From NCBI GenBank assembly GCA_001899445.1, contig MPOA01000002.1:248001-312000 (forward strand): DNA of 64,000 nucleotides, written 5' to 3'. The position numbers and the translations under genes are program-made. The stretch comes from Candidatus Desulfopertinax cowenii (lineage in GTDB: Bacteria; Bacillota; Desulfotomaculia; Desulfotomaculales; Desulforudaceae). How positions within the stretch are numbered: position 1 is the stretch's first letter; every line of letters starts with the position of its first letter. The notes beneath the pieces were generated by a model. It saw only the letters and a program-made list of their open reading frames with translations, was not told the origin of the DNA and searched no databases. Of the stretch, positions 1-64,000 are shown piece after piece.

Positions 1-538
1 CGTCCCGTGGTTCGACGGCCGTTCTGTCTGCGCTGACAATCTGCATATCGAATTCCCAGGCGAAGTGCTCGGTGAACACGATGTAGGTACCGGATTCAGG
101 AACGTGGAGCTCGTAGGTGGTCCCTTCCGGTTCCAGGGTCAGGTTGTAGCAGGCTTGATCGGCCACTTTGAGGCGTGTTCCCGGGGCCACGAGAGGCGGT
201 TCCGCTTCCATCAGGTGCAGAGCTGCGTGATGGGCCACCAGGTCGTCACCCTCTTCGAGATAACCGCTTTTGTCGAGGAAAGTCACCATAATCGAAGGAT
301 CGTGGCTGCTTTTCCCAAAGATGAGGGAATAGGTTCCCGCTTCAAGCTCATATACGCCGCTCCATTCGACCAGACCCTCGTCGTGCTCGTGGCCGGGTTT
401 GTGCGCCGGTTTAGATTGGTGTTGCGGTTCCGGTGACGAGGTGGCCTGATCGGTTTGGCCGCAGCCGGCGAGCGCGACGGCCAGCAGGATCACTGCCACC
501 AGAACGAGCCACCGGTGCGGTTTACGGATTGAAACCAC
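1..538 (-). CDS. Putative metal-linked lipoprotein (C-terminus runs off the window)
   Basis: Reading the minus strand from a GTG at 538 gives at least 179 uninterrupted codons to the window edge. An AAGGGGG ribosome-binding site lies just upstream. The N-terminus is a lipoprotein signal: basic RKPHRW, a hydrophobic stretch and the lipobox LAGC, with the lipidated Cys near residue 25. A short linker carries a His/Asp/Glu cluster (HKPGHEHDEG), then a beta-rich domain with a HHAALH motif. I do not recognise a named family. It lies 141 bases downstream of the nickel/cobalt transporter cbiMLQO on the same strand, so a metal-capture role outside the membrane is a reasonable inference. The His-rich linker fits Ni or Co binding but does not prove it. 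The start is GTG because the nearby ATG reading frame stops after eight codons. Confidence 0.75.
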   Translation of the reverse strand, partial: MVSIRKPHRWLVLVAVILLAVALAGCGQTDQATSSPEPQHQSKPAHKPGHEHDEGLVEWSGVYELEAGTYSLIFGKSSHDPSIMVTFLDKSGYLEEGDDLVAHHAALHLMEAEPPLVAPGTRLKVADQACYNLTLEPEGTTYELHVPESGTYIVFTEHFAWEFDMQIVSADRTAVEPRD

Positions 539-604
539 AAAGCATTCCCCCTTGTTAGGTTAAGATTAGTTGCCCAAAGCGTATAAGCCGTTCTGGTCTG
601 GTTT

Positions 605-702
605 GCCGGTTCCGTTCCGGCCGCGCGGAAATAAAATTCCGTGGTTTGTCGGACGCGTTTTCCCCCCTTTATCATGTGATTAAAAGCCGGTTCCGTTCCG
701 GC
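605..702. repeat. Two identical 17-bp hairpin repeats between cbiO and the lipoprotein gene
   Basis: The 17-mer GCCGGTTCCGTTCCGGC occurs exactly twice, at 605-621 and 686-702, 81 bases apart. Each copy is itself a short inverted repeat (GCCGG/CCGGC around a seven-base loop). One copy sits directly after the cbiO stop codon and the other lies upstream of the lipoprotein start. They could be mRNA 3' end or processing hairpins or paired protein-binding sites; the sequence alone does not decide. Confidence 0.7.
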
Positions 703-1519
703 GTTTATTTTCGGCAATTATGCGCTGCACCCATTCTGCGGCTTCGTCTGGGTGACGCGGGAAGAAACCGGTGTTCCGGAAGACGCGCAGCAGCACAGGC
801 GGTTCCAGGGAGGCGCGGTGCATCAATTCCTCGTCACGCAGCAGTTCCGTCGCGCCGGCGACTGCCAGGAGCCGGCCCTCGGAAAGCACGGCCACCCGGT
901 CGGCCCAGGCGTAGGCCAGGTCCACGTCGTGGGTAGCCATAATGATGGTTCGGCCCCGGGCGTGCAACAGTTCCAGGATCGCCATTAGCCGCCGGACCGC
1001 AGCCGGGTCCAGGCTGGCGGTGGGCTCATCCAGCACCAGCAACTCCGGTTCCATGGCCAGCACGCCGGCGATGGCGGCGCGTTTCTTCTGCCCCAGGCTG
1101 AGATGGTGCGGGGGGCGGTGGGCCAGTTCCTGAATGCCGGTCAGTTCCAGCGCCCGGGCCACCCGGCGCGCGACCTCCCCGGGGTCGAGTCCCAGGTTCC
1201 GGGGACCGAAAGCGACGTCCTCCGTGACCGAGGTAGAGAAGAGCTGGTCGTCCGGGTTTTGGAAAACCATTCCCCCCCGCCGCCGCACCTCGGCAAGATT
1301 CCTCTTGCCGACGGGGCGGCCGAACACCCGGACCGACCCGCGTTGCGTGACCAGCAGGCCGTTAAGGTGCAGCAGAAGGGTGCTCTTCCCGCTGCCGTTG
1401 GCTCCGAGAACGACCATCCGGGCTTTAAGCGGTACTTCCAGAGATATCCCCCGTAGGGCCGGGGTGCCGTCGGGATAAGTGTAGTCCAGGTTTTCGATCT
1501 CCAGCGCCTTCAACTTCAA
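680..1519 (-). CDS. cbiO: Nickel/cobalt ECF transporter ATPase CbiO
   Basis: A 279-residue ABC ATPase that powers Ni2+ or Co2+ uptake with CbiM, a NikL-like subunit and CbiQ. Walker A is GANGSGKST, the Q-loop is MVFQNPDDQLF, the signature is LSLGQKKRAAIAG, Walker B is LLVLDEPT and the switch His lies in MATHD. The open frame extends about 830 bases further upstream, but that part is only the opposite frame of cbiQ. The start chosen is TTG at 1519, with a GGGGG Shine-Dalgarno before it and an overlap with the cbiQ stop (TTTTGA), typical of translational coupling. The reading KLKALEIENLDYTYPDG is the normal CbiO N-terminus. Confidence 0.95.
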   Translation of the reverse strand: MKLKALEIENLDYTYPDGTPALRGISLEVPLKARMVVLGANGSGKSTLLLHLNGLLVTQRGSVRVFGRPVGKRNLAEVRRRGGMVFQNPDDQLFSTSVTEDVAFGPRNLGLDPGEVARRVARALELTGIQELAHRPPHHLSLGQKKRAAIAGVLAMEPELLVLDEPTASLDPAAVRRLMAILELLHARGRTIIMATHDVDLAYAWADRVAVLSEGRLLAVAGATELLRDEELMHRASLEPPVLLRVFRNTGFFPRHPDEAAEWVQRIIAENKRRNGTGF

Positions 1520-2274
1520 AACAGAATCCCCCGGTCCAGTAGTATCAGCACGGCGATGGTGGCCACCGAGGCTAGGCTTTTGCAGACGTCCGGGGTGTTC
1601 ACTACCCGCGGCTCCTCCACGTGGGGCTGCCCGTTGAACCCCCGTGCGGTCATCGCCCGGTGCACCCGTTCGGACCGGTCGAGGACGTTCAAGAGCAGCG
1701 TACCCATCAACTCGCCGAAGACGCGTAGGGAGTGCCGGTTGAGACCGGGGCGAAAGGCCCGGGCTGTCAGGGACCGCTGCGTGGCGTGCAGTTCGTCCCG
1801 GAAAAGGAATATATACCGGTAGGCCAGAAACAGGGCCAGCACGGGCAGGGAGGGGAGCCGCAGGTGAGCCAGGGCGTTCAAGGAGGCCTGTAAGGTTTGT
1901 GTCCCCAGGAGGGTTATCATCACCGTTAGGGCGGTTAAAGCCTTCAGGGAAACCAGCCCGGCGAAAACGAGGCCCGCGGCGGACGGCGGCCATCCGTTGC
2001 CCAGGGCGAGCGTAACGGTCATCAGAGCCAGGAAGGGTGCCAGCCATAACAACCTTTCGAGAATGAAACGTTGGGGGAGCCTGGAGGACAGGGCGACCAG
2101 TACGGCTACCCCCAGTGCCGCCACGGCCGGTAACAGCGACTCCAGTAATGCCACTCCCACCACAAAAGCCAGCCCGGCGGCGAGCTTCAGCCGCGGCTCC
2201 CAGCGGTGCAACCAGGAATCGAGGCTTGCGTAAGTATCGGCTGCCTGCAGGTGCACCTGCCCCAAGCCCATCAA
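1516..2274 (-). CDS. cbiQ: ECF transporter transmembrane (T) component CbiQ
   Basis: A 252-residue integral membrane protein of the CbiQ/EcfT family, the coupling subunit between the CbiO ATPase and the metal-binding CbiM. The C-terminal half contains family coupling-helix sequences: SLTARAF, a GELMGTLLLNVLDRSERV segment and MTARGF. Several hydrophobic helices precede them. It is third in the cbiM-nikL-cbiQ-cbiO operon, 21 bases after nikL, and its stop overlaps the cbiO start. Start codon choice is ambiguous between two adjacent ATGs. The substrate is inferred from CbiM and NikL. Confidence 0.93.
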   Translation of the reverse strand: MMGLGQVHLQAADTYASLDSWLHRWEPRLKLAAGLAFVVGVALLESLLPAVAALGVAVLVALSSRLPQRFILERLLWLAPFLALMTVTLALGNGWPPSAAGLVFAGLVSLKALTALTVMITLLGTQTLQASLNALAHLRLPSLPVLALFLAYRYIFLFRDELHATQRSLTARAFRPGLNRHSLRVFGELMGTLLLNVLDRSERVHRAMTARGFNGQPHVEEPRVVNTPDVCKSLASVATIAVLILLDRGILF

Positions 2275-2295
2275 ACCGTCTCCTTTCGGGTAATT

Positions 2296-2763
2296 CTAGT
2301 CTCCCACGTGTTGCGAGTTTCGTTTTGCCGCGCGGCGGTTCAGAAACCACCAGGTGAGGGCGGAAAACCCAGCCAGGTAGCCGAAACCGGCCACCGCCCG
2401 GAAAAGCATTTCCCCGGTGTCCGGCCCGGCCGCTCCCGTCGGGAGGGACGCCCCGCTATCGACCACGAGTTTAAAGCGGTCACGATGGCCCATCTCGTCC
2501 CGGGCGGTTATCTGATACACACCCGGGGCAGGCGGTTCGAAGTAATACTTCCCCTGATCGTTAGTGTGGCCCTGTGCTACCGGCGCGTTGTTATCCAGGC
2601 TCCTGATGGTCACGGTGGCTCCCTGGATGGGCGTGCCATCGTCAAAGGTCACCCGGATCAGGTACACGCCTGGTTCGGCCTCGGCGAGCATCCGGTGCGC
2701 CGCGGCCGTTAGCGGTAGGGTCAGGCACAGGCACATCGCCAGCAGCAAGGTCGGAAGTCTCAT
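2296..2763 (-). CDS. nikL: NikL/CbiL-type auxiliary subunit of the Ni/Co transporter
   Basis: A 155-residue protein with a cleavable signal peptide (about residues 1-22, ending TAAAHRM). An extracytoplasmic beta-sandwich domain resembling carboxypeptidase regulatory-like folds follows (GTPIQGATVTIRS, TNDQGKYYFEPPAPGVYQI), then one C-terminal transmembrane helix (GYLAGFSALTWWFLN) and a basic tail. This layout is that of NikL, which replaces CbiN in many NikMLQO systems. Cleavage after the Ala residues would expose a His near the mature N-terminus, as in metal-handling subunits. It overlaps cbiM by four bases. The family call is strong from architecture and position; Ni versus Co cannot be settled. 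Confidence 0.82.
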   Translation of the reverse strand: MRLPTLLLAMCLCLTLPLTAAAHRMLAEAEPGVYLIRVTFDDGTPIQGATVTIRSLDNNAPVAQGHTNDQGKYYFEPPAPGVYQITARDEMGHRDRFKLVVDSGASLPTGAAGPDTGEMLFRAVAGFGYLAGFSALTWWFLNRRAAKRNSQHVGD

Positions 2764-3356
2764 TGGATCATCTCCGGTCGCACCTGCTGCACTAGGCGCA
2801 CCGCGAATCCGGTGAGCGCCGCTTCGGCTAGCAGGACCGGAAGGTAGGCGGCCGCTAGCAGATTCGCGAGGGAGAAGGGCCCCTTGGCATACAAGTCAGC
2901 GCTCAGCACCAGAAAGCCGATCAGCAGGCTCACCGCCATTACCAGTGCCGCGCCGCCGCCGAAGACGCCGCGGATGGTCACCGGCAGCCGCCGCAGACGG
3001 GGGAAGGCAAGACCAGCCAGGAGGGCGGGCAGCCCCATGATCAACAGATTTACCCCTAGGGTGGTCAGGCCACCGTGCTGGAACAGGAGCGCCTGCAGCA
3101 ATAGTCCTAGGAAGACGGCCAGCGGCGCCCGCCGCCCCAGGAACACGCCGGTCAAACCCAACAGCACCGGGTGGATGCTGGTAACCCCCACGGGGATGCG
3201 CAGCAGGGAAGAAACGAAAAAGGCGGCGGCCAGGAGTCCCACGCGCGGCACTTCCTCCGCCTTCAGCTCCCGGGCCGAGTACCACAGCAAGCCGCCGGCG
3301 GCAGCCGCTGCCGCACCCACCACACTGGGACTGAGCACCCCGTCGGCGATATGCAA
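2760..3356 (-). CDS. cbiM: Ni/Co ECF transporter substrate-binding membrane subunit CbiM
   Basis: A 198-residue S-component starting MHIADGVLSPSV. In this family the free N-terminal Met-His, inserted into the protein core, coordinates the metal. Conserved features include the second His in GVTSIHPVLLGLTGVFLG and the loop FQHGGLTTLGVNLLIMGLPAL, spread over about six hydrophobic helices. It is the first gene of the cbiM-nikL-cbiQ-cbiO operon. An AGGAG-type ribosome-binding site lies before the ATG. The leader upstream contains a terminator-like hairpin. No cbiD/cobalamin genes are in view, so nickel for hydrogenase or CODH, or cobalt for corrinoids, are both possible. Confidence 0.95.
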   Translation of the reverse strand: MHIADGVLSPSVVGAAAAAAGGLLWYSARELKAEEVPRVGLLAAAFFVSSLLRIPVGVTSIHPVLLGLTGVFLGRRAPLAVFLGLLLQALLFQHGGLTTLGVNLLIMGLPALLAGLAFPRLRRLPVTIRGVFGGGAALVMAVSLLIGFLVLSADLYAKGPFSLANLLAAAYLPVLLAEAALTGFAVRLVQQVRPEMIQ

Positions 3357-3379
3357 ACCTGCCTCATCTCCTTCCGAAA

Positions 3380-3443
3380 CTTAAACAAAACAAAAGACCA
3401 CAAAGCCCGCTTCCTTACATAGAAGCCACAAACCTTCGTGGTC
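3380..3443 (-). terminator. Attenuator-like hairpin in the cbiM leader
   Basis: On the minus strand GACCAC pairs with GTGGTC, and inner GCTTC pairs with GAAGC, over 3396-3443. A T-rich run TTTTGTTTTGTTT follows directly, and the cbiM start comes about 25 bases later. A terminator placed between promoter and first gene suggests transcription attenuation. I could not match the upstream leader to the cobalamin riboswitch (no B12 box) or confidently to the NiCo riboswitch. A second perfect hairpin (CCGGAGTT/AACTCCGG, 3497-3514) lies further upstream. Confidence 0.5.
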
Positions 3444-3622
3444 GGTTCTTCCGCGTGTTAGATTGTTCAGGGAAACCGGTTGGCAAACCAAAATCGCCGG
3501 AGTTTCAACTCCGGTTCGGCGGCCTTCCTAGCCGCGCTGATATCGTAAGTTTACCATGGATCGGTTGCCCAAGCAATACCCAACATTGAAAACGGCAGAC
3601 AAAGGATGGGAAGACTAGGGGT

Positions 3623-4555
3623 ATGGACGGCAATTTCAAGCCGATGGAACCGGTTTCCTGGCCCGCCCCGTTTGATGACCCGGCGTTTGTGCACCAGGTG
3701 AAGTGGGACGGCATCCGGATTCTGGCCCGGGTGGAACCGGGCGGTGTGACGCTGCGTACTCGCTACGGCAGGGACCGGACGGACAACTACCCCGAACTGC
3801 AGGAACTCGGCGGCCTCCTCCGGGGAACGGACGCCCTCTTGGACGGCGAAGCCGTAGTCCTGGACGATGCGGGACGGCCAAGTTTCGGGCGGATCCTGCG
3901 GCGGGACCGGTCGCGGGCGGCGAACGCCGCCCTGCGCCGCGCCTTACCCGTGTATTACGTGGCGTTTGATGTGTTGTTCCTGAACGGAGAACCGCTGCTG
4001 GGCCGGTCCTTTTCGGAACGCCAGGAGATTTTGGCCGATGTGCTCCAGCACGGGGAGCAGGTTACGGTTTGCCGGAGCCACGCGGAGGGAGTGGAGCTGT
4101 TTGCCGCTACCGGCCGGTTGGGCCTGGAGGGGATCATCAGCAAGGAACTGGCCGGCCGTTATCATCCGGGTCGGAAACACCCCACGTGGCGCAAGGTGAA
4201 GCACTTCCGCCGGTTGAACGCGGTGGCGGGCGGGGTGTTCCTGAAACAGGGCCGGGCGAACGCCCTGCTCCTGGGGCTGTACGACGAGCGGGGTCTGATT
4301 TATGTGGGGCGGGCGGCCAGCGGCCTGAGTGCGGCGGACCTGGTTTCGCTGACCGCACTAGCCCGCGCCCACGAAACCTTCCGTTCCCCGTTCGTAGAGC
4401 CGCCCACCGCTGGGCGGGGCCTCAAGGTGGTCTGGCTGGCCGTACAGCCCACGGTGGTTGTCCGGTACAACGGCTGGACCGACCAGGGCCGGTTGCGCAA
4501 CCCGGTGATCGAGGGGTTTAGCACCGTCCCAGCCGCAGAATGCGTTTTCCCCTAG
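3623..4555 (+). CDS. ligD: ATP-dependent DNA ligase, LigD ligase-domain type
   Basis: A 310-residue ATP-dependent ligase matching the ligase domain of bacterial LigD, which seals breaks in non-homologous end joining. The adenylated lysine is K27 in VKWDGIR (motif I). Motif III-like DGEAVVLDD, motif IIIa VAFDVLFLNG, motif IV LEGIISK and motif V WRKVK follow, and the C-terminal OB fold occupies roughly residues 200-310. It lacks the polymerase and phosphoesterase domains found in fused LigD. A separate LigD-type polymerase gene lies 1.5 kb downstream on the same strand. No ku gene is in this window. It may also act on its own in base repair. Confidence 0.92.
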   Translation: MDGNFKPMEPVSWPAPFDDPAFVHQVKWDGIRILARVEPGGVTLRTRYGRDRTDNYPELQELGGLLRGTDALLDGEAVVLDDAGRPSFGRILRRDRSRAANAALRRALPVYYVAFDVLFLNGEPLLGRSFSERQEILADVLQHGEQVTVCRSHAEGVELFAATGRLGLEGIISKELAGRYHPGRKHPTWRKVKHFRRLNAVAGGVFLKQGRANALLLGLYDERGLIYVGRAASGLSAADLVSLTALARAHETFRSPFVEPPTAGRGLKVVWLAVQPTVVVRYNGWTDQGRLRNPVIEGFSTVPAAECVFP

Positions 4556-4566
4556 CCAGCATTAAA

Positions 4567-4646
4567 GCGACAAGGCGCAGTATCGGTTTCCGACAAAGGG
4601 ATCAATCACAATCCCGGCTGTCGGAAACTCTAGCTGCGCCTTGTCA
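4567..4646. repeat. 80-bp long imperfect hairpin between convergent genes
   Basis: Left arm 4567-4595 (GCGACAAGGCGCAG then TCGGTTTCCGACA) pairs with right arm 4618-4646 (TGTCGGAAAC then CTGCGCCTTGTCAC). An inner GGGAT/ATCCC pair (4598-4602 with 4611-4615) nearly closes the loop. It lies between the ends of ligD (+) and the SASP gene (-), with short T runs on both sides, so it may be a two-way terminator. Its arm length is more like a small folded mobile repeat. Confidence 0.65.
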
Positions 4647-4706
4647 CCTTTTAGTATGCTTGCGGAAACCGGGTATTTATACTGGAAACAACCCTGAACA
4701 AGGCTT

Positions 4707-4916
4707 TTACCCGTTTTTGCCGCCGGACCCAGTTTTATTCAACGACTTTTCGCCGGCCTTTACCAGTTTACGTACCATTTGCCCGCCGATCTTTCCCGCT
4801 TCCCGCGCGCTCAGCCCCTTGCCGCTCTGCAGCTCGTCGTCAAGGTGCAGCTCGCGGGCGGTTTCCCACTTCAGCTGTTCGTATTTCTCCTTGCGCCGGT
4901 TTTTCTTCTTGGGCAC
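4707..4916 (-). CDS. Alpha/beta-type small acid-soluble spore protein
   Basis: A 69-residue, highly charged protein of the alpha/beta SASP family, which coats and protects DNA in dormant spores. The family core is visible as LKWETARELHLDD (the GPR cleavage region, with ETA instead of the usual EIA/EFA) and LSAREAGKIGGQMVRKLV (the DNA-binding helix). The N-terminus is Lys/Arg-rich (MPKKKNRRKEK). It stands alone, convergent with ligD. A promoter resembling the forespore sigma-G consensus lies just upstream (4935-4964). A second SASP in the window is at 62085-62345. Confidence 0.9.
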   Translation of the reverse strand: MPKKKNRRKEKYEQLKWETARELHLDDELQSGKGLSAREAGKIGGQMVRKLVKAGEKSLNKTGSGGKNG

Positions 4917-4934
4917 AGGTCATCACCTCGCTCA

Positions 4935-4964
4935 TATATTTCTACCCTGAGCGGAAAAATATTC
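4935..4964 (-). promoter_or_regulatory. Sigma-G-like promoter for the SASP gene
   Basis: On the minus strand a perfect GAATA (-35 form GHATR) at 4960-4964 is followed by exactly 18 bases and AAATATA at 4935-4941, which fits the CATWHTA -10 form at five of seven positions. It lies 19 bases before the SASP start. Forespore expression is expected for this family. Transcription start not verified. Confidence 0.5.
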
Positions 4965-5313
4965 TGGACCGGGCAGTGACGGGAAGAAATTTTGGCACTT
5001 TGTTCGGAGATGACTGTTAACGGCCGCACCAGCCACGTCCAGTACTGTTTGTAAAATAGGGTGAGCCTTGACAACGGCAGGACGCCAGTTTACCTTGAAA
5101 GCAGGTGCAGTTAGTACGTAAAGATAAACGACTTCGAGTGGGATGCGCGAAACGCCGGGTACAGCCGGGTACATGTGAGGAAAGGTACGGGCTATTCCCC
5201 GACGATGTCGAAGAGGTCTTCTACTAGAACCTGATGCAATCCTGGATAGCCGAAGGGATACACCGAAGATTGTTTAACAAGCACGGGAGAGAACTCGCAA
5301 GGAAGGTGAGAAA
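4965..5313. other. Gene-poor stretch with a toxin-like remnant
   Basis: Between the SASP promoter and the flavin reductase I see no intact gene. The only coding signature is the BrnT-like fragment at about 5114-5226, listed separately. The rest holds no structure I can name. Confidence 0.5.
5114..5226 (+). pseudogene. Remnant of a BrnT/DUF497-like toxin gene
   Basis: One frame reads KINDFEWDARNAGYSR, close to the start of BrnT-type ribonuclease toxins (FEWDxxKN...). After a frame change the next bases read DDVEEVFY and then a stop, matching the following SPEEVEEVF block of that family. Bases are missing between the two, and no BrnA-like antitoxin follows. The call rests on two short motifs in the right order, so it is tentative. 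Confidence 0.4.
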
Positions 5314-5808
5314 GTGCAGGGCAAGCGTGCGGTCAGGCTCCTGCCCTGGCCGGTCACCCTGATCGGGGCCTACCACGAAGGTAAGCACAACGTGATGACC
5401 GCCTCCTGGGTAAGCCAGGTTTCCTTCAGGCCGCCCCTTGTGATGGTCTCCATCGCGCCGGAGCGGCATACTTACGGACTCATCCAGAAGAGCGGAGAGT
5501 TTGTGGTCAGCATTCTGACGGCGGACCAGGCGGAAGTCGCCCAGTTCTGCGGCTCCCGCTCAGGGCGTGACGTGGACAAAATCTCCGCCCTGGGGCTCAA
5601 GACCCGGTCCGGCCAGGCGGTGAAAGTCCCGGTGCTCGAAGACTGCCTGGCAAACATCGAGTGCCGCGTCGTGGCCACCCACCCGGCGGGGGACCACGTG
5701 CTGTTCGTGGGGGAGGTTGTCGGGGGCTCTGCCATCCGCCCGGACGCTCCCCCGCTGCTGATGCTGGACTGGAAGCCCGGAAAATTCAGCCCCATCGGGA
5801 GCGGGTAG
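5314..5808 (+). CDS. Flavin reductase-like FMN-binding protein
   Basis: A 164-residue protein of the flavin reductase-like domain family. Typical sequences are the N-terminal LLPWPVTLIGAYHEG, NVMTASWVSQVSF, PPLVMVSIAPERHTYGLI and GEFVVSIL, followed by QFCGSRSGRDVDK and the C-terminal LLMLDWKPGKFSPIG. Members bind FMN and either reduce flavins or act as small FMN electron carriers in anaerobes. The start is GTG at 5314, after a GGAAGG site. It stands alone between two LigD-type genes; physiological partner unknown. Confidence 0.88.
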   Translation: MQGKRAVRLLPWPVTLIGAYHEGKHNVMTASWVSQVSFRPPLVMVSIAPERHTYGLIQKSGEFVVSILTADQAEVAQFCGSRSGRDVDKISALGLKTRSGQAVKVPVLEDCLANIECRVVATHPAGDHVLFVGEVVGGSAIRPDAPPLLMLDWKPGKFSPIGSG

Positions 5809-5843
5809 GCAAACTTGGGGCTTGCCTGTTCCCACTCCCTTAG

Positions 5844-5874
5844 TAGGCGCGCATTTATGAGAAATGCCCGCCTA
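5844..5874 (+). terminator. Hairpin after the flavin reductase gene
   Basis: TAGGCGCGCATTT (5844-5856) pairs with AAATGCCCGCCTA (5862-5874) with one mismatch, 35 bases after the stop codon. It lacks a following T run, so it may be an mRNA 3' end rather than a strong intrinsic terminator. Confidence 0.45.
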
Positions 5875-6072
5875 GACTGCTTATCCCATACATCCTAGGC
5901 AAAAACCTCTGGGTCCTGCGGATAACCGAATACAAGGAAAAACCGGCGCTGTTTGCCTGTAATCCGTATACGCTGATCGTGTCTGTTGATGGAACACAGC
6001 ACGATTGTCGGCAGCGTATGTGATAATGCCGGGATCCGCTACCTTCAGCGGTTCCCGGAAGGAGGGTCGCTA

Positions 6073-6990
6073 ATGCCGCGGGTCCTAGTGGACGGCCGCG
6101 AACTCGATCTAACCAACGTTGACAAAACCTACTGGCCGGACGGGCGAACCAAGGGAGACCTGATCGCTTACTACAGCGGGGTTGGCGAGTACGCCGTCCG
6201 GTACCTTGATGGGCGGCCGGTGGTCATGAGCCGGTATCCCGACGGCATCAGCGGGAAGCATTTTTACCAGAAGGAATGCCCCGAGTCGGCTCCGGAGTGG
6301 ATCGAGACCGTTCCTGTAGCCCACGACAACGGGACGCGGATCGTAAACTACGTGGTCTACCGGGGCGTTGAAACGCTGGTATGGCTGGCAAACCTGGGCT
6401 GCATTGAGATGCACGCCTTGCTAGCGCGGGCCGACCGGCTGGAATTTCCCGATCTAGCTGTGCTCGACCTAGACCCGGCGGCCGGCACCACCTTTCGCCA
6501 GGTAACCGCGGTGGCGCTCCTGGTGCAGACCCTGCTGGGCGAGTTCGGATTGGCCGGTTTCCCAAAGACCTCGGGGGCGACCGGGGTACACATTTTCATC
6601 CCCCTGGAGCCGGTGTACACTTACCGGGAGGTGACGCAGGCGATGGAGGCGGCCGCCCGGCTGATTACCAATGTCTGTGATTTCGCGACGACCGAAAGGG
6701 TGGTGGACCGGCGGGCCGGGAAGGTGTACATCGATTACCTGCAGAACACGTTCGGGAAAAGCATGGCCTTTCCGTACAGCGTGCGGCCGTTGCCGGGGGC
6801 ACCGGTGTCCACTCCCCTGGACTGGCCGGAGTTGGCGAACCTGGAGGATCCGTCCCGATTTAATATGCGTACCGTTCTAGAGCGCCTACAAAACCGGGGC
6901 GATCCCTACGCGGGGCTGTTCCGCCGGCGCTACCGCCTTGAACCCTTACTGGGCCTGGGAGGCGTACCTGCCCGGGCCAAAGACATGTAG
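6073..6990 (+). CDS. ligD: LigD-type DNA polymerase/primase domain protein
   Basis: A 305-residue archaeo-eukaryotic primase-like polymerase matching the polymerase module of bacterial LigD, which fills ends during non-homologous end joining. Visible motifs are the catalytic pair in VLDLDPA, the KTSGATGVHIFIPL loop, and C-terminal RVVDRRAGKVYIDYLQN and SVRPLPGAPVSTPL, all family hallmarks. The open frame reaches 87 bases further upstream, but ATG 6073 has a strong GGAAGGAGGG site eight bases before it. It is separate from the ligase at 3623. Ku is not in the window. Confidence 0.92.
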   Translation: MPRVLVDGRELDLTNVDKTYWPDGRTKGDLIAYYSGVGEYAVRYLDGRPVVMSRYPDGISGKHFYQKECPESAPEWIETVPVAHDNGTRIVNYVVYRGVETLVWLANLGCIEMHALLARADRLEFPDLAVLDLDPAAGTTFRQVTAVALLVQTLLGEFGLAGFPKTSGATGVHIFIPLEPVYTYREVTQAMEAAARLITNVCDFATTERVVDRRAGKVYIDYLQNTFGKSMAFPYSVRPLPGAPVSTPLDWPELANLEDPSRFNMRTVLERLQNRGDPYAGLFRRRYRLEPLLGLGGVPARAKDM

Positions 6991-7099
6991 GGCGCCAAAC
7001 CGCCGGAAATACATACTTTTTCAGCGGCAAGCGATCTTTCGGCAGGAAATAACATTAGTGCTCCCGAATCCCATGGCAAATTATGCAGGAGGGCTTTTT

Positions 7100-8194
7100 G
7101 TGGAGCACATCTACTGGCTGGCCTGGGCGGCGGTCTGGCCGGCAGGGGCCAGGCGGTTTTTGAACCTGGTGGAGCAGCTGGGCTCGGCCAAACGGGCGTG
7201 GGACGCGGGAGAGCGCGAACTGGTGGTGGCGGGGCTTAACCGGGCGCTGGTCCGGGAACTCGTAGCGCGGCGGGCCAAACTCGATCCGGTGGTTGTGCAG
7301 AAACGCGTCCGGGAAATCGGGGCCCGGCTGGTCACCTGGATTGATGAGGATTACCCGGAACGTCTCCGTCATATCTACGATCCGCCGGCCGTACTCTTTG
7401 TTCTGGGAGAATTGGGGTTTCAGGAGTCGGCCCCCGCCGTGGCCATCGTGGGCTCGAGAAAGGCCACCCCGTACGGCCGGACGGTGGCCCGGAAGCTGGC
7501 CGCCGACCTGGGTTCGTGCGGGCTGGTGGTGATCAGCGGTATGGCCCGAGGGATTGATGCCGCTGCGCACCTGGGTGCCTTGGACACCGGGGCGGGAACG
7601 GTGGCCGTGCTGGGTTCGGGGTTGGACGTGGTCTACCCCCGGGAAAACGAGCGGCTGATGGAGAGAATCGCGGCCGGCGGCCTCGTGGTCAGCGAGTTTC
7701 CACCGGGTTCGGAGCCCCTGGCCTGGCATTTCCCGCTCCGCAACCGGATCATCAGCGGGCTTTCCCAGGCCGTGGTGGTGGTGGAGGCGGGTGAGCGTAG
7801 CGGGGCGCTGATTACCGCCGAACTAGCCCTGGAACAGGGGCGCGACGTGCTGGCTGTGCCCGGCAACGTCAACAATCCGTACAGTCGCGGTTCCAACCGC
7901 CTGATCAAGCAGGGGGCGCGGTTGGTGGAGGACGCCGGGGACGTACTGGAAGAACTCGGCCTGAACACGCTTTTCCCCGGGGCCAAACCCGGCGGTTCCG
8001 GCACGGCCCGGTTGGGTCCGGATGAAAAACTGGTGCTGGAGTCCCTTCAGGGAGAGGGTTTATCGGACCAAGTGCTCATTGAATTGACCGGCTTGCCAGC
8101 TTCAAGACTGGGAGCCGTATTGGCCCATCTAGAGATCAAAGGATTTGTACGCCGGGCACCCGGTGGGTTATACTACTCCTTACACCGTAGCTGA
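7100..8194 (+). CDS. dprA: DNA processing protein DprA
   Basis: A 364-residue DprA/Smf protein, which binds single-stranded DNA and loads RecA during transformation. The N-terminal SAM-like part (EHIYWLAWAAV...) is followed by the Rossmann core: VGSRKATPYG, ISGMARGIDAAAHLGAL, VLGSGLDVVYPREN, SEFPPG and FPLRNRIISGLS. A C-terminal winged-helix domain is present (LSDQVLIELTGLPASRLGAVLAHLEIKG). The open frame extends to 6938 inside ligD, but GTG 7100 has an AGGAGGG site six bases upstream and gives the normal N-terminus. It precedes topA, a common Bacillota order. Confidence 0.95.
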   Translation: MEHIYWLAWAAVWPAGARRFLNLVEQLGSAKRAWDAGERELVVAGLNRALVRELVARRAKLDPVVVQKRVREIGARLVTWIDEDYPERLRHIYDPPAVLFVLGELGFQESAPAVAIVGSRKATPYGRTVARKLAADLGSCGLVVISGMARGIDAAAHLGALDTGAGTVAVLGSGLDVVYPRENERLMERIAAGGLVVSEFPPGSEPLAWHFPLRNRIISGLSQAVVVVEAGERSGALITAELALEQGRDVLAVPGNVNNPYSRGSNRLIKQGARLVEDAGDVLEELGLNTLFPGAKPGGSGTARLGPDEKLVLESLQGEGLSDQVLIELTGLPASRLGAVLAHLEIKGFVRRAPGGLYYSLHRS

Positions 8195-8283
8195 TAATCG
8201 CGACCGCGGTCGGTGAGTTTCCCAAAGACCGGGTCCTGTATCCGCCGGTGAAGATTCTATCACTAGGGACCGGGGTGGCTTCA

Positions 8284-10470
8284 TTGACAAAAACATTGGT
8301 GATTGTCGAGTCTCCGGCCAAGGCCCGGACGCTCGGCAAGTTTTTGGGAAAGAAATACGAGATCCGGGCTTCCATGGGACACGTCCGGGACCTGCCTCGC
8401 AGCCAGTTCGGCGTAGACGTGGACAACGGGTTTCAACCCAAGTACATCACCATCCGGGGCAAGGGCGAGGCGATCAAGGAACTGCGTGCCGCCCGGAAAA
8501 AGGCGAGCCGAGTACTGTTGGCTTCCGACCCCGACCGGGAGGGGGAGGCCATTGCCTGGCACCTGCAGCAACTGCTGAAGATCGATCCCGACGAACCCTG
8601 CCGGGTGGAATTCAATGAGATCACCAAGCAGGCGGTGCTGGAGGCCGTTAAGCACCCCCGGAAGATCGACCCGGGCCGGGTGAACGCCCAGCAGGCCCGA
8701 CGGATCCTGGACCGGCTGGTAGGGTACAACTTGAGCCCCCTGCTTTGGCGTAAGGTGCGTAAGGGGCTAAGCGCGGGCCGGGTACAGTCGGCGGCTGTCC
8801 ACCTGTTGTGCGAGCGGGAGCGGGAAATAGAGGCCTTTGTGCCCGAGGAGTACTGGACGCTTGTCGTGACGCTCACGACAGGCGCGAACCAGGAAAAGTT
8901 CAAGGCCCGGCTTCACGGACACGCCGGAGAAAAGATCGTGGTGCCCAATGAGGACCGGATGAAGCAGATCCTGGCCGACCTCGACGGAGTGGCTATGCGC
9001 GTGGCCGAGATCATGCGGAAGAAGAAGGTCCGAAAACCCCATCCCCCGTTTACCACCAGCACCCTGCAGCAGGAAGCTTACCGCCGCCTGAACTTCACCA
9101 CCCGCAAGACTATGCAGGTCGCCCAACAGCTGTACGAGGGGCTGGGTCTGGGCAAGGAGGGACCGACCGGTCTGATCAGTTATATCCGGACTGATTCAAC
9201 CCGGGTTTCGGCCGTTGCCCAGGATGAAGCCCGGGAGTATATCCGGGAAAGCTTCGGCCCGGAGTTCGTGCCGCGCGAGCCGCGCGTTTACGCCAGTAAG
9301 GGCAAGGCACAGGACGCGCATGAGGCCATCCGCCCAACCTCCGTGTTCCGGACTCCGGACGCCGTGCAGAAATACCTAAACAAGGATCAGCTGCGCCTGT
9401 ACGAATTGATCTGGTCCCGGTTCGTGGCCAGCCAGATGGCCTCCGCCGTACTCGAGATCACCCGGGTCGATATCGCCGCCGGGGAATACGTCTTCCGGGC
9501 GACCGGCTCCATTGTCAAGTTTCCGGGTTTCATGCAGGTGTACGCCGAGTTGCGGGATGACGCCCGGGAAAACGAGGAAGAGGACGGGGTGCTCCCCCCG
9601 CTGAAAAAGGGCGAACAGCTCAAGGTGGTGCGTAAAAAGCCCAGCCAGCACTTTACCCAGCCGCCGCCGCGATACACCGAGGCCACCCTGGTGCGCACCC
9701 TGGAAGAACTGGGTATCGGTCGTCCTAGCACTTACGCGCCGGTGGTGGAAACCATCCAGCGGCGGGGCTACGTGGTCCGCCGCGGCAAGACCCTGTATCC
9801 TACTGAACTAGGACTGGTGGTGGACGATCTGCTGCGGGAGAATTTCCCGAATATCATCAGCGCCGAGTTCACCGCCGAGATGGAGGAACAGCTGGACCGG
9901 ATTGAAGAGGGTGCTTTGGAGTGGGATAAGGTGCTTGCGGATTTTTACCGGCCCTTCCGCCAGGAGGTAAGCCGCGCGGAGGAGAAAATCGACCGGCTGC
10001 GTCTGGACGAGGACGAGGTCACCGATGAGGAGTGCCCTAAGTGCGGGCGAAAAATGGTGGTCAAGATGGGCCGTTACGGCCGGTTCCTAGCCTGTCCCGG
10101 TTTCCCGGAATGCCGCCAGACCAAACCGATTCTGGAGCAGACCGGGCTGGCTTGCCCGAAGTGTGGCGGACAGGTGGTGGTCCGCCGGACTAGGAAAGGA
10201 AAGGTATTCTTCGGGTGTGCCGAATACCCGGAATGTGACTTCGTCACCTGGGATCAGCCCATGGGGGAGAAGTGCCCCCAGTGCGACGCCTTTCTGGTCA
10301 AGAAAACGGCTCGGAAAAGCGCTACCTATACCTGTGCCAATCCGGAGTGCGGTTTTAAAGAGCGCGCAAGCCTGGAGGGGGATGGTTCTGGTGTCCGGTG
10401 CCGTGGTAGTGGTGGGGGCCGGATTGGCCGGGTCGGAAGCAGCCTGGCAACTGGCCCGACGCGGCGTTAA
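8284..10470 (+). CDS. topA: DNA topoisomerase I
   Basis: A 728-residue type IA topoisomerase that relaxes negative supercoils. The Toprim domain starts [11 protein letters not shown] and contains [13 protein letters not shown]. The active-site tyrosine lies in [14 protein letters not shown], and AHEAIRPTS follows. Three C-terminal four-Cys zinc ribbons are present (CPKCGRK...CPGFPEC; CPKCGGQ...CAEYPEC; CPQCDAF...CANPEC). The TTG at 8284 is preferred to an upstream in-frame ATG because the protein conventionally begins there and a GGGGTGG site precedes it. Its last 80 bases overlap trmFO in another frame, giving an unusual Gly/Arg-rich tail. Confidence 0.96.
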
Positions 10471-11722
10471 GGTGGAGCTTTACGAGATGCGCCCGCACCG
10501 GAGCACGCCAGCGCACACCACGGGGTGGTTCGCGGAACTGGTATGCTCCAATTCCCTGCGGGCGGAGGCGCTGACGAACGCGGTTGGCTTGCTCAAGGAG
10601 GAGGCCCGGCGGCTCGGTTCCCTGATTATGGCCTGCGCTGATGCGCACCGGGTGCCCGCGGGCGGGGCGCTGGCCGTGGACCGCGAACGTTTTGCCGCTG
10701 CGGTTACCGAAAAACTGACCGCCGAGCCGCTGGTCACCATCCACCGCGAAGAGGTTCGGACGTTGCCCCCCGACGGGCCGGTGATTCTGGCCACCGGACC
10801 GCTGACTTCCGGTGCGCTGGCCGAGAGTATTCGGGAATTGACCGGCCACGAATACCTGTACTTTTTCGACGCGGTCGCTCCAATTGTTACTCTGGATTCG
10901 ATCGACCAGAGCCGAGTTTTCCGGTCCTCCCGGTATGACAAGGGAGAGCCGGCCTACCTGAACTGTCCCATGACCCGGGAGGAGTACGAGCGCTTCTGGG
11001 AAGCCCTGGTGACCGCCGGGCGGGCGCCGCTGAAGGCCTTCGAGCGGGAAACCCACTTCGAGGGCTGTCTGCCGGTGGAAATAATCGCCGCCCGGGGCCG
11101 CGACACCCTGCTGTACGGTCCCTTGAAACCCGTGGGACTGGTTGACCCGCGCACGGGGGAGCGGCCTTACGCGGTGGTGCAGCTCCGCCAGGACAACCGG
11201 GAGGGCACCCTTTACAACCTGGTGGGATTCCAGACCAACCTGAAGTGGGGCGAACAGAAGCGAGTGTTTCGCCTGATCCCGGGGCTGGAAAACGCCGAGT
11301 TTGTGCGTTACGGAGTGATGCATCGGAACACGTATATCAACGCGCCGCTTTTACTGAAACCCACTCTCCAGTGCAGGAAGAGACCGGAGCTGTTCGTCGC
11401 CGGGCAGCTGTCAGGAGTGGAGGGGTACGTGGAATCGGCGGCCGCCGGACTGGTGGCCGGCATCAACGCTGCCCGGCTGATCCAGGGCCGGGAGCCCCTG
11501 GTGTTTCCTCCCGAAACCGCCCACGGGGCCCTGATCAACTACATCGTAACCGCCGATCCCCGGAACTTCCAGCCCATGAACGTCAATTTCGGCCTGTTCC
11601 CGCCATTGCCCGGGAAACGTATCCGGCGCAAGCAGGAGCGCAACCTGGCCCACGCGCGCCGGGCGCTGGAAACACTGCAGGAGTGGCTGGCCGCGAAGGG
11701 AGAAAGCAGATGTATCACTTGA
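10391..11722 (+). CDS. trmFO: Folate-dependent tRNA (uracil-54-C5)-methyltransferase
   Basis: A 443-residue FAD enzyme (formerly Gid) that makes ribothymidine-54 in tRNA with methylenetetrahydrofolate. The FAD-binding motif is [18 protein letters not shown]. The two cysteines known to matter are visible in [11 protein letters not shown] and FEGCLPVE. The C-terminal [15 protein letters not shown] motif is typical. GTG 10391 is preferred because the GGAGGGGG site is correctly spaced for it, but too close to the in-frame ATG at 10382. It overlaps topA by 80 bases and xerC by 13, so the three genes are probably co-translated. Confidence 0.95.
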
Positions 11723-12627
11723 TCGACGGTTTTTTGGCGTACCTGAAAACCGAGCGGCAGGCCTCTTCCTGCACGGTCTTGGCTTACCAGCGGGACCTGT
11801 TCGCGGGTGTCGACTACTTTGCCCGCCAGCTGGGGAAACCGGACGAAGAACTGCGGGCTGCGGACATCGACCTCCTGCTTTTCCGCCGCTACCTTGCCTT
11901 CCTGGGGCAGGCGGGCCTGGCCCGGACCACCATCGCGCGCAAGGTGGCGGCCTGGTGCTCTTTCTTTCGCTATTTGAGCCGGGAAAACCAGGTCGAAGCC
12001 AACCCGTTGTCCGGCGTGTCCGCACCGCGGCTACGGCGGCGGCTGCCCGAAGTGTTGTACCCCGAAGAGGTGGGAGTGCTAGTCGAACTCCCGGACGACA
12101 GTCCCAGGGGCTTGCGGGACCGGGCGTTTTTGGAAACGCTGTACGCCGGGGGCTTACGGATATCCGAACTGGCCGGGCTCGATTTGGCGGACCTGGATCT
12201 GGAGCGGGGTTACGTCCGGGTGCTGGGCAAGGGCAACCGGGAACGCCAGGTGCCCCTGGGCGGTTATGCGGTACAGGCCCTGCGCCGCTACCTCGCCGAA
12301 GGGCGCCCCGCTCTGGTTCGGAGCAAAAAACAAACGACGGCTGTCTTTCTTAATTACCGTGGAGAGCGGCTTTCGGTCCGGGGGGTGCATTTGATCTTTA
12401 CCGGTTACCTAAAGCGTCTGGCGCCCGACCAGCAGGCCGGTCCGCATCTGCTGCGGCATTGTTTCGCTACCCACCTGCTGGACGCCGGCGCCGACCTGCG
12501 GTCGGTCCAGGAACTTTTAGGCCACGCTCGGCTATCCACCACCCAGATCTACACCCGGGTTTCCGTCGACCGGTTGCAGGAAATGTACCGCCGCGCCCAC
12601 CCCCGCGGCCGGCGGCGGGGGAAATGA
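11710..12627 (+). CDS. xerC: Tyrosine recombinase XerC
   Basis: A 305-residue tyrosine recombinase of the XerC/XerD type that resolves chromosome dimers. An N-terminal SAM-like core-binding domain (residues 1-95) precedes the catalytic domain. Catalytic residues are visible: Arg in [10 protein letters not shown], Lys in [11 protein letters not shown], His/Arg in [12 protein letters not shown], His in [13 protein letters not shown] and the nucleophile Tyr in that last motif. The long frame beginning at 11245 is spurious upstream of ATG 11710. The order topA-trmFO-xerC-hslV-hslU-codY is the classic Bacillota order, so this is the chromosomal Xer protein rather than a phage integrase. Confidence 0.95.
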
Positions 12628-12702
12628 AGTAGAGCGTTCCTATTTATGAGAAGACTATTCTTAGTAAAGTAAGTTCGAATTTCGCCCGAGAGGTGAGCTT
12701 GA

Positions 12703-13233
12703 ATGTTCACAGGCACCACCATCGTGGCCGTAAAAAGAGACGGCGCCACGGCCATCGCCGGTGACGGCCAGGTCGGTCTCGGCAGCGGCGTTATTGTCAA
12801 ACAAGGGGCAATCAAGATCCGCCGCCTGTACAAAAACCGCATCCTGGCCGGTTTCGCGGGCAGCGTGGCCGACGCCTTCGCCCTGTTTGAGCGATTCGAA
12901 GGCAAACTGGAGGAAACGCAGGGCAACCTGTCCCGGGCAGCCGTCCAGTTGGCCAAGGACTGGCGCACCGACAAGTACCTGCGGCGGCTAGAGGCGCTCC
13001 TCGTGGTGGCTGACCGCGACCACGTATTCATGATTTCGGGCGGTGGAGAAGTGATTGAACCGGACGACGGTATCGTGGCGGTCGGCTCCGGGGGCGCGTA
13101 CGCGCTGGCGGCGGCACGGGCCCTGGCCCGGCACACCGACCTGCCGGCGACGGAGATCGCCCGGGAGGCGCTGGCCATTGCGGCCGAGATTTGTGTGTAC
13201 ACTAATGACCGGATCACGGTGGAGGAACTATAA
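12703..13233 (+). CDS. hslV: ATP-dependent protease proteolytic subunit HslV
   Basis: A 176-residue proteasome-related threonine peptidase that forms the core of HslUV. The mature N-terminal Thr is in [10 protein letters not shown] after a four-residue prosequence (MFTG). Conserved [30 protein letters not shown] and [15 protein letters not shown] are present. The start is ATG 12703 with a GAGGTGAG site. It is followed after 100 bases by its ATPase partner hslU and by codY, as in Bacillus. Confidence 0.96.
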
Positions 13234-13333
13234 GTAAAGCCTTCGGACGTAGCCCAGTACACTCCCGGCTGGGGACGATTACGGTTTAGGAACCATAAAT
13301 AAACCTTAAAACCTTGCGGAAGGAGAATTCCTG

Positions 13334-14728
13334 GTGGAACTGACGCCCCGGCAGATCGTGGCCGAACTGGACAAGTACATCGTCGGGCAAGATGAAGCGA
13401 AACGGGCGGTGGCGGTGGCCCTGAGGAACCGTTACCGCCGGTCGCGGCTTCCGGAGGATCTGCGAGAGGAAGTCATGCCCAAAAACATTTTGATGATCGG
13501 ACCCACGGGGGTGGGCAAGACCGAGATCGCCCGCCGCCTGGCCCGGCTGGTGAATGCACCCTTTGTGAAGGTCGAGGCCACCAAGTTCACCGAAGTGGGT
13601 TACGTGGGCCGGGACGTGGAAGGCATGGTCCGCGACCTAGTGGAAACGTCCATCCGGATGGTGCGGCTCGAGAAGCTGGCCGAGGTGGAACAAAAAGCGG
13701 CCCGGCTGGCCGAGGAGCGGATCGTGGAACTGCTGGCCCCCCTGCCCGAAAAGGAAGCCCCTGGGCGTAATCCCCTAGAGATGCTGCTGGGCACAGCACG
13801 CCCGGACCCGCAGGCAGAATCCGTTTACGAGCAACGTGTCCGGCGGGTGCAGTTCGAACGGGAAGCCCTGCGTAACAAGCTGGCCCGCGGCGAACTGGAG
13901 CATGAGCATCTGGAAATCGAGGTGGAAGACCGGCCCACGTCCACCCTGGAAGTTTTTTCCGGACAGGGCGTGGAGGAAATGGGAATCAACCTGAACGATC
14001 TGCTGGGAAACATCTTCCCCAGGAAAAAGAAAAAGCGCCGGGTCACGGTCGCAGAAGCGCGGAAGATCCTGGCCCAGCAGGAGGCCCAGAAACTGATCGA
14101 CAACGAGGAAGTGACCGCCGAGGGAATCCGGCGCGCCGAGGAGTCGGGGATCATCTTCCTGGACGAAATTGACAAGATCGCGGGGCGGGATACCGGGTCG
14201 GGCCCCGACGTTTCCCGCGGGGGCGTACAACGCGATATCCTGCCGCTGGTCGAGGGCTCCACGGTGGTCACCAAGTACGGATCGGTCCGCACCGACCACA
14301 TCTTGTTCATTGCTGCGGGTGCCTTCCACACGTCCAAGCCTTCCGACCTGATTCCCGAACTGCAGGGCCGTTTTCCGATCCGTGTCGAATTGCAAAACCT
14401 GACCGAGGATAATTTTTTGCAGATCCTGACCGAGCCCCAAAACGCGTTGATCAAGCAGTATAAAGCGTTACTGGCTACAGAGGGCGTTAAGCTCGAATTT
14501 TCTAAAAATTCGCTTGTCGAAATCGCCAAAATCGCTTATACTGTTAATGATCAAACGGAGAATATCGGTGCGCGCCGGCTGCACACGGTGCTGGAAAGGT
14601 TACTCGAGACTATTTCCTTCGAGGCCCCGGATATTGAGCCGAAACACGTTCTGATCGACGAACAGTATGTCCGGGAAAAACTGGGTGAGCTGGTGCGGCG
14701 TGAGGATTTAAGCCGTTACATCCTTTAG
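13334..14728 (+). CDS. hslU: HslU unfoldase ATPase
   Basis: A 464-residue AAA+ ATPase that unfolds substrates for HslV. Walker A is GPTGVGKTE, the pore loop is GYVGRDVEG, Walker B is [10 protein letters not shown], the sensor region is [12 protein letters not shown] and sensor 2 is [14 protein letters not shown]. The C-terminus ends LSRYIL, the tail that docks into HslV. The start is GTG 13334 after an AAGGAG site. The charged I-domain (about residues 110-240) is of normal length. Confidence 0.96.
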
Positions 14729-14751
14729 CCGTGCAAGGGAGCTTCGAGCAG

Positions 14752-15531
14752 ATGACTCTACTCGAAAAGTGCCGCGCAATCAACCGTATTTTGCAGAAAT
14801 CCGCCGGTTACACGGTGGATTTTGGCGAAATGGCTCAGGTGCTTTGTGCCAACCTTGGGGCTAACGTCTACATTCTGGACGATCAGGGCCGCATTCTGGG
14901 GGCGGAGTTCCTGGACGACTTCTCCTGTGAAGTGGTTCGGTCCATTATTTACCAGTCAGGCTTTCCCCGGGAATACAACGCGTGGCTACTGGGGATTCCC
15001 ACAACCTACTCCAACTTTTGCCAGACCAAAAATGCCTGTATTTTTAAGGCGTATGAACATTGCCAGTTTGTTGACAAGGTAACGACCGTGGTGCCCATCG
15101 TGGGTGCCGGCAAGCGCTTGGGAACCCTAGTGCTGGCCAAGTTCGGCGAGGAGTTTACCAATGACGACCTGATCCTGGCCGAGATCGGGGCGGCGGTGGT
15201 GGGGATGGAAATCCTGCGCGCCCAGGTGGGCAAGATGGAAGAGGAGGCCCGTAAACGGGCGGCGGTGCAGGTCGCCCTGGGTACGCTTTCCTACTCGGAA
15301 CTGGACGCGGTACGGCACATTTTCGAACAGCTGGATGGCGAAGAGGGGCTGTTGGTGGCCAGCAAAATTGCGGACCGGGTCGGAATCACCCGTTCGGTGA
15401 TCGTCAACGCCTTGCGCAAGTTTGAAAGCGCGGGGGTGATCGAGTCCAAGTCCCTGGGGATGAAGGGCACCTACATCAGGGTGTTGAACAACCGTTTGCT
15501 CGACGAATTGGCCCGAATGAAACACAGTTAG
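14752..15531 (+). CDS. codY: GTP- and branched-chain-amino-acid-sensing repressor CodY
   Basis: A 259-residue CodY, the same length as the Bacillus subtilis protein. The N-terminal GAF domain binds branched-chain amino acids ([15 protein letters not shown]...). The C-terminal winged helix carries the recognition region [31 protein letters not shown]. The open frame begins at a GTG at 14731, but ATG 14752 aligns with known CodY N-termini and has a GGGAG site ten bases upstream. It directly follows hslU (24 bases). CodY links nutrient status to metabolism and sporulation, and this genome sporulates. Confidence 0.95.
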
Positions 15532-15598
15532 CGGGATGAGTAAAATGCTGGCGAGTAAGTGGGCATAAGTGAAATGTTTCGGGCAAATACGTATTAGC

Positions 15599-15627
15599 TT
15601 GCGTACTCCTGGAACCTGTGCTAAAAT
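15599..15627 (+). promoter_or_regulatory. Probable sigma-A promoter for rpsB
   Basis: TTGCGT (15599-15604), a 17-base spacer and TAAAAT (15622-15627) fit the vegetative consensus well. The promoter lies about 115 bases upstream of the rpsB start, giving a structured leader. Confidence 0.6.
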
Positions 15628-15659
15628 CTGTCCTGGTGCCAACTACACACGTTGCCGGA

Positions 15660-15696
15660 TTGCGGTCGTGGTGCCCTTTTGGGGTCCGGCCGCAAG
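15660..15696 (+). promoter_or_regulatory. Structured rpsB leader hairpin
   Basis: TTGCGGTC pairs with GGCCGCAA, with an inner GTGCCC/GGGGT pairing around a TTTT loop. Ribosomal protein S2 genes often carry an autoregulatory leader bound by S2. This hairpin could be such a site, but I cannot match it to a published S2 leader consensus. Confidence 0.35.
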
Positions 15697-15741
15697 GTGA
15701 GGGCAGCGGAGGCTTAAAACCACGTGGAGGGAGGTGTAACA

Positions 15742-16497
15742 GTGGCGATAGTGACCATGAAGCAGTTGCTTGAGGCCGGGGTGCATTTTGGCCACCAGAC
15801 CCGCCGGTGGAATCCCAAGATGGCCCCTTATATTTTTACGGACCGCAACGGTATTTACATCATCGACCTCCAAAAGACGGTCCGCAAAATCGAAGAAGCC
15901 TACAATTTCATCAAGCAGATTGTGGCCGAGGGTCAGACAGTCCTGTTCGTCGGTACGAAGAAACAGGCGCAACTGACGGTGGCCGAGGAAGCCGAGCGGT
16001 GCGGTATGTTCTACGTGAATCAGCGCTGGCTGGGCGGGATGTTGACCAACTTCCAAACCATCCGCAAGCGGATCAACCGGTTGAAGGAGTTGGAAAGGAT
16101 GGAAGCCGGGGGCCGGTTCGAGGCGCTGCCCAAAAAGGAAGTGGCCGAGCTGCTCCACGAGAAGAACCGGCTGGAAAAGTACCTTAAGGGTATCAAGGAG
16201 ATGAACAAGTTGCCGGGTGCGCTATTCGTGATTGATCCGCGCAAGGAGCGCATTGCGGTGGCTGAAGGCCGGAAGCTGGGTATTCCCATCGTGGCGATCG
16301 TGGACACCAACTGTGATCCCGACGAAATCGACTATATCATTCCCGGCAACGATGATGCGATTCGGGCCGTCAGGCTGCTGACCAGCCGAATTGCCGACGC
16401 CGTTCTGGAAGGGCGTCAGGGAGAGCAATTGGCGGCCGAGGAAGCCGAGGGGCAATTGGACCAGGAAATGCTTCAGGAAAAGGTCCAGGAAGCATAA
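15742..16497 (+). CDS. rpsB: 30S ribosomal protein S2
   Basis: A 251-residue S2 protein. Signature sequences are [56 protein letters not shown] and [26 protein letters not shown]. The start is GTG 15742 rather than the open-frame edge at 15724, because the GGAGGGAGG ribosome-binding site lies between the two. It is followed by an intrinsic terminator and then tsf. Confidence 0.97.
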
Positions 16498-16499
16498 TA

Positions 16500-16528
16500 A
16501 AGGCGGGGGCCCAGCCCCTGCCTTTTTC
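16500..16528 (+). terminator. Intrinsic terminator after rpsB
   Basis: GGCGGGGGC pairs with GCCCCTGCC around a short loop and is followed by TTTTT, immediately after the rpsB stop. Some read-through to tsf, or the separate TATAAT box at 16577-16582, would be needed for tsf expression. Confidence 0.85.
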
Positions 16529-16635
16529 TCTTGGCCGGATGGCGGGCAGGCGCGCAATTTAGGACCGCGTTTGGGTTATAATGAAGGCCAGGAAAACAAT
16601 GCGGAAAATCATGGCTTTAGGGGGCTTCGAATATT

Positions 16636-17250
16636 ATGGAAGTGTCTGCAAAACTGGTTAAGGAACTGCGCGAGCGCACCGGCGCCGGAATGATGGATTG
16701 CAAAAAGGCCCTGGTGGAAACTGGCGGTGACCTGGAGAAGGCGGTCGACTACCTGCGGGAAAAGGGGTTGGCCGCGGCGGCCAAGCGGGCCGGGCGGAAA
16801 GTGTCCGAGGGTATGATTGAGAGTTACATTCACGGCCTAGGCAAAATCGGGGTGCTTGTGGAGGTCAACTGCGAAACTGACTTCGTGGCGAAGACCGACG
16901 AGTTCCGGGCCTTTGCCCGGGACATCGCCATGCAAGTGGCCGCGTCCCGGCCGGAGTATGTCGGGCGCGACGACGTGCCTGCGGAGATCCTCGAGAAGGA
17001 AAGAAATATCTTGCGGGCCCAGGCCCTGAACGAGGGCAAACCGGAAAAGATCGTCGACAAGATGGTGGAGGGACGCCTGGAGAAATTCTTTCGGGAGAAG
17101 TGTCTGCTGGAGCAGCCGTTTATTAAAAACCCGGACATCACGGTCCAGGACCTGCTCAAGGAAACCATCGCCCGGCTGGGGGAGAACATGGTGATCAGTC
17201 GGTTTACCAGGTATGAGCTGGGTGAGGGAGCGGCGGAGCAACAGGATTAG
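16636..17250 (+). CDS. tsf: Translation elongation factor Ts
   Basis: A 204-residue EF-Ts, the nucleotide exchange factor for EF-Tu. The N-terminal UBA-like module reads [22 protein letters not shown]. The core contains [21 protein letters not shown] (broken here into the usual [17 protein letters not shown]). The C-terminal half is of the short form found in Thermus and many clostridia. It has its own TATAAT-like -10 box upstream and is followed by pyrH and frr in the standard order. Confidence 0.97.
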
Positions 17251-17287
17251 CGTTCCGTGACCAGCACGGGCAGGAAAAGAGGGGTAG

Positions 17288-18603
<1,316 letters not shown>

Positions 18604-18606
18604 GCC

Positions 18607-18840
18607 GTGTCGGAATACCCAGATATTCTTGGTTTTGAGCTGGATGATGCTCTTGCTCGTCTCCACCAGGAAGGGTGGCAGGTGTCGGTGAAGATCACCG
18701 CTCCTCCCGGCGTGACACCTCCAGGACCCCTGCGGGTACTACGCCTGGTGGTCACCGGCGAGCGGCGGGCCGAGATCGTCGCCGCACACCAGGGTTGGGG
18801 GGAGGGAAACGGCCGGGATGTTCTTCCTGATCACCAATGA
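18607..18840 (+). CDS. Small PASTA-like protein of unknown function
   Basis: A 77-residue protein starting with GTG, three bases after the frr stop. The sequence DILGFELDDALARLHQEGWQVSVKIT has the pattern of a PASTA repeat (DVxGxxxxxAxxxLxxxGxxV), followed by a beta strand LRVLRLVVTG. There is no signal peptide, so it is probably cytoplasmic. Its end overlaps the start of a mini-ferredoxin, suggesting coupled translation. I cannot assign a function. Confidence 0.7.
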   Translation: MSEYPDILGFELDDALARLHQEGWQVSVKITAPPGVTPPGPLRVLRLVVTGERRAEIVAAHQGWGEGNGRDVLPDHQ

Positions 18841-18985
18841 CTGCATCGCCTGCGGCACCTGTTTGGAATCGTGTCCGGGGCGGGCTATCATCGAGGGTGC
18901 CATGTACCGGATCGATCCAGTCAAGTGTGACGGTTGCGGGACCTGCTACCAAGTGTGCCTGGCAGGTGCGGTTATCCAGTACTAG
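18818..18985 (+). CDS. 55-residue 2x[4Fe-4S] ferredoxin
   Basis: A short ORF from ATG 18818 encodes two cluster-binding motifs, CIACGTCLESCP and CDGCGTCYQVCL. The second lacks the usual proline after the last Cys. A GGGAGGG site precedes the ATG. Length and spacing match clostridial-type ferredoxins. It overlaps the PASTA-like gene by 23 bases and lies before uppS; a role in the neighbouring isoprenoid pathway (IspG/IspH need ferredoxin) is only a guess from proximity to ispG 5 kb downstream. Confidence 0.9.
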   Translation: MFFLITNDCIACGTCLESCPGRAIIEGAMYRIDPVKCDGCGTCYQVCLAGAVIQY

Positions 18986-18988
18986 ATC

Positions 18989-19014
18989 GGCCCCCCTATA
19001 ACCTGGGGGGCCTT
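18989..19014 (+). terminator. Hairpin after the mini-ferredoxin
   Basis: GGCCCCCC pairs perfectly with GGGGGGCC around an eight-base loop, followed by TTCGT. The T tract is weak, so it may terminate only partly ahead of uppS. Confidence 0.55.
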
Positions 19015-19041
19015 CGTAATAGTTCACAGGGGGTGAAACAG

Positions 19042-19800
19042 GTGGTCAAAGACGGATTACCCGAAGAAGAGACCCTGATCCGGATGCTGGACCGCAAGCG
19101 GCTGCCGGTGCACCTGGCGGTAATCATGGACGGCAACGGGCGCTGGGCCGAGAAACGCGGCCTGCCTCGGGCCGCAGGCCACCGGGCCGGGGCTGAAAAC
19201 CTGCGGGAGGTGGTCCGTTTCTGCGCCGAACTCGGAATAAAATACGTTACTGCTTACGCTTTTTCCACCGAAAACTGGAAGCGCCCGCGGGCCGAGGTAG
19301 ACCAGCTGATGGCTTTGCTGGTGGAATATCTGTACAAGGAGCTGGACGAAATGGATCGGCAGGGCGTGTGCCTGCGGGCCATCGGCAGCCCGAACGAACT
19401 GCCGCCGGATGCCAGGCAGGCCCTGGCGGCGGCGTTGGAGTGCACCCGCGGGAACTCCCGGATCATTGTTAACCTGGCGCTGAACTACGGCGGCCGGCGG
19501 GAGCTGGTGGAAGCGATTCGCCGGCTCGGTGCCGAAATCAAGGCCGGCCGGCTGGAGCCCGGGGAGATCGACGAAGACACCGTCCAATCCTATCTGTACA
19601 CGGCGGGCATTCCCGATCCCGACCTCCTGATCCGCCCGGCCGGAGAATACCGGCTTAGTAACTTTATGCTCTGGCAGTTGGCGTACACGGAGTTCCTGAT
19701 GACCCCCGTACTCTGGCCCGATTTCGGCCGGGCGCACCTGGCCCAGGCGCTGTTGGAATTCCAGCGCCGCGAGCGGCGTTACGGGGGTTTGAATGTTTGA
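19042..19800 (+). CDS. uppS: Undecaprenyl diphosphate synthase
   Basis: A 252-residue cis-prenyltransferase that makes the C55 carrier for peptidoglycan. The catalytic Asp is in VIMDGNGRWAEKRGLPR. GHRAGAENLREVV, YAFSTENWKRP and the C-terminal PDPDLLIRPAGEYRLSNFMLWQ are all conserved. GTG 19042 is chosen for its GGGGGTG site; the upstream open frame runs through the terminator-like hairpin. Its stop overlaps the cdsA start. Confidence 0.97.
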   Translation: MVKDGLPEEETLIRMLDRKRLPVHLAVIMDGNGRWAEKRGLPRAAGHRAGAENLREVVRFCAELGIKYVTAYAFSTENWKRPRAEVDQLMALLVEYLYKELDEMDRQGVCLRAIGSPNELPPDARQALAAALECTRGNSRIIVNLALNYGGRRELVEAIRRLGAEIKAGRLEPGEIDEDTVQSYLYTAGIPDPDLLIRPAGEYRLSNFMLWQLAYTEFLMTPVLWPDFGRAHLAQALLEFQRRERRYGGLNV

Positions 19801-20582
19801 TGTTGCTCCGAATCCTCACCGCCCTGGTTGGCGCGCCCCTGCTCCTGCTTTTCGCCTGGCTGGGCGGACCATACCTGGCGATGGTCATCGCCCTGTTGAT
19901 TCTGCTGATCCAGAACGAAGTGGTACGGCTGCTCCGCGGGTTGCATCCGCACCGGGGGCTGGTGTTCGCCGGGGGACTGGTGCTGGGGGGGAGCGCGTAC
20001 TTTTTTACCTTCCAGTTTCCGGGGGCAGCCCTGGCGGTATTGCTGCTCCTGTACCTGGTTTCCATGGTGCTGTTTTTCCCCCGGTTCTCTCCGGCGGCCT
20101 GCGCGGGAACCCTCCTGGCCGCCCTTTACCCGGGACTTCTGGTCTACGTCTACCTGCTGCGTACGTTGCCGGACGGCTGGCAATGGCTGCTCCTGGTGCT
20201 CCTGGCTACCTGGGCCTTTGATGTCTTCGGCTACTTTACCGGAAAGGTGGTGGGCCGCACCCGGATGACGCCGGAACTGAGCCCTAAGAAAACCCTGGAG
20301 GGGTTCGCCGGGGGCCTCCTGGCCGGCGTGGGGGTGGCCGGGGCGGCGGGGCTGATCCTGACCGGGACTTGGGCCTGGCCGTTTCTCCTTCTGGGCCTGC
20401 TGATCGGCTTGGGGGCGCAGGTCGGCGACTTGCTGGCCTCGGCGCTGAAGCGTTTCGCGGGGGTCAAGGACGCCGGGCGCCTGCTTCCCGGGCACGGCGG
20501 CGTACTCGACCGGTTCGACAGTTTGCTTTTTACCTCCCCGATTGCTTACTATTATATATATTGGTTTATATATATTGGTTAA
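19800..20582 (+). CDS. cdsA: Phosphatidate cytidylyltransferase
   Basis: A 260-residue polytopic membrane enzyme that makes CDP-diacylglycerol. The CdsA signature is visible in the C-terminal third: DVFGYFTGKVVGRTRMTPELSPKK, LIGLGAQVGDLLASALKRFAGVKD and LLPGHGGVLDRFDSLLF. About seven hydrophobic helices precede it. ATG 19800 overlaps the uppS stop (TGATG); a TTG three bases earlier is also possible. The last residues (YYYIYWFIYIG) are encoded by a tandem 14-bp repeat that has shifted the end of the frame. Confidence 0.95.
   Translation: MLLRILTALVGAPLLLLFAWLGGPYLAMVIALLILLIQNEVVRLLRGLHPHRGLVFAGGLVLGGSAYFFTFQFPGAALAVLLLLYLVSMVLFFPRFSPAACAGTLLAALYPGLLVYVYLLRTLPDGWQWLLLVLLATWAFDVFGYFTGKVVGRTRMTPELSPKKTLEGFAGGLLAGVGVAGAAGLILTGTWAWPFLLLGLLIGLGAQVGDLLASALKRFAGVKDAGRLLPGHGGVLDRFDSLLFTSPIAYYYIYWFIYIG
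20553..20580. repeat. Tandem 14-bp AT-rich duplication at the 3' end of cdsA
   Basis: TATATATATTGGTT occurs twice head to tail (20553-20566, 20567-20580). Fourteen is not a multiple of three, so the duplication changes the reading frame and sets the present cdsA stop codon. Its composition contrasts sharply with the GC-rich surroundings. Confidence 0.85.
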
Positions 20583-20604
20583 CAAACCGGGGGGTGAACC
20601 CGCC

Positions 20605-21681
20605 GTGGTCCCGTCCGAAAGGGTGCGCAATCTGACCTGGGCCGCCGGGGCGCTGCTGCTGGTGACCCTAAATTTGATCGTCCTGGGATACGCCGCCCAC
20701 TATCTCCTGCCCATTCTGCTCCCTTTCCTGGTAGCCCTGATTATCAGCCTGCTTATCGATCCGGCGGTCAAATTCTTGCAAACCCGGCTCCGGTTTCCGC
20801 GCCCGTTGGCGTCCATGGGGGTAATCCTGGTAATACTGGTCGGCTTAGGTTGCCTACTGACCCTGGCCGTGCTGCGGTTGCTGGCGGAATTGGTGCAGCT
20901 GTCCTCGCTGCTCCCGTACCACATCGCCAATTTCCGGCGTATTTTTGAGGAACTAATCGAGGAAGCCGTTACGGTTTACGGTAAACTGCCACCGGCCGCA
21001 GCCAGTTACCTGGATGACTTGCTGGCCTCGCTGGTGCGAAGCGTGGAGGGATTCCTGCGCGGCACGCTGGATACCGCCCTGGGCTTGCTATCGGCTGTGC
21101 CGCTGATGGTGATCGTGCTGATGGTCACCTTTGTGGCCACCTATTTCATCAGCCGGGACTGGGAAAAACTCTGTGACACTTGGGTGCGGGTAATTCCCGC
21201 GCCCTGGGGGGCAAGCAGCCTGCACATTATGCGCCAGGGGTTCGGGGCGTTTATCCAGTTTTTGCGGGCCCAGCTCGTATTGGTCAGCATTACCATGGCC
21301 ATCACCATTACCGGACTCTTGATCATCGGATCACCCTACGCGGTAACCATCGGCATCATCACGGGCGTTTTCGACCTGCTGCCCATACTGGGTCCGACCA
21401 CCATCTTCGTGCCCTGGATTTTGTGGTGCATAATAACCGGATCGTATTCTATGGCCCTCAAGCTGTTCATTCTCTACGCCGTGCTGTTCGTGATCCGGGC
21501 TTCCCTGGAGGCCAAGGTGATTGCCATGAACCTGGGGGTGCACCCCCTGGCCGTGCTGGCCGCCATGTACATCGGCCTGAAGATTATGGGTATACTTGGA
21601 GTAATCCTGGGCCCGATACTGCTGATCATTGTTCAGGGCGCGATCAAGGCAGGGATCCAAGCCCGCGGGGCGAATACTTAA
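20605..21681 (+). CDS. ytvI: AI-2E/PerM family membrane protein, probably YtvI-like
   Basis: A 358-residue polytopic protein of the AI-2E transporter superfamily. Family sequences include [21 protein letters not shown] near the N-terminus (split here by position), [47 protein letters not shown] and [18 protein letters not shown]. The length and the RDWEK segment fit the YtvI branch, annotated as a sporulation membrane protein. The start is probably GTG 20605 after GGGGGGTG; the frame is open back to 20542 through the AT repeat. It lies between cdsA and dxr. The transported substrate, if any, is unknown. Confidence 0.82.
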
Positions 21682-21760
21682 ACCTGGTGACACCTGGGGG
21701 CAAGGAACTCCCGCGTTCTGGGGGGATGAGCAGCCTACACATTATCGGGTGAGGGCAATT

Positions 21761-22918
21761 ATGACAAAAAGAGTTGCAATTTTGGGCAGTACGGGTTCCA
21801 TTGGCCGGCAGGCCCTGGACGTGATCCGCGCTCATCCGGACAGATTAAGGGTGGTTGGGCTGGCGGCCGGCCGGAACTGGGAACTGTTGGCGGAACAAGC
21901 GGCAGAGTTTGCTCCGGAGATTGTTTCGGTGTGGTTCACGGTGGACGCCGACCGGGTCCGGGTCCGGCTGAGGGACCGCGTAAAGGTCCACGCGGGCGAA
22001 GCGGGGCTGCACGCGGTGGCTACCTGGCCCGCAGCGGACATCGTGCTGGTGGCGGTGACCGGCACGGTTGCGCTGGTGCCTACGGTGGAGGCCATTCAGC
22101 TCGGGAAGGACGTGGCGCTGGCGAACAAGGAAACGTTGGTGGCGGCTGGCGAACTGGTCACCGAGTTGGCGTCCGGTATGGGGGTGCAGCTTTTGCCGGT
22201 GGACAGCGAACACTCGGCGATCTGGCAGTGCATCGCCCACCGGCGCACCGAGGTGACCGGGATCGTGCTCACTGCTTCGGGGGGACCGTTCCGCCGGTTA
22301 TCCCGGGAAAAGATGCGCGAGGTGACGCCCGAGGCGGCGTTGGCGCACCCGACCTGGAGGATGGGGCCCAAGATCACCGTCGATTCAGCCACGCTGATGA
22401 ACAAGGGCTTGGAAGTAATCGAGGCCCGGTGGTTGTTTGACCTGGATTATGACCGCATCGAAGTGGTGGTGCATCCCCAGAGTATCATCCATGGTATGGC
22501 CCGCCTCCGCGACGGCACAGTACTGGCCTGTCTCAGCACCACCGACATGCGCCTGCCGATCCAGTATGCGCTGAGTTATCCGCAGCGTTGGGAGGCGGAA
22601 CCAACGCCGGTTGATTTTCATAAGCTGGAAAAACTTACTTTCGAGGTTCCGGACCGGAAGTGCTTTCCCAGCCTGGATCTAGCCTACCAAGCGGGCCGGA
22701 TCGGCGGGACCATGCCCTGCGTATTAAACGCCGCCAACGAGGTGGCGGTGGCGGCTTTTCTCCGGGGAAGCCTCGTCTTTACCGACATTCCGCAGGTGGT
22801 GGCGGCGACCATGGAACGGCACACCAGCAAAACCCGGCCCAGCCTGGAGGACATTCTGGAGGCGGAGCGCTGGGCGCGGGAAGCGGCGCAGGCCGCGATT
22901 GAAAGGGTGGGTCAATGA
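21761..22918 (+). CDS. dxr: 1-deoxy-D-xylulose 5-phosphate reductoisomerase
   Basis: A 385-residue enzyme of the non-mevalonate isoprenoid pathway, using NADPH and a divalent metal. The NADPH motif is [18 protein letters not shown]. Active-site blocks are [56 protein letters not shown] and [11 protein letters not shown]. The start is ATG 21761. It overlaps rseP by four bases. Confidence 0.97.
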
Positions 22919-23934
22919 TCACCGTAATCGCCGTTATTGTTGTTTTCGGCTTGCTCATTTTCATTCATGAATTGGGACATTTCCTGGTGGCCAAGCGGGC
23001 CGGGATCCTGGTCTACGAGTTCGCCCTGGGTTTCGGTCCCAAGCTCGCTGGCTTCCGCCGCGGGGACACCGAGTACACCTTGCGGGTCGTCCCGCTGGGC
23101 GGGTTTGTGCGTTTTGCCGGCCTGGATCCCCGGGATGAGGAGGTACTCCCGGCCCGGAGCTACAAGTACAAGCCGGTCTGGCAGCGCATGGCGGTGATCG
23201 CGGCGGGTCCCTTCGCCAATTTTCTGTTGGCCGTGGTACTCCTGGCCGGGGTGTTCATGGTCCAGGGTCTGCCCACGCCCACCACTACGGTGGACGAAGT
23301 GTTGCCCGGGCGCCCGGCGGTGGAGGCGGGCCTCCAGAAGGGGGACCGCATCGTCGCTGTTGACGGCCGGGAGGTAAACACCTGGGACGAACTGGTATCC
23401 GAAATCAGCGCCCGGCCGGGGGAACTCCTGCTCCTCACGGTGGAGCGAAAGGGGGGCCGGTTGGACATTCCGGTGGTTCCGGAAACGGAAGCCGGAGTGG
23501 GTCGGATCGGGATCACACCCGACGTAAAATCGGTGCCGGCGGGGCTTTTCGCCTCCTTAGCCGGTGGGGTGCAGTATACCGTGCAAATCACGGGGCTGAT
23601 CCTCGGTTTTCTGGGGCAGATGATTACCGGCCAGGCCCCGGCCGACGTGGGCGGCCCGGTGCGGATCGTGGCCGAGATCGGCACCGCGGCCCAGTTAGGC
23701 GTGGTTCCGCTCCTGAATCTGGCCGCCTTCCTCAGCATCAACGTAGGGCTTTTCAATCTGCTGCCGATCCCGGCGCTGGACGGCAGCCGGCTGATATTCC
23801 TGGGCTGGGAGGGGATCACCCGCCGGCCGGTCAACCCTGAGCGGGAGGGTGCTTTCCACCTGGTGGGCTTCGCCCTGCTCCTGTTGCTGATCGTGGTAAT
23901 CACTTACCGGGATATCGCCCAGCTGATGATGTAG
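22915..23934 (+). CDS. rseP: Site-2 intramembrane metalloprotease RseP
   Basis: A 339-residue zinc protease of the RseP/RasP family. The zinc motif HELGH lies in the first helix ([17 protein letters not shown]). A PDZ domain covers about residues 105-185 ([18 protein letters not shown]). The third ligand region is [14 protein letters not shown], near residue 280. Bacillus RasP acts in stress signalling and signal-peptide clearance. It is coupled to dxr by overlapping start and stop. Confidence 0.95.
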
Positions 23935-23965
23935 GCCGGCAGGCAAGGTTTTGGAGGTTCGGGGT

Positions 23966-25054
23966 TTGCAGATTTTACGCCGGGAGACCCGGGCAGTCCG
24001 GGTTGGCAACGTGCAGGTCGGGGGCGGGGCGCCCGTTTCGGTCCAGACCATGACCAATACGGACACCCGCGACGTGGCCGCAACGGTGGCCCAGATTAGG
24101 GAGCTGGCCGCGGTTGGCGCGGAGATCATCCGCCTGGCGGTGCCGGACCAGGAAGCGGCCGAGGCGCTCGCGCCCATCCGGGCCGCGGTACCGGATACGG
24201 CCTTGGTTGCCGACATTCATTTCGACTTCCGCCTGGCCCTGGCCGCAATTGAGGCCGGGGTGGATGGCTTGCGTCTCAACCCGGGCAACATCGGCGGCCG
24301 GGAAAAGGTGGCGGCGGTGGTCCGGGCGGCGGAGGAGCGCGATGTGCCGATCAGGATCGGGGTGAACGCCGGTTCCCTGGACCGTAAGATCAAAGAGCGG
24401 TACGGCGGGGTGACCGCCGAGGCCATGGTGGCCAGTGCGCTGGAACACATAGCGATCCTGGAAGATCTGGGTTTCCAAGAAATAAAGATTTCCCTGAAGG
24501 CCAGCAACGTGCCCCTGACGGTAGCTGCCTACCGGTTGCTGGCCCACCGGGTGGATTATCCTTTCCACGTCGGGATCACCGAGGCCGGGACGCTGCGCGG
24601 CGGCCTGGTGAAGTCGGCGGTGGGCCTCGGGATCCTGCTGGCGGAGGGAATCGGGGATACCATCCGGGTATCCCTGACCGCGCCGCCCCGGCACGAAGTC
24701 TGGGCCGGCTACGAGATCCTGAAGGCACTGGGGTTGCGGCACCGGGGGGTGAAACTGGTGTCCTGCCCCACCTGTGGCCGGACGGAAATTGATATCATCC
24801 GGATCGCCACCGAGGTCGAGGAGCGGTTGCAGGGTGTGACCCGGCCGTTGAAAGTGGCTGTGATGGGTTGCGTGGTAAACGGACCTGGAGAGGCCCGGGA
24901 CGCCGACGTGGGCATCGCGGGTGGAAAGGGCGGAGGGCTTTTGTTCCGCAAGGGGGAGCCGGTACGCACGGTGCCCGAGTCCCGGTTGGTTGACGCCCTG
25001 ATTGAAGAAATAGAAAAACTCGAACCTGAGGGGGACGAAGATGCGGGCCAGTGA
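23966..25054 (+). CDS. ispG: 4-hydroxy-3-methylbut-2-enyl diphosphate synthase
   Basis: A 362-residue iron-sulfur enzyme of the non-mevalonate pathway, acting after Dxr and needing reduced ferredoxin or flavodoxin. The TIM-barrel part includes [14 protein letters not shown] and [12 protein letters not shown]. The cluster-binding C-terminus has [12 protein letters not shown] and [26 protein letters not shown] at 23966 has a GGAGG site eight bases upstream; a TTG at 23951 is an alternative start. It overlaps proS by 14 bases. Confidence 0.96.
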
Positions 25055-26747
25055 ATACCTGATACCAACCTTACGGGAGACCCCGGCCGAGGCCGAGGTG
25101 ATCAGCCACCGGCTGTTGTTGAAGGCCGGCTTCATCCGGAAGTCAGCGTCCGGCATTTACACGTTGCTGCCCCTGGCGCACCGGGTGTTGCTGAAAATAA
25201 TGAACATCATCCGCGAGGAGTTGGACCGGCAGGGCGGCCAGGAGATTCTGCTGCCGATCCTGCAGCCAGCCGAGTTGTGGCTGGAGTCCGGGCGCTGGGA
25301 CGTGTACGGCCCGGAACTTTTCCGGCTGAAGGACCGGCACGGCCGCGATTTCTGCCTAGGTCCCACCCACGAGGAGATCATCACCGAATTGGTGCGGGGT
25401 GACCTGCGGTCGTACAAGCAGCTGCCCCTGCTGTTGTACCAGATCCAGAACAAGTACCGGGATGAGCGCCGCCCGCGGTTCGGCCTCCTGCGGGGACGGG
25501 AGTTTATCATGAAGGACCTTTACTCTTTCGATCGGGACGAAGCCGGCCTGGAGGTCAGCTACCGCAAGATGTTCGAGGCCTACAACCGGATCTTCAGCCG
25601 TTGTGGGCTGGTTTTTCGCCCGGTGGAGGCCGACTCCGGGCCGATCGGCGGCAGCGTTAGCCACGAGTTCATGGTGCTGGCCGGCTCCGGGGAGGCCCTG
25701 GTCCTGTACTGCCCGCATGAGGAGTGCGGGTACGCGGCGAACGTGGAAAAAGCCGAAAGCCGGGCGGTACGGCCGCAAGTCATAGAGGAGCCCCGGCCGC
25801 TCGAGCTCGTGGCTACCCCGGACATGCGGACGGTGGAGGAGATCACCGCTTTTCTGGGGGTCGGGCCCAAAAACATCGTCAAGACCCTGCTGTACGAAAC
25901 CGACCGGGGATTGTATGCCGCGCTGGTGCGCGGCGACCGGGAGCTCAATGAGGTCAAACTCCAGAACGCCACCGGGGCGGTGCGCCTGGAAATGGCCGGA
26001 CCCGAAACGGTCCAGCGGATCACCGGGGCCCCGGTCGGGTTCGCCGGCCCGGTCGGGTTAGACGGTGTTGAACTCGTGGTTGACGAAGAAGTTGCTTTTA
26101 TGGTTAACTGTATTACCGGCGCGAATCGGGCCGATGCTCATTACCGGAACGTGCAACCCGGAAGGGATTTTTCGTTCGACCGGGTGGCCGACCTGCGGCT
26201 GGTCCAGGAGGGCGATCCGTGCCCGCGTTGCGACCGACCCTTGGTGTCGGCCCGGGGCGTCGAGGTGGGTCAGGTGTTCAAGCTGGGTACCAAGTACTCC
26301 GAGGCCATGGGGTTGACCTACCTAGATGAGCACGGTGTGGAGCGCCTGGTGGTTATGGGCTGCTACGGGATCGGGGTGACCCGCACCCTGGCGGCGGCCG
26401 TGGAGCAGAACCACGACGAGCACGGCATTATCTGGCCGGTGGCGATCGCGCCGTTCACCGTGGTGGTGGTGCCGGTGAACGTCCGGGACGAAATCCAGGT
26501 GGAGCTGGCTGGAAAGGCCTACGCCGCGCTCCGCGACGCCGGGGTCGACGTGCTCCTGGACGACCGGGCCGAGCGTCCCGGAGTGAAATTCAAGGACGCC
26601 GACCTGGTGGGTTACCCGTTGCGGGTCACGGCGGGCAAGATGGCCGGCAACGGGTTGGTGGAGCTGCGGGTCCGGAAGACGGGGGAGACCCGTCTGCTGG
26701 CGGTGGAGGAACTGGTCGAGGCGGTCCGCGCTTTTCTGCAAGCTTAG
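25041..26747 (+). CDS. proS: Prolyl-tRNA synthetase
   Basis: A 568-residue class II synthetase of the bacterial type. Motif 2 is [21 protein letters not shown], the insertion editing domain covers about residues 225-400, and motif 3 is [19 protein letters not shown]. The anticodon-binding domain closes the protein ([32 protein letters not shown]). It follows ispG without a gap, and I see no T-box leader, so expression depends on the operon. Confidence 0.97.
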
Positions 26748-26772
26748 GGATTCCAGAAGGAGAAGGGGAGCA

Positions 26773-28101
26773 GTGGGTTGGCTGCCGGGTTACAAAAGGG
26801 TCTTTGCCTTCCTTGTTCTGCTAGTTATCGGGATAGCGTTGCTGGCGCCCGTGGGCGTTCTGGCCCAGGACCGAGTGGTGGAAGAGGTCGTGACGTTGCG
26901 GGTAGACGGTCCGATTGTGCCCGTGGTGGCGGAGTACCTGGACCGGGGGATCAGCGAGGCGGAACGCCGGGGGGCGGTTTGCGTCATTGAGCTCTCCACG
27001 CCCGGAGGACTTTACGACACCACCCAGAAGATCGTCCGGCGGATCCTGAACGCGCACGTGCCGGTGGTGGTGTACGTTTCGCCCGCCGGGAGCTGGGCCA
27101 GCTCGGCCGGCACCTTCATTACCATTTCGGCGCACGTGGCGGCCATGGCTCCGGGAAGCCGGATCGGCGCCGCCCACCCGGTGGCGGGTGGCGGCGAGGA
27201 ATTGTCCGGGGCCCAGGAGGAGAAAATCACGCAGGACGCCGCCGCCTGGGTACGCAGCCTCGCCGAGATGCGCGACCGGAACGCCGAGAAGGCCGAACTG
27301 ACCGTGACCGAGAGCCGCTCCTACACCGACAAGGAGGCGCTGGAGTACGGCCTGATCGACCTCCGGGTGCAAGACCTGAACGAACTGCTGGCCGCCATCG
27401 ACGGGAGGCGCGTCACCCTCAACAGCGGGGACGAGGTGCTGCTGTCCACGGCCGGCGCGGTTCCCGAAAGGAAGGATATGACCAGGGTCGAGCGCATCCT
27501 CCACACCCTGAGCAACCCGAATCTCGCCTACATCCTGCTCTCCATCGGAATGCTTGGCCTGTTGATGGAGTTTTACAACCCCGGGGCCATTTTCCCGGGG
27601 GCGGCCGGGGGCCTGGCCCTGCTCTTGGCGCTGTATTCCCTGGGTACCTTGAATGCTGATTGGAGCGGGGTGCTGTTGATCATTCTGGGGTTTGTCTTGC
27701 TTGCCCTCGAGCTGTTCGTGACCAGCTTCGGACTGCTGACGGCCGGGGGCCTGATCGCCGTCACCCTGGGGTCCCTGATGCTGTTCTCCGGGAGTCCGGC
27801 GGGTATCGGGATCAATTTCGGGGTGATCGCCGGGGTAGTGGTCGGGATCGCTTTATTTGTGATCATTGCGGGCCAAGCGGTAATTAAGGCCCACCGGCGG
27901 CGGGCTACCACCGGGATGGAGGGCATGGTCGGCACGGCCGGTATAGCCCTGACGGTGCTTGATCCCAAGGGCACGGTGTTGTTCGAAGGAGAGCGCTGGC
28001 GGGCCCGGGCGGAGAACGGTCCCATCGGGGCGGACGAAGAAGTGGTGGTGGTGCGCGTAGAAGGCCTGAGCCTGGTGGTCCGGCGCCGCGGAGAGCCCTG
28101 A
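26773..28101 (+). CDS. nfeD: Full-length NfeD family protein with ClpP-like protease domain
   Basis: A 442-residue membrane protein. A signal-anchor is followed by a ClpP/SppA-like serine protease domain (about residues 40-230): IELSTPGGLYDTT, then the nucleophile Ser region PAGSWASSAGTFI and IGAAHPV. Four to five transmembrane helices follow (LAYILLSIGMLGLLMEFYNPG onward), then a C-terminal OB fold (GMEGMVGTAGIALTVLDPKG, VRVEGLSLVVRRR). NfeD proteins normally pair with a stomatin-like protein encoded next door. Here the stomatin gene lies 5.9 kb away at 34024. The last 562 bases of this gene reappear at 33372-33933. Confidence 0.93.
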   Translation: MGWLPGYKRVFAFLVLLVIGIALLAPVGVLAQDRVVEEVVTLRVDGPIVPVVAEYLDRGISEAERRGAVCVIELSTPGGLYDTTQKIVRRILNAHVPVVVYVSPAGSWASSAGTFITISAHVAAMAPGSRIGAAHPVAGGGEELSGAQEEKITQDAAAWVRSLAEMRDRNAEKAELTVTESRSYTDKEALEYGLIDLRVQDLNELLAAIDGRRVTLNSGDEVLLSTAGAVPERKDMTRVERILHTLSNPNLAYILLSIGMLGLLMEFYNPGAIFPGAAGGLALLLALYSLGTLNADWSGVLLIILGFVLLALELFVTSFGLLTAGGLIAVTLGSLMLFSGSPAGIGINFGVIAGVVVGIALFVIIAGQAVIKAHRRRATTGMEGMVGTAGIALTVLDPKGTVLFEGERWRARAENGPIGADEEVVVVRVEGLSLVVRRRGEP

Positions 28102-28104
28102 ACA
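27540..28104 (+). repeat. Direct repeat copy 1 (3' part of nfeD)
   Basis: This segment matches 33372-33936 with no insertions or deletions and about 22 mismatches by my count (about 96% identity). The two copies are 5832 bases apart in the same orientation and flank the exporter cassette. Confidence 0.97.
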
Positions 28105-28253
28105 GACGATCGAAGTAGTCCGCTCCCAGATACTGATAGCGCGTACCGTTCTTGATTATGTAATAAACGGCGACCAGGATGGCGTGGCCCACCGCCACCC
28201 GCTTTTTCCCCTAAGGGCGCATCAGCGCTGAACTACTCTGCTGTGGCGTAACT

Positions 28254-28600
28254 TTACAGGATAGCGTCTCCTGTGTGCCGCTTTAATACCTTGGTGATCT
28301 GGAGCATCCGTTTCTTAATGCTGCGCGTGCGGTCCCGGATGACCGTACCGGTGTCATCGGCGACGGCCTGGTCCGCTCATCAACGGAAGGCCGTCCTAAT
28401 CGCTGGTGGTATTTATCGTAAAACGGTGTAAAGAAACGCTCATCATCCAGCCAGGCGTCCAGTTTGGCCAAGTCTTCCGGAAGTTCAAGCACCTCGGGCG
28501 GTAACAGCTGATCCAGGAATGATATTTGTCGGCTTTCTTTCTGCCGAAGGCGAAACCCCTGATGCGGGAGAGTTCCGCCAGAGCCGTGATAATTTGCTCC
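28254..28600 (-). pseudogene. Internally deleted transposase remnant
   Basis: On the minus strand one frame reads RQKESRQISFLDQLLPPE, then LPEDLAKLDAWLDDERFF and DKYHQRLGRPSV, which is the N-terminus of a DDE transposase. The frame then breaks, and another frame reads DDTGTVIRDRTRSIKKRM followed by LQITKVLKRHTGDAIL and a stop, which resembles a segment from further inside such transposases. The catalytic core between is missing. The style is that of ISNCY/IS1182-like elements of Desulfotomaculum relatives, but the family is uncertain. It lies between nfeD and the exporter permease gene. Confidence 0.7.
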
Positions 28601-28634
28601 TTAATTTATTGGTCAAAAGCGTAACACCCCAGGT

Positions 28635-29747
28635 TCACACGATTTTTTTCTTAAACTTTAGCACACTCAGAGTCAGCAACACCACCGAGAAGACCAGGAG
28701 CGACGTAACCTGCCCCACCAGGTAGGGAAAGCCGATGCCTTTGAGCACCACGCCCCTGATGATGTCCAGATAGTAGGTCAGAGGGATCAGGTTGCCGATA
28801 TAGTATATGATTTGCGGCATGGCTTCCCGGGGGAACAGGAATCCAGAAAGCATGATGCTGGGCAGGAAGACGAAGAAAGACATCTGGATGGCCTGCATCT
28901 GGGTTTTGGCGACGTTGGAAATCAGGATCCCCAGCCCGAGCGAGGCGGTGATGAAAAACAGGGTCAGCAGGTACAGCTCCAGCAGGCTGCCCCGGATCGG
29001 CACGTCAAACACGCTCACCGCCACCAACAGCGCCACGGTGATCTGCAGGTAGCCCAGGGCGATGTAGGGCAGAATCTTGCCGATCATCAGTTCGTAGGGC
29101 CGCACCGGGGTGACGATGAGCTGCTCCAGGGTACCTCTTTCCCGCTCGCGCACGATGCCTATGGAGGTCATCATGACCATGGTCATGGTGACGATGATCC
29201 CCAGGATGGCCGGCACCATATAATAGGCGGTGATGCCGTCCGGGTTGTACCACGGCCGCACCCGGATGTCATAAAGAGGCCCGCTGATCGTCATCCTTTG
29301 GGCCAGGATCTCCTGGGTTTTGAGCAAGCCGATGGCGTTGGCGACGGCGATGGCCTGGTTGGCGACCATGTTGTCGCTGGCATCGACAATGACCTGCACC
29401 TGAGCGGGGGTGCCCCGTTTAAGGCTGCGGTCAAAGTCGGGAGGGAAGATGATCCCCACCTTGGCCTTCCCGCTGTCGATGGCCGCGTTCACTTCGGCGT
29501 AGCTTCCGGCGGTGGACGTGATGTCAAAATAACCCGAGGCGCTGAAGGAATCCAGCAAATCCCGGCTTTCCGCGGAAAGGGACTGGTCGAACACCACCGT
29601 GGGGATGTGCCGCACCTCGGTCTGGATGGCGTACCCGAACAGCAGCAGCTGCACCAGCGGCAGCATGAAGACCATCCCCAGGGTCATCCGGTCCCGGCGC
29701 ATTTGCAGGAATTCCTTGTAAAGGATCGCCAGTATCCGGCGCATCAA
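28635..29747 (-). CDS. ABC-2 type multidrug exporter permease (YbhR/YhhJ-like)
   Basis: A 370-residue membrane protein with one N-terminal helix after RRILAILYKEFLQMRRDR, a large extracytoplasmic domain (about residues 45-170: IPTVVFDQSLSAESRDLL, IIFPPDFDRSLKRG), then five helices. The conserved ABC-2 loop ERERGTLEQLIVTPVRPYELMIGK (positions about 203-226) is present, shortened here only in description. It is the last gene of a four-gene exporter operon (membrane fusion protein, two ATPases, permease). E. coli YbhGFSR has two permeases; here only one is present, and the transposase remnant follows directly. It may act as a homodimer. Confidence 0.9.
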   Translation of the reverse strand: MMRRILAILYKEFLQMRRDRMTLGMVFMLPLVQLLLFGYAIQTEVRHIPTVVFDQSLSAESRDLLDSFSASGYFDITSTAGSYAEVNAAIDSGKAKVGIIFPPDFDRSLKRGTPAQVQVIVDASDNMVANQAIAVANAIGLLKTQEILAQRMTISGPLYDIRVRPWYNPDGITAYYMVPAILGIIVTMTMVMMTSIGIVRERERGTLEQLIVTPVRPYELMIGKILPYIALGYLQITVALLVAVSVFDVPIRGSLLELYLLTLFFITASLGLGILISNVAKTQMQAIQMSFFVFLPSIMLSGFLFPREAMPQIIYYIGNLIPLTYYLDIIRGVVLKGIGFPYLVGQVTSLLVFSVVLLTLSVLKFKKKIV

Positions 29748-29782
29748 TCCGCACCTTCCTTTTCAAGCCGAATCGTGCCGCG

Positions 29783-30700
29783 CTACGCATCCGGCGCCGA
29801 CTTTCGGCGGGCGAGGGCGATGAACACGTCCTCGAGTGAGGGCAGGATGGGCCGGGGTTCGGCCCCGGTGAATTCCCGCAGTGCCGCCCGGTGGGATGGG
29901 CTTTCCAGCAGGACGTGCAGCAGCGGCCCGTGCACCGTACACTCCTTGACGTAGGGCAGTTTCTCGATCTCGCCGATTCTGTCCATCGCCCCGGGCAGTT
30001 CCAGTTCCACCAGGTCCCCGCCGATAACGTTCTTCTTCAGGTTGTCGGGGGTGTCCACGGCCATCAGCCGCCCTCCGGAAATGAAGGCGATCTGGTCGCA
30101 ATACTCGGCCTCGTCCATGAAGTGGGTGGTCACCATCACCGTGGTACCCGCAGCGGCCAGCCGCTGAATGATACCGAAGAACATGCGCCGGCTGATGGGG
30201 CTGACTCCGCTGGTGGGCTCATCCAGGAAGACCATGGCGGGGCGGGAGATAATGGCGCACCCCAGGGCCAGCCGCTGCTTCCACCCGCCGCTGAGGTTAG
30301 CCGTGAGTTCCTGCTCCCGCCCGGTCAGCCCGGCCATGGCCACCATTTCCCGCACCCGCTCCTTGAGCTCTCGGCGCGGGACGCTGTACAGGCCGGCATA
30401 AAAGCGGAGATTCTCCTCCACGGTAAGGTCCTCGTAGAGGCTGAACTTCTGGGACATGTAGCCGATCCTTTTCTTGATCTCCTCGGTTTCCCGCACCAAG
30501 TCGTATCCCAACACGGTGCCCGTGCCGGAGGTCGGTTCGAGAATGCCGCACAGCATCCGGATGGCGGTGGACTTGCCGGCACCGTTGGGTCCGACGAAAC
30601 CGTAAATCTCCCCAGGTCTGATATTCAACGTCAGCCGGTCCACGGCGACAAAGCTGCCGAAAGCCCGGGTCAGTTCCCTGGTGCTGACCGCGTATTCCAT
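29783..30700 (-). CDS. ABC exporter ATPase (second of a pair)
   Basis: A 305-residue ABC ATPase with Walker A GPNGAGKST, Q-loop region YMSQKFSLYEDLTV, signature LSGGWKQRLALG, Walker B MVFLDEPTSGV and switch His in VTTHFMDEAEYC. The C-terminal domain after residue 225 matches YbhF/CcmA-like drug exporters. ATG 30700 overlaps the stop of the upstream ATPase gene (TGATG). The longer open frame back to 31021 is a shadow. In E. coli YbhF the two ATPases are one fused protein; here they are separate and probably form a heterodimer. Confidence 0.92.
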   Translation of the reverse strand: MEYAVSTRELTRAFGSFVAVDRLTLNIRPGEIYGFVGPNGAGKSTAIRMLCGILEPTSGTGTVLGYDLVRETEEIKKRIGYMSQKFSLYEDLTVEENLRFYAGLYSVPRRELKERVREMVAMAGLTGREQELTANLSGGWKQRLALGCAIISRPAMVFLDEPTSGVSPISRRMFFGIIQRLAAAGTTVMVTTHFMDEAEYCDQIAFISGGRLMAVDTPDNLKKNVIGGDLVELELPGAMDRIGEIEKLPYVKECTVHGPLLHVLLESPSHRAALREFTGAEPRPILPSLEDVFIALARRKSAPDA

Positions 30701-31626
30701 CAGGCCACCTCTTTTTCGGCCAGGGAGATGAAGACTTCTTCCATGGTGGGGGGCACTTCGCTGATGCCCGCGCCGGCCACGTTTCTTTCGGCCAGGCACC
30801 GCTCCACGGCCTGCCGGCCGGCGGCCGCGTCTTCTACCACGACACGGTATTTGTCCCCGTAGAAGGAGTAGTCCAGCGCTTCGGGCAGGCCGCGGAACAT
30901 TTCCGGGTCCCGGACCCCCAACCGCACCTCCAGCACGTGGTGCGGGAAGTTCTTTTTCAGACCGGCCGGCGAGTCCACCGCCGTGATCCGGCCCCGGTCC
31001 ATGAAGGCCACCACGCCGCACAGCTCCGCCTCGTCCATATAGGGGGTGGAAACTAGGATGGTCATCCCCTCTTGGTTCAGACGGTACAAGATCCGCCAGA
31101 ACTCCTTGCGGAACTCGGGATCCACGCCGTAGGTCGGCTCATCCAGCACCAGCAAGGCTGGCTGGGTCACCAGGGAGCAGGTGAGCGCCAGCTTCTGTTT
31201 CATCCCGCCGGACAGGTCGTCGGCAAACCGGCGCTTGAAATCGATCAAGCCGGTCAGTTCCAGAATCTCTTCGGCCCGCGCGGCGATGGTTTTCCGGTCC
31301 AGGCCGTACAGGAAGCCGAAGAAGTTGATGTTCTCTATCACCGTCAGTTCGCCGTATAGGCTGAACCGCTGGGGCATGTAACCCAGGTGGTCCCGGACCC
31401 GCTCCAGTTTGCCCGGCGCTTCGCCCATCAGCCGGACTTCCCCGGCGTCGGGGGCCACGAGCCCGCACACCATGCGCATGAGGGTGGTCTTGCCCGCGCC
31501 GTCCGGACCCACCAAACCGAAGATATCTTGTTTCTTTACGTGGATACTGACTTCCTTGACCGCCCGGATGGCACCGAAGGACTTGGTGAGTCCGGTCACC
31601 TTGATCAATGCGCTTATCCCCCTCAT
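30700..31626 (-). CDS. ABC exporter ATPase (first of a pair)
   Basis: A 308-residue ABC ATPase. Walker A is GPDGAGKTT (Asp in place of the usual Asn), the Q-loop region is YMPQRFSLYGELTV, the signature is LSGGMKQKLALTC and Walker B is LLVLDEPTYGV. The H-loop His is replaced: the motif reads LVSTPYMDEAELC where HFMDEAE would be expected, so this site may be catalytically weak, as in asymmetric ABC pairs. It lies between the fusion-protein gene and the second ATPase. Confidence 0.92.
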   Translation of the reverse strand: MRGISALIKVTGLTKSFGAIRAVKEVSIHVKKQDIFGLVGPDGAGKTTLMRMVCGLVAPDAGEVRLMGEAPGKLERVRDHLGYMPQRFSLYGELTVIENINFFGFLYGLDRKTIAARAEEILELTGLIDFKRRFADDLSGGMKQKLALTCSLVTQPALLVLDEPTYGVDPEFRKEFWRILYRLNQEGMTILVSTPYMDEAELCGVVAFMDRGRITAVDSPAGLKKNFPHHVLEVRLGVRDPEMFRGLPEALDYSFYGDKYRVVVEDAAAGRQAVERCLAERNVAGAGISEVPPTMEEVFISLAEKEVA

Positions 31627-31646
31627 GCCAAGTTAAGGGTCAGGCC

Positions 31647-32675
31647 CTAGCTTTGGTTGAAGACCACGTCGGCGGGCATGCCGGGTTTGAGCACGCCGTC
31701 CGTGTCTTCAACCCTGATCTTGACGCCGAACACTACGTTCGCCCGCTCCTGCTTGGTCTGAATGGTCCTGGGAGTGAATTCCCCCTGGGTGGCGATCTCC
31801 TCCACCGTGCCGGAGAAGACTCTGGTTTCGCCGCTGACGGTGAAGGTGACCGGCTGTCCTAATTTGATGCGCGGCAGGTCGTCGGTGGGGATATACACCT
31901 TGATCCACATGTCGGAAAGGTCGGCAATGGTTAATACGGGCGCGCCCGGGGTGACGTATTCTCCCGCTTCGAAGTTCTTGGACAGGACCACGCCGTCAAG
32001 CGGGGCGGTGATTTTCAGGTCCGCCAGCAGCGCCTCGGTGGCCTGCAAAACCGCTTTGCTGCGCTCAACCTCGACCCGGGCGGCGTTGATCTGCTCGGGC
32101 CGGTTGCCGGACTCCAGGAGGCTCAGCCGGACCCGGGCCGCCTCGACCTGGTTCTCGGCCAGCTTGCGACGGTTGGCCGCGCTTTCCAGGCGATTGGCCG
32201 CGCTTTCGTACTCGGACTGAGGTATAGCTTCGGACTCATAAAGGGACTTCATCCGCTCGTAATCGACGGCCGCCTGTTCGTAGTCGGCCGCGGCCTGGGC
32301 CAGGTTCACTTCGGCCGCTTCGAGGGCCAGGGCGGCTTCTTTGAGCTCCTGCTCCCGGGCCCCGGACAACAGGTCGGCCAAGGCGACCTCGGCTTTCAAA
32401 ACGGTCAGGGCGTCCCGCTCCCGCTGGGCCACCAGGTCGCTGCGGGAAAGCTCGGCCAAGAGCTGCCCCTTGGTCACGGCATCGCCGGCGTTGACGGTGA
32501 CGGACTCCAAGGTCCCCTGGATCTTCGCGCTCACGTTGACCGTGGTGGCCTCGATGGTGCCGGTGGCCTCAATGGCCGCCGTGTCCCGGTCCAGGTAGTG
32601 GTGGTAACTCCAGTATCCCCCCGCAGCGAGAAGCAATACCACCAGCACTGCAGCCGCCCGCTTGACCTTTTCCAT
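31647..32675 (-). CDS. HlyD-type membrane fusion protein of the exporter
   Basis: A 342-residue periplasmic-adaptor-type protein: an N-terminal transmembrane anchor (AAAVLVVLLLAAGGYW), a biotinyl-lipoyl-like half (IEATTVNVSAKIQGTLESV), a long coiled-coil hairpin (about residues 90-200, rich in Ala, Glu and Arg), the second lipoyl half (ITAPLDGVVLSKNFEAGEYV) and a beta-barrel. It matches YbhG/EmrA-like adaptors. It heads the operon and follows a presumed promoter with inverted repeats at 32721-32792. In this probably single-membrane cell it would work with the ATPases and permease to export a hydrophobic compound. Confidence 0.9.
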   Translation of the reverse strand: MEKVKRAAAVLVVLLLAAGGYWSYHHYLDRDTAAIEATGTIEATTVNVSAKIQGTLESVTVNAGDAVTKGQLLAELSRSDLVAQRERDALTVLKAEVALADLLSGAREQELKEAALALEAAEVNLAQAAADYEQAAVDYERMKSLYESEAIPQSEYESAANRLESAANRRKLAENQVEAARVRLSLLESGNRPEQINAARVEVERSKAVLQATEALLADLKITAPLDGVVLSKNFEAGEYVTPGAPVLTIADLSDMWIKVYIPTDDLPRIKLGQPVTFTVSGETRVFSGTVEEIATQGEFTPRTIQTKQERANVVFGVKIRVEDTDGVLKPGMPADVVFNQS

Positions 32676-32720
32676 TCCCTTTCCCTCCGCATCGAATGGA
32701 TATCCCCCAGCTAATCAATT

Positions 32721-32750
32721 AATGTTTATGACGTTCGTTTCATTTACATT
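32721..32750 (-). promoter_or_regulatory. TetR-type operator candidate
   Basis: A 30-bp interrupted palindrome with arms AATGTnnATGA and TCATnnACATT (on the minus strand) lies 46 bases upstream of the fusion-protein start. Size and symmetry are those of operators for TetR-family repressors, which usually regulate this exporter type. No tetR gene is next to it. Confidence 0.5.
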
Positions 32751-32759
32751 GGAAATACA

Positions 32760-32792
32760 TAGGTAAACTAATGCACCAATTCAGTTTACCTA
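32760..32792. promoter_or_regulatory. Perfect 10-bp inverted repeat upstream of the exporter operon
   Basis: TAGGTAAACT (32760-32769) and AGTTTACCTA (32783-32792) form a perfect inverted repeat with a 13-base spacer. It lies just upstream of the TetR-type palindrome, near a TATTAT box on the minus strand (32799-32804). It is probably an operator or promoter-overlapping site. Confidence 0.6.
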
Positions 32793-33177
32793 GTGGCATA
32801 ATAGCACCGTCCAAACGCACCGGCAATACCGGACCCAAGTATTTTCCTGTTGCCTGATAGTGCCCAATACCTCTTTTCCCCATTAATAGTTACCAAGAAG
32901 AGCCATTACCAGCTTTCTGTGTTATAACTGGGCTTGACCCTGGAAGAGGGCATGGGCGAAGCTTTGAAATCATCTTACGTGGTGGCCGTTTCACTGTTTG
33001 CGACCGGTTTTTCCTTGCTTGTTCTTGTTTTGTCCGGGAAGATCCAATATCCTGCCATATAAACCTAGCTAGATTCTCTCCTGAAAATAGTAGCTCGGGC
33101 TAAACAGAAAACCATCTTAGACGGCATACATTCAAAGAATAATTGCCCGTATGCCGTTACTTTTGACGTGATAACTG

Positions 33178-33933
33178 TTGGTGTTTGTCTTGGAACAGCG
33201 TTACCAGCCTTTGTTGGAACCCACTGTTTCAGGCTATATCAAGCACTACTTTGTATTCGAGCGCTTGCAGCTGTTTAATACTGCTCTGAACGCCGGAGGT
33301 GATCAGCTAAAGGTCCAGGTGGTTTTGAAAAAGGCGGTCCAAGCCGCCACGGGGCGAGCGCGGAAGGAGACCTCCATCGGAATGCTTGGCCTGTTGATGG
33401 AGTTTTACAACCCCGGGGCCATTTTCCCGGGGGTGGCCGGGGGACTGGCGCTGATCCTGGCTCTGTGTTCCCTGGGCACCTTGAATGCTGATTGGATCGG
33501 GGTGCTGTTGATCATTCTGGGGTTTGTCTTGCTTGCCCTCGAGCTGTTCGTGACCAGCTTCGGGCTGCTCACGGCCGGGGGCCTGATCGCCGTCACCCTG
33601 GGATCCCTGATGCTGTTCTCCGGGAGTCCGGCAGGTATCAGGATCAATTTCGGGGTGATCGCCGGGGTAGTGGTCGGGATCGCTTTATTTGTGATCATTG
33701 CGGGCCAAGCGGTAATTAAAGCCCACCGGCGGCGGGCTACCACCGGGATGGAGGGCATGATCGGCACGGCCGGTATAGCCCTGACGGTGCTTGATCCCAA
33801 GGGCACGGTGTTGTTCGAAGGGGAGCGCTGGCGGGCCCGGGCGGAGGACGGTCCCATCGGGGCGGACGAAGAAGTGGTGGTGGTACGCGTGGAAGGCCTG
33901 AGCCTGGTGGTCCGGCGCCGCGGGGAACCCTGA
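33178..33933 (+). CDS. Chimeric truncated NfeD (membrane and OB domains only)
   Basis: A 251-residue frame starting at TTG 33178. Residues 66-251 equal the membrane helices and OB fold of the full NfeD (SIGMLGLLMEFYNPG to VVRRRGEP) with a handful of substitutions. Residues 1-65 are unrelated to NfeD and I do not recognise them. The protease domain is absent. Many bacteria have natural short NfeD proteins with just helices and OB fold encoded before a stomatin gene, as this one is, so it might still be functional if translated. Substitutions are mostly silent or conservative, which suggests the reading frame has been kept under selection or is young. Confidence 0.7.
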   Translation: MVFVLEQRYQPLLEPTVSGYIKHYFVFERLQLFNTALNAGGDQLKVQVVLKKAVQAATGRARKETSIGMLGLLMEFYNPGAIFPGVAGGLALILALCSLGTLNADWIGVLLIILGFVLLALELFVTSFGLLTAGGLIAVTLGSLMLFSGSPAGIRINFGVIAGVVVGIALFVIIAGQAVIKAHRRRATTGMEGMIGTAGIALTVLDPKGTVLFEGERWRARAEDGPIGADEEVVVVRVEGLSLVVRRRGEP

Positions 33934-33936
33934 ACA
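33372..33936 (+). repeat. Direct repeat copy 2 (3' part of nfeD)
   Basis: Counterpart of 27540-28104. The similarity begins abruptly at CTCCATCGG and ends just after the stop codon (TGAACA), marking the junctions of the duplicated block. Confidence 0.97.
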
Positions 33937-34023
33937 ATCCAGGTGCGAAGGTTGCTTTCCGGCAACAATAATGGTAGAGTGAAATTGGCAAAAGTAAGGA
34001 CAGGATTGGCTTCTGGGGGAATT

Positions 34024-34842
34024 ATGATCAAGGGGGGTTTTTCTTTGTTGGATTTCCTGTTGTTTTGGGGCGTGATCATTGCGCTCGCCGCTATGTTTCT
34101 CTCCGCCGCCATCCGCATTGTCCAGGAGTACGAGCGGGGTGTGATTTTCCGGTTGGGCCGGTTTGTCGGCGCCCGGGGCCCCGGACTCTTCTTTATCATT
34201 CCGATCATTGAGCGGATGGAGAAGGTAGACCTCCGGGTGATCACCGCCGACGTGCCGACCCAGGAGGCGATTACCCGGGACAATGTGACCGTAAAGGTCA
34301 ACGCCGTGATTTACTTCCGGGTGGTCGATCCCGGGCAGGCGGTGCTGAAGGTGGTGGACCACATCCGGGCCACCTCGCAGTTGGCCCAGACCACGTTGCG
34401 AAGCGTGCTCGGCCAGAGTGAGCTGGACGAGTTGCTGGCCCAGCGGGATCAGATTAACCAGCGTTTGCAGAAGATTATTGATGAGGGCACCGAACCTTGG
34501 GGGGTGAAGGTGACCCTGGTGGAGGTGCGGGACGTGGAACTGCCCCAGTCGCTCCAGCGGGCCATGGCCGCCCAGGCCGCGGCCGAGAGAGAGAGAAGGG
34601 CCAAGATCATCCATGCCGACGGCGAATACCAGGCCGCTCAGAAGCTAACCGACGCCGCGGAAATCATTGCCCAACAGCCCGGGGCGATGCAGTTGCGCTA
34701 CCTGCAGACTCTGACCGAGATTGCAAGCGAAAGGTCAAATACCGTGGTGTTCCCGGTTCCGGTCGATCTGGTGCAAAACATAATGGACCGGCTCTTTACA
34801 CCGCCGAAACAGGACGAAGCGGCCAAACCGGCCGCGAAGTAG
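34024..34842 (+). CDS. Stomatin/slipin-type SPFH membrane protein
   Basis: A 272-residue SPFH-domain protein with an N-terminal membrane hairpin ([20 protein letters not shown]), then the slipin core: [46 protein letters not shown] and [11 protein letters not shown] helical region ([20 protein letters not shown]) and [10 protein letters not shown] near the end follow. Slipins of this type form an operon with NfeD and shape membrane microdomains. ATG 34024 with a GGGGG site is chosen over the open-frame edge at 33943. It now lies behind the truncated NfeD copy rather than the full gene. Confidence 0.93.
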
Positions 34843-34854
34843 CCCTGGGAGGCC

Positions 34855-34976
34855 CGGGGTGCTGTTTCCGAGCCTGGGGACCTAAGGCCGGCCGGCTACG
34901 GACCCGGGTCGATAGGGTGCGGCGGGAAACCGGCGCGCCTCCCGGCGGAAAGGAGGGTAAGTGCCCTATGTTTAAA
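34855..34976 (+). promoter_or_regulatory. Probable molybdenum/tungsten-cofactor (Moco/Tuco) riboswitch
   Basis: The leader between the slipin gene and moaA is long, GC-rich and strongly foldable. It contains GCCTCCCG, six more bases and GGAAAGG near its 3' end (about 34936-34955), which matches the conserved GCCTCCCG...GGAAAGG segment I recall from the E. coli moaA Moco-RNA leader. An upstream CCGAGCC element is also present. An intrinsic terminator follows at once, as expected for a transcription-controlling riboswitch. The class call rests on memory of the consensus and on position ahead of moaA; covariance scoring was not possible. Confidence 0.55.
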
Positions 34977-34977
34977 G

Positions 34978-35017
34978 GCGGGCCCGGTTTACACACTTGG
35001 CGGGCCCGATTTTTTTG
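34978..35017 (+). terminator. Intrinsic terminator in the moaA leader
   Basis: GCGGGCCCG (34978-34986) and CGGGCCCG (35001-35008) form a GC-rich stem followed by ATTTTTTT. It lies 50 bases upstream of the moaA start, after the putative riboswitch, so it can act as the OFF-state expression platform. Confidence 0.85.
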
Positions 35018-35066
35018 TGGGCGGGGGCGGAAGGAACCGGTGTGCCGGTGGGGGGTGAGGACCACC

Positions 35067-36041
35067 GTGCGTGACGGTTTTCAACGGCAAATCACCTACC
35101 TGCGGGTCTCGCTCACTGAGCGGTGTAATTTGAACTGCTTTTACTGCCGGCCGGGCGAGGGGAAGGCATCCGAACGCGACGGACTTTCCCTGGACGGCCT
35201 GGTGCGGGTAATCCGCGCCGGGGCCCGGGTGGGAATCCGCAAAATACGCCTCACCGGCGGGGAGCCCCTGGTCCGCCCGGACGTAACGGACCTGGTAGCC
35301 GCTCTGGCCGGCATTCCCCAGATCGACGATATTGCGCTGACCACCAACGGCTGTTTGCTTTCCGCCCGGGCGGCGGCGTTGAAGGCGGCCGGGCTGAAGC
35401 GGGTCAACATCAGCCTGGATACCCTGCATCCGGACCGTTTCCGGAGTATCACCCGGAACGGAGAATGGTCCCGGGCGTGGGCCGGGGTGGAGGCCGCCCT
35501 GGTGCAAGGCCTGCACCCGGTAAAGCTGAACATGGTGGTTATGCGGGGCATCAACGACGACGAGGTGTTGGATTTTGTCCGCCTGGCTGCGGACCGTCCC
35601 CTGCACGTGCGGTTTATCGAGATCATGCCCATCGGGGCTAGCAGCAGCTGGGCTTCCGACCTCCTGGTACCGGCCGACCAAATCCGGCAGGTAATCGCCG
35701 ACCGGTACGGTCCGCTACGCCCGGTGAAACCGGCGGGCGGTGGTGGCCCGGCACGCTGCTGGACCATTCCAGGTTTTAAAGGATCGGTTGGATTCATCGC
35801 GCCGCTCAGCGGGTATTTCTGTCCTTCCTGCAACCGCCTGCGGCTGACGGCTGCCGGCACCCTGCGGCCCTGTCTCTGTCAGGGTGACGAAATCGACCTG
35901 GCTGGGGCCCTGGCCCGGGGTGCAGGTGAAGAGGAACTCATGCAGCTTGTAATTCAGGCCGTCGCTCGGAAACCGCAGGGTCACCCGAAACACGAGGTAC
36001 TGCCGGTGCGGGATCGCCTGATGTCCCAAATCGGAGGCTAA
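35067..36041 (+). CDS. moaA: GTP 3',8-cyclase MoaA (molybdopterin biosynthesis)
   Basis: A 324-residue radical SAM enzyme that performs the first step of molybdopterin synthesis. The radical SAM cluster motif is CNLNCFYC, the SAM-binding region is LTGGEPLVRPD, and the second [4Fe-4S] cluster ligands are in CPSCNRLRLT and RPCLC. The C-terminus lacks a clear GG tail at the very end (it ends RLMSQIGG, which does provide it). GTG 35067 is chosen for its GGTGAGG site; the open frame extends far upstream through the leader. No other moa/moe genes are in the window. Confidence 0.95.
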   Translation: MRDGFQRQITYLRVSLTERCNLNCFYCRPGEGKASERDGLSLDGLVRVIRAGARVGIRKIRLTGGEPLVRPDVTDLVAALAGIPQIDDIALTTNGCLLSARAAALKAAGLKRVNISLDTLHPDRFRSITRNGEWSRAWAGVEAALVQGLHPVKLNMVVMRGINDDEVLDFVRLAADRPLHVRFIEIMPIGASSSWASDLLVPADQIRQVIADRYGPLRPVKPAGGGGPARCWTIPGFKGSVGFIAPLSGYFCPSCNRLRLTAAGTLRPCLCQGDEIDLAGALARGAGEEELMQLVIQAVARKPQGHPKHEVLPVRDRLMSQIGG

Positions 36042-36186
36042 TTGCCAGAACGGGTGACAACCCAATCCTCTTTATCTCTTTGCCATCTTTGTGCGTCAGC
36101 GCGGGTCTTGGAAAATCATGTTAAGTCAGCACGAGCCCGGTACGGCTGGGCAATGGTCCTGGCTAAACCTTACCGATTGTCCTTCC

Positions 36187-36216
36187 TTGACAGTGTTTTT
36201 TGCATGCACCTATAAT
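36187..36216 (+). promoter_or_regulatory. Consensus sigma-A promoter for the rib operon
   Basis: TTGACA (36187-36192), an 18-base spacer and TATAAT (36211-36216) match the vegetative consensus at every hexamer position. It lies about 107 bases upstream of the ribD start. The leader that follows does not show the conserved FMN riboswitch elements. Confidence 0.85.
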
Positions 36217-36322
36217 TAAACGAATGGTTGTGGCGAGTGCCGATTTCGGGTCGTATAAGTGAAGCCAGGGACCAGAGTCGACAGTGCGTCAGCTTTTTCG
36301 CTATTTTGCAGGAGGCGACCCC

Positions 36323-37459
36323 GTGGATCAAGAATACATGCGATTGGCCCTGGATCTGGCCGTTCGGGCCCGGGGCCGCACCAGCCCCAACCCCATGGTC
36401 GGCGCGGTAGTGATCCGCGGCGGGAAGATTGTCGGTCGGGGGTTCCACGCCCGGGCCGGTCTGCCCCATGCCGAAATTGAAGCCCTGCGGGAGGCCGGAG
36501 AAAACGCGCGGGGCGCCACACTCTACGTATCCCTGGAGCCGTGTTGCCATCACGGCCGTACCGGTCCGTGCACCGAGGCGGTGATCGCCGCCGGGGTGCG
36601 CCGGGTGGTGATCGCCATGCGCGATCCCAACCCCAAGGTGGCGGGTAAAGGGGTGGCCCGGCTGCGGGAGGCCGGCATCGAGGTTGTCGAGGATGTGTTG
36701 CGGGACGAAGCCGCCCGGGTCAACGAGGTTTTCATCAAGTATATCACCACCGGCCGGCCATTTGTGGCCCTGAAGGCGGCGGTGAGCCTGGACGGCCGAA
36801 TCGCCACGCGCACGGGCGACTCACGCTGGATTACCGGCCCGGCGGCACGCGAATACGCGCACCGGCTGCGGGACACCTACGACGCCATCCTGGTGGGGCT
36901 AGGCACCGTGCTGCAGGACAACCCGTCCTTGACTACGCGGCTTATCGATGGAGGTCGTGATCCGGTGCGGATCGTGCTAGACAGCATGGCCCGCCTTCCG
37001 GTCACGGCCCGGGTGCTGTCCGGGGAGTCGCCGGCGCCCATCGTGGTGGCCACGACGGACCGGGCTTCAGACGCCCGGGTGGCCGAACTGGAAAGGCGGG
37101 GCGGGTGGGTGATCCGTTGCGGCGGGGGCCCCTTTGTTGATCTGGAGGTATTGCTCCGCGAACTGGCCGCGCGCGAGATTACGAGTGTGCTGGTGGAAGG
37201 TGGCGCGACGGTGCACGCTTCCTTCCTGGAGGCCGGCCTGGTCGACAAGCTGCACTGGTTTGTGGCCCCCAAGATCATCGGCGGGGTAGACGCCCCCGGG
37301 GCGGTGGGCGGCCGGGGCATCGACCGCGTATCTGAGGCGCTGTGCCTGGAACGGGTACGCTGGTTGGACCTTGGGCATGATGTGTGTATCGAGGGCTATC
37401 CAGTTTCTCCCCGTACTGGAGAGTCCTCGGTGCACACCTCGCGGGGAGGTTCGAACTGA
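36323..37459 (+). CDS. ribD: Riboflavin biosynthesis deaminase/reductase RibD
   Basis: A 378-residue bifunctional enzyme. The N-terminal deaminase has the zinc motif HAEIEAL and PCCHHGRTGPC. The C-terminal reductase domain begins near residue 145 (GRPFVALKAAVSLDGRIAT) and includes GLGTVLQDNPSLTTR and VLVEGGATVHASFLEAGLVD. GTG 36323 has a GGAGG site; the open-frame edge at 36284 has none. It leads the ribD-ribE-ribBA-ribH operon and overlaps ribE by one base. Confidence 0.96.
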   Translation: MDQEYMRLALDLAVRARGRTSPNPMVGAVVIRGGKIVGRGFHARAGLPHAEIEALREAGENARGATLYVSLEPCCHHGRTGPCTEAVIAAGVRRVVIAMRDPNPKVAGKGVARLREAGIEVVEDVLRDEAARVNEVFIKYITTGRPFVALKAAVSLDGRIATRTGDSRWITGPAAREYAHRLRDTYDAILVGLGTVLQDNPSLTTRLIDGGRDPVRIVLDSMARLPVTARVLSGESPAPIVVATTDRASDARVAELERRGGWVIRCGGGPFVDLEVLLRELAAREITSVLVEGGATVHASFLEAGLVDKLHWFVAPKIIGGVDAPGAVGGRGIDRVSEALCLERVRWLDLGHDVCIEGYPVSPRTGESSVHTSRGGSN

Positions 37460-38103
37460 TGTTCACCGGAATCGTGGAGGAACTGGGGACGCTGCGGCGG
37501 AGCGAACGCGGTCCGGTATCGGCCCGGCTACACATCGAGGCGCGTACGGTCCTGGGCGGCGTCCGCCTGGGAGACAGTATCGCTGTCAACGGGGTCTGCC
37601 TAACGGTGGCCGAGTTCGAGACGGGCCGGTTTGTGGCCGACGTGATGGCTGAAACCCTCCGGCGCACCAACCTGGGGGAACTCCGTCCCGGCGATCGGGT
37701 CAATCTGGAGCGGGCCATGCGGTTGGGGGACCGGCTTGGTGGGCACCTGGTCAGCGGGCACGTGGATGGAGTGGGCACCATCGTGGGGCGCGAACCGCAC
37801 GGCATTGCCCTGGTGTTCCGGATCCGGACTCCCGGGCAGGTACTGCGCTACGTGATCGAAAAGGGCTCGGTGGCAGTGGACGGGATTAGCCTGACCGTGA
37901 TCGACCTGGACGCCGAATCCTTCCGCGTTTCCATTATCCCACACACGGCGGAAATGACCACCCTGGGGTTCAAACAGGTGGGGGAGAAGGTTAATCTGGA
38001 AGCCGACCTGATCGCCAAATACGTGGAAAAGATGCTTGGCGCGCATCGGGATTCCAAGGGCAAGTTAGATACCGGTTTTCTCGCGCGCCATGGCTTTCTA
38101 TAA
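37459..38103 (+). CDS. ribE: Riboflavin synthase alpha chain
   Basis: A 214-residue protein of two similar barrel domains: MFTGIVEELG...LGDSIAVNGVCLTV and HVDGVGTIVGREP...KGSVAVDGISLTV. It dismutates two 6,7-dimethyl-8-ribityllumazine molecules into riboflavin. The C-terminal helix EADLIAKYVEKML is the trimerisation element. The start ATG overlaps the ribD stop. Confidence 0.96.
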   Translation: MFTGIVEELGTLRRSERGPVSARLHIEARTVLGGVRLGDSIAVNGVCLTVAEFETGRFVADVMAETLRRTNLGELRPGDRVNLERAMRLGDRLGGHLVSGHVDGVGTIVGREPHGIALVFRIRTPGQVLRYVIEKGSVAVDGISLTVIDLDAESFRVSIIPHTAEMTTLGFKQVGEKVNLEADLIAKYVEKMLGAHRDSKGKLDTGFLARHGFL

Positions 38104-38138
38104 GAATATAAAACGGCGTAAATGACGGGGGCGGGAAC

Positions 38139-39344
38139 ATGCTCGGGTTTAATACGATCGAGGAAGCAATCGAGGACTTCCGGCAGGGGAAGATCTTGGT
38201 GGTGGTGGACGATCACGACCGGGAAAACGAGGGCGACCTGATTATGGCGGCTGAAAAGGTGACCCCCGAGGCCATCAACTTTATGGCCAAGTACGGGCGG
38301 GGTCTCATCTGCGTGCCGATCACCGCCCAGCGGGCTGAAGAACTCGGCCTGGATCCCATGGTGACGAATAACACTGATCCCCATTCCACAGCCTTTACGG
38401 TGTCGGTGGACGCGGTGGAAACCACCACCGGAATCTCGGCGCCCGAACGCGCCTACACCGTGAAGAAAATCATTGACCCGGGAACTACACCCCAAGATCT
38501 GCGGCGGCCGGGGCACATCTTTCCGCTGCGGGCCAGGGAGGGCGGGGTGCTCCGCCGGGCCGGACACACCGAGGCCGCCGTGGATCTGGCCAAACTGGCT
38601 GGCCTTTATCCGGCCGGAGTGATCTGCGAGGTCATGAAGGAGGACGGCGCCATGGCCCGGGTGCCGGAGCTGATGGAGTTCGTGCGGGAGCACGGCCTGA
38701 AGATCATCACCATCGCCGACCTGATTCGCTACCGGCGCCGTACCGAAAAGCTGGTACGCCTGGTGGGCACGGCCAAATTGCCCACCCGCTACGGCGAATT
38801 CATGATCTACGCTTACGAAAGCCTGTTGGACGGCAAAGGACACCTGGCCCTGGTGAAGGGGGACCTGGGCAAAGTTGAGGCGCCCCTGGTCCGGGTGCAC
38901 TCCGAGTGTCTCACCGGGGACGTTTTCGGCTCCCTCCGGTGCGACTGCGGCAACCAGATCGCCCAGGCCCTGCGACAGATCGAAAGCGAGGGGGTGGGGG
39001 TGCTGCTATACATGCGGCAGGAGGGTCGGGGGATCGGCATCCTGAATAAGATCCGGGCCTACGAACTGCAGGACAAGGGCAAGGACACCGTGGAAGCCAA
39101 CGAAGCCCTGGGTTTCCCGCCCGACCTGCGGGACTACGGCATCGGTGCCCAGATTCTCTCGGACCTGGGCCTGAACAAGCTGCGAATTATGACCAACAAT
39201 CCCCGGAAGATTGCGGGTCTGGAAGGTCACGGCCTGAAGGTGGTGGAGCGCGTACCGGTGGAGATTCCGCCCGGGCCGGAAAACGGGTTTTACCTGTCTA
39301 CCAAGAAGAAGAAACTGGGACACCTCCTAACCCTGACCGATTAA
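38139..39344 (+). CDS. ribBA: Bifunctional DHBP synthase / GTP cyclohydrolase II
   Basis: A 401-residue fusion. The N-terminal DHBP synthase has [18 protein letters not shown] and [22 protein letters not shown]. The C-terminal GTP cyclohydrolase II starts near residue 205 with the zinc ligands in [15 protein letters not shown], then [14 protein letters not shown] and [10 protein letters not shown]. Both make precursors for riboflavin. It is third in the rib operon with a GGGGGCGGGAA site before the ATG. Confidence 0.97.
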
Positions 39345-39362
39345 AACAAGGAGCGTGGTACA

Positions 39363-39833
39363 GTGCCGAGAGTATACGAAGGACACCTCGTTGGCGAGGG
39401 CCTGCGGTTCGGGATCGTGGTGGGACGTTTTAACGAGTTCATTACGCAAAAGCTCCTGTCCGGGGCCCTGGACGCGCTGGTGCGTCACGGCGTCGCCGAG
39501 GACGACGTTGAAGTGGCCTGGGTGCCCGGCGCTTTCGAGATTCCGGTGGTCGCCCGGAGAATGGTGACCAAGAACCGGTACGATGCGGTAATCTGCCTGG
39601 GCACCGTGATCCGGGGGGGTACACCCCACTTCGAGTACGTGGCCTCCGAGGTGGCCAAGGGTGTGGCCAAGGTGAGCCTGGAAACCGGAGTGCCGGTGAT
39701 CTTTGGGGTGATCACCGCCGACACCATTGAACAGGCCATTGAACGCGCAGGAACTAAGATCGGGAACAAGGGCTGGCAGGCCGCGGTCAACGGCATCGAA
39801 ATGGCGAATTTGTTGCGCGGCCTTGAATCCTAG
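39363..39833 (+). CDS. ribH: 6,7-dimethyl-8-ribityllumazine synthase
   Basis: A 156-residue lumazine synthase. Typical motifs are [47 protein letters not shown] and the final [16 protein letters not shown]. The start is GTG 39363. It is the last gene of the rib operon and is followed by a hairpin with a T run. Confidence 0.97.
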
Positions 39834-39835
39834 CG

Positions 39836-39904
39836 ATCGGTATCAGTCGTCGGTGGTCGGTCATCGTAAATAGCGGAAGTGCCAGCGGTGCCGATACCGG
39901 TTTT
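39836..39904 (+). terminator. Terminator-like structure after ribH
   Basis: ATCGGTATC (39836-39844) pairs with GATACCGGT (39893-39901) with one wobble, enclosing a 48-base loop rich in TCGGTGGTCGG repeats, and is followed by TTTT. The long loop makes this a weaker call than a classical terminator. Confidence 0.4.
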
Positions 39905-39979
39905 GAGTGGTCGATGGTCAGTGGCCGGAAGTAAAGGTGAAGTATTTCAGGTTGAGTGTGGATTCGAGGAGGAGCCAGA

Positions 39980-41017
39980 TTGGCGGAACGGAAACTGACC
40001 AGCGTCTGGGACCTGCGGGACTACCGCGTGGACGAAAACCGCCTCTTCTCTGCGACCCACGCGGAGATTCTCAACGGCTGGACGACAGATGTTTATTTTG
40101 CCAAGTCCTTGGACGTATTACGCCATCTCCGGTTGGAAAAACAAACCGTGGCGGCCGAGGTATTCGCGAACCGGGCCGGGATTCTGTGCGGTATAGAAGA
40201 GATTTTGCGTCTGCTGGCCGGTAGGCCTTTGGAGGTCTGGGGGCTGGCGGAAGGCGACCGGTTCGGGGAAAAGGAAGTGGTCCTGCAAGTCCGGGGCCCG
40301 TACGCGGAGTTCGGAATCTACGAGACCGCCTTGCTTGGTATCCTGGCCAGTTCCAGCGGCTGGGCCACCGCGGCAGCGGAGTGCAAGGAGGCGGCAGGCG
40401 CAAGGCCGGTAATCTCCTTCGGTGCACGTCACGTGCACCCGGCGGTAGCGCCCGTGATGGAACGGGCGGCCATCGTTGGTGGGGCGGACGGGGCCAGTTG
40501 CGTTCTCGGAGCCAAACTGGCCGGTCGGGAACCCGTGGGGACGCTGCCGCACGCCTGTTTTCTGCTGGTGGGGGACACGGTGGAGGTGGCCCGGGCCTAT
40601 CCGGAGGCCATGCCGCCAGACACGCCGGTGATCATCCTGGTGGACACTTTCAAGGACGAGGTGGAGGAGGCGCTGCGCGTCGCCCGGGCGGTGGAGGGCC
40701 GCCTGTCCGCCGTTCGGCTGGATACCCCGGCGGAAAGGGGTCAGGTAACGCCTGCCCTGGTGCGGGAGGTTCGGGGGCACCTGGAAATAGCCGGTTTTTC
40801 GGATGTCCGGATCGTGGTCTCCGGGGGGCTGGATCCGGCCAGGATTTCCGAGTTGGCCGCAGCCGGGGCGGACGTGTTCGGAGTTGGCAGCTACATTGCG
40901 GCGGCCGCGCCGATTGACATGACTATGGATATCAAGGAAATCGAGGAACGGCCCGTGGCCAAGCGCGGCCGGATTCCGGGGTTGCGGCCCGCGCCGCGGC
41001 TGAAGCGGCTACTCTGA
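39980..41017 (+). CDS. Nicotinate phosphoribosyltransferase-like protein
   Basis: A 345-residue protein of the NAPRTase/QPRTase fold. Features are YFAKSLDVLRHL, the central ETALLGILASSSGWATAAAE block, SFGARHVHPAVAPVMERAA, GTLPHACFLL, VDTFKDEVEEAL and SGGLDPARISELAAAGADVFGVGSY (the phosphate-binding end, here described in parts). The short length fits the archaeal/clostridial type of NAPRTase used in NAD salvage. The start is TTG 39980 with a GAGGAGG site. It is followed by a clear terminator. Confidence 0.85.
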   Translation: MAERKLTSVWDLRDYRVDENRLFSATHAEILNGWTTDVYFAKSLDVLRHLRLEKQTVAAEVFANRAGILCGIEEILRLLAGRPLEVWGLAEGDRFGEKEVVLQVRGPYAEFGIYETALLGILASSSGWATAAAECKEAAGARPVISFGARHVHPAVAPVMERAAIVGGADGASCVLGAKLAGREPVGTLPHACFLLVGDTVEVARAYPEAMPPDTPVIILVDTFKDEVEEALRVARAVEGRLSAVRLDTPAERGQVTPALVREVRGHLEIAGFSDVRIVVSGGLDPARISELAAAGADVFGVGSYIAAAAPIDMTMDIKEIEERPVAKRGRIPGLRPAPRLKRLL

Positions 41018-41054
41018 CGCGCTTTAAAGGCGCCGCTCCAATTAATTTACACTT

Positions 41055-41079
41055 ACCGCCCCGATACGAGGCGGTTTTT
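41055..41079 (+). terminator. Intrinsic terminator after the NAPRTase-like gene
   Basis: ACCGCC (41055-41060) and GGCGGT (41070-41075) flank a nine-base loop, followed by TTTTT. Confidence 0.85.
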
Positions 41080-41246
41080 CCGTTTACTACCGCTTCTTTG
41101 CTTGCCGTGGGTTACGGGGCATGGGTCGGGGGGGCTCAAGCAGTTTCCGTAGTTCACCCGGGCGTACTTGTCCATGGTAACTGACCAGGCCAGGGTCTGT
41201 TGGAGAAGATCCGGGAATTTTCCGTGCCGGCCGTCTTCTCGCGGAC

Positions 41247-41276
41247 TTGACCGACTTGACCCAGGGTTGCTATATA
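41247..41276 (+). promoter_or_regulatory. Probable promoter for purEK
   Basis: TTGACC (41247-41252), 18 bases, then TATATA (41271-41276). A second TTGACC at 41256 and further TA-rich boxes overlap it, so the exact promoter is uncertain. No purine riboswitch was recognised in the leader. Confidence 0.45.
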
Positions 41277-41329
41277 TTATGGTATATTTACTTTATCAAG
41301 GAATTTTTTTAAGGAGGCAACAGGAGGCT

Positions 41330-41827
41330 ATGGAGCTCACAACTGATTCAGCGCCGCAAGTCGGTGTGATTATGGGTAGCCGCAGCGATTGGGAAACCAT
41401 GCGGCATGCCTCCGAGGTCTTGTCCAAACTTGGGGTGGCTCACGAGTGCCGCATAGTGTCAGCGCACCGCACCCCCGATTTCCTGTTCGAATACGCAAGC
41501 ACGGCCGAAGCCCGAGGCTTGCAGGTGATCATCGCGGGGGCCGGAGGAGCTGCTCATTTACCGGGCATGGCGGCCAGCAAGACCACCCTCCCCGTTCTGG
41601 GGGTGCCGATCCAATCTCGGGCCTTGCACGGGCTTGACTCGCTCCTTTCCATCGCCCAGATGCCGAAGGGCGTTCCGGTGGGAACCTTGGCTATTGGAGA
41701 GGCTGGCGCAGTGAATGCGGCCTTACTGGCCGTTTCTATCCTTGCGCTATCTAACCCTGCCTTGCGGGAGAAGCTCGAGTCCTATCGGCGACAAGAGACA
41801 GCCCGCGTTTTGGAGGAACAATTGTGA
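41330..41827 (+). CDS. purE: N5-carboxyaminoimidazole ribonucleotide mutase PurE
   Basis: A 165-residue class I PurE. The active-site elements are [26 protein letters not shown] and [17 protein letters not shown]. It rearranges N5-CAIR to CAIR in purine synthesis. ATG 41330 follows AAGGAGG and CAGGAGG. The next gene is purK, with overlapping stop and start. Confidence 0.96.
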
Positions 41828-42996
41828 GGATAGTTCTCCCGGGGGGCAGCATTGGGGTACTGGGTGGCGGCCAATTGGGGCGGATGCTGGCCCTCGAGGC
41901 TAGGCGAATGGGATATAGGGTAGGCGTACTAGACCCCGTGGCGAGTTGTCCGGCGGCGCAGGTGGCGGACTTTCACCTGCAGGCTCCCCTCCACGACCGC
42001 GAGGCTGCTTTGAAGCTGAGTGCCCAGGTGGACGTGGTCACCCTGGAGACCGAACTCGTACCTTTTGCGGTTCTCGCTCAGCTAGAGGCGACGACGCCGG
42101 TCCGGCCGAGCGCAAGCGTGCTGCGTACCATCCAGGACCGTCTGCTGCAGAAGGAGTTTCTCCAGGCGGCCGGTTTTCCCCAGGCACCTTTCGCGTCGAT
42201 TCACGATCCCCGCCGGGTTCAAGAGGCTGCCCAGGCGGTTGACTTTCCGGCGATTCTCAAGAGTCGGCGCGGCGGTTATGATGGAAAGGGCCAGGTGCTC
42301 GTGGCGGATTCCGGTGCCCTGGAGAGTGCCTGGCAAGCCATCGGTGGCCAGCCAGCGGTGCTGGAGACACTCATTTCTTTCAAGATGGAGATCGCGGTCA
42401 TTCTGGCCCGTGGGGTGCAGGGGGAGATACGGGTCTACCCGCTGGCTGAGAACGTGCATAAACGACGCATTCTCCACACCACCAGGGTGCCAGCCCGGGT
42501 GTCCGAGCGGACGCGCCAGGAGGCCGAACGCCTGGCCTGCGGCATTGCCGAAATCCTTGGCCACGTCGGCGTCATGGCGGTGGAAATGTTCGTTTTGGAT
42601 GACGATACCGTGCTGGTCAATGAGATCGCTCCCCGGACGCATAACAGCGGCCACTATACTTTTGGCGCTTGCGTGACTTCTCAGTTCGAGCAACACCTGC
42701 GGGCAATTTGCGGCCTTCCGTTAGGTGATCCGTCGCTGCTATCACCCGCGGTGATGGTGAACCTGCTTGGAGACCTTTGGCTTGAGGGCACCCCGCGGTG
42801 GGAATCGGTGTTGTCACGAAGAAACGCCCGCCTGCACCTCTACGGCAAAGCGGAAGCCCGGGTTGGTCGCAAGATGGGGCACGTCCTCATAGTCAACGCT
42901 GACGCCGACCGCGCCCTGCGGGAGGCGGAGGAGATTGTGGCGGCGCTTCGCGTCGAGGCAGATTCAACCTGTACGCAAGATTTGCCGCCAGGTTGA
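41824..42996 (+). CDS. purK: N5-carboxyaminoimidazole ribonucleotide synthase PurK
   Basis: A 390-residue ATP-grasp enzyme that carboxylates AIR with bicarbonate. It has [19 protein letters not shown] at the N-terminus, the ATP-grasp lysine region [17 protein letters not shown], and [17 protein letters not shown]. The start GTG 41824 overlaps the purE stop. Because PurK consumes bicarbonate, it fits an organism with dedicated bicarbonate uptake, but purEK is common. Confidence 0.95.
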
Positions 42997-43016
42997 CGGG
43001 CCGGGCAATGGCTTGA

Positions 43017-44075
43017 ATGAAAAGCGAGAGGAAAGTGAGACAAGACGCGATGGAGAGAGGGGCTCCGTGGCGTGATTTCAGGCCGCTGCTCAGAAACGAC
43101 TCTCTGGTTTCTGTTTCCCCACCTGCGCTTGCGGAGCGGCCCTGGAAAGGTTCGGCCGGACCTGGCCGCTTCAAGTTTCGCCGCCAGAAGGCCGGCCGGG
43201 TCCTGCGGAAGCCGAGCCACTATGCGCGCCACTATGAGGGGTGCACCGCTGTACTGTGCACCAAACACGGAAAGGAGGCGGCAATTGCGCCTCCCTTGAG
43301 GGCGATGCTGGGACTTGCCGTCTACGTGCCGGCAGGAATGGATACCGATATCTTGGGTACTTTTACCGGTGAAATTGAACGGGTGGGTACCCCGTTGGAG
43401 GTTGCGATCCGGAAAGCACGCATGGGGATGGAGGCTACCGGCTTATCCTTTGGCCTGGCCAGTGAGGGGAGCTTTGGTCCCGATCCCCGCGCCCCGTTTA
43501 TCCCCGTACACCACGAACTCTTGGTCTTCGTGGACGATCAACGCCAGTTGCAGGTAGTGGAGCAGGTAGTGACCAGTCGCACAAACTATGGTCACTCTAC
43601 CGCCGCTTCGCTCGAAGACCTCGCCGACTTCCTTGACCGGGCCGGATTTCCGTCCCATGCCCTGGTGGTGCGGCCAAACACCGGACCGGAAACTCAGCCG
43701 CTGTACAAAGGTCTCAGGGCTGTTGGCGCTTTGCAGGAAGCGTTGCGGGAGTGCGCTTCTGTTTCGGCTGACGGTCTGGCCCGGGTGGAGACGGACATGC
43801 GCGCCCACATGAATCCATCGCGGCTGGCGGTCCTGCGCCGGCTCGCTTTTCGTCTTGGGCATCGACTGCGTACTCCGTGTCCGTCCTGCCAAAGCCCGGG
43901 CTGGGGAGTAGTCGGCGTGATCAAGGGTCTTCCCTGCGCGGAGTGCGGGTACCCCACCGAACTCGTCCGCGAACTGGTGGAGGGCTGTCCCTGCTGTACA
44001 TTCCGCCGGAACCGGCCGCGCGCTGATGGCCGAAGGACGGCTTCGGCGGGAGACTGCCCCTACTGCAATCCGTAA
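43017..44075 (+). CDS. DUF6671-like protein with C-terminal cysteine pairs
   Basis: A 352-residue frame. From about residue 76 it matches the pattern I associate with DUF6671: AVLCTKHGKEAAIAPPL, VPAGMDTDILGTFTGEI, RKARMGMEATGLSFGLASEG, PHELLVFVDD-like HHELLVFVDD. Near the end several cysteine pairs follow (CPSC, CAEC, CPCC, CPYC), which suggests zinc ribbons. The first 75 residues are basic and not part of the family; the true start may be the in-frame ATG at 43050 or a non-standard codon nearer residue 76. It follows purK by 20 bases. Function unknown. Confidence 0.72.
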   Translation: MKSERKVRQDAMERGAPWRDFRPLLRNDSLVSVSPPALAERPWKGSAGPGRFKFRRQKAGRVLRKPSHYARHYEGCTAVLCTKHGKEAAIAPPLRAMLGLAVYVPAGMDTDILGTFTGEIERVGTPLEVAIRKARMGMEATGLSFGLASEGSFGPDPRAPFIPVHHELLVFVDDQRQLQVVEQVVTSRTNYGHSTAASLEDLADFLDRAGFPSHALVVRPNTGPETQPLYKGLRAVGALQEALRECASVSADGLARVETDMRAHMNPSRLAVLRRLAFRLGHRLRTPCPSCQSPGWGVVGVIKGLPCAECGYPTELVRELVEGCPCCTFRRNRPRADGRRTASAGDCPYCNP

Positions 44076-44402
44076 CGTTTCCGCCGCCAAGATTTTTCAT
44101 TGAGCGAGCCGGATCCTTTTGGTCAGATAAGCTTGAGTGATTGCACTACCCTCCCTGGCGGAAGGAGTGTGAAAATCCTTGGGTTGACAGGCGATGATGC
44201 TTGCGTGTATGCTGTTACTGGTGCTAACTGTATGTAACAGAGGGCGACAAGGAAGTAGATACAGAAAATCGATTGGTGAATGTTATAGCAATCTTCGTTA
44301 TTTCATGGCCTACGGCGTTTGAGAAAGCCTAGGCAAGGAAACAGGCCTTAGGAGCGGGCGAAAGGCGGAGAAAAATTGCATAGTTATGGAGGTTAAGGGA
44401 CA
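44076..44402 (+). other. 327-base intergenic region with one promoter
   Basis: I see no gene. It contains TTGACA (44184-44189), an 18-base spacer and TATGCT (44208-44213), a good vegetative promoter about 190 bases ahead of the zinc-ribbon gene. The leader between holds several G-rich and A-rich stretches without a structure I can name. Confidence 0.55.
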
Positions 44403-44654
44403 ATGAAATGCCCCATTTGTGATGTTAACCTGACTATGACCGAGCGGAGGGGGGTAGAAATTGATTATTGCCCCCAATGTCGTGGTGTCTGGCTGGACAG
44501 GGGGGAACTCGATAAAATTATTGAGCGTTCATTACCTCAAGGACAGTTAGAGGGACACCGCTTGCAACGCCCGGGAGGATACGGTGATTATTATAAAGAT
44601 CATAAAAAACGCAAGCGCAAATCATTCCTAGAAGAATTATTCGACTTTGATTAA
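44403..44654 (+). CDS. TFIIB-type zinc-ribbon protein
   Basis: An 83-residue protein whose first half is a zf-TFIIB domain: MKCPICDVNLTMTERRGVEI and YCPQCRGVWLDRGELDKII. Two CxxC pairs should bind one zinc. The tail is basic then acidic (DHKKRKRKSFLEELFDFD). Proteins of this family are common but functionally obscure. A GGAGG site precedes the ATG. Its own promoter is at 44184-44213. Confidence 0.9.
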   Translation: MKCPICDVNLTMTERRGVEIDYCPQCRGVWLDRGELDKIIERSLPQGQLEGHRLQRPGGYGDYYKDHKKRKRKSFLEELFDFD

Positions 44655-44759
44655 GGGTTAAAAACAGGAGTTACGTTCAGCTTTGCACGGCTTTTTTGTG
44701 GATGATGGCACAGCTCGGCTCCGGGAGGGGTGTTTTCGAACCAAGTTCTCCAGGCCGAG

Positions 44760-44985
44760 GTTGCCAAGGGGAAAGCGGGTCGGGTCCTACGAGACATTCC
44801 CTAGAGTATCGCGGACAGCGAAACGGGTAGTAAGCTTGCGCAAGCTTACTACCCGAGTGGACACCCTAGAATTGGCTCAAGACCCCGGGTCCGGGACGGC
44901 TGGTTCATTACCACACTCTTCGAGCGGTACCAGCGCAGCAGCGAAAAGGGCCTAGTAGTCCTGGCTCTGATGGGTCAATGGCGCG
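44760..44985 (+). pseudogene. Frameshifted IS256/Mutator-family transposase remnant
   Basis: One frame reads TRVDTLELAQDPG and the next frame continues VRDGWFITTLFERYQRSSEK and GLVVLALM. These correspond, in order, to the IS256 family block TRVGTLELRVPR...DGxFxTxLFERYQRSEKALVLALMEM. A one-base shift separates the halves, and both N-terminal and catalytic parts are missing. Confidence 0.65.
44824..44855. repeat. Perfect 32-bp palindrome
   Basis: CGGGTAGTAAGCTTGC at 44824-44839 is followed without spacer by its exact reverse complement at 44840-44855. It falls inside the transposase remnant, where about 27 bases appear to be extra compared with the family reading RTxKTRVDTLEL. Confidence 0.95.
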
Positions 44986-45713
44986 TCCACCTGCAAAGCG
45001 GCGCATCAGCAAGTTCCGTACCAGTCGATCCGAGCTATTTGCAGATCTTTCTTTGTTATTTTTACTCGAGTCCGCGCCCGGTTACCACAATGGCCAGGGT
45101 GCGGTTTGATCTAATGCTGGAGATATTCCCCGATCGGATGAGGATTAGCAAGGTAATCTACCAGGAAGAAGCTTTTCCAGGAAAATTCGGACTTGACCCT
45201 AACAGGTTACGGGTTTAGGCTATGGAACATTAGGTTCGTAAGTACCTTATGCGGGCGCTGGCAGGCTGGATCTAACCAGTAAAGCACCATGTGCACCCGG
45301 ATGCGGTTCCCCAGGCGGTGGTGCACCCGGCAAAGATCCAGAGAGTTCTTTTAGGGTGCAGAAGGCGCTTCCCAGCTGGAGAAGGTGCCAGCAAGTCCTA
45401 CGGTCGCGTCGTTCGGGGGGAGGGTGTCGTCCGAGGTGCGCGGCATGCATCTCTTGTCCAGTCCTCTTTGGCCTTAATCTATCTTATTCTGGTCGCTTCG
45501 GGGCTGGTCCTTATTCTCCGACCGGAGGTAGGGGCCTTACGTGAAATGGGCGATGAGATTGCAGGCTGCCTTGGTACGGGGCCCCCGTTGAGCTCACCGA
45601 TCGCCCACGAGTGATGGCCACCCGCTCTTTGGCGTCACCACAGGTTCTCTTCGGAGACGCATCCGAATTAAATAATTAGAGTCGATTGCGACGAATGGAG
45701 CGTGAGCCGTGGC

Positions 45714-46721
45714 ATGGCAGATATGTTCGAGATAGCCGTGGTCAACTTGTCGTCACCCATCGTGTTGTTTTTCGGTCTGGGTCTGCTTATCGCCCTGGCA
45801 AGGGCGAAAGTGGAGTTTCCCAGCGCCGTCAGCGATTTTATCACCATCTACCTGTTGATTGCGATCGGCTTCAAAGGCGGCGTGGCGATTGCCGAGGCCG
45901 GCCTGAATGCCGGTGTGATTTTAACCGTCGTCGGTGCCATTTTCATAGGGGCCGTTATTCCGATCTATTCCTTTTACATCCTCTGGCGAATCGGTAAAAT
46001 GAAGATCGACGATGCGGCAGCCATCGCCGGTCATTACGGCTCAATCAGCGTGGTGACCTTCTTGGCGGCCACGGCGTTCCTGGCCAGCATAGCCGTAAGT
46101 TACGAAGGTTTTGTGTACGGTTTGCCCGCCATCATGGAAGTGCCGGGCATCATCGCGGTCCTGATTTTGGTTTCGTGGGTCAAGGAGAAGAGCCGGAACG
46201 ATGCGGCTGGGGCGGCGGGTGTCTCCCTGGGCCAGGCAACCAAACGGGTGATGCTGAGCAAGAGCATTGTCCTGTTGCTCGGCGGGCTGGCGGTGGGTTA
46301 TATTGCCGGGCCGCGGGGAATGGCCAGCGTGGAGTTCTTTTACCAGGGCCTTTTCTTGGGCGTGTTAAGCCTCTTCATGTTGGAGATGGGCACTATCGCG
46401 GGCGGCAAACTAGCCGATCTGCGGAAAGCGGGGCGGTTCCTCATGTTCTTCGGCATCATGATGCCCCCCGTGAATGCCTTGTTGGGCATCGCGGTCGGGG
46501 TTTTGAGCGGCCTGAGCGTGGGAGGGACAACCTTGCTGGGAGTATTGGCTGCCAGCAGCTCCTACATCGTTGCCCCGGCGGCGATGCGGCTAGCCCTGCC
46601 AAAGGCGAGTCCGGCCCTGTACCTGGGCGCGTCGCTGGGGGTTACGCTGCCGTTTAACCTTTTGGTGGGAATTCCCATCTACTACTACTTGGCCGAATAC
46701 TTCGTGAAGATAGTCAGATGA
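45714..46721 (+). CDS. sbtA: SbtA-type sodium-dependent bicarbonate transporter
   Basis: A 335-residue protein with about ten hydrophobic helices in two inverted halves, matching the SbtA family of Na+-dependent bicarbonate transporters. Typical sequences are NLSSPIVLFFGLGLLIALAR, IYLLIAIGFKGGVAI, AGHYGSISVVTF, EVPGIIAVLI, and in the second half LFMLEMGTIAGGKLADL and ASSSYIVAPAAMRLALPKA. ATG 45714 is preferred to GTG 45702. The next gene encodes a SbtB-type PII-like protein, the known partner that gates SbtA, which supports the call. The operon continues into CO2-handling oxidoreductases. Confidence 0.92.
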   Translation: MADMFEIAVVNLSSPIVLFFGLGLLIALARAKVEFPSAVSDFITIYLLIAIGFKGGVAIAEAGLNAGVILTVVGAIFIGAVIPIYSFYILWRIGKMKIDDAAAIAGHYGSISVVTFLAATAFLASIAVSYEGFVYGLPAIMEVPGIIAVLILVSWVKEKSRNDAAGAAGVSLGQATKRVMLSKSIVLLLGGLAVGYIAGPRGMASVEFFYQGLFLGVLSLFMLEMGTIAGGKLADLRKAGRFLMFFGIMMPPVNALLGIAVGVLSGLSVGGTTLLGVLAASSSYIVAPAAMRLALPKASPALYLGASLGVTLPFNLLVGIPIYYYLAEYFVKIVR

Positions 46722-46729
46722 TTGTTGAG

Positions 46730-46760
46730 GCCGTGCCGGACCCACCGGGTCCGGCACGGC
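46730..46760 (+). promoter_or_regulatory. Perfect 14-bp stem-loop between sbtA and sbtB
   Basis: GCCGTGCCGGACCC (46730-46743) and GGGTCCGGCACGGC (46747-46760) form a perfect stem with a three-base loop, directly after the sbtA stop. No T run follows, so it is more likely an mRNA-stabilising or processing element that sets unequal expression of sbtA and the downstream genes. Confidence 0.75.
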
Positions 46761-46791
46761 AGACGGGGCTCGTTGTAGAGGGGGTGACTAG

Positions 46792-47109
46792 GTGCAGTTG
46801 TTCAACAAAAAGCGGATCAGCATCATAGTTGAGGGTACTTACCGGGATGCGGTGCTCGAACTGATTGAAAATTCGGGCGGTAGCGGGTTCACGGTTTATA
46901 CGGGCATCTACGGAAAGGGGCGACACGGAGTCAAGGAGAACCGTGGTGGATTTGACGGTTTCTCGTGTAACGTGGAGATTGTTACCATTACGAGTCCCGG
47001 GGTAGCAGACCACATCCTGCAGGAGTTGCGGCGGATGATGGAGAAGGGCATCATGTTGGTGGTGCACGTGACGGACGTACAGGTGATCAGGGACCACCAC
47101 TTCTCCTGA
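46792..47109 (+). CDS. sbtB: SbtB-type PII-like regulator of bicarbonate transport
   Basis: A 105-residue PII-fold protein (RISIIVEGTYRDAVLELIE, GFTVYTGIYGKGRHGVKENR in place of the T-loop region, IVTITSPGVADHILQELRRM, GIMLVVHVTDVQVIR). SbtB proteins bind adenine nucleotides such as cAMP or AMP and bind SbtA to modulate uptake. It lacks the canonical PII uridylylation-loop Tyr context and any C-terminal CxxxxxC redox loop found in some cyanobacterial SbtB. The start is GTG 46792. Position right after sbtA is diagnostic. Confidence 0.9.
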   Translation: MQLFNKKRISIIVEGTYRDAVLELIENSGGSGFTVYTGIYGKGRHGVKENRGGFDGFSCNVEIVTITSPGVADHILQELRRMMEKGIMLVVHVTDVQVIRDHHFS

Positions 47110-47193
47110 AGCCGGGCAGACCGGGGATGACGGTGGAAGAAAGGGTGCCCAATTTAGGGGTGTCCTCGAGGAGAAATGCGGGGAGGGATGGCG

Positions 47194-47805
47194 ATGACAG
47201 CGAGCGAGTACCGGGTGTTGCCCGGGCCGGAGGGCTACCTGCCGCCGGCGGCGGCGTGTATGGGGGTAACGCTTCCGGAGCCAGGGGAGGCCTTGGTGGA
47301 AGGCAAGATAGTTCCGGAGGAAGACGCGTTGCAAAGGATCGCGGAGAAATTGCTGGCGGCACGGAACCCAGTGTTTTTCCCAGGGCCGCTGGTTTTGTGG
47401 GCATGGAGAGAAGGAGTAGCGGAGAAGGCAAAAGCGGTGCTGGAGCTGGTAGAGGCAGCGGGGGCGCGGGTCATCCCCATGCCGGATTACCGGCCGAAGT
47501 ACCCGATGATTAACCCGGCGGTGGAGATCAACCCAAATCATCCCAACCTGACGATCTGGCACAACCGGATCGACGTGGGGGTGTTCGTAGGGGTGCATTG
47601 CCACTACGCTAACGTAGCGCTGAAGATCATTCGGGGGGGCACCGACTGTTACACCATCGCGCTGTGTGGCGAGATGGGACACGAGGATGCCATGATTACG
47701 CTGCGGAGTGTTGATACGGCAAAGCTTAGACGGTTAACGGAAGCGGTGAAAGCACTCGCGCAAGCAGGGCTCCCGCGGGCGGCGGGGGAGCACGGAAGGC
47801 GGTAG
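47194..47805 (+). CDS. CO dehydrogenase beta/acetyl-CoA synthase epsilon-family protein
   Basis: A 203-residue protein that appears to belong to the CO_dh family (archaeal CODH/ACS epsilon subunit, CdhB), a DHS-like nucleotide-binding fold. Relevant segments are RIAEKLLAARNPVFFPGPLV, RVIPMPDYRPKYPMINP, LTIWHNRIDVGVFVGVHCHYAN (in parts) and TIALCGEMGHEDAMITLR. Genes of this family also occur in bacteria next to 2-oxoacid oxidoreductases, as here, away from any CODH catalytic subunit. A role in FAD or electron transfer is possible but not shown. ATG 47194 follows GGGGAGGG. The family call is from memory of the pattern. Confidence 0.6.
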   Translation: MTASEYRVLPGPEGYLPPAAACMGVTLPEPGEALVEGKIVPEEDALQRIAEKLLAARNPVFFPGPLVLWAWREGVAEKAKAVLELVEAAGARVIPMPDYRPKYPMINPAVEINPNHPNLTIWHNRIDVGVFVGVHCHYANVALKIIRGGTDCYTIALCGEMGHEDAMITLRSVDTAKLRRLTEAVKALAQAGLPRAAGEHGRR

Positions 47806-47845
47806 GGAGTAAAGAGGGGGCGTAAATTTGGGAGGTGGTGAGGGC

Positions 47846-48988
47846 GTGGCTATCCAGCGGGTGGTGACGCCGGAGCATCTGTTTTTCGAGGCGGAGCGGG
47901 AAAAGCAGTTCATCACAGGTAGCGAGGCGGTCAGGGAAGCAATCAGGCGGGCAAATGTCGATTTGGCGATCTCCTATCCGATCACCCCGCAGTCGGAGAG
48001 CATGCACCTGGTGGGGGATATTTACGCGGAAGGGTACCTGAAGGAGTATTTTCGGGGGGAGAGCGAGTTTGCGGTAATGGCCGAGGTCGCGGGCGCTTCC
48101 ATGGGGGGCGTGCGAGTATTCACGGCCACCGGGGGACCTGGGACCTTACGAGCCTTTGAGATGTTTCCGACGTGGGCGGGGGCGCGATTGCCCATCGTCT
48201 GTACTTTTTTGACGCGGGGGGTAAATTCTCCTTTAACCATCCAGCCGGACACCATCGAGATGGCGTTTATGTTGGACACAGGGATGCTGATGTTCCACGC
48301 GGAGAACGCGCAGGACCTGTACGACATGATCCTGAAGGCGTTCGTGATCGCGGAGCAACCGGACGTCCACCTTCCGGTTGGGGTGTTTGCGGACGGGTTT
48401 TTTGTCACCCATACGCGGGAACAGGTAGCGGTGGCGCCGGCGGACCTGAAGCTACCACCCTATGACCCCTATGCGGCGCCGGTGCCGGTGATGGACATGG
48501 AAAGCGCCCCGGTGCGGCAGATGCGGGATCCCTTCGTAATGAAGAGCAACTTCATCAGCTATGCCGCCCACGCCTCCTGGCAACAGGAGATCTTGGCGGC
48601 GCAGGAGCGGGCGCGGAAGTATGTGCACAGGTACCTGGAGGGGCTGGTGGATGTGGAGCATCCGGAGGCAGCGGTGTTGGTAGTGACCTCCGGGACCATG
48701 GTGTCGCAGAGCAGGGAAGCCGTGGCCGTGGCTCGCCAGCAGGGACTGGACATTGGGCTGGTGAAGGTGAAGAGCCTGCGCCCGTTTCCGCGGGAAGAGA
48801 TCAAGACGCTGGCCCGGCAGGCCCGAACGATAATCGTGCCCGAGTACAACCGGGTGGGATGGCTGTGCCGGGAGGTCAAGGCGGTGGTGGAGGACACCAC
48901 GAAAGTGATCGGTGGTCCCCGGGTGTTCGGCGGGATGACGATGCCACCCGAGGTTGTTCTGGCCCAGATCAGGAGGTGTTGTGCGTGA
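47846..48988 (+). CDS. 2-oxoacid:ferredoxin oxidoreductase, alpha subunit (copy 1)
   Basis: A 380-residue alpha subunit with domain I (GSEAVREAIRRANVDLAISYPITPQSE, shown in parts: SYPITPQSESMHLVGDIYAE) and domain II (MVSQSREAVAVARQQGLDIG, VKVKSLRPFPREEI). TATGGPGTLRAFEMFPTWAG and THTREQVAV are conserved between the two alpha copies. Such enzymes interconvert 2-oxoacids with acyl-CoA and CO2 using ferredoxin. The sequence style is nearer the PadG/oxalate-oxidoreductase branch than classical pyruvate synthase, so the substrate is open. GTG 47846 follows GGGAGGTGGTGAGG. Its stop overlaps the beta start. Confidence 0.88.
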   Translation: MAIQRVVTPEHLFFEAEREKQFITGSEAVREAIRRANVDLAISYPITPQSESMHLVGDIYAEGYLKEYFRGESEFAVMAEVAGASMGGVRVFTATGGPGTLRAFEMFPTWAGARLPIVCTFLTRGVNSPLTIQPDTIEMAFMLDTGMLMFHAENAQDLYDMILKAFVIAEQPDVHLPVGVFADGFFVTHTREQVAVAPADLKLPPYDPYAAPVPVMDMESAPVRQMRDPFVMKSNFISYAAHASWQQEILAAQERARKYVHRYLEGLVDVEHPEAAVLVVTSGTMVSQSREAVAVARQQGLDIGLVKVKSLRPFPREEIKTLARQARTIIVPEYNRVGWLCREVKAVVEDTTKVIGGPRVFGGMTMPPEVVLAQIRRCCA

Positions 48989-49848
48989 GCGAGGGGTTGT
49001 TCAGGATCTCGCCCGGGTTTGAGGAGGTAATGCCGGCTGAGTACAAGGAGCTGGTCGCAGACGGCCCCTGCGGGAGAGAGGTAGGAGTTTCCGACCTGGG
49101 AGCGTTTAAGGAGCTGATCGAGGAGCACCCGCTGTGTGCCGGTTGTAGCGCGGCTCTGGCCCTGCGTCTGATTCTGGCCTCCTTACCCAAACCGGAAGAC
49201 ACCGTGATCGTGGGGTCAACGGGTTGTAGTTCGCTGGCCTTCACCCAGGTGGCAGTCCACAACATCCACTCCTTGTTCGGCAATCAGAATGCAGTGGCCG
49301 CAGGCCTGAAGCGGGCGCTCCGGTTACGGTTTCCGGATAAGGTGAAAGATGTGGTGGTGATTGCGGGCGACGGGGCGACCGTGGATATTGGTCTGGATAT
49401 GGTGATGCAGTCGTGGTTCCGGCGGGAGCATATTACCACCATCATGCTGGACAATGAAGTATATGCCAACACGGGGGGGCAGGAGAGCGGGATGTCCCTG
49501 CGGGGGATGGTGCTGCACATGGCCCCCTTGGGGAAAAGGTTTCCTAAGGTGGCCTTGCCGGAGATCGCCCGCGAGGCCGGCTGTGCGTACGTAGCTGCAA
49601 TTTCCCCGGCCCAACCGAAGCGGCTGGGGAGGGTGGTGCGGCGGGCCATCCTGGTGGCGCGGGAGGTCGGACCCACCTATGTGCAGATTTTCTGTCCCTG
49701 TCCAACCAACTTCAAGTTTCGGCCCGACGAATCACTCCAAAAGATCAAGCAACGCCAGAAAGAAGGGGCTTTCCAGGTGCGGGAGTACGTTTCGCCGGAG
49801 GCCCAGGCGTTTCTGGCCGAACTGGAGGGGGCGGACCATGAGGAATAG
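48985..49848 (+). CDS. 2-oxoacid:ferredoxin oxidoreductase, beta subunit (copy 1)
   Basis: A 287-residue TPP-binding subunit. The TPP motif is IAGDGATVDIGLDM with LDNEVYANTGGQ downstream. Cluster ligands are LCAGCSAAL, the Cys in GSTGCSSLAF and a Cys in FCPCPTNFKF, the usual pattern for the proximal [4Fe-4S] cluster. GTG 48985 follows AGGAGG and overlaps the alpha stop. The end overlaps gamma by 11 bases. Confidence 0.92.
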   Translation: MSEGLFRISPGFEEVMPAEYKELVADGPCGREVGVSDLGAFKELIEEHPLCAGCSAALALRLILASLPKPEDTVIVGSTGCSSLAFTQVAVHNIHSLFGNQNAVAAGLKRALRLRFPDKVKDVVVIAGDGATVDIGLDMVMQSWFRREHITTIMLDNEVYANTGGQESGMSLRGMVLHMAPLGKRFPKVALPEIAREAGCAYVAAISPAQPKRLGRVVRRAILVAREVGPTYVQIFCPCPTNFKFRPDESLQKIKQRQKEGAFQVREYVSPEAQAFLAELEGADHEE

Positions 49849-50515
49849 TAAGACGTTCATTCGCATGTCAGGTCTGGGGGGCCAGGGGGTGGTGACGGCC
49901 GCCCACATTCTGGGGATGGCCGCCGCGAAGGATGGATTGGAAAGCACGGTCAACCCCTTTTTTGGGGCGGAGAAACGGCTGGCACCGGCCGAGAGTTACG
50001 TGCGGATTGCCACGGAGAAGATCTACGAGCGGGGCGAGGTGCTGTTTCCGAACATCATCTTGATCTTTCACCCGCACGTGATCACTCTGGGGAAGTGCTA
50101 CACCATGCCGTTTTTCGCTGGTTTGCAGCCGGGGGGCATGGTCATTGTCAATACAGACCGCGCGCAGGATTTGCTGCGGGAGGACGAGCGGGCGGGACTT
50201 ATGCGCCTGGAAGCCCGGGTGTATTGTGTACCGGCCACGCGGGTGGCCGTTGAGGTGGGGGGGACGGAGCTGTCAACAAACATCGCGATGCTGGGGGGGC
50301 TCTTGGGGGTGCAGAAGCTGGTCTCCCAGGAAGCGGTTAAGGAAGCGTTGCTGGAAAGGTTTGGCGGCGGGAAGTTCGTGGCTTCTGGAACAACGGCGGC
50401 GCTGGACGACGTGCTGAAGAGCAAGTTTAACCGGCTGGCCCACCTGGTCGAGAGAAACGTGGCGGTCTTGACGGCGGCCGGCGGGTCGGTGGAGGAATAT
50501 CATCTTGGGGACTAG
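49838..50515 (+). CDS. 2-oxoacid:ferredoxin oxidoreductase, gamma subunit
   Basis: A 225-residue gamma subunit (FIRMSGLGGQGVVTAAHILG, VNPFFGAEKRLAPAESYVRI, GGMVIVNTDRAQDL, ELSTNIAMLGGLLGVQ), which contacts CoA in this enzyme family. ATG 49838 has a GGAGGGGGC site. The single gamma gene may serve both alpha-beta pairs of the cluster. Confidence 0.92.
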   Translation: MRNSKTFIRMSGLGGQGVVTAAHILGMAAAKDGLESTVNPFFGAEKRLAPAESYVRIATEKIYERGEVLFPNIILIFHPHVITLGKCYTMPFFAGLQPGGMVIVNTDRAQDLLREDERAGLMRLEARVYCVPATRVAVEVGGTELSTNIAMLGGLLGVQKLVSQEAVKEALLERFGGGKFVASGTTAALDDVLKSKFNRLAHLVERNVAVLTAAGGSVEEYHLGD

Positions 50516-50532
50516 GGGGGGCGACTCAAGCC

Positions 50533-50727
50533 ATGTATGCTGCCGCGAAAATCGAATTGGAGAAGTGTATTGGATGCAAACTATGCATCCTGTCGTGCCC
50601 GGAACCTAACGTGCTGTTGTATTTGCCAGAGACGAAGCAGGTGTCCGTAAACCAGCAGCGTTGCAAAGGCTGCGGACTTTGCGTGGTCATCTGCCCCAAG
50701 GATGCGCTGTCGGTCAGCAGCATCTGA
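50533..50727 (+). CDS. 2-oxoacid:ferredoxin oxidoreductase, delta (ferredoxin-like) subunit
   Basis: A 64-residue 2x[4Fe-4S] protein with CIGCKLCILSCPEP and CKGCGLCVVICPKDA. It carries electrons from the TPP/cluster site of beta to free ferredoxin. It begins 17 bases after the gamma stop and ends the first four-subunit set. Confidence 0.93.
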   Translation: MYAAAKIELEKCIGCKLCILSCPEPNVLLYLPETKQVSVNQQRCKGCGLCVVICPKDALSVSSI

Positions 50728-50907
50728 GGCCGCTAAGTGGAGTCGCGCCGGTCGGTCAAGCCGAGAGGACCCTTGGATCGCCCCGAATAGCTAGTTACCG
50801 GTCGGACGAGGGGTGAAGGAGTCCGGAATGCCGGAGCACCTCCTGGAACGAGAGTGCTTGAAAGCCCTAATTCTCGCGCCGAGACACAGAGGGGAATCGG
50901 AGGGGAA

Positions 50908-52083
50908 ATGACTAGACAACAACGCGAAGTCGCCCCGGAATACCTGTTTTTCGAAGCTCCCGGGAAGCAGGTTTTCATAACGGGTAGTGAAGCGGTGGCC
51001 GAAGCAGTCAAGCGGGGCAATGTAGACATGGCTATCGCCTATCCCATCACTCCGCAGAGTGAAAGTATGCACTTGATCGGAGATTTGTATGCTCAGGGCT
51101 ACCTGAAGGACTATTACCGGGCCGAGAACGAATTTGCGGTTATGGCTGCTGTGCACGGGGCCTCCCTGGGGGGCGGACGAGTTTTTACAGCCACCTCCGG
51201 CCCTGGAACCCTGCGGGCGATGGAGATGTTTCCAGTTTGGGCCGGGGCAAGACAACCGATCGTTTGTGCCTTTATGTGCCGGGGCGTTTCCCTTCCCCCT
51301 TCGATTCAACCGGAGAACATCGAAATGGCTATGCTCCTAGACACTGGCATGCTGATGTTTCACGCCGAGGATGCCCAGGACTTCTTCGACATGATCCTGA
51401 GGGCCTACGTCATCGCGGAGCAACCGGACGTTCATCTACCGGCGGGGGTTTTCGTAGACGGGTTCTTTGTCACCCACACGCGGAGTGCGGTGATGCTTCC
51501 ACCGGAGGATATTAAGCTTCCGGCCTACGATCCGCGGCGGACGCCGGTCCCGATCTTCGATATGGAGACTCCTCCGATGCGGACCATCAGGGATCCGTTG
51601 CTCAACAAGAGTAACTTTATCAGTTATCTGGCCAATGCCAGTTGGCATCAGGAGGTCATCGCCGCCGCTGAACGGGCCCGCAAGTATATTCGGCGTTACA
51701 TGGGAGGGCTTCTGGAGGTAGAAGACTCTTCGGCCAAGATCTTCTTAGCCGCCTCGGGGACCGCGGTGTCGCAGAGCCGGGAAGCAATCAGGGTCTTAAA
51801 GGACGAGGGTATTCAGGTGGGGCTGATCAAGATCAAGTCCATTAGGCCCTTTCCAGCCGAAGAGATCGCGACCGTTACGTCCCACGCTGAACTGATCGTG
51901 GTGCCCGAGTTCAATATGGGCGGATGGTTGGCCCGGGAGATCAAGGCCGCGCTGGATAACAACAGGAGGGTGGTGGGCGGTCCCAGGGTGTTCGGGGGGA
52001 TGACCATGCCGGCAGAGTTGATAGTCGACGAAGTCAAGAATGCTCTCCGGAACCGCTCTAGAGCACAACGGTCCAATTCCTAG
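50908..52083 (+). CDS. 2-oxoacid:ferredoxin oxidoreductase, alpha subunit (copy 2)
   Basis: A 391-residue paralogue of the alpha subunit at 47846. The two share long near-identical blocks (AYPITPQSESMHLIGDLYAQ, VFTATSGPGTLRAMEMFP, LLDTGMLMFHAEDAQD, GPRVFGGMTMPAEL) but differ in substrate-loop stretches such as FMCRGVSLPPSIQPENIEMA versus FLTRGVNSPLTIQPDTIEMA. ATG 50908 follows GGAGGGG. A 180-base gap separates it from the first set, so it may have its own promoter. Confidence 0.88.
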   Translation: MTRQQREVAPEYLFFEAPGKQVFITGSEAVAEAVKRGNVDMAIAYPITPQSESMHLIGDLYAQGYLKDYYRAENEFAVMAAVHGASLGGGRVFTATSGPGTLRAMEMFPVWAGARQPIVCAFMCRGVSLPPSIQPENIEMAMLLDTGMLMFHAEDAQDFFDMILRAYVIAEQPDVHLPAGVFVDGFFVTHTRSAVMLPPEDIKLPAYDPRRTPVPIFDMETPPMRTIRDPLLNKSNFISYLANASWHQEVIAAAERARKYIRRYMGGLLEVEDSSAKIFLAASGTAVSQSREAIRVLKDEGIQVGLIKIKSIRPFPAEEIATVTSHAELIVVPEFNMGGWLAREIKAALDNNRRVVGGPRVFGGMTMPAELIVDEVKNALRNRSRAQRSNS

Positions 52084-52106
52084 CTGGAATTCACAGGAGG
52101 CGGCTA

Positions 52107-52946
52107 ATGTCAACCAAGATAATCACACCCGTTGATGAATTTGCGGACTGCTTGCCCCAAGAATACAAGGAATTGGTGGCCCGCGGGCCTTACCGCGAGC
52201 CCAGGTCCGTGGAGGACCTGGGCACTTTCAAAGAGATTATCGAAGAACACCCGCACTGCGCAGGCTGTGGAGTGTCCTTGGGGATTCGCCTCTTGGCTGC
52301 GGCTCTGCCGTCCCCCGAGGATACCCTTATTGTCGGGACGCCTGGCTGTTCGTTCTTCGGCTTGGTTCAGACCGCCCTGAATTACTCAAACACGGCCTTT
52401 GGTAATCAAAACGCCGTAGCTGCCGGCCTGAAAAGAATGTTGCAAATCCGCTTTCCCCACGTGCACAAGGACGTGGTGGTAGTTGCAGGTGACGGGGGCA
52501 TCGCCGATATCGGCCTGGACCTGACGCTTCATTCCTGGTTCCGGCAGGAGAAGATTACCACCATCATGCTGGACAATGAGGTATACGCCAATACCGGGGG
52601 CCAGGAAAGCGGCATGAGCAGGCAGGGACGGGTTCTAAACATGGCGCCTCAGGGCAAACGTTTTCCCAAAATACCGGTTTTTGAAATGGCCAAGGTTTCG
52701 GGTTGCGTGTATGGCGTACGAGTGACGGTGGCCAGTCCCCGCAAAGTAGGGCGAGCAGTTAGGAACGCGATCCTCGTTGCGCGTGAATTTGGGCCTACCT
52801 ATGTCCAGATTTTTACCCCTTGTCCCACCAATATGAAGTTTTCCCCTAACCAAACCCTCAAGGTAGCCAAAGAGGCGGAAAAGGACCACTACACGTACGA
52901 GGAATTCTTGAGTACAGAGGTGGCGACGTACCTGGCCCAACTGTGA
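52107..52946 (+). CDS. 2-oxoacid:ferredoxin oxidoreductase, beta subunit (copy 2)
   Basis: A 279-residue paralogue of the beta subunit at 48985: HCAGCGVSLGIRLLA, GTPGCSFFGLVQ, VVAGDGGIADIGLDLTLHSW, MLDNEVYANTGGQESGMSRQ and TPCPTNMKFSPNQ. All cluster and TPP residues are kept. No gamma or delta gene follows; the next gene is on the opposite strand. Confidence 0.92.
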   Translation: MSTKIITPVDEFADCLPQEYKELVARGPYREPRSVEDLGTFKEIIEEHPHCAGCGVSLGIRLLAAALPSPEDTLIVGTPGCSFFGLVQTALNYSNTAFGNQNAVAAGLKRMLQIRFPHVHKDVVVVAGDGGIADIGLDLTLHSWFRQEKITTIMLDNEVYANTGGQESGMSRQGRVLNMAPQGKRFPKIPVFEMAKVSGCVYGVRVTVASPRKVGRAVRNAILVAREFGPTYVQIFTPCPTNMKFSPNQTLKVAKEAEKDHYTYEEFLSTEVATYLAQL

Positions 52947-53034
52947 GCGGAAAAGTCGACCATACCCTATTCTAGTAGCCCCCCGGTATAGGCAAGAGCG
53001 CCTGCCGGTTTGGGTTATTTATATTTTTACCCAA

Positions 53035-54024
53035 TCAGGAAAGGCGGAGCAGGGCGACCGCGTAAAGAACCGTACACAGTACCAGCACCCCTGCCTCCAG
53101 GCGGTTGACCCGGCCCCGGGAAAAGCAGAAGAGCATCAACAATCCCGTAAATCCTAGCATCACCGGAAGAGAGAAATTTACCAGCGCAGGCGAGATCGCG
53201 AACGGAAAAACGCTGGCTGTGGTCCCGGCGATTGCCAGGATGTTGAAAACATTGCTGCCCACGATGTTACCGATGGCCAAGGACGGCAGTCTCCTGTAGG
53301 CGGCCACCACCGAAGCTACCAGTTCAGGTAGTGACGTTCCCAGGGCGACGATCGTCACCCCGACCACCGCTTCACTGAGGCCCACCCGGTGGGCGAACTC
53401 CACCGCGCTGCGAACGAATAACTGCGCCCCCGAACCGAGCAGAATCAGCCCGGTTACCACCAGAAGAGCCGCCTTGAGCAAGGGTACTTTGCCGGCCGGA
53501 ATTTCTGTATTATCCGGGCGGGCGGCAACTGCCCCAGGATCCTTTTGGGGCCCAGACGTGGCCCGAAGTCCGATTCCCAGCCTGGCTGACCTCAGGGAAT
53601 ACCAGATAAACAGGACAAAGAGGCCGAGGAAAGTCAGTCCCTCGAGCCGTGAAATTTCGAGGGAGCGGCCAAACAGGAGGAGGACCACCGAGATCACCAG
53701 CAAGAAGGGGATCATCCGCGTGTTGAGGGTGTCGTCCACCCTGATGGGCATCAGCAGCCCGGCCAGTCCCAGAACCAGCCCGATATTGACGATATTGCTT
53801 CCGATCACATTACCCAGGGCGACGTCCCCCCGCCCGTGATAGGCACTAATCAGACTGGTGGCCAGTTCTGGAGCTGAGGTGCCGAAAGCGACCACCGTCA
53901 GGCCGATAACCAGGGGCGAAATCCCTAGGAAAATCGCCAGGCGGCTGCTCCCGCGCACGAGCCACTCGGCTCCGACCAGCAGCAGGGCCAGTCCAATTGC
54001 CAAGGAGAGTATGATGGTGAACAT
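53035..54024 (-). CDS. Sodium/calcium exchanger family protein (YrbG-like)
   Basis: A 329-residue membrane protein with two alpha repeats, each with the signature GxxxxAxGTSxPEL: VVAFGTSAPELATSLISA with GNVIGSNIVNIGLVLG, and VALGTSLPELVASVVAA with GNIVGSNVFNILAIAG. About ten helices are split by a central charged loop (about residues 145-175). It is a K+-independent Na+/Ca2+ (or H+/Ca2+) antiporter family member. It is convergent with the oxidoreductase cluster. Confidence 0.94.
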   Translation of the reverse strand: MFTIILSLAIGLALLLVGAEWLVRGSSRLAIFLGISPLVIGLTVVAFGTSAPELATSLISAYHGRGDVALGNVIGSNIVNIGLVLGLAGLLMPIRVDDTLNTRMIPFLLVISVVLLLFGRSLEISRLEGLTFLGLFVLFIWYSLRSARLGIGLRATSGPQKDPGAVAARPDNTEIPAGKVPLLKAALLVVTGLILLGSGAQLFVRSAVEFAHRVGLSEAVVGVTIVALGTSLPELVASVVAAYRRLPSLAIGNIVGSNVFNILAIAGTTASVFPFAISPALVNFSLPVMLGFTGLLMLFCFSRGRVNRLEAGVLVLCTVLYAVALLRLS

Positions 54025-54337
54025 CTAGGCGGGCACCCCCTCTTCAGTCTCTCGTTCAGTTTGGCGCGCAAGGCAGCTTCTAATTCAAGTCGGCGGGTGC
54101 GGCCCTGGCCTGATCCCAGATCAGCCCCGGTTGTTTAGGCCAAAAATTACTTTGGCGTTTCTAATGGTGTCACCCGCTAAGGGTAACATGCTGGTCTGCT
54201 GTGGTGGGTCCAAAAAAAAAAGAGATTACGACCGACAAATTCATGGTGGCGGATTTTGGACCGAATCGGTCGCCCATTGTTTGACAAGGCCTATTTCGAG
54301 TCCAAAATCACTGAAAGCAAGTATTGGACTATCTCCA

Positions 54338-54596
54338 ATATTGAACTAGGCGACCTTGAAGCGTCTGCGGGATACTTTTCTGGGCAAGACCGTCCCCTTC
54401 AGAAATTACCAGGACTGGCCGAGTGAAGGAAATCCTGGCTGCCTATCGCGGTCAGCAAAAGATCGAACAGGCCTTCAGAGAGGAGAAGGATCCGCATTCG
54501 TCAGTTTTACGCCGAATTTCACTGGATGAACCAGAAGATCCGAATGCACGCCTTCTACTGTGTTTGGCTCTAACCCTAAAGCCCCAAAGCCCTTGT
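54338..54596 (+). pseudogene. Frameshifted IS1634/IS4-like transposase remnant
   Basis: Three frames in succession read LKRLRDTFLGKTVPFRNYQDW, then KEILAAYRGQQKIEQAFR with KDPH, then FHWMNQKIRMHAFYCVWL (first peptide given as LRDTFLGKTVPFRNYQDW). Together they match the C-terminal block of IS1634-family transposases (GKTxLFTxxxDW...AYRGQ..IEEAFR..KDP...HW.DQKIRVHAFYC). At least two frameshifts make it inactive. Confidence 0.72.
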
Positions 54597-54608
54597 GTTT
54601 CAAGGGCT
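54588..54608 (-). terminator. Terminator-like hairpin downstream of rpmB
   Basis: AGCCCTTG and CAAGGGCT form a perfect eight-base stem with a five-base loop. On the minus strand it is followed by TTTGGGGCTTT, 38 bases after the rpmB stop. Confidence 0.5.
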
Positions 54609-54645
54609 GGCGGGTTTCACGTGTTGTTAACTTCGTAAACTTCTG

Positions 54646-54837
54646 CTAGATGGCGCGCACTACACGGCCGCTCTTAAGGCAGCGTGTGCAGACCCTGATC
54701 CGCTTGGGCTTGCCATCCACCAGCGCCCGGACCCGCTGCAGGTTCGGTTCCCAGGTGCGCTTGGTGCGGATGTGGGAGTGGCTGACTTGCATCCCGACTA
54801 GCACGCCCTTACCGCAAATCTCGCATCTCTTGGCCAC
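54646..54837 (-). CDS. rpmB: 50S ribosomal protein L28
   Basis: A 63-residue L28 with the pattern AKRCEICGKGVLVGMQVSHS, KRTWEPNLQRV and RVCTRCLKSGRVVRAI. Two Cys pairs (CEIC, CTRC) make it a zinc-ribbon form. GTG 54837 is the conventional start, with GGAGGTG five bases before; the open frame runs 14 codons further upstream. Confidence 0.95.
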   Translation of the reverse strand: MAKRCEICGKGVLVGMQVSHSHIRTKRTWEPNLQRVRALVDGKPKRIRVCTRCLKSGRVVRAI

Positions 54838-54960
54838 AGACTCCACCTCCTTGTGCAAACCACGCCCCCATTCTACCAAAGCTGGAGGTTTGGTGCAAGC
54901 GCTAGTTTTCCTAAGTGCCGCCTGTCAAGGCGGATCACAGCCCTAGGCGGGGGTGCAAAC

Positions 54961-57900
54961 CTATCGGAGGGCGGCGGTGATCTGGGCCATTATCTGTTCA
55001 TCCGAGAAGTTGTGCTGTTGCGTGGCGGCGGTGGGGCAGATGGCCACGCATACGCCGCACCCCTGACACAGCACTCGGTTGACTGTAGCCACGCGCCGCT
55101 GGACATCGATTTCCCGGGCTCCATACGGACAGGTATCAATACAGAGGCCGCAGCCCGAGCAAAGTTGCTCGTCAATTGAGGCGACATTGGCTATGCCCTC
55201 CAGACGATCTTTGGAAAGCAGGGTGACCGCACGGATGGCCGCCGCTCCCGCCTGGGCCACCGCCTCGCCAAGCATTTTCGGCCCGTGCGCCAGGCCACAG
55301 ACATACATGCCCTCGGACGCGAGATCCACCGGGCGCAGTTTCACGTGTGCCTCGGCCAAGAAACCGTCAGCCGTAAGCGGAACCTTGAACAACCGGGCCA
55401 GTTCCTTTCCCTCCTTCCGGGGCTCAATGGCTGCGCTCAGGGCAATTAAATCGGTGTCCAGGACCAGCTCCCGGCCCAGCACCGGGTCGGTAATCCGTAC
55501 TTGTAAACCTTTGCCGTTAAGCGTTACGACTGGCTTATTTTCGGGCTCGTACCGGATGAAGAGTACGCCTTTTTCCCGCGCCAGACGATAGTACCGTTCC
55601 ATAAAGCCATAGGCCCTGATGTCCCGGTAAAGGATAAAAACGTTGGTCGCGGGGGAGACTTCCTTGATTTTCAGGGCGTTCTTAAGCGCATGAGCGCAGC
55701 ATATACGGCTACAGTACGGGCGTTCTTCGTTTCGTGAACCCACGCACTGGATCATTACCACGGTTCCTACTTCGGAGAAACCTCCGGTGCCAAGAATCTT
55801 TTCTAATTCGGTCTGGGTCATTACGTCGGGATGAACACCGTAAAAATATTCTTTGGGACTGGTTTCCACGGCCCCAGTGGCCACGATCACCACCCCATGT
55901 TCGATCTCCTTTAGCTCTAGATCATCAACGCACGCGACGGTGGTCCGGTAGTTTCCCGCATGTCCCTCGGAATTCACCACCTCACTCCACGTCAGGATCT
56001 CGACCAAGGGATGGTTCTCCAGGCCGGTGATCAGGTCGTGCAACAAATCCTGGGGCGCTGAACCCTCCAGCGTAAAGAACAACCGCCGGAGATTGCCACC
56101 CAAACTGCCACTCTTTTCCACCAGGGTTACCGGATACCCTTGCTCGGCCAACGAAAGAGCGGCCGTCATTCCGGCAACGCCTCCCCCAACTACGAGGGCC
56201 CGGGAATTGACGCTGGAAAAGGTACCACTGACCGGTTCCAGCAAGCGGGCCTTGGCCACCGCCATCCGGATCAGGTCCCGGGCCTTGGCGTTAGCCTGTT
56301 CGGGTGTGGATTGGTGCACCCAGGACACTTGCTCCCTGATGTTGACCTGCTCGTATAATTGGGGGTTAAGCCCGGCCTCCCGCAGGCAGGACTGAAAGAG
56401 GGGTGCATGACTGCGCGGGGTACACGCGGCTACCACTACCCGGTTAAGATCAAACTCTTCTATGCGTTTCCGGATGTTTTCCAGGCTGTCCCGGGCGCAA
56501 GCAAATAGAAAAAGTTCGGTATAGACAATGTCTTTAAGTCCTTTTGCATACTCCGCCAGGGCTTCGACGTCTAAGACGCCCCCAATGTTGTGCCCGCAAC
56601 TGCACACGAACACTCCGATCCGGGGGCGCTCGCCGCGAACGTCTTTTTCCGGGGGAAATTCCTTCCGGACCGTTTCCGTTCCCCGGGCGGCCGCCAGCAG
56701 GCGCGAAGCATTGGCCGCCGCCGAACTGGCCTCGACCACCGTCTCCGGGATATCCTTGGGCGCGCACAGTACGCCGGCCGCAAAGATCCCCGAACGCGTC
56801 GTGAGACCCGGATAGAGTTCCGAGGAGCGACAGAAGCCGTATTCGTTCAGTTCGATACCCGCCGCCCGCGCCAGTACTTCCACTCCTTCCGGTTGGCACA
56901 GCCCGGGTGACAGCACCACCAGGTCGAAATCCTCCTCGTGAAAGCCTCCGTTGCCGTTCGGATAACGCAGTAACAGGTTCTTGTTTTGCTGCAACTCTTT
57001 TACCGCACCCACACTGCACCGGAGGTAGCGGATCCCATATTCCCGGCGGGCACGTTCATAATACCGTTCAAAATCCCGGCCGAAAGCCCGGAGGTCGATC
57101 AAGAAAACGGTGACCTCCAGTCCCGGTATGCGTTCCTTGGCGATCATGCCCTGCTTGGTGGCGTGCATACAGCACACCGCTGAGCAGTACTCTTGGCCCC
57201 GGGCCACGTCCCGGGAGCCTACGCACTGGATAAAGGCAATCTTACGAGGTTCTGCGCCGTCGGAAGGCCTGGTGAGTGTTCCCCCGCTGGGGCCCGATGC
57301 GCTGAGCATTCTTTCAAACTGGATACTGGTCAGCACGTTGGGGTAAATTCCGTAGCCGTATTCGCTTAAGATCCCGGGGTCAAACAACTCGTAACCGGTA
57401 CTCAGGATGATTGCGCCCACCCGCAGGGTGATCTCCTTGTCCCACATGAGGAAATTAATCGCGCCGGCGGCACAAGCCTCCTCACACTTTACGCACTCGG
57501 GGCAGTTGTCTATGTCCACGACATACCCGTGGGGAACTGACTGCGCGTAGGGGCGGTAAATGGCCTTGCGCCGACCCAACCCGACATTGAATTCATCTGC
57601 TGTTTCCATGGGACACACCGCGACGCAGTCGCCACATCCCGTGCATTTCTCGGTATCCACGTAACGGCCCCGGATCCGGACCCGGGCCCGGAAGTCGCCG
57701 GGTTCACCCTGGACCTCCTGGAGTTCAGCGCACGTCAGCAGCTGGATATTTGGGTGCCGGCTGCACTCTACCAACCGGGGAGCCAGGGTACACATGGCAC
57801 AGTCACCGGTGGGAAAAGTTTTGTCCAACTGGGCCATGCGCCCGCCGATGGCCGGCTGCTTTTCCACCAGGTAAACCTTGAAACCGGCTTCAGCCAGGTC

Positions 57901-57981
57901 GAGAGCCGACTGAATCCCGCCTACACCACCTCCGACTACCAACACCGCCCCGCTGACAGCTTGGTGTTTACTTTCCTGCAT
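54961..57981 (-). CDS. hdrA: Tandem HdrA-type FAD/iron-sulfur oxidoreductase
   Basis: A 1006-residue cytoplasmic flavoprotein related to heterodisulfide reductase subunit A. Module 1 (about 1-430): FAD motif VLVVGGGVGGIQSALDLAE, TGDCAMCTLAP, then CTGCGDCVAVCP and CPECVKCEEACAAGA clusters and CVGSRD with YCSAVCC. Module 2 (about 450-1006) is a canonical HdrA: VFVCSCGHNIGGVLDVEAL, VVAACTPRSHAPLF, a second FAD motif ALVVGGGVAGMTAALSLAE, YCSRICCAHALKNA and C-terminal CSGCGLCIDTCP and CQGCGVCVAICP. ATG 57981 has a GAGGAGG site. HdrA proteins bifurcate or pool electrons for HdrBC, hydrogenase or Qmo-like partners. The hdrB just upstream is broken, so its present partner is elsewhere. Confidence 0.9.
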   Translation of the reverse strand: MQESKHQAVSGAVLVVGGGVGGIQSALDLAEAGFKVYLVEKQPAIGGRMAQLDKTFPTGDCAMCTLAPRLVECSRHPNIQLLTCAELQEVQGEPGDFRARVRIRGRYVDTEKCTGCGDCVAVCPMETADEFNVGLGRRKAIYRPYAQSVPHGYVVDIDNCPECVKCEEACAAGAINFLMWDKEITLRVGAIILSTGYELFDPGILSEYGYGIYPNVLTSIQFERMLSASGPSGGTLTRPSDGAEPRKIAFIQCVGSRDVARGQEYCSAVCCMHATKQGMIAKERIPGLEVTVFLIDLRAFGRDFERYYERARREYGIRYLRCSVGAVKELQQNKNLLLRYPNGNGGFHEEDFDLVVLSPGLCQPEGVEVLARAAGIELNEYGFCRSSELYPGLTTRSGIFAAGVLCAPKDIPETVVEASSAAANASRLLAAARGTETVRKEFPPEKDVRGERPRIGVFVCSCGHNIGGVLDVEALAEYAKGLKDIVYTELFLFACARDSLENIRKRIEEFDLNRVVVAACTPRSHAPLFQSCLREAGLNPQLYEQVNIREQVSWVHQSTPEQANAKARDLIRMAVAKARLLEPVSGTFSSVNSRALVVGGGVAGMTAALSLAEQGYPVTLVEKSGSLGGNLRRLFFTLEGSAPQDLLHDLITGLENHPLVEILTWSEVVNSEGHAGNYRTTVACVDDLELKEIEHGVVIVATGAVETSPKEYFYGVHPDVMTQTELEKILGTGGFSEVGTVVMIQCVGSRNEERPYCSRICCAHALKNALKIKEVSPATNVFILYRDIRAYGFMERYYRLAREKGVLFIRYEPENKPVVTLNGKGLQVRITDPVLGRELVLDTDLIALSAAIEPRKEGKELARLFKVPLTADGFLAEAHVKLRPVDLASEGMYVCGLAHGPKMLGEAVAQAGAAAIRAVTLLSKDRLEGIANVASIDEQLCSGCGLCIDTCPYGAREIDVQRRVATVNRVLCQGCGVCVAICPTAATQQHNFSDEQIMAQITAALR

Positions 57982-58049
57982 GCTAAAACCTCCTCGTGGG
58001 TTCTGAACCACTCAACCGGCCAGGGACAACTTGCGAAGCAAGGACAGCG

Positions 58050-58205
58050 TTAAATCCGGCGTCTGCCCAGCCAGGAGAGGGCTTCAGGTAGGTTAAAGGC
58101 CAATCCGATCAGTTCGGGGAAATAAAAATGCGACAGACCGCCAACGCGGCCCGGCCTGCTTGCCTCCAGGTTCGCTGGCACTGTAGCCGGGCGGTAGCCA
58201 GGAAT
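58050..58205 (-). pseudogene. Remnant of hdrB (heterodisulfide reductase subunit B)
   Basis: Directly upstream of hdrA and on the same strand, one frame reads NLEASRPGRVGG, then LSHFYFPELIGLAFNLPEAL and ends RRRI-stop, which is the C-terminal block of HdrB (NLExxRPG..GLPVLYFxQLIGLALGLP). Just before it, in a shifted frame, LATARLQCQ takes the place of the family ...VTACPLCQ, so the cysteine-rich CCG motif has lost a Cys and a one-base deletion separates the parts. Nothing of the N-terminal two thirds remains. Confidence 0.6.
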
Positions 58206-58385
58206 TATGCCAGCTCTTACCCGCTCCCTTAAGAAATGCCATGGAGTATTTTGCTCTTTTTTGCGGCCCGGCGGGGCGAAATGTTTACTTTAAATAATTC
58301 GTGGTCGATTCAATGATCCCTGCTTTTTGCAAATGTTCCACAATAATTACGCGTCCACAATAGCGGAACACGATTCACAAACTGA
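58206..58385. other. AT-richer spacer upstream of the hdrB remnant
   Basis: I see no gene or clear regulatory element here. Together with the hdrB remnant it makes up the 400-base gap between the activase gene and hdrA. Confidence 0.5.
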
Positions 58386-59393
58386 TTAGGCCTGAAGCGG
58401 TGTTTCCCTCGCCTCGTGCCGGTTGGACGAGGACACGCTCAGGTTATACCACTTGCCGCAGCGGGAACCCCACCGGCTGACCAGCTCCCCGGCGATGTAA
58501 AATTCGTTCACCTCGCAGTTGTTCGGACAATCCGCGCAAGAGAAGGTACGGGGCTGGCAGGTGAACTCGGCGACATAGGCCGCGCCGCGGAAGTTGGTGG
58601 GTGTCCGCCGCCGCTCCGCGTTACGCTTGGCCAGGAGTGCGGCCCCGAAGGCACCCATCACCTGGAAATGCTCGGGGACCACGATGTCCAGGTTCAGCCG
58701 TTTCTGGAAAGCGGCGCGGATGCCAACATTGGCGGCGACGCCGCCCTGAAAGAGGACGAGGGGTTCAATTTTGCGGTTGCGGGCCACGTTGGCCAGGTAG
58801 TTTCCTACCAGCGCCAGGCAGAGCCCGGCGATGAGATCTTCTTTTTTGTAGCCCATTTGCTGCTTGTGGATCAGGTCGGACTCCGCGAATACACCGCAAC
58901 GACCGGCGATCTTGATGGGGCTCTTGGAGCGAAGGGCGTAGTCGCCGAACTGTTCGATGGGAATGCCCAGGCGTACGGCCTGGTGATCCAAAAACGAACC
59001 GGTGCCGGCCGCGCACACGGTGTTCATGTTGAATCCCACCGGCACTCCGTCCTGAAAAAAAATGATTTTGGAATCTTGTCCCCCGATATCAATGACGGTG
59101 CGGACTTCGGGCTCAAAGTGACGGGCGGCCATGGCATGGGCGGTGATCTCGTTCTTGATCATGTCCGCGCCCACCATGATCCCGGCCAGCCGGCGACCGC
59201 TGCCGGTGGTGCCCACGCCGCCGATCCGCGGTTCGCCCGTTTTGGCGTATAATTCCTGGAAGGATCTCTGGATGGCGTCTATTGGCCCGCCCTCGTTCCG
59301 CAGGTAGGACTTGTAGACCAGGTTGCTGTTTTCGTCGATCAGGGCCAGCTTGGTGGTGACGCTGCCCACGTCTATCCCCAGGTAGTAATGCAC
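58386..59393 (-). CDS. BadF/HgdC-type ATPase activase
   Basis: A 335-residue ASKHA-fold ATPase that, in its family, feeds low-potential electrons to 2-hydroxyacyl-CoA dehydratases or benzoyl-CoA reductase. It shows YLGIDVGSVTTKLALID, GVGTTGSGRRLAG, TVIDIGGQDSKII and the cluster cysteines in NTVCAAGTGSFLDHQA and KIAGRCGVFAESDLIH. A C-terminal extension carries FSCADCPNNCEVNEF, not found in minimal activases. It is 13 bases downstream of the DUF2229 gene. No dehydratase genes are near. Confidence 0.9.
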   Translation of the reverse strand: MHYYLGIDVGSVTTKLALIDENSNLVYKSYLRNEGGPIDAIQRSFQELYAKTGEPRIGGVGTTGSGRRLAGIMVGADMIKNEITAHAMAARHFEPEVRTVIDIGGQDSKIIFFQDGVPVGFNMNTVCAAGTGSFLDHQAVRLGIPIEQFGDYALRSKSPIKIAGRCGVFAESDLIHKQQMGYKKEDLIAGLCLALVGNYLANVARNRKIEPLVLFQGGVAANVGIRAAFQKRLNLDIVVPEHFQVMGAFGAALLAKRNAERRRTPTNFRGAAYVAEFTCQPRTFSCADCPNNCEVNEFYIAGELVSRWGSRCGKWYNLSVSSSNRHEARETPLQA

Positions 59394-59406
59394 AATCTGA
59401 CCCCCT

Positions 59407-61563
59407 CTAGTGCTGATGAACGGCTCGGCGATCCTTCAAGATGTCTAGAAAGGCTTCCACCCGGGTTTCGAAACCGGCTTCGCCCGTCTGGTCGGTGATG
59501 ATAAAGGTCAGTACCGGAATGTCCAGTTCCCGGCTCAGCCTGATCATGATGTTCTGGGCCACGATTTCGGGCATGCAGGTGAAGGGCATCAGGTGGATGA
59601 TGCCGTCGATGCCCTCCCTGGGGGCCAGCGCCGTCAGGCCCACGCTGACGTGGCCGTGCCCGCCGACTTCGGCGCCCAGGTACGGAGCCGCGGCCCGGTT
59701 GATTTCCTTTTTCCGCTCGGTGACCGCTTTGTTCGGAAACAAGTGCTTGTGGAACCACTGGGTCACCGATATTTCCCGGTCTACCCAGACCCGGGGATCG
59801 GCGGACTTGCCGAGCAGCGCCTCCAAGTGCAGGTTGGCGTACGGTTCGAGCACCACCCAGATTTCGCCCACGATCCGAACCCGTACCGGATTGGTTTCCT
59901 CGGCTTCGATGGCCGCGGCCTGCTCCCGGAATTCCGCTAGCAGTTGCCAGGCCGCTTCGGCCGAGGGGGCGCGTTCGACCCGCCGCACGAAACGCTTGAA
60001 CAACGGATCGATAGTTCCCTGACGCCGTTCGAAGGCGCGTACCCGGTGACAGATACGTTCACCCTCGTCGATGGCCGCCATCCGGTGATAGCCGGCGTAT
60101 AGCGCCCGGATTATCTTGAGCCAGGAGGCGTTGTTGGTCGTCCGCTTCAGAGTTTGCCGGAAACCGGACCACCGTTCCCTGAGGGGCAGGGGCGAATCGA
60201 TCACAATTATTTCAAAATCATAGCCCAGCCGGCGCAGCATTTGTTCCTGGACCTGGGCATACCAGCCGAGGCGGCATTTCCCCTTGCCACCGACCATAAG
60301 CAAATGGGTCGCCCCGTGGTCCAGGAGCCAGCGCATTTGGCCTAGGGTGAAGGTGAACGGAAGACACACGAATTCGGGCGCCAGCGGCTTGCCTAGTTCT
60401 AGAATCTCCTTGGTGGCGTGGGGCGTGTTGATCGAATCGATGCCGCAGTCCGCCAGTGCGGAGCGGACGGCTAGGTCCAGGTGCCCCATGGTTGGCATGC
60501 CGATCACCACCCGATCGGTTCGCAGGCCCGGAACCGCCGGTTTGCTTGCTGGTTTCGGAGTTTTCCGGCCGCCGTCCACGACGCCGGTGGACAGCGGCTG
60601 CACGTCCATAAACGCCTCGATCCTGGTGGCCAGTCCAGCGTCGGCGGTATGTTCGTCCAGGGTCAGCAGGAGAAAAGGGATTCCGTGACGGGCCGCCTCT
60701 TCTTCCACGTAATTCTCAATGATGGACTCCGGTCCGCATTCGAAGGAACCCACCAGGACCAGTTTGTCCACCAGCCCGTTGCGGAGGTAGTGGAGCGCGG
60801 CGCCGAGCAGTTGGGCCTCGAAGCTCCACATCCGTTCGCCCTCGGCCACCGTGGCCATCTGGCGACGGATCTCGGCCTGGGGTACCATTTCGGCGGTCAA
60901 CACCGGCCCGTATTCGGCAAACTTGGCTAAAAGATCTAGGCTGAACCCGTCGTAGAGGATGTAGGGGTGGCCGATGACACCTATGGTCTGGCCTTCATTT
61001 CCGGCGGCCTCCTGCCGGTCGTCATCCGGGGGCCTGTCGCCGTGCAGCACCCGAAAAGCCTCTGGAGTGACCATTCGTTTCTTAATACACAGTTCCTCAA
61101 AGCGGCGTTGGGCACGCCATGCCGAATCGAGGGCTTGCCTGACTTGTTGCGGCGAGGCCCCCAGTTGTGCACCGGCTTCGACCCAGGTCTGCTCCCAGTC
61201 ACGCTTGCCCCGGGAGAGATCGATTCGGGGGCTGATTACCTGCGCCCCGTTTTCCAGGGCGTTTCTGACCATATAGGGGATCCCGATAAACTTCGGACAG
61301 CAATAGTTCTTGCGTTCCAGGCTGACCAGGCAGGGAATGAACAGCCGGGTCACTCCATGGTCCAGCAATTCACGGGTGTGCGCAAATAGCAGCTTGACGG
61401 CCACACAGGGCTCGTCGGTGGGGCAGAACCCCATTTTTTCCAGGGTGCGTTTGGTCGTTGGTGGTGACACCACGACTTTAACGCCGATCTGCCGGCAAAA
61501 CTCCGCGTAAAACGGGTACATATAATAGTAAGCCATCGACCGGGGCAGGCCCACGGTTAGCAT
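59407..61563 (-). CDS. Fused double DUF2229 (activase-related) protein
   Basis: A 718-residue protein with two related halves. Half 1 (about 1-350) starts MLTVGLPRSMAYYYMYPFYA and has the cysteines EKMGFCPTDEPCVAVKLL and LERKNYCCPKFIGIPY. Half 2 (about 355-718) starts RVVIGMPTMGHLDLAVRSAL and has PEFVCLPFTFTLGQMRWLLD, VGGKGKCRLGWY and GIDGIIHLMPFTCMPEIVAQ. In relatives I believe these are separate adjacent genes of about 330 and 370 residues encoding activase-related proteins. It forms an operon with the BadF-type ATPase. Role unknown; a role in a low-potential reductase is inferred. Confidence 0.8.
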   Translation of the reverse strand: MLTVGLPRSMAYYYMYPFYAEFCRQIGVKVVVSPPTTKRTLEKMGFCPTDEPCVAVKLLFAHTRELLDHGVTRLFIPCLVSLERKNYCCPKFIGIPYMVRNALENGAQVISPRIDLSRGKRDWEQTWVEAGAQLGASPQQVRQALDSAWRAQRRFEELCIKKRMVTPEAFRVLHGDRPPDDDRQEAAGNEGQTIGVIGHPYILYDGFSLDLLAKFAEYGPVLTAEMVPQAEIRRQMATVAEGERMWSFEAQLLGAALHYLRNGLVDKLVLVGSFECGPESIIENYVEEEAARHGIPFLLLTLDEHTADAGLATRIEAFMDVQPLSTGVVDGGRKTPKPASKPAVPGLRTDRVVIGMPTMGHLDLAVRSALADCGIDSINTPHATKEILELGKPLAPEFVCLPFTFTLGQMRWLLDHGATHLLMVGGKGKCRLGWYAQVQEQMLRRLGYDFEIIVIDSPLPLRERWSGFRQTLKRTTNNASWLKIIRALYAGYHRMAAIDEGERICHRVRAFERRQGTIDPLFKRFVRRVERAPSAEAAWQLLAEFREQAAAIEAEETNPVRVRIVGEIWVVLEPYANLHLEALLGKSADPRVWVDREISVTQWFHKHLFPNKAVTERKKEINRAAAPYLGAEVGGHGHVSVGLTALAPREGIDGIIHLMPFTCMPEIVAQNIMIRLSRELDIPVLTFIITDQTGEAGFETRVEAFLDILKDRRAVHQH

Positions 61564-61876
61564 CGCAATTCACCCTTGAGAAGAGGAGTTTAGTTAATCA
61601 TTATCCCCTTTACAACCCAAAGAATACCAAAAAAATATGCCGCTACCGCGTCAAAATTAGTTTAGCAGAATATGGGCCGGGCGTCAATTTTCCCTTCCTT
61701 TCCCGGCTTGTTGGTGTCAGGATTGGCGTGAAAGCTGCCTGAATTACACGGCGGGATGAAAAGCCCAAAATCCAGAAATACTATTTCAAATGTTTTAGAT
61801 AACTTCAGATAGGGCGATCGAAGTGAACAAACAGAACAAAAAAAGATACGGCATAAAAAAGTTCCAAAGGAGCAGA
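61564..61876. other. AT-rich intergenic region
   Basis: Contains the upstream region of the DUF2229 gene (minus strand; GATAAT at about 61601-61606 is a possible -10 box) and A-rich sequence before the small ORF. No gene is supported. Confidence 0.5.
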
Positions 61877-61993
61877 ATGAGTACCACTCGTGGAATTCCG
61901 CCTTACGAGTTGGGGCGGGAAATGGGCATCGACTTCCCGCGGCTGGATGGATGGGAAAAACGATTCAATTTCTCCCGGCCGAGGAAACCGTGA
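61877..61993 (+). CDS. Possible 38-residue protein upstream of the SASP gene
   Basis: ATG 61877 with a well-placed AAAGGAG site opens 38 codons. The segment PPYELGREMGIDF loosely resembles the YELAxxLGx region of minor spore proteins such as SspF, then LDGWEKRF and a basic tail follow. It is too short for certainty and could be a truncated spore-protein gene. Codon use is compatible with coding. Confidence 0.4.
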   Translation: MSTTRGIPPYELGREMGIDFPRLDGWEKRFNFSRPRKP

Positions 61994-62005
61994 CATTATG
62001 TACTA

Positions 62006-62035
62006 ACATAAATCGTTTGTACACAACCCATAATA
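62006..62035 (+). promoter_or_regulatory. Sigma-G-like promoter for the SASP gene
   Basis: ACATA (62006-62010), 18 bases and CATAATA (62029-62035). The -10 box is a perfect match to CATWHTA and the -35 matches GHATR except the first base. It lies 50 bases before the SASP start. Confidence 0.6.
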
Positions 62036-62084
62036 GTATCTAACAGATAAAAATCTTATTCTACTTGTAGAGGAGGTAAGAAAA

Positions 62085-62345
62085 ATGGGTCGCACGAATC
62101 CGAAAATTGTCCCGCAAGCTAAGAACGCGCTTGATCAGATGAAGTACGAGGTGGCTGCCGAGATCGGGATTGGCAACTACCAGCAGCTCGACAAGGGGGA
62201 CCTGCCCTCCCGGGTTAACGGTAAGGTCGGGGGCAACATGGTCCGCAAGATGGTAGCCTTTGCCGAGCAGGCGATGGCCCAGGGCAACGTGGCCCAGGTT
62301 CGCCAGACCGTGCCGCCCGAGCCTTTCGGCACCCAGGGCGAATAA
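62085..62345 (+). CDS. Alpha/beta-type small acid-soluble spore protein
   Basis: An 86-residue SASP: NALDQMKYEVAAEIGIGNY contains the GPR cleavage region (YEVAAEIGI), and PSRVNGKVGGNMVRKMVAFAEQAMA is the DNA-binding block. The N-terminus MGRTNPKIVPQAK and the Pro-rich tail are typical. A GGAGG site precedes the ATG. It faces gpr, whose product degrades it during germination, across a shared terminator. Confidence 0.93.
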   Translation: MGRTNPKIVPQAKNALDQMKYEVAAEIGIGNYQQLDKGDLPSRVNGKVGGNMVRKMVAFAEQAMAQGNVAQVRQTVPPEPFGTQGE

Positions 62346-62412
62346 TCTCACCCAGCAAGTTACCGGATTGTCAGCTTAAATCCAATAAAGGATCAACAAC
62401 CTAGCAGTGAAC

Positions 62413-62446
62413 GAGCAGACGGCGGCCGCCGCTCTGCTCCTTTTTC
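62413..62446. terminator. Terminator between the SASP gene and gpr
   Basis: GAGCAGA (62413-62419) and TCTGCTC (62433-62439) enclose a GGCGG/CCGCC core and are followed by CTTTTT. It ends the SASP transcript and may also serve gpr from the other side. Confidence 0.85.
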
Positions 62447-62460
62447 TTTGTGTTGTTATA

Positions 62461-63405
62461 TTATTGCAGGTAATCAGCATAGTGTTCCGGGTCGATGCCC
62501 GGGTGCACCGCCGCCGATATACCGCCGGCGATGATCCGCACACAGTTGCGGGTCAGTTCGTCGATTTCCTTTGGCGTAACCATCAACTGGCCGCCAAAAG
62601 GTTCCAGCAGCCGCTGAATGATTCCTTCCATTTCGGCGGGTTGGGGTGGTGTGCGGTCGTAAGCCTCGTACAGCTTTACAATCGCGTCCTGGGCGATCAG
62701 TGCGGCGTGGACCACCGTGGGCACTCCAATGGAGATCACCTTTACTCCCAGGGTTTCTTCGTTCAAGCCCCGCCGCTGGCCACCGATGCCTGATCCGGGA
62801 TTGATACCACGGTCGGAAAGCTGGATGGAGGAAGCGATGCGCTCCACCGAACCGGCGGCCAGAGCATCGACGCAGATTACCAGTTCCGGCTGGACGTGTT
62901 CCACCACGCCCTTAATGATTTCGGCCGTTTCGATCCCGGTGATGCCGAGAACTCCCGGGGCGAGGGCGCTCAATATCCTGGTTCCTGCCGGGGTGTGTTC
63001 CGGGGCAAAGTGGTACATGTGCCGGGTCACGTAAGTCTGGTTGGCGACGCGCGGACCGAGCGCGTCCGGCGTGGCGTTCCAGTTCCCCAGGCCCACCACC
63101 AGGATGCTGGCCTGATCATTCACCTGAATGAAGCCGCGCAGGGCATTGACCAGTTCGCGGACCACGGCGGTGTGGCCTTCGGGGTCGTTGATCCGCAGTA
63201 CGGGGGCCTCAATGGTGATGTATGTCCCAGGCGGCTTGCCCATGGCTTGAGCGCCGTGTTCGTCGACGATCCGGACGGTAGTTACCCGGCCGTGGGAAAA
63301 ATCCCGGCGGTCCACGGTGACTCCGAGGACTTCCTGCCCGGTCTGAGCGCGCAAGGCATCGTGGGCTTCAATAGCCAGGTCGGTGGTGACGCCGCAAATT
63401 CTCAA
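62461..63405 (-). CDS. gpr: Spore germination protease GPR
   Basis: A 314-residue aspartic-type peptidase (family A25) that degrades alpha/beta SASPs at germination. The N-terminus ICGVTTDLAIEAHDALRAQ includes the prosequence cleaved on activation. Conserved blocks are YITIEAPVLR, VVGLGNWNATPDALGPRV, LAPGVLGITGIETAEII, VICVDALAAGSVERIASSIQ and DRGINPGSGIGGQR. TTG 63405 follows GAGGAGG and gives the family N-terminus; the open frame goes on to 63489. Its substrate gene lies immediately beyond the terminator. Confidence 0.95.
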   Translation of the reverse strand: MRICGVTTDLAIEAHDALRAQTGQEVLGVTVDRRDFSHGRVTTVRIVDEHGAQAMGKPPGTYITIEAPVLRINDPEGHTAVVRELVNALRGFIQVNDQASILVVGLGNWNATPDALGPRVANQTYVTRHMYHFAPEHTPAGTRILSALAPGVLGITGIETAEIIKGVVEHVQPELVICVDALAAGSVERIASSIQLSDRGINPGSGIGGQRRGLNEETLGVKVISIGVPTVVHAALIAQDAIVKLYEAYDRTPPQPAEMEGIIQRLLEPFGGQLMVTPKEIDELTRNCVRIIAGGISAAVHPGIDPEHYADYLQ

Positions 63406-63531
63406 AACGATTGCCTCCTCAGCTAGCGAGGTCCGGTTTTCGAGAGTATGGTAACCCGCGGACCGCCCAAATATACCGGGAGGCGGCACAAGCGCTGCCT
63501 TTTGGAATTGATCGTGATTCTAGGTGACATG

Positions 63532-63540
63532 TGTTATAAT
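63532..63540 (+). promoter_or_regulatory. Extended -10 promoter for rsmD
   Basis: TGTTATAAT is a perfect extended -10 element (TG one base before TATAAT), 36 bases upstream of the rsmD start. A TTGATC at 63508 is too far away to be an ideal -35, which an extended -10 does not need. Confidence 0.55.
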
Positions 63541-63575
63541 AAGTTTCGAAATGGCACGTAACAGGTGAAGCCGTT

Positions 63576-64000
63576 TTGCGGATTATTTCGGGGGAACTGA
63601 AAGGCAGACGCATCAAGGTCAGGCCCGGATCAGCAGTACGCCCTACCACGGACCGGGCCCGTGAAGCGTTGTTTAACATTTTGGCGCCGCGGGTGCCGGG
63701 ATGCCGGTTTCTGGACCTCTACGCCGGAACGGGTGTCGTAGGCCTGGAGGCGCTGAGCAGGGGCGCCGCGCAGGCCATTTTCGTGGAAAAGGATCGGCGG
63801 GCGGCCGCTTTGCTGCGGGACAACCTGGCGCGCATCGGTGTATCCGCGCTGGCGACCGTCAGGAGGGGCAGCGCCGTGCCGGTGATCGCGGCCCTTGGCC
63901 TCGAGGGCCGGAAATTTGACCTGGTGTTCATGGATCCCCCGTACGCGGGGGGGCTCGCGGATAAAACTCTGGAAGCTCTGGCGCGCGCCGAGGTGGTTGA
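63576..64000 (+). CDS. rsmD: 16S rRNA (guanine-966-N2)-methyltransferase RsmD (3' end outside window)
   Basis: The first 141 codons of RsmD: LRIISGELKGRRIKVRPG, RPTTDRAREALFNIL, FLDLYAGTGVVGLEALSRGA (SAM-binding, shown in parts) and the catalytic LVFMDPPYAGG. TTG 63576 follows AGGTGA. It continues past the window edge. In Bacillota it is usually followed by coaD. Confidence 0.93.
   Translation, partial: MRIISGELKGRRIKVRPGSAVRPTTDRAREALFNILAPRVPGCRFLDLYAGTGVVGLEALSRGAAQAIFVEKDRRAAALLRDNLARIGVSALATVRRGSAVPVIAALGLEGRKFDLVFMDPPYAGGLADKTLEALARAEVV

Follow-up and report, generated by a model that had tools for sequence, protein, structure and literature searches.

An sbtA-sbtB gene pair linked to CdhB-like and 2-oxoacid:ferredoxin oxidoreductase genes in Candidatus Desulfopertinax cowenii: a candidate anaerobic inorganic-carbon assimilation unit

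In the 64,000-nucleotide stretch of Candidatus Desulfopertinax cowenii DNA analysed here (the window), genes of the SbtA-SbtB type lie in line with a CdhB-like gene and with genes for 2-oxoacid:ferredoxin oxidoreductase (POR), which raises the question of whether the run serves a common purpose. An earlier note had read it as a carbon-supply module. That reading fits in outline, with a conserved neighbourhood and with purE-purK favouring bicarbonate, but its CO dehydrogenase part, its two full oxidoreductases and its cyanobacterial emphasis were not upheld. We consider it rather probable that these genes form an anaerobic unit for the assimilation of inorganic carbon, in which SbtB-gated bicarbonate uptake feeds PurK and a reductive five-subunit oxidoreductase. 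Formate dehydrogenase, CO dehydrogenase (CODH) and POR use CO2 and not HCO3− as substrate, and this counts against a carbon-supply role.

Extent and conservation of the gene run

Inspection of the open reading frames and Pfam domains of the window confirmed the existence of the run (Table 1): sbtA, sbtB, the CdhB-like gene and the oxidoreductase genes, that is, every gene named in the earlier note, were found intact and, as it had stated, on one strand. The limits that it gave for the unit (45714–52946) were too short, as the 5′ start lies at purE-purK-DUF6671 (41168–44075); the gene after porB2 is on the opposite strand. For purE the true start is probably downstream of 41168, as the AIRC domain is reached only at residue 64; the likely start of the CdhB-like gene is 47188. 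A zinc-ribbon gene is kept upstream of sbtA within the family (L063–L067), and the gap between the two in the window is 1,047 bp, which counts against the carbon-supply reading. Because of this gap and of the stem-loop between sbtA and sbtB, the run can be regarded only as a putative single transcript. The stem-loop is also present in G001 and absent in other genera; it was rejected as a terminator, as it has no T run, was not listed in the terminator scan and is not conserved beyond the genus. No carbonic anhydrase gene was seen in the cluster, a further point against the carbon-supply reading.

Table 1. Features of the gene run, with positions in the window
Feature	Coordinates	Strand	Evidence
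purE, N5-CAIR mutase	41168..41827	+	Pfam AIRC, 214 bits
purK, N5-carboxyaminoimidazole ribonucleotide synthase	41824..42996	+	Pfam ATP-grasp, PurK_C
DUF6671 protein, companion of the cluster	43017..44075	+	Pfam DUF6671, 165 bits
Small zinc-ribbon (TFIIB-type) protein	44403..44654	+	Pfam Zn_ribbon_TFIIB; seen in L063–L067
sbtA, Na+-dependent bicarbonate transporter family	45702..46721	+	Sbt_1 (PF05982), 361 bits
Stem-loop with a perfect 14-bp stem, in the sbtA-sbtB interval	46730..46760	+	Fold z = −3.3; no T run
sbtB, PII-like protein	46792..47109	+	P-II (PF00543), 62 bits
CdhB-like protein, proposed fifth (delta-type) oxidoreductase subunit	47176..47805	+	CO_dh (PF02552), 138 bits
porA1, alpha subunit of 2-oxoacid:ferredoxin oxidoreductase	47828..48988	+	POR_N, 203 bits
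porB1, beta (TPP) subunit	48985..49848	+	TPP_enzyme_C; CX2C, GDGx4I in sequence
porG, gamma subunit	49838..50515	+	POR, 119 bits; TIGR02175 above cut-off
porD, 64-aa ferredoxin, two 4Fe-4S motifs	50533..50727	+	Fer4 domains
porA2, second alpha subunit	50908..52083	+	POR_N, 198 bits
porB2, second beta subunit	52107..52946	+	TPP_enzyme_C

The gene order matches in five relatives from the same family (G001, G003, G005, G007 and G004), the last of which has a different SbtA, 32% identical, in the same slot and directly beside the CdhB-like gene; two further members of the family (G002 and G006) lack both halves of the cluster. Ten Bacillota families have the core of CdhB-like and por genes, and in five of them (f1, f7, f53, f71 and f73) sbtA lies next to it. 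In a sample of 398 genomes of the phylum, SbtA was present in 12 of the 18 core genomes and in 6 of the 380 others (Fisher p = 1e-14, kinship ignored). Given the order in five relatives, the joint absence in two and the recurrence in other families, the association of sbtA with the CdhB-like and por genes is conserved well above chance; conservation in relatives, on which the earlier note had staked its reading, was thus found both within the family and beyond it. The 18 sampled genomes with SbtA, together with Caulobacter and Thermus controls, do not bear out the view that SbtAB is known mainly from cyanobacteria. A scan of genome contigs with the SbtA sequence as query returned two close relatives only. 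In the SbtA tree, three separately supported clades are linked to the CdhB-like/por core, and one of these lineages occupies the same slot in the gene order; SbtA has therefore been recruited repeatedly.

The genes upstream show a similar pattern of linkage. The gene for DUF6671 stands beside the CdhB-like and por genes in f1, f2, f7, f17, f25, f53, f71 and f73, and in G093, G438 and G517 a distance of 85–214 nt separates purK from the CdhB-like gene. In G097 the run extends into formate dehydrogenase. The PurK reaction needs bicarbonate and ATP. The purE-purK pair adjoins sbtA in f1, f7, f148, f125 and f53, which independently favours bicarbonate as the SbtA substrate. However, the same linkage could mean that SbtA serves nothing but housekeeping carboxylations (those of PurK and of the carbamoyl-phosphate and biotin carboxylases). 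The por genes would then be mere neighbours engaged in oxidative or amino-acid metabolism, and no CO2 would be supplied specifically to POR. This explanation, which we regard as unlikely though worth weighing, would fit the observations that purE-purK-sbtA is the tightest pairing (purK-sbtA spacing of 3–47 nt in G461, G411, G414 and G392), that purEK-sbtA stands without CdhB-like or por genes in G392 and G118, and that the core occurs without SbtA in several families, in f25 also without a CdhC/ACS domain; this occurrence of the core without SbtA also counts against the carbon-supply reading. The housekeeping explanation accounts less well for G375 and G242, in which sbtA is joined to the por genes without purEK, or for G004, which retains SbtA directly adjoining the CdhB-like gene, and anabolic POR and 2-oxoglutarate:ferredoxin oxidoreductase (OGOR) enzymes with CODH-epsilon-like subunits are documented (PMC10052474).

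The transporter and its PII-like partner

The motif columns of the TM4/TM9 crossover with the Na+ site (110–112 and 320–322) align without gaps in the cluster SbtA, and the alignment places serines at the equivalents of S114 and S324, two of the bicarbonate contacts of Synechocystis SbtA. The other two of the four proposed contacts are replaced in this clade (Y140 by P and S327 by V). As the contact set (S114, Y140, S324 and S327) derives from docking and mutants, we class the protein as a family member with bicarbonate as its putative substrate. The replaced contacts count against the carbon-supply reading, and we know of no assayed relative this close to the cluster SbtA. These two replacements and the great distance from the characterised cyanobacterial protein (tree branch 2.4) would also be expected if SbtA carried another anion, such as an oxo-acid that is then oxidised by the oxidoreductases. 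We find this improbable, since the SbtA proteins in the matching neighbourhood of G004 and G375 retain the Tyr and the Ser/Thr of the bicarbonate site, the neighbours purK and formate dehydrogenase have only inorganic carbon in common with POR, and the PII partner is CPII-like.

The last point comes from the solved structures nearest to SbtB, which are of the CPII type (5d4n and 5d4l; PDB match E 5.6e-8), although the full-length match to 5d4n reaches only 36 bits. The ligands of CPII are bicarbonate and adenine nucleotides. At the level of family and sequence, a PII fold in tandem with a transporter agrees with an SbtB/CPII assignment, and PII-like gating of SbtA by SbtB is plausible. The C-terminal redox R-loop of cyanobacterial SbtB (CGPxGC) was found in none of 16 aligned copies; this loop does not define the family, as only some SbtB proteins carry it.

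The oxidoreductase and its CdhB-like subunit

The earlier note had counted two oxidoreductases. The first is complete (alpha, beta, gamma and ferredoxin), but the second is an alpha/beta pair only, no second gamma or ferredoxin gene following porB2. PorA1 keeps the TPP glutamate, the YPITP motif and the position of the carboxylate-binding arginine, and both PorB proteins have CAGC and GDGx4I, with G as the next residue versus D in the GDGx4ID motif. PorA2 is an old paralogue of PorA1, in a separate clade (SH-aLRT 100). Three peptides from the POR alpha subunit of N. marina, their source complex being ambiguous, have counterparts in PorA2 in the same order; L121 from the same genome as the cluster also matches two of them. 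An oxalate oxidoreductase (OOR) was rejected, as the OOR-specific Arg31 is Thr in both alpha subunits. The genome also contains two other oxidoreductases of the Vor/Kor type, and the cluster enzyme need not therefore be a pyruvate synthase; an ACS-type CdhC domain is encoded as well.

The earlier note had assigned the CdhB-like protein to the CO dehydrogenase epsilon family. Its PF02552 match and its model, predicted to have the CODH epsilon fold (Z 13.1, 2.6 A over 132 residues), would suit a protein serving a CO dehydrogenase whose genes lie in another part of the genome, its place beside the por genes being incidental. However, this is very improbable: the gene adjoins porA at all 35 tabulated CdhB-like/por loci, PorA and not CdhA is the partner in every clade member with a readable neighbourhood, CdhA-adjacent CdhB proteins of the same phylum form a separate set (23–27% identical), and f25 genomes carry the CdhB-like protein without a CdhC/ACS domain. 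We propose instead, by analogy, that its counterpart is the CODH-epsilon-like fifth subunit found in the Aquificaceae five-subunit POR/OGOR (PMC10052474). Apparent fusions with PorA1 in G004 and G005 were discarded, since the long frames proved to be extensions in another frame and the CdhB-like gene itself is intact. A search of viral contigs and plasmids revealed no relatives of the CdhB-like protein.

CdhB paralogues in these bacteria pair with formate dehydrogenase at 15 loci and stand beside true CODH at three. Cys142, Cys164 and His169 are shared by the bacterial copies and are not retained in the archaeal sequences compared. A more speculative idea, which we hold only tentatively, is that CdhB-fold proteins are a subunit common to the three CO2-converting enzymes of these bacteria that are linked to ferredoxin or NAD (CO dehydrogenase, formate dehydrogenase and five-subunit POR), in which the invariant Cys142/Cys164/His169 (and His129) would serve at the active site to handle CO2 or bicarbonate, a metal or a flavin, or else to dock the enzymes to one another, these proteins and SbtAB together forming an anaerobic carbon-concentrating system without RubisCO or carboxysomes.

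Proposed function and comparison with known systems

If the run is the assimilation unit that we favour, SbtA would import HCO3− together with Na+ and SbtB, structurally nearest to a carboxysome-associated CPII, would gate it according to the adenine-nucleotide state. PurK would consume the imported bicarbonate directly, and the remainder would be dehydrated to CO2 for a ferredoxin-driven five-subunit 2-oxoacid synthase (PorA1B1 and/or PorA2B2, sharing PorG, the ferredoxin PorD and the CdhB-like subunit). This synthase would work as a carboxylase, making pyruvate from acetyl-CoA and CO2, and the second alpha/beta pair would probably make a second oxo-acid, such as 2-oxoglutarate. The presumed setting is a Wood-Ljungdahl bacterium in water low in CO2 and often alkaline. 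In anaerobes whose CO2 fixation does not depend on RubisCO, among them relatives of Candidatus Desulforudis (a deep-subsurface lineage), bicarbonate uptake under PII-like control would then be genetically wired to a carboxylase working reductively, which would explain how Wood-Ljungdahl-type cells manage under scarce CO2. The CODH-epsilon-like POR subunit, the family of which also accompanies formate dehydrogenase, would in addition gain a role that can be tested.

The cluster shares with the cyanobacterial SbtA-SbtB system the tandem of transporter and PII-like protein, Sbt_1, two contact serines and the TM4/TM9 crossover motifs, but its SbtA belongs to a deeply separate clade with the replacements described above, its SbtB lacks the R-loop, and no RubisCO or carboxysome gene was seen in its neighbourhood. 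Thiomonas CPII (5d4n) provides the closest solved structure to SbtB, which is however linked here to an anaerobic oxidoreductase rather than to carboxysomes. The CdhB epsilon subunit of archaeal-type CODH/ACS has the same domain and predicted fold as the CdhB-like protein, with a different partner. The por/vor locus of Pyrococcus furiosus likewise has two alpha/beta pairs and only one gamma gene; there each pair has its own ferredoxin subunit gene, and neither a CODH-epsilon-like subunit nor a transporter is known from the locus.

The nearest counterparts are the five-subunit enzymes PorDABGE and ForDABGE of Hydrogenobacter and Aquifex, also annotated in Leptospirillum and Nitrospira (PMC10052474, PMC2607301, PMC8115632). 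In the Aquificaceae these enzymes are anabolic, and the role of their CODH-epsilon-like subunit has been termed intriguing (PMC10052474). There, as here, the genes for the alpha, beta and gamma subunits lie together with those for a ferredoxin-like and a CODH-epsilon-like subunit, and the known enzymes are tied to CO2 fixation (PMC10052474, PMC2607301, PMC8115632). The five-subunit POR is thus of a known kind (PMC10052474); its coupling to a transporter appears to be undescribed, this gene combination being found nowhere in the open literature searched. Unlike the Hydrogenobacter and Aquifex enzymes, those of reductive TCA organisms, the present cluster belongs to an anaerobic Wood-Ljungdahl-type member of the Bacillota, has two alpha/beta pairs but only single genes for gamma, ferredoxin and the CdhB-like protein, and is joined to sbtAB, purEK and DUF6671.

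Composition of the gene run

All the genes named in the earlier note, which had described an SbtA/SbtB transporter followed by a CdhB-like gene and 2-oxoacid:ferredoxin oxidoreductase (por) genes, were found intact on a single strand. The extent proposed there was too short, as purE, purK and genes for a DUF6671 protein and a small zinc-ribbon protein lie upstream on the same strand (Table). The two oxidoreductases that it claimed are represented by two alpha/beta pairs, but gamma and ferredoxin subunits accompany only the first. The window genome comprises 1.78 Mb in 6 contigs, and its family includes a named Desulforudis MAG. The sbtA/sbtB interval contains a perfect 14-bp GC-rich stem-loop, kept in the family member G001 and without counterpart in other genera, which possibly limits read-through from sbtA. 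Given this stem-loop and a 1-kb gap before sbtA, the run may not form a single transcript. Beyond the run, an HdrA-like protein gene adjoins the two halves of a 2-hydroxyacyl-CoA dehydratase activator, which are encoded separately by a BcrAD/BadFG ATPase gene and a DUF2229/HGD-D gene.

Table. Features of the window and of compared loci (L numbers)
Feature	Position	Strand	Remarks
DUF6671 protein	43017-44075	+	C-terminal CxxC pairs
sbtA		+	Sbt_1, 361 bits; 70 nt to sbtB
Stem-loop	46730-46760		sbtA/sbtB interval
sbtB		+	66 nt to CdhB-like gene
CdhB-like gene		+	PF02552, 138 bits; 22 nt to porA1
porA1, porB1, porG, porD		+	porB1 and porG overlap; porD, ferredoxin
porA2-porB2		+	starts 180 nt after porD end
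Na+/Ca2+ exchanger gene		opposite	next after porB2
HdrA-like, BcrAD/BadFG ATPase and DUF2229/HGD-D genes	54961-61563	-	HdrA-like: 1016-aa FAD/Fe-S protein
CdhB-like stump, genome G461	L133:6553-6699		first 49 residues
Divergent CdhB-like/porABGD sets, family f25	L081:8956-12750; L083:5972-9752		
CdhB paralogue/FDH loci	L092:13636-19338; L134, L135, L170-L175, L068, L079, L080, L082, L084, L087		

Conservation of the linkage

The entire gene order was retained in family members G001, G003, G005 and G007. It was also retained in G004, but the SbtA of this genome is only 32% identical and sbtB is absent; SbtA and the cluster-type PorA were both absent from G006 and from the incomplete genome G002. 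The core (CdhB-like and por genes) was found in nine other Bacillota families (f2, f7, f17, f25, f40, f53, f59, f71, f73), and sbtA adjoins it in f7, f53, f71 and f73. In a phylum sample of 398 genomes, SbtA was present in 12 of the 18 genomes with the core and in 6 of the remaining 380 (Fisher p = 1e-14, kinship ignored). By genome count, 13 of 24 genomes with both had them close together, against a rough expectation from genome size of ~0.8%. The linked SbtA proteins formed three well-supported clades (those of the window, G375 and G004), and the same neighbourhood has therefore recruited different SbtA lineages. In f25 genomes there is an additional, divergent CdhB-like/porABGD set, which in L081 immediately follows a GntR-type regulator gene (identified by eye).

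The distance between purK and sbtA was 3 to 47 nt in relatives G461, G411, G414 and G392; where the locus lacks sbtA (G093, G438, G517), purK and the CdhB-like gene are 85 to 214 nt apart. The substrates of PurK include bicarbonate and ATP, and because PurK consumes bicarbonate, its pairing with sbtA provides independent support for bicarbonate as the SbtA cargo. The DUF6671 gene adjoins or interrupts the por genes in eight families, at varying positions within the CdhB-like/por cluster. In G461, purE-purK-sbtA-sbtB is followed by a CdhB-like stump and then unrelated genes, suggesting loss of the por genes (or misassembly). G093 has two CdhB-like/por clusters, one after purE-purK and the other after sbtA-sbtB (L068, L095), as if the parts of a longer run had been split between them.

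Features of the encoded proteins

The nearest solved structure to the window SbtB was 5d4n, which bears a P-II annotation and which we take to be the carboxysome-associated CPII; the CGPxGC loop is absent from the window SbtB. The window SbtA has intact TM4/TM9 crossover motifs and, of the four serine or tyrosine residues suggested to contact bicarbonate in the Synechocystis protein (PMC8352866), retains two. In its clade, Y140 is replaced by P and S327 by V (Synechocystis numbering); the linked SbtAs of G004 and G375 retain Tyr and Ser/Thr at these sites. PF05982 transporters of non-cyanobacterial autotrophs are known and have been reviewed (PMC10880623), and one report mentions SbtA in serpentinite-hosted microbes (PMC11176372).

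The CdhB-like protein folds like the epsilon subunit of CODH/ACS (Z 13.1 for the best match); the next matches are FwdB, a formylmethanofuran dehydrogenase subunit, and TPP-enzyme middle domains. PF02552 proteins of the phylum occur in three contexts, with PorA (33 distinct sequences), FdhA-NuoE-NuoF (15) and the CODH subunit CdhA (3), and His129, Cys142, Cys164 and His169 are invariant across all three in our alignment. At 15 loci, in two orders, a CdhB paralogue adjoins formate dehydrogenase (FDH) subunits (FdhA and/or NuoE-NuoF), FdhA being apparently split by TGA at the usual selenocysteine position; no description of CdhB-like proteins with FDH was found in the open-access literature.

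PorA1 and PorA2 both have the TPP glutamate, the threonine of YPITP and the carboxylate arginine. Oxalate oxidoreductase was rejected, its special arginine being missing from both. PorA1 and PorA2 form two old paralogous clades, and the duplication is therefore older than most families carrying both; retention of both old copies suggests two substrates.

Inorganic carbon and five-subunit oxidoreductases

In G097, the same run continues into NuoE-NuoF-FdhA-CdhB, an FDH set split at an in-frame TGA read from the sequence as the usual selenocysteine site, and in G516 fdhA comes after the por genes. The sole substrate common to all these neighbours is inorganic carbon. Most likely, HCO3- would be imported by SbtA, at a rate set by SbtB via an adenine-nucleotide signal, and consumed directly by PurK, and the CdhB-containing oxidoreductase would draw on reduced ferredoxin to add internally formed CO2 reductively to acyl-CoA. 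Since the genome also has an ACS-type CdhC domain and two other Vor/Kor-type oxidoreductases, we infer that this enzyme may be the dedicated carboxylating one. No description of SbtA linkage to a five-subunit oxidoreductase or to purEK was found in the open-access literature.

According to a paper on Aquifex aeolicus, one subunit of anabolic five-subunit PFOR and OGOR resembles the CODH/ACS epsilon subunit, its role being left unexplained, and the biochemistry of these enzymes is limited to Aquificaceae (PMC10052474). Clusters of Leptospirillum and Nitrospira carry a similar five-subunit annotation, and three peptides of the Nitrospira marina POR-alpha match PorA2, in order, giving weak support for the five-subunit type. 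The window core has the subunit composition of the anabolic PFOR/OGOR of Aquificaceae and most probably encodes a five-subunit enzyme of this type.
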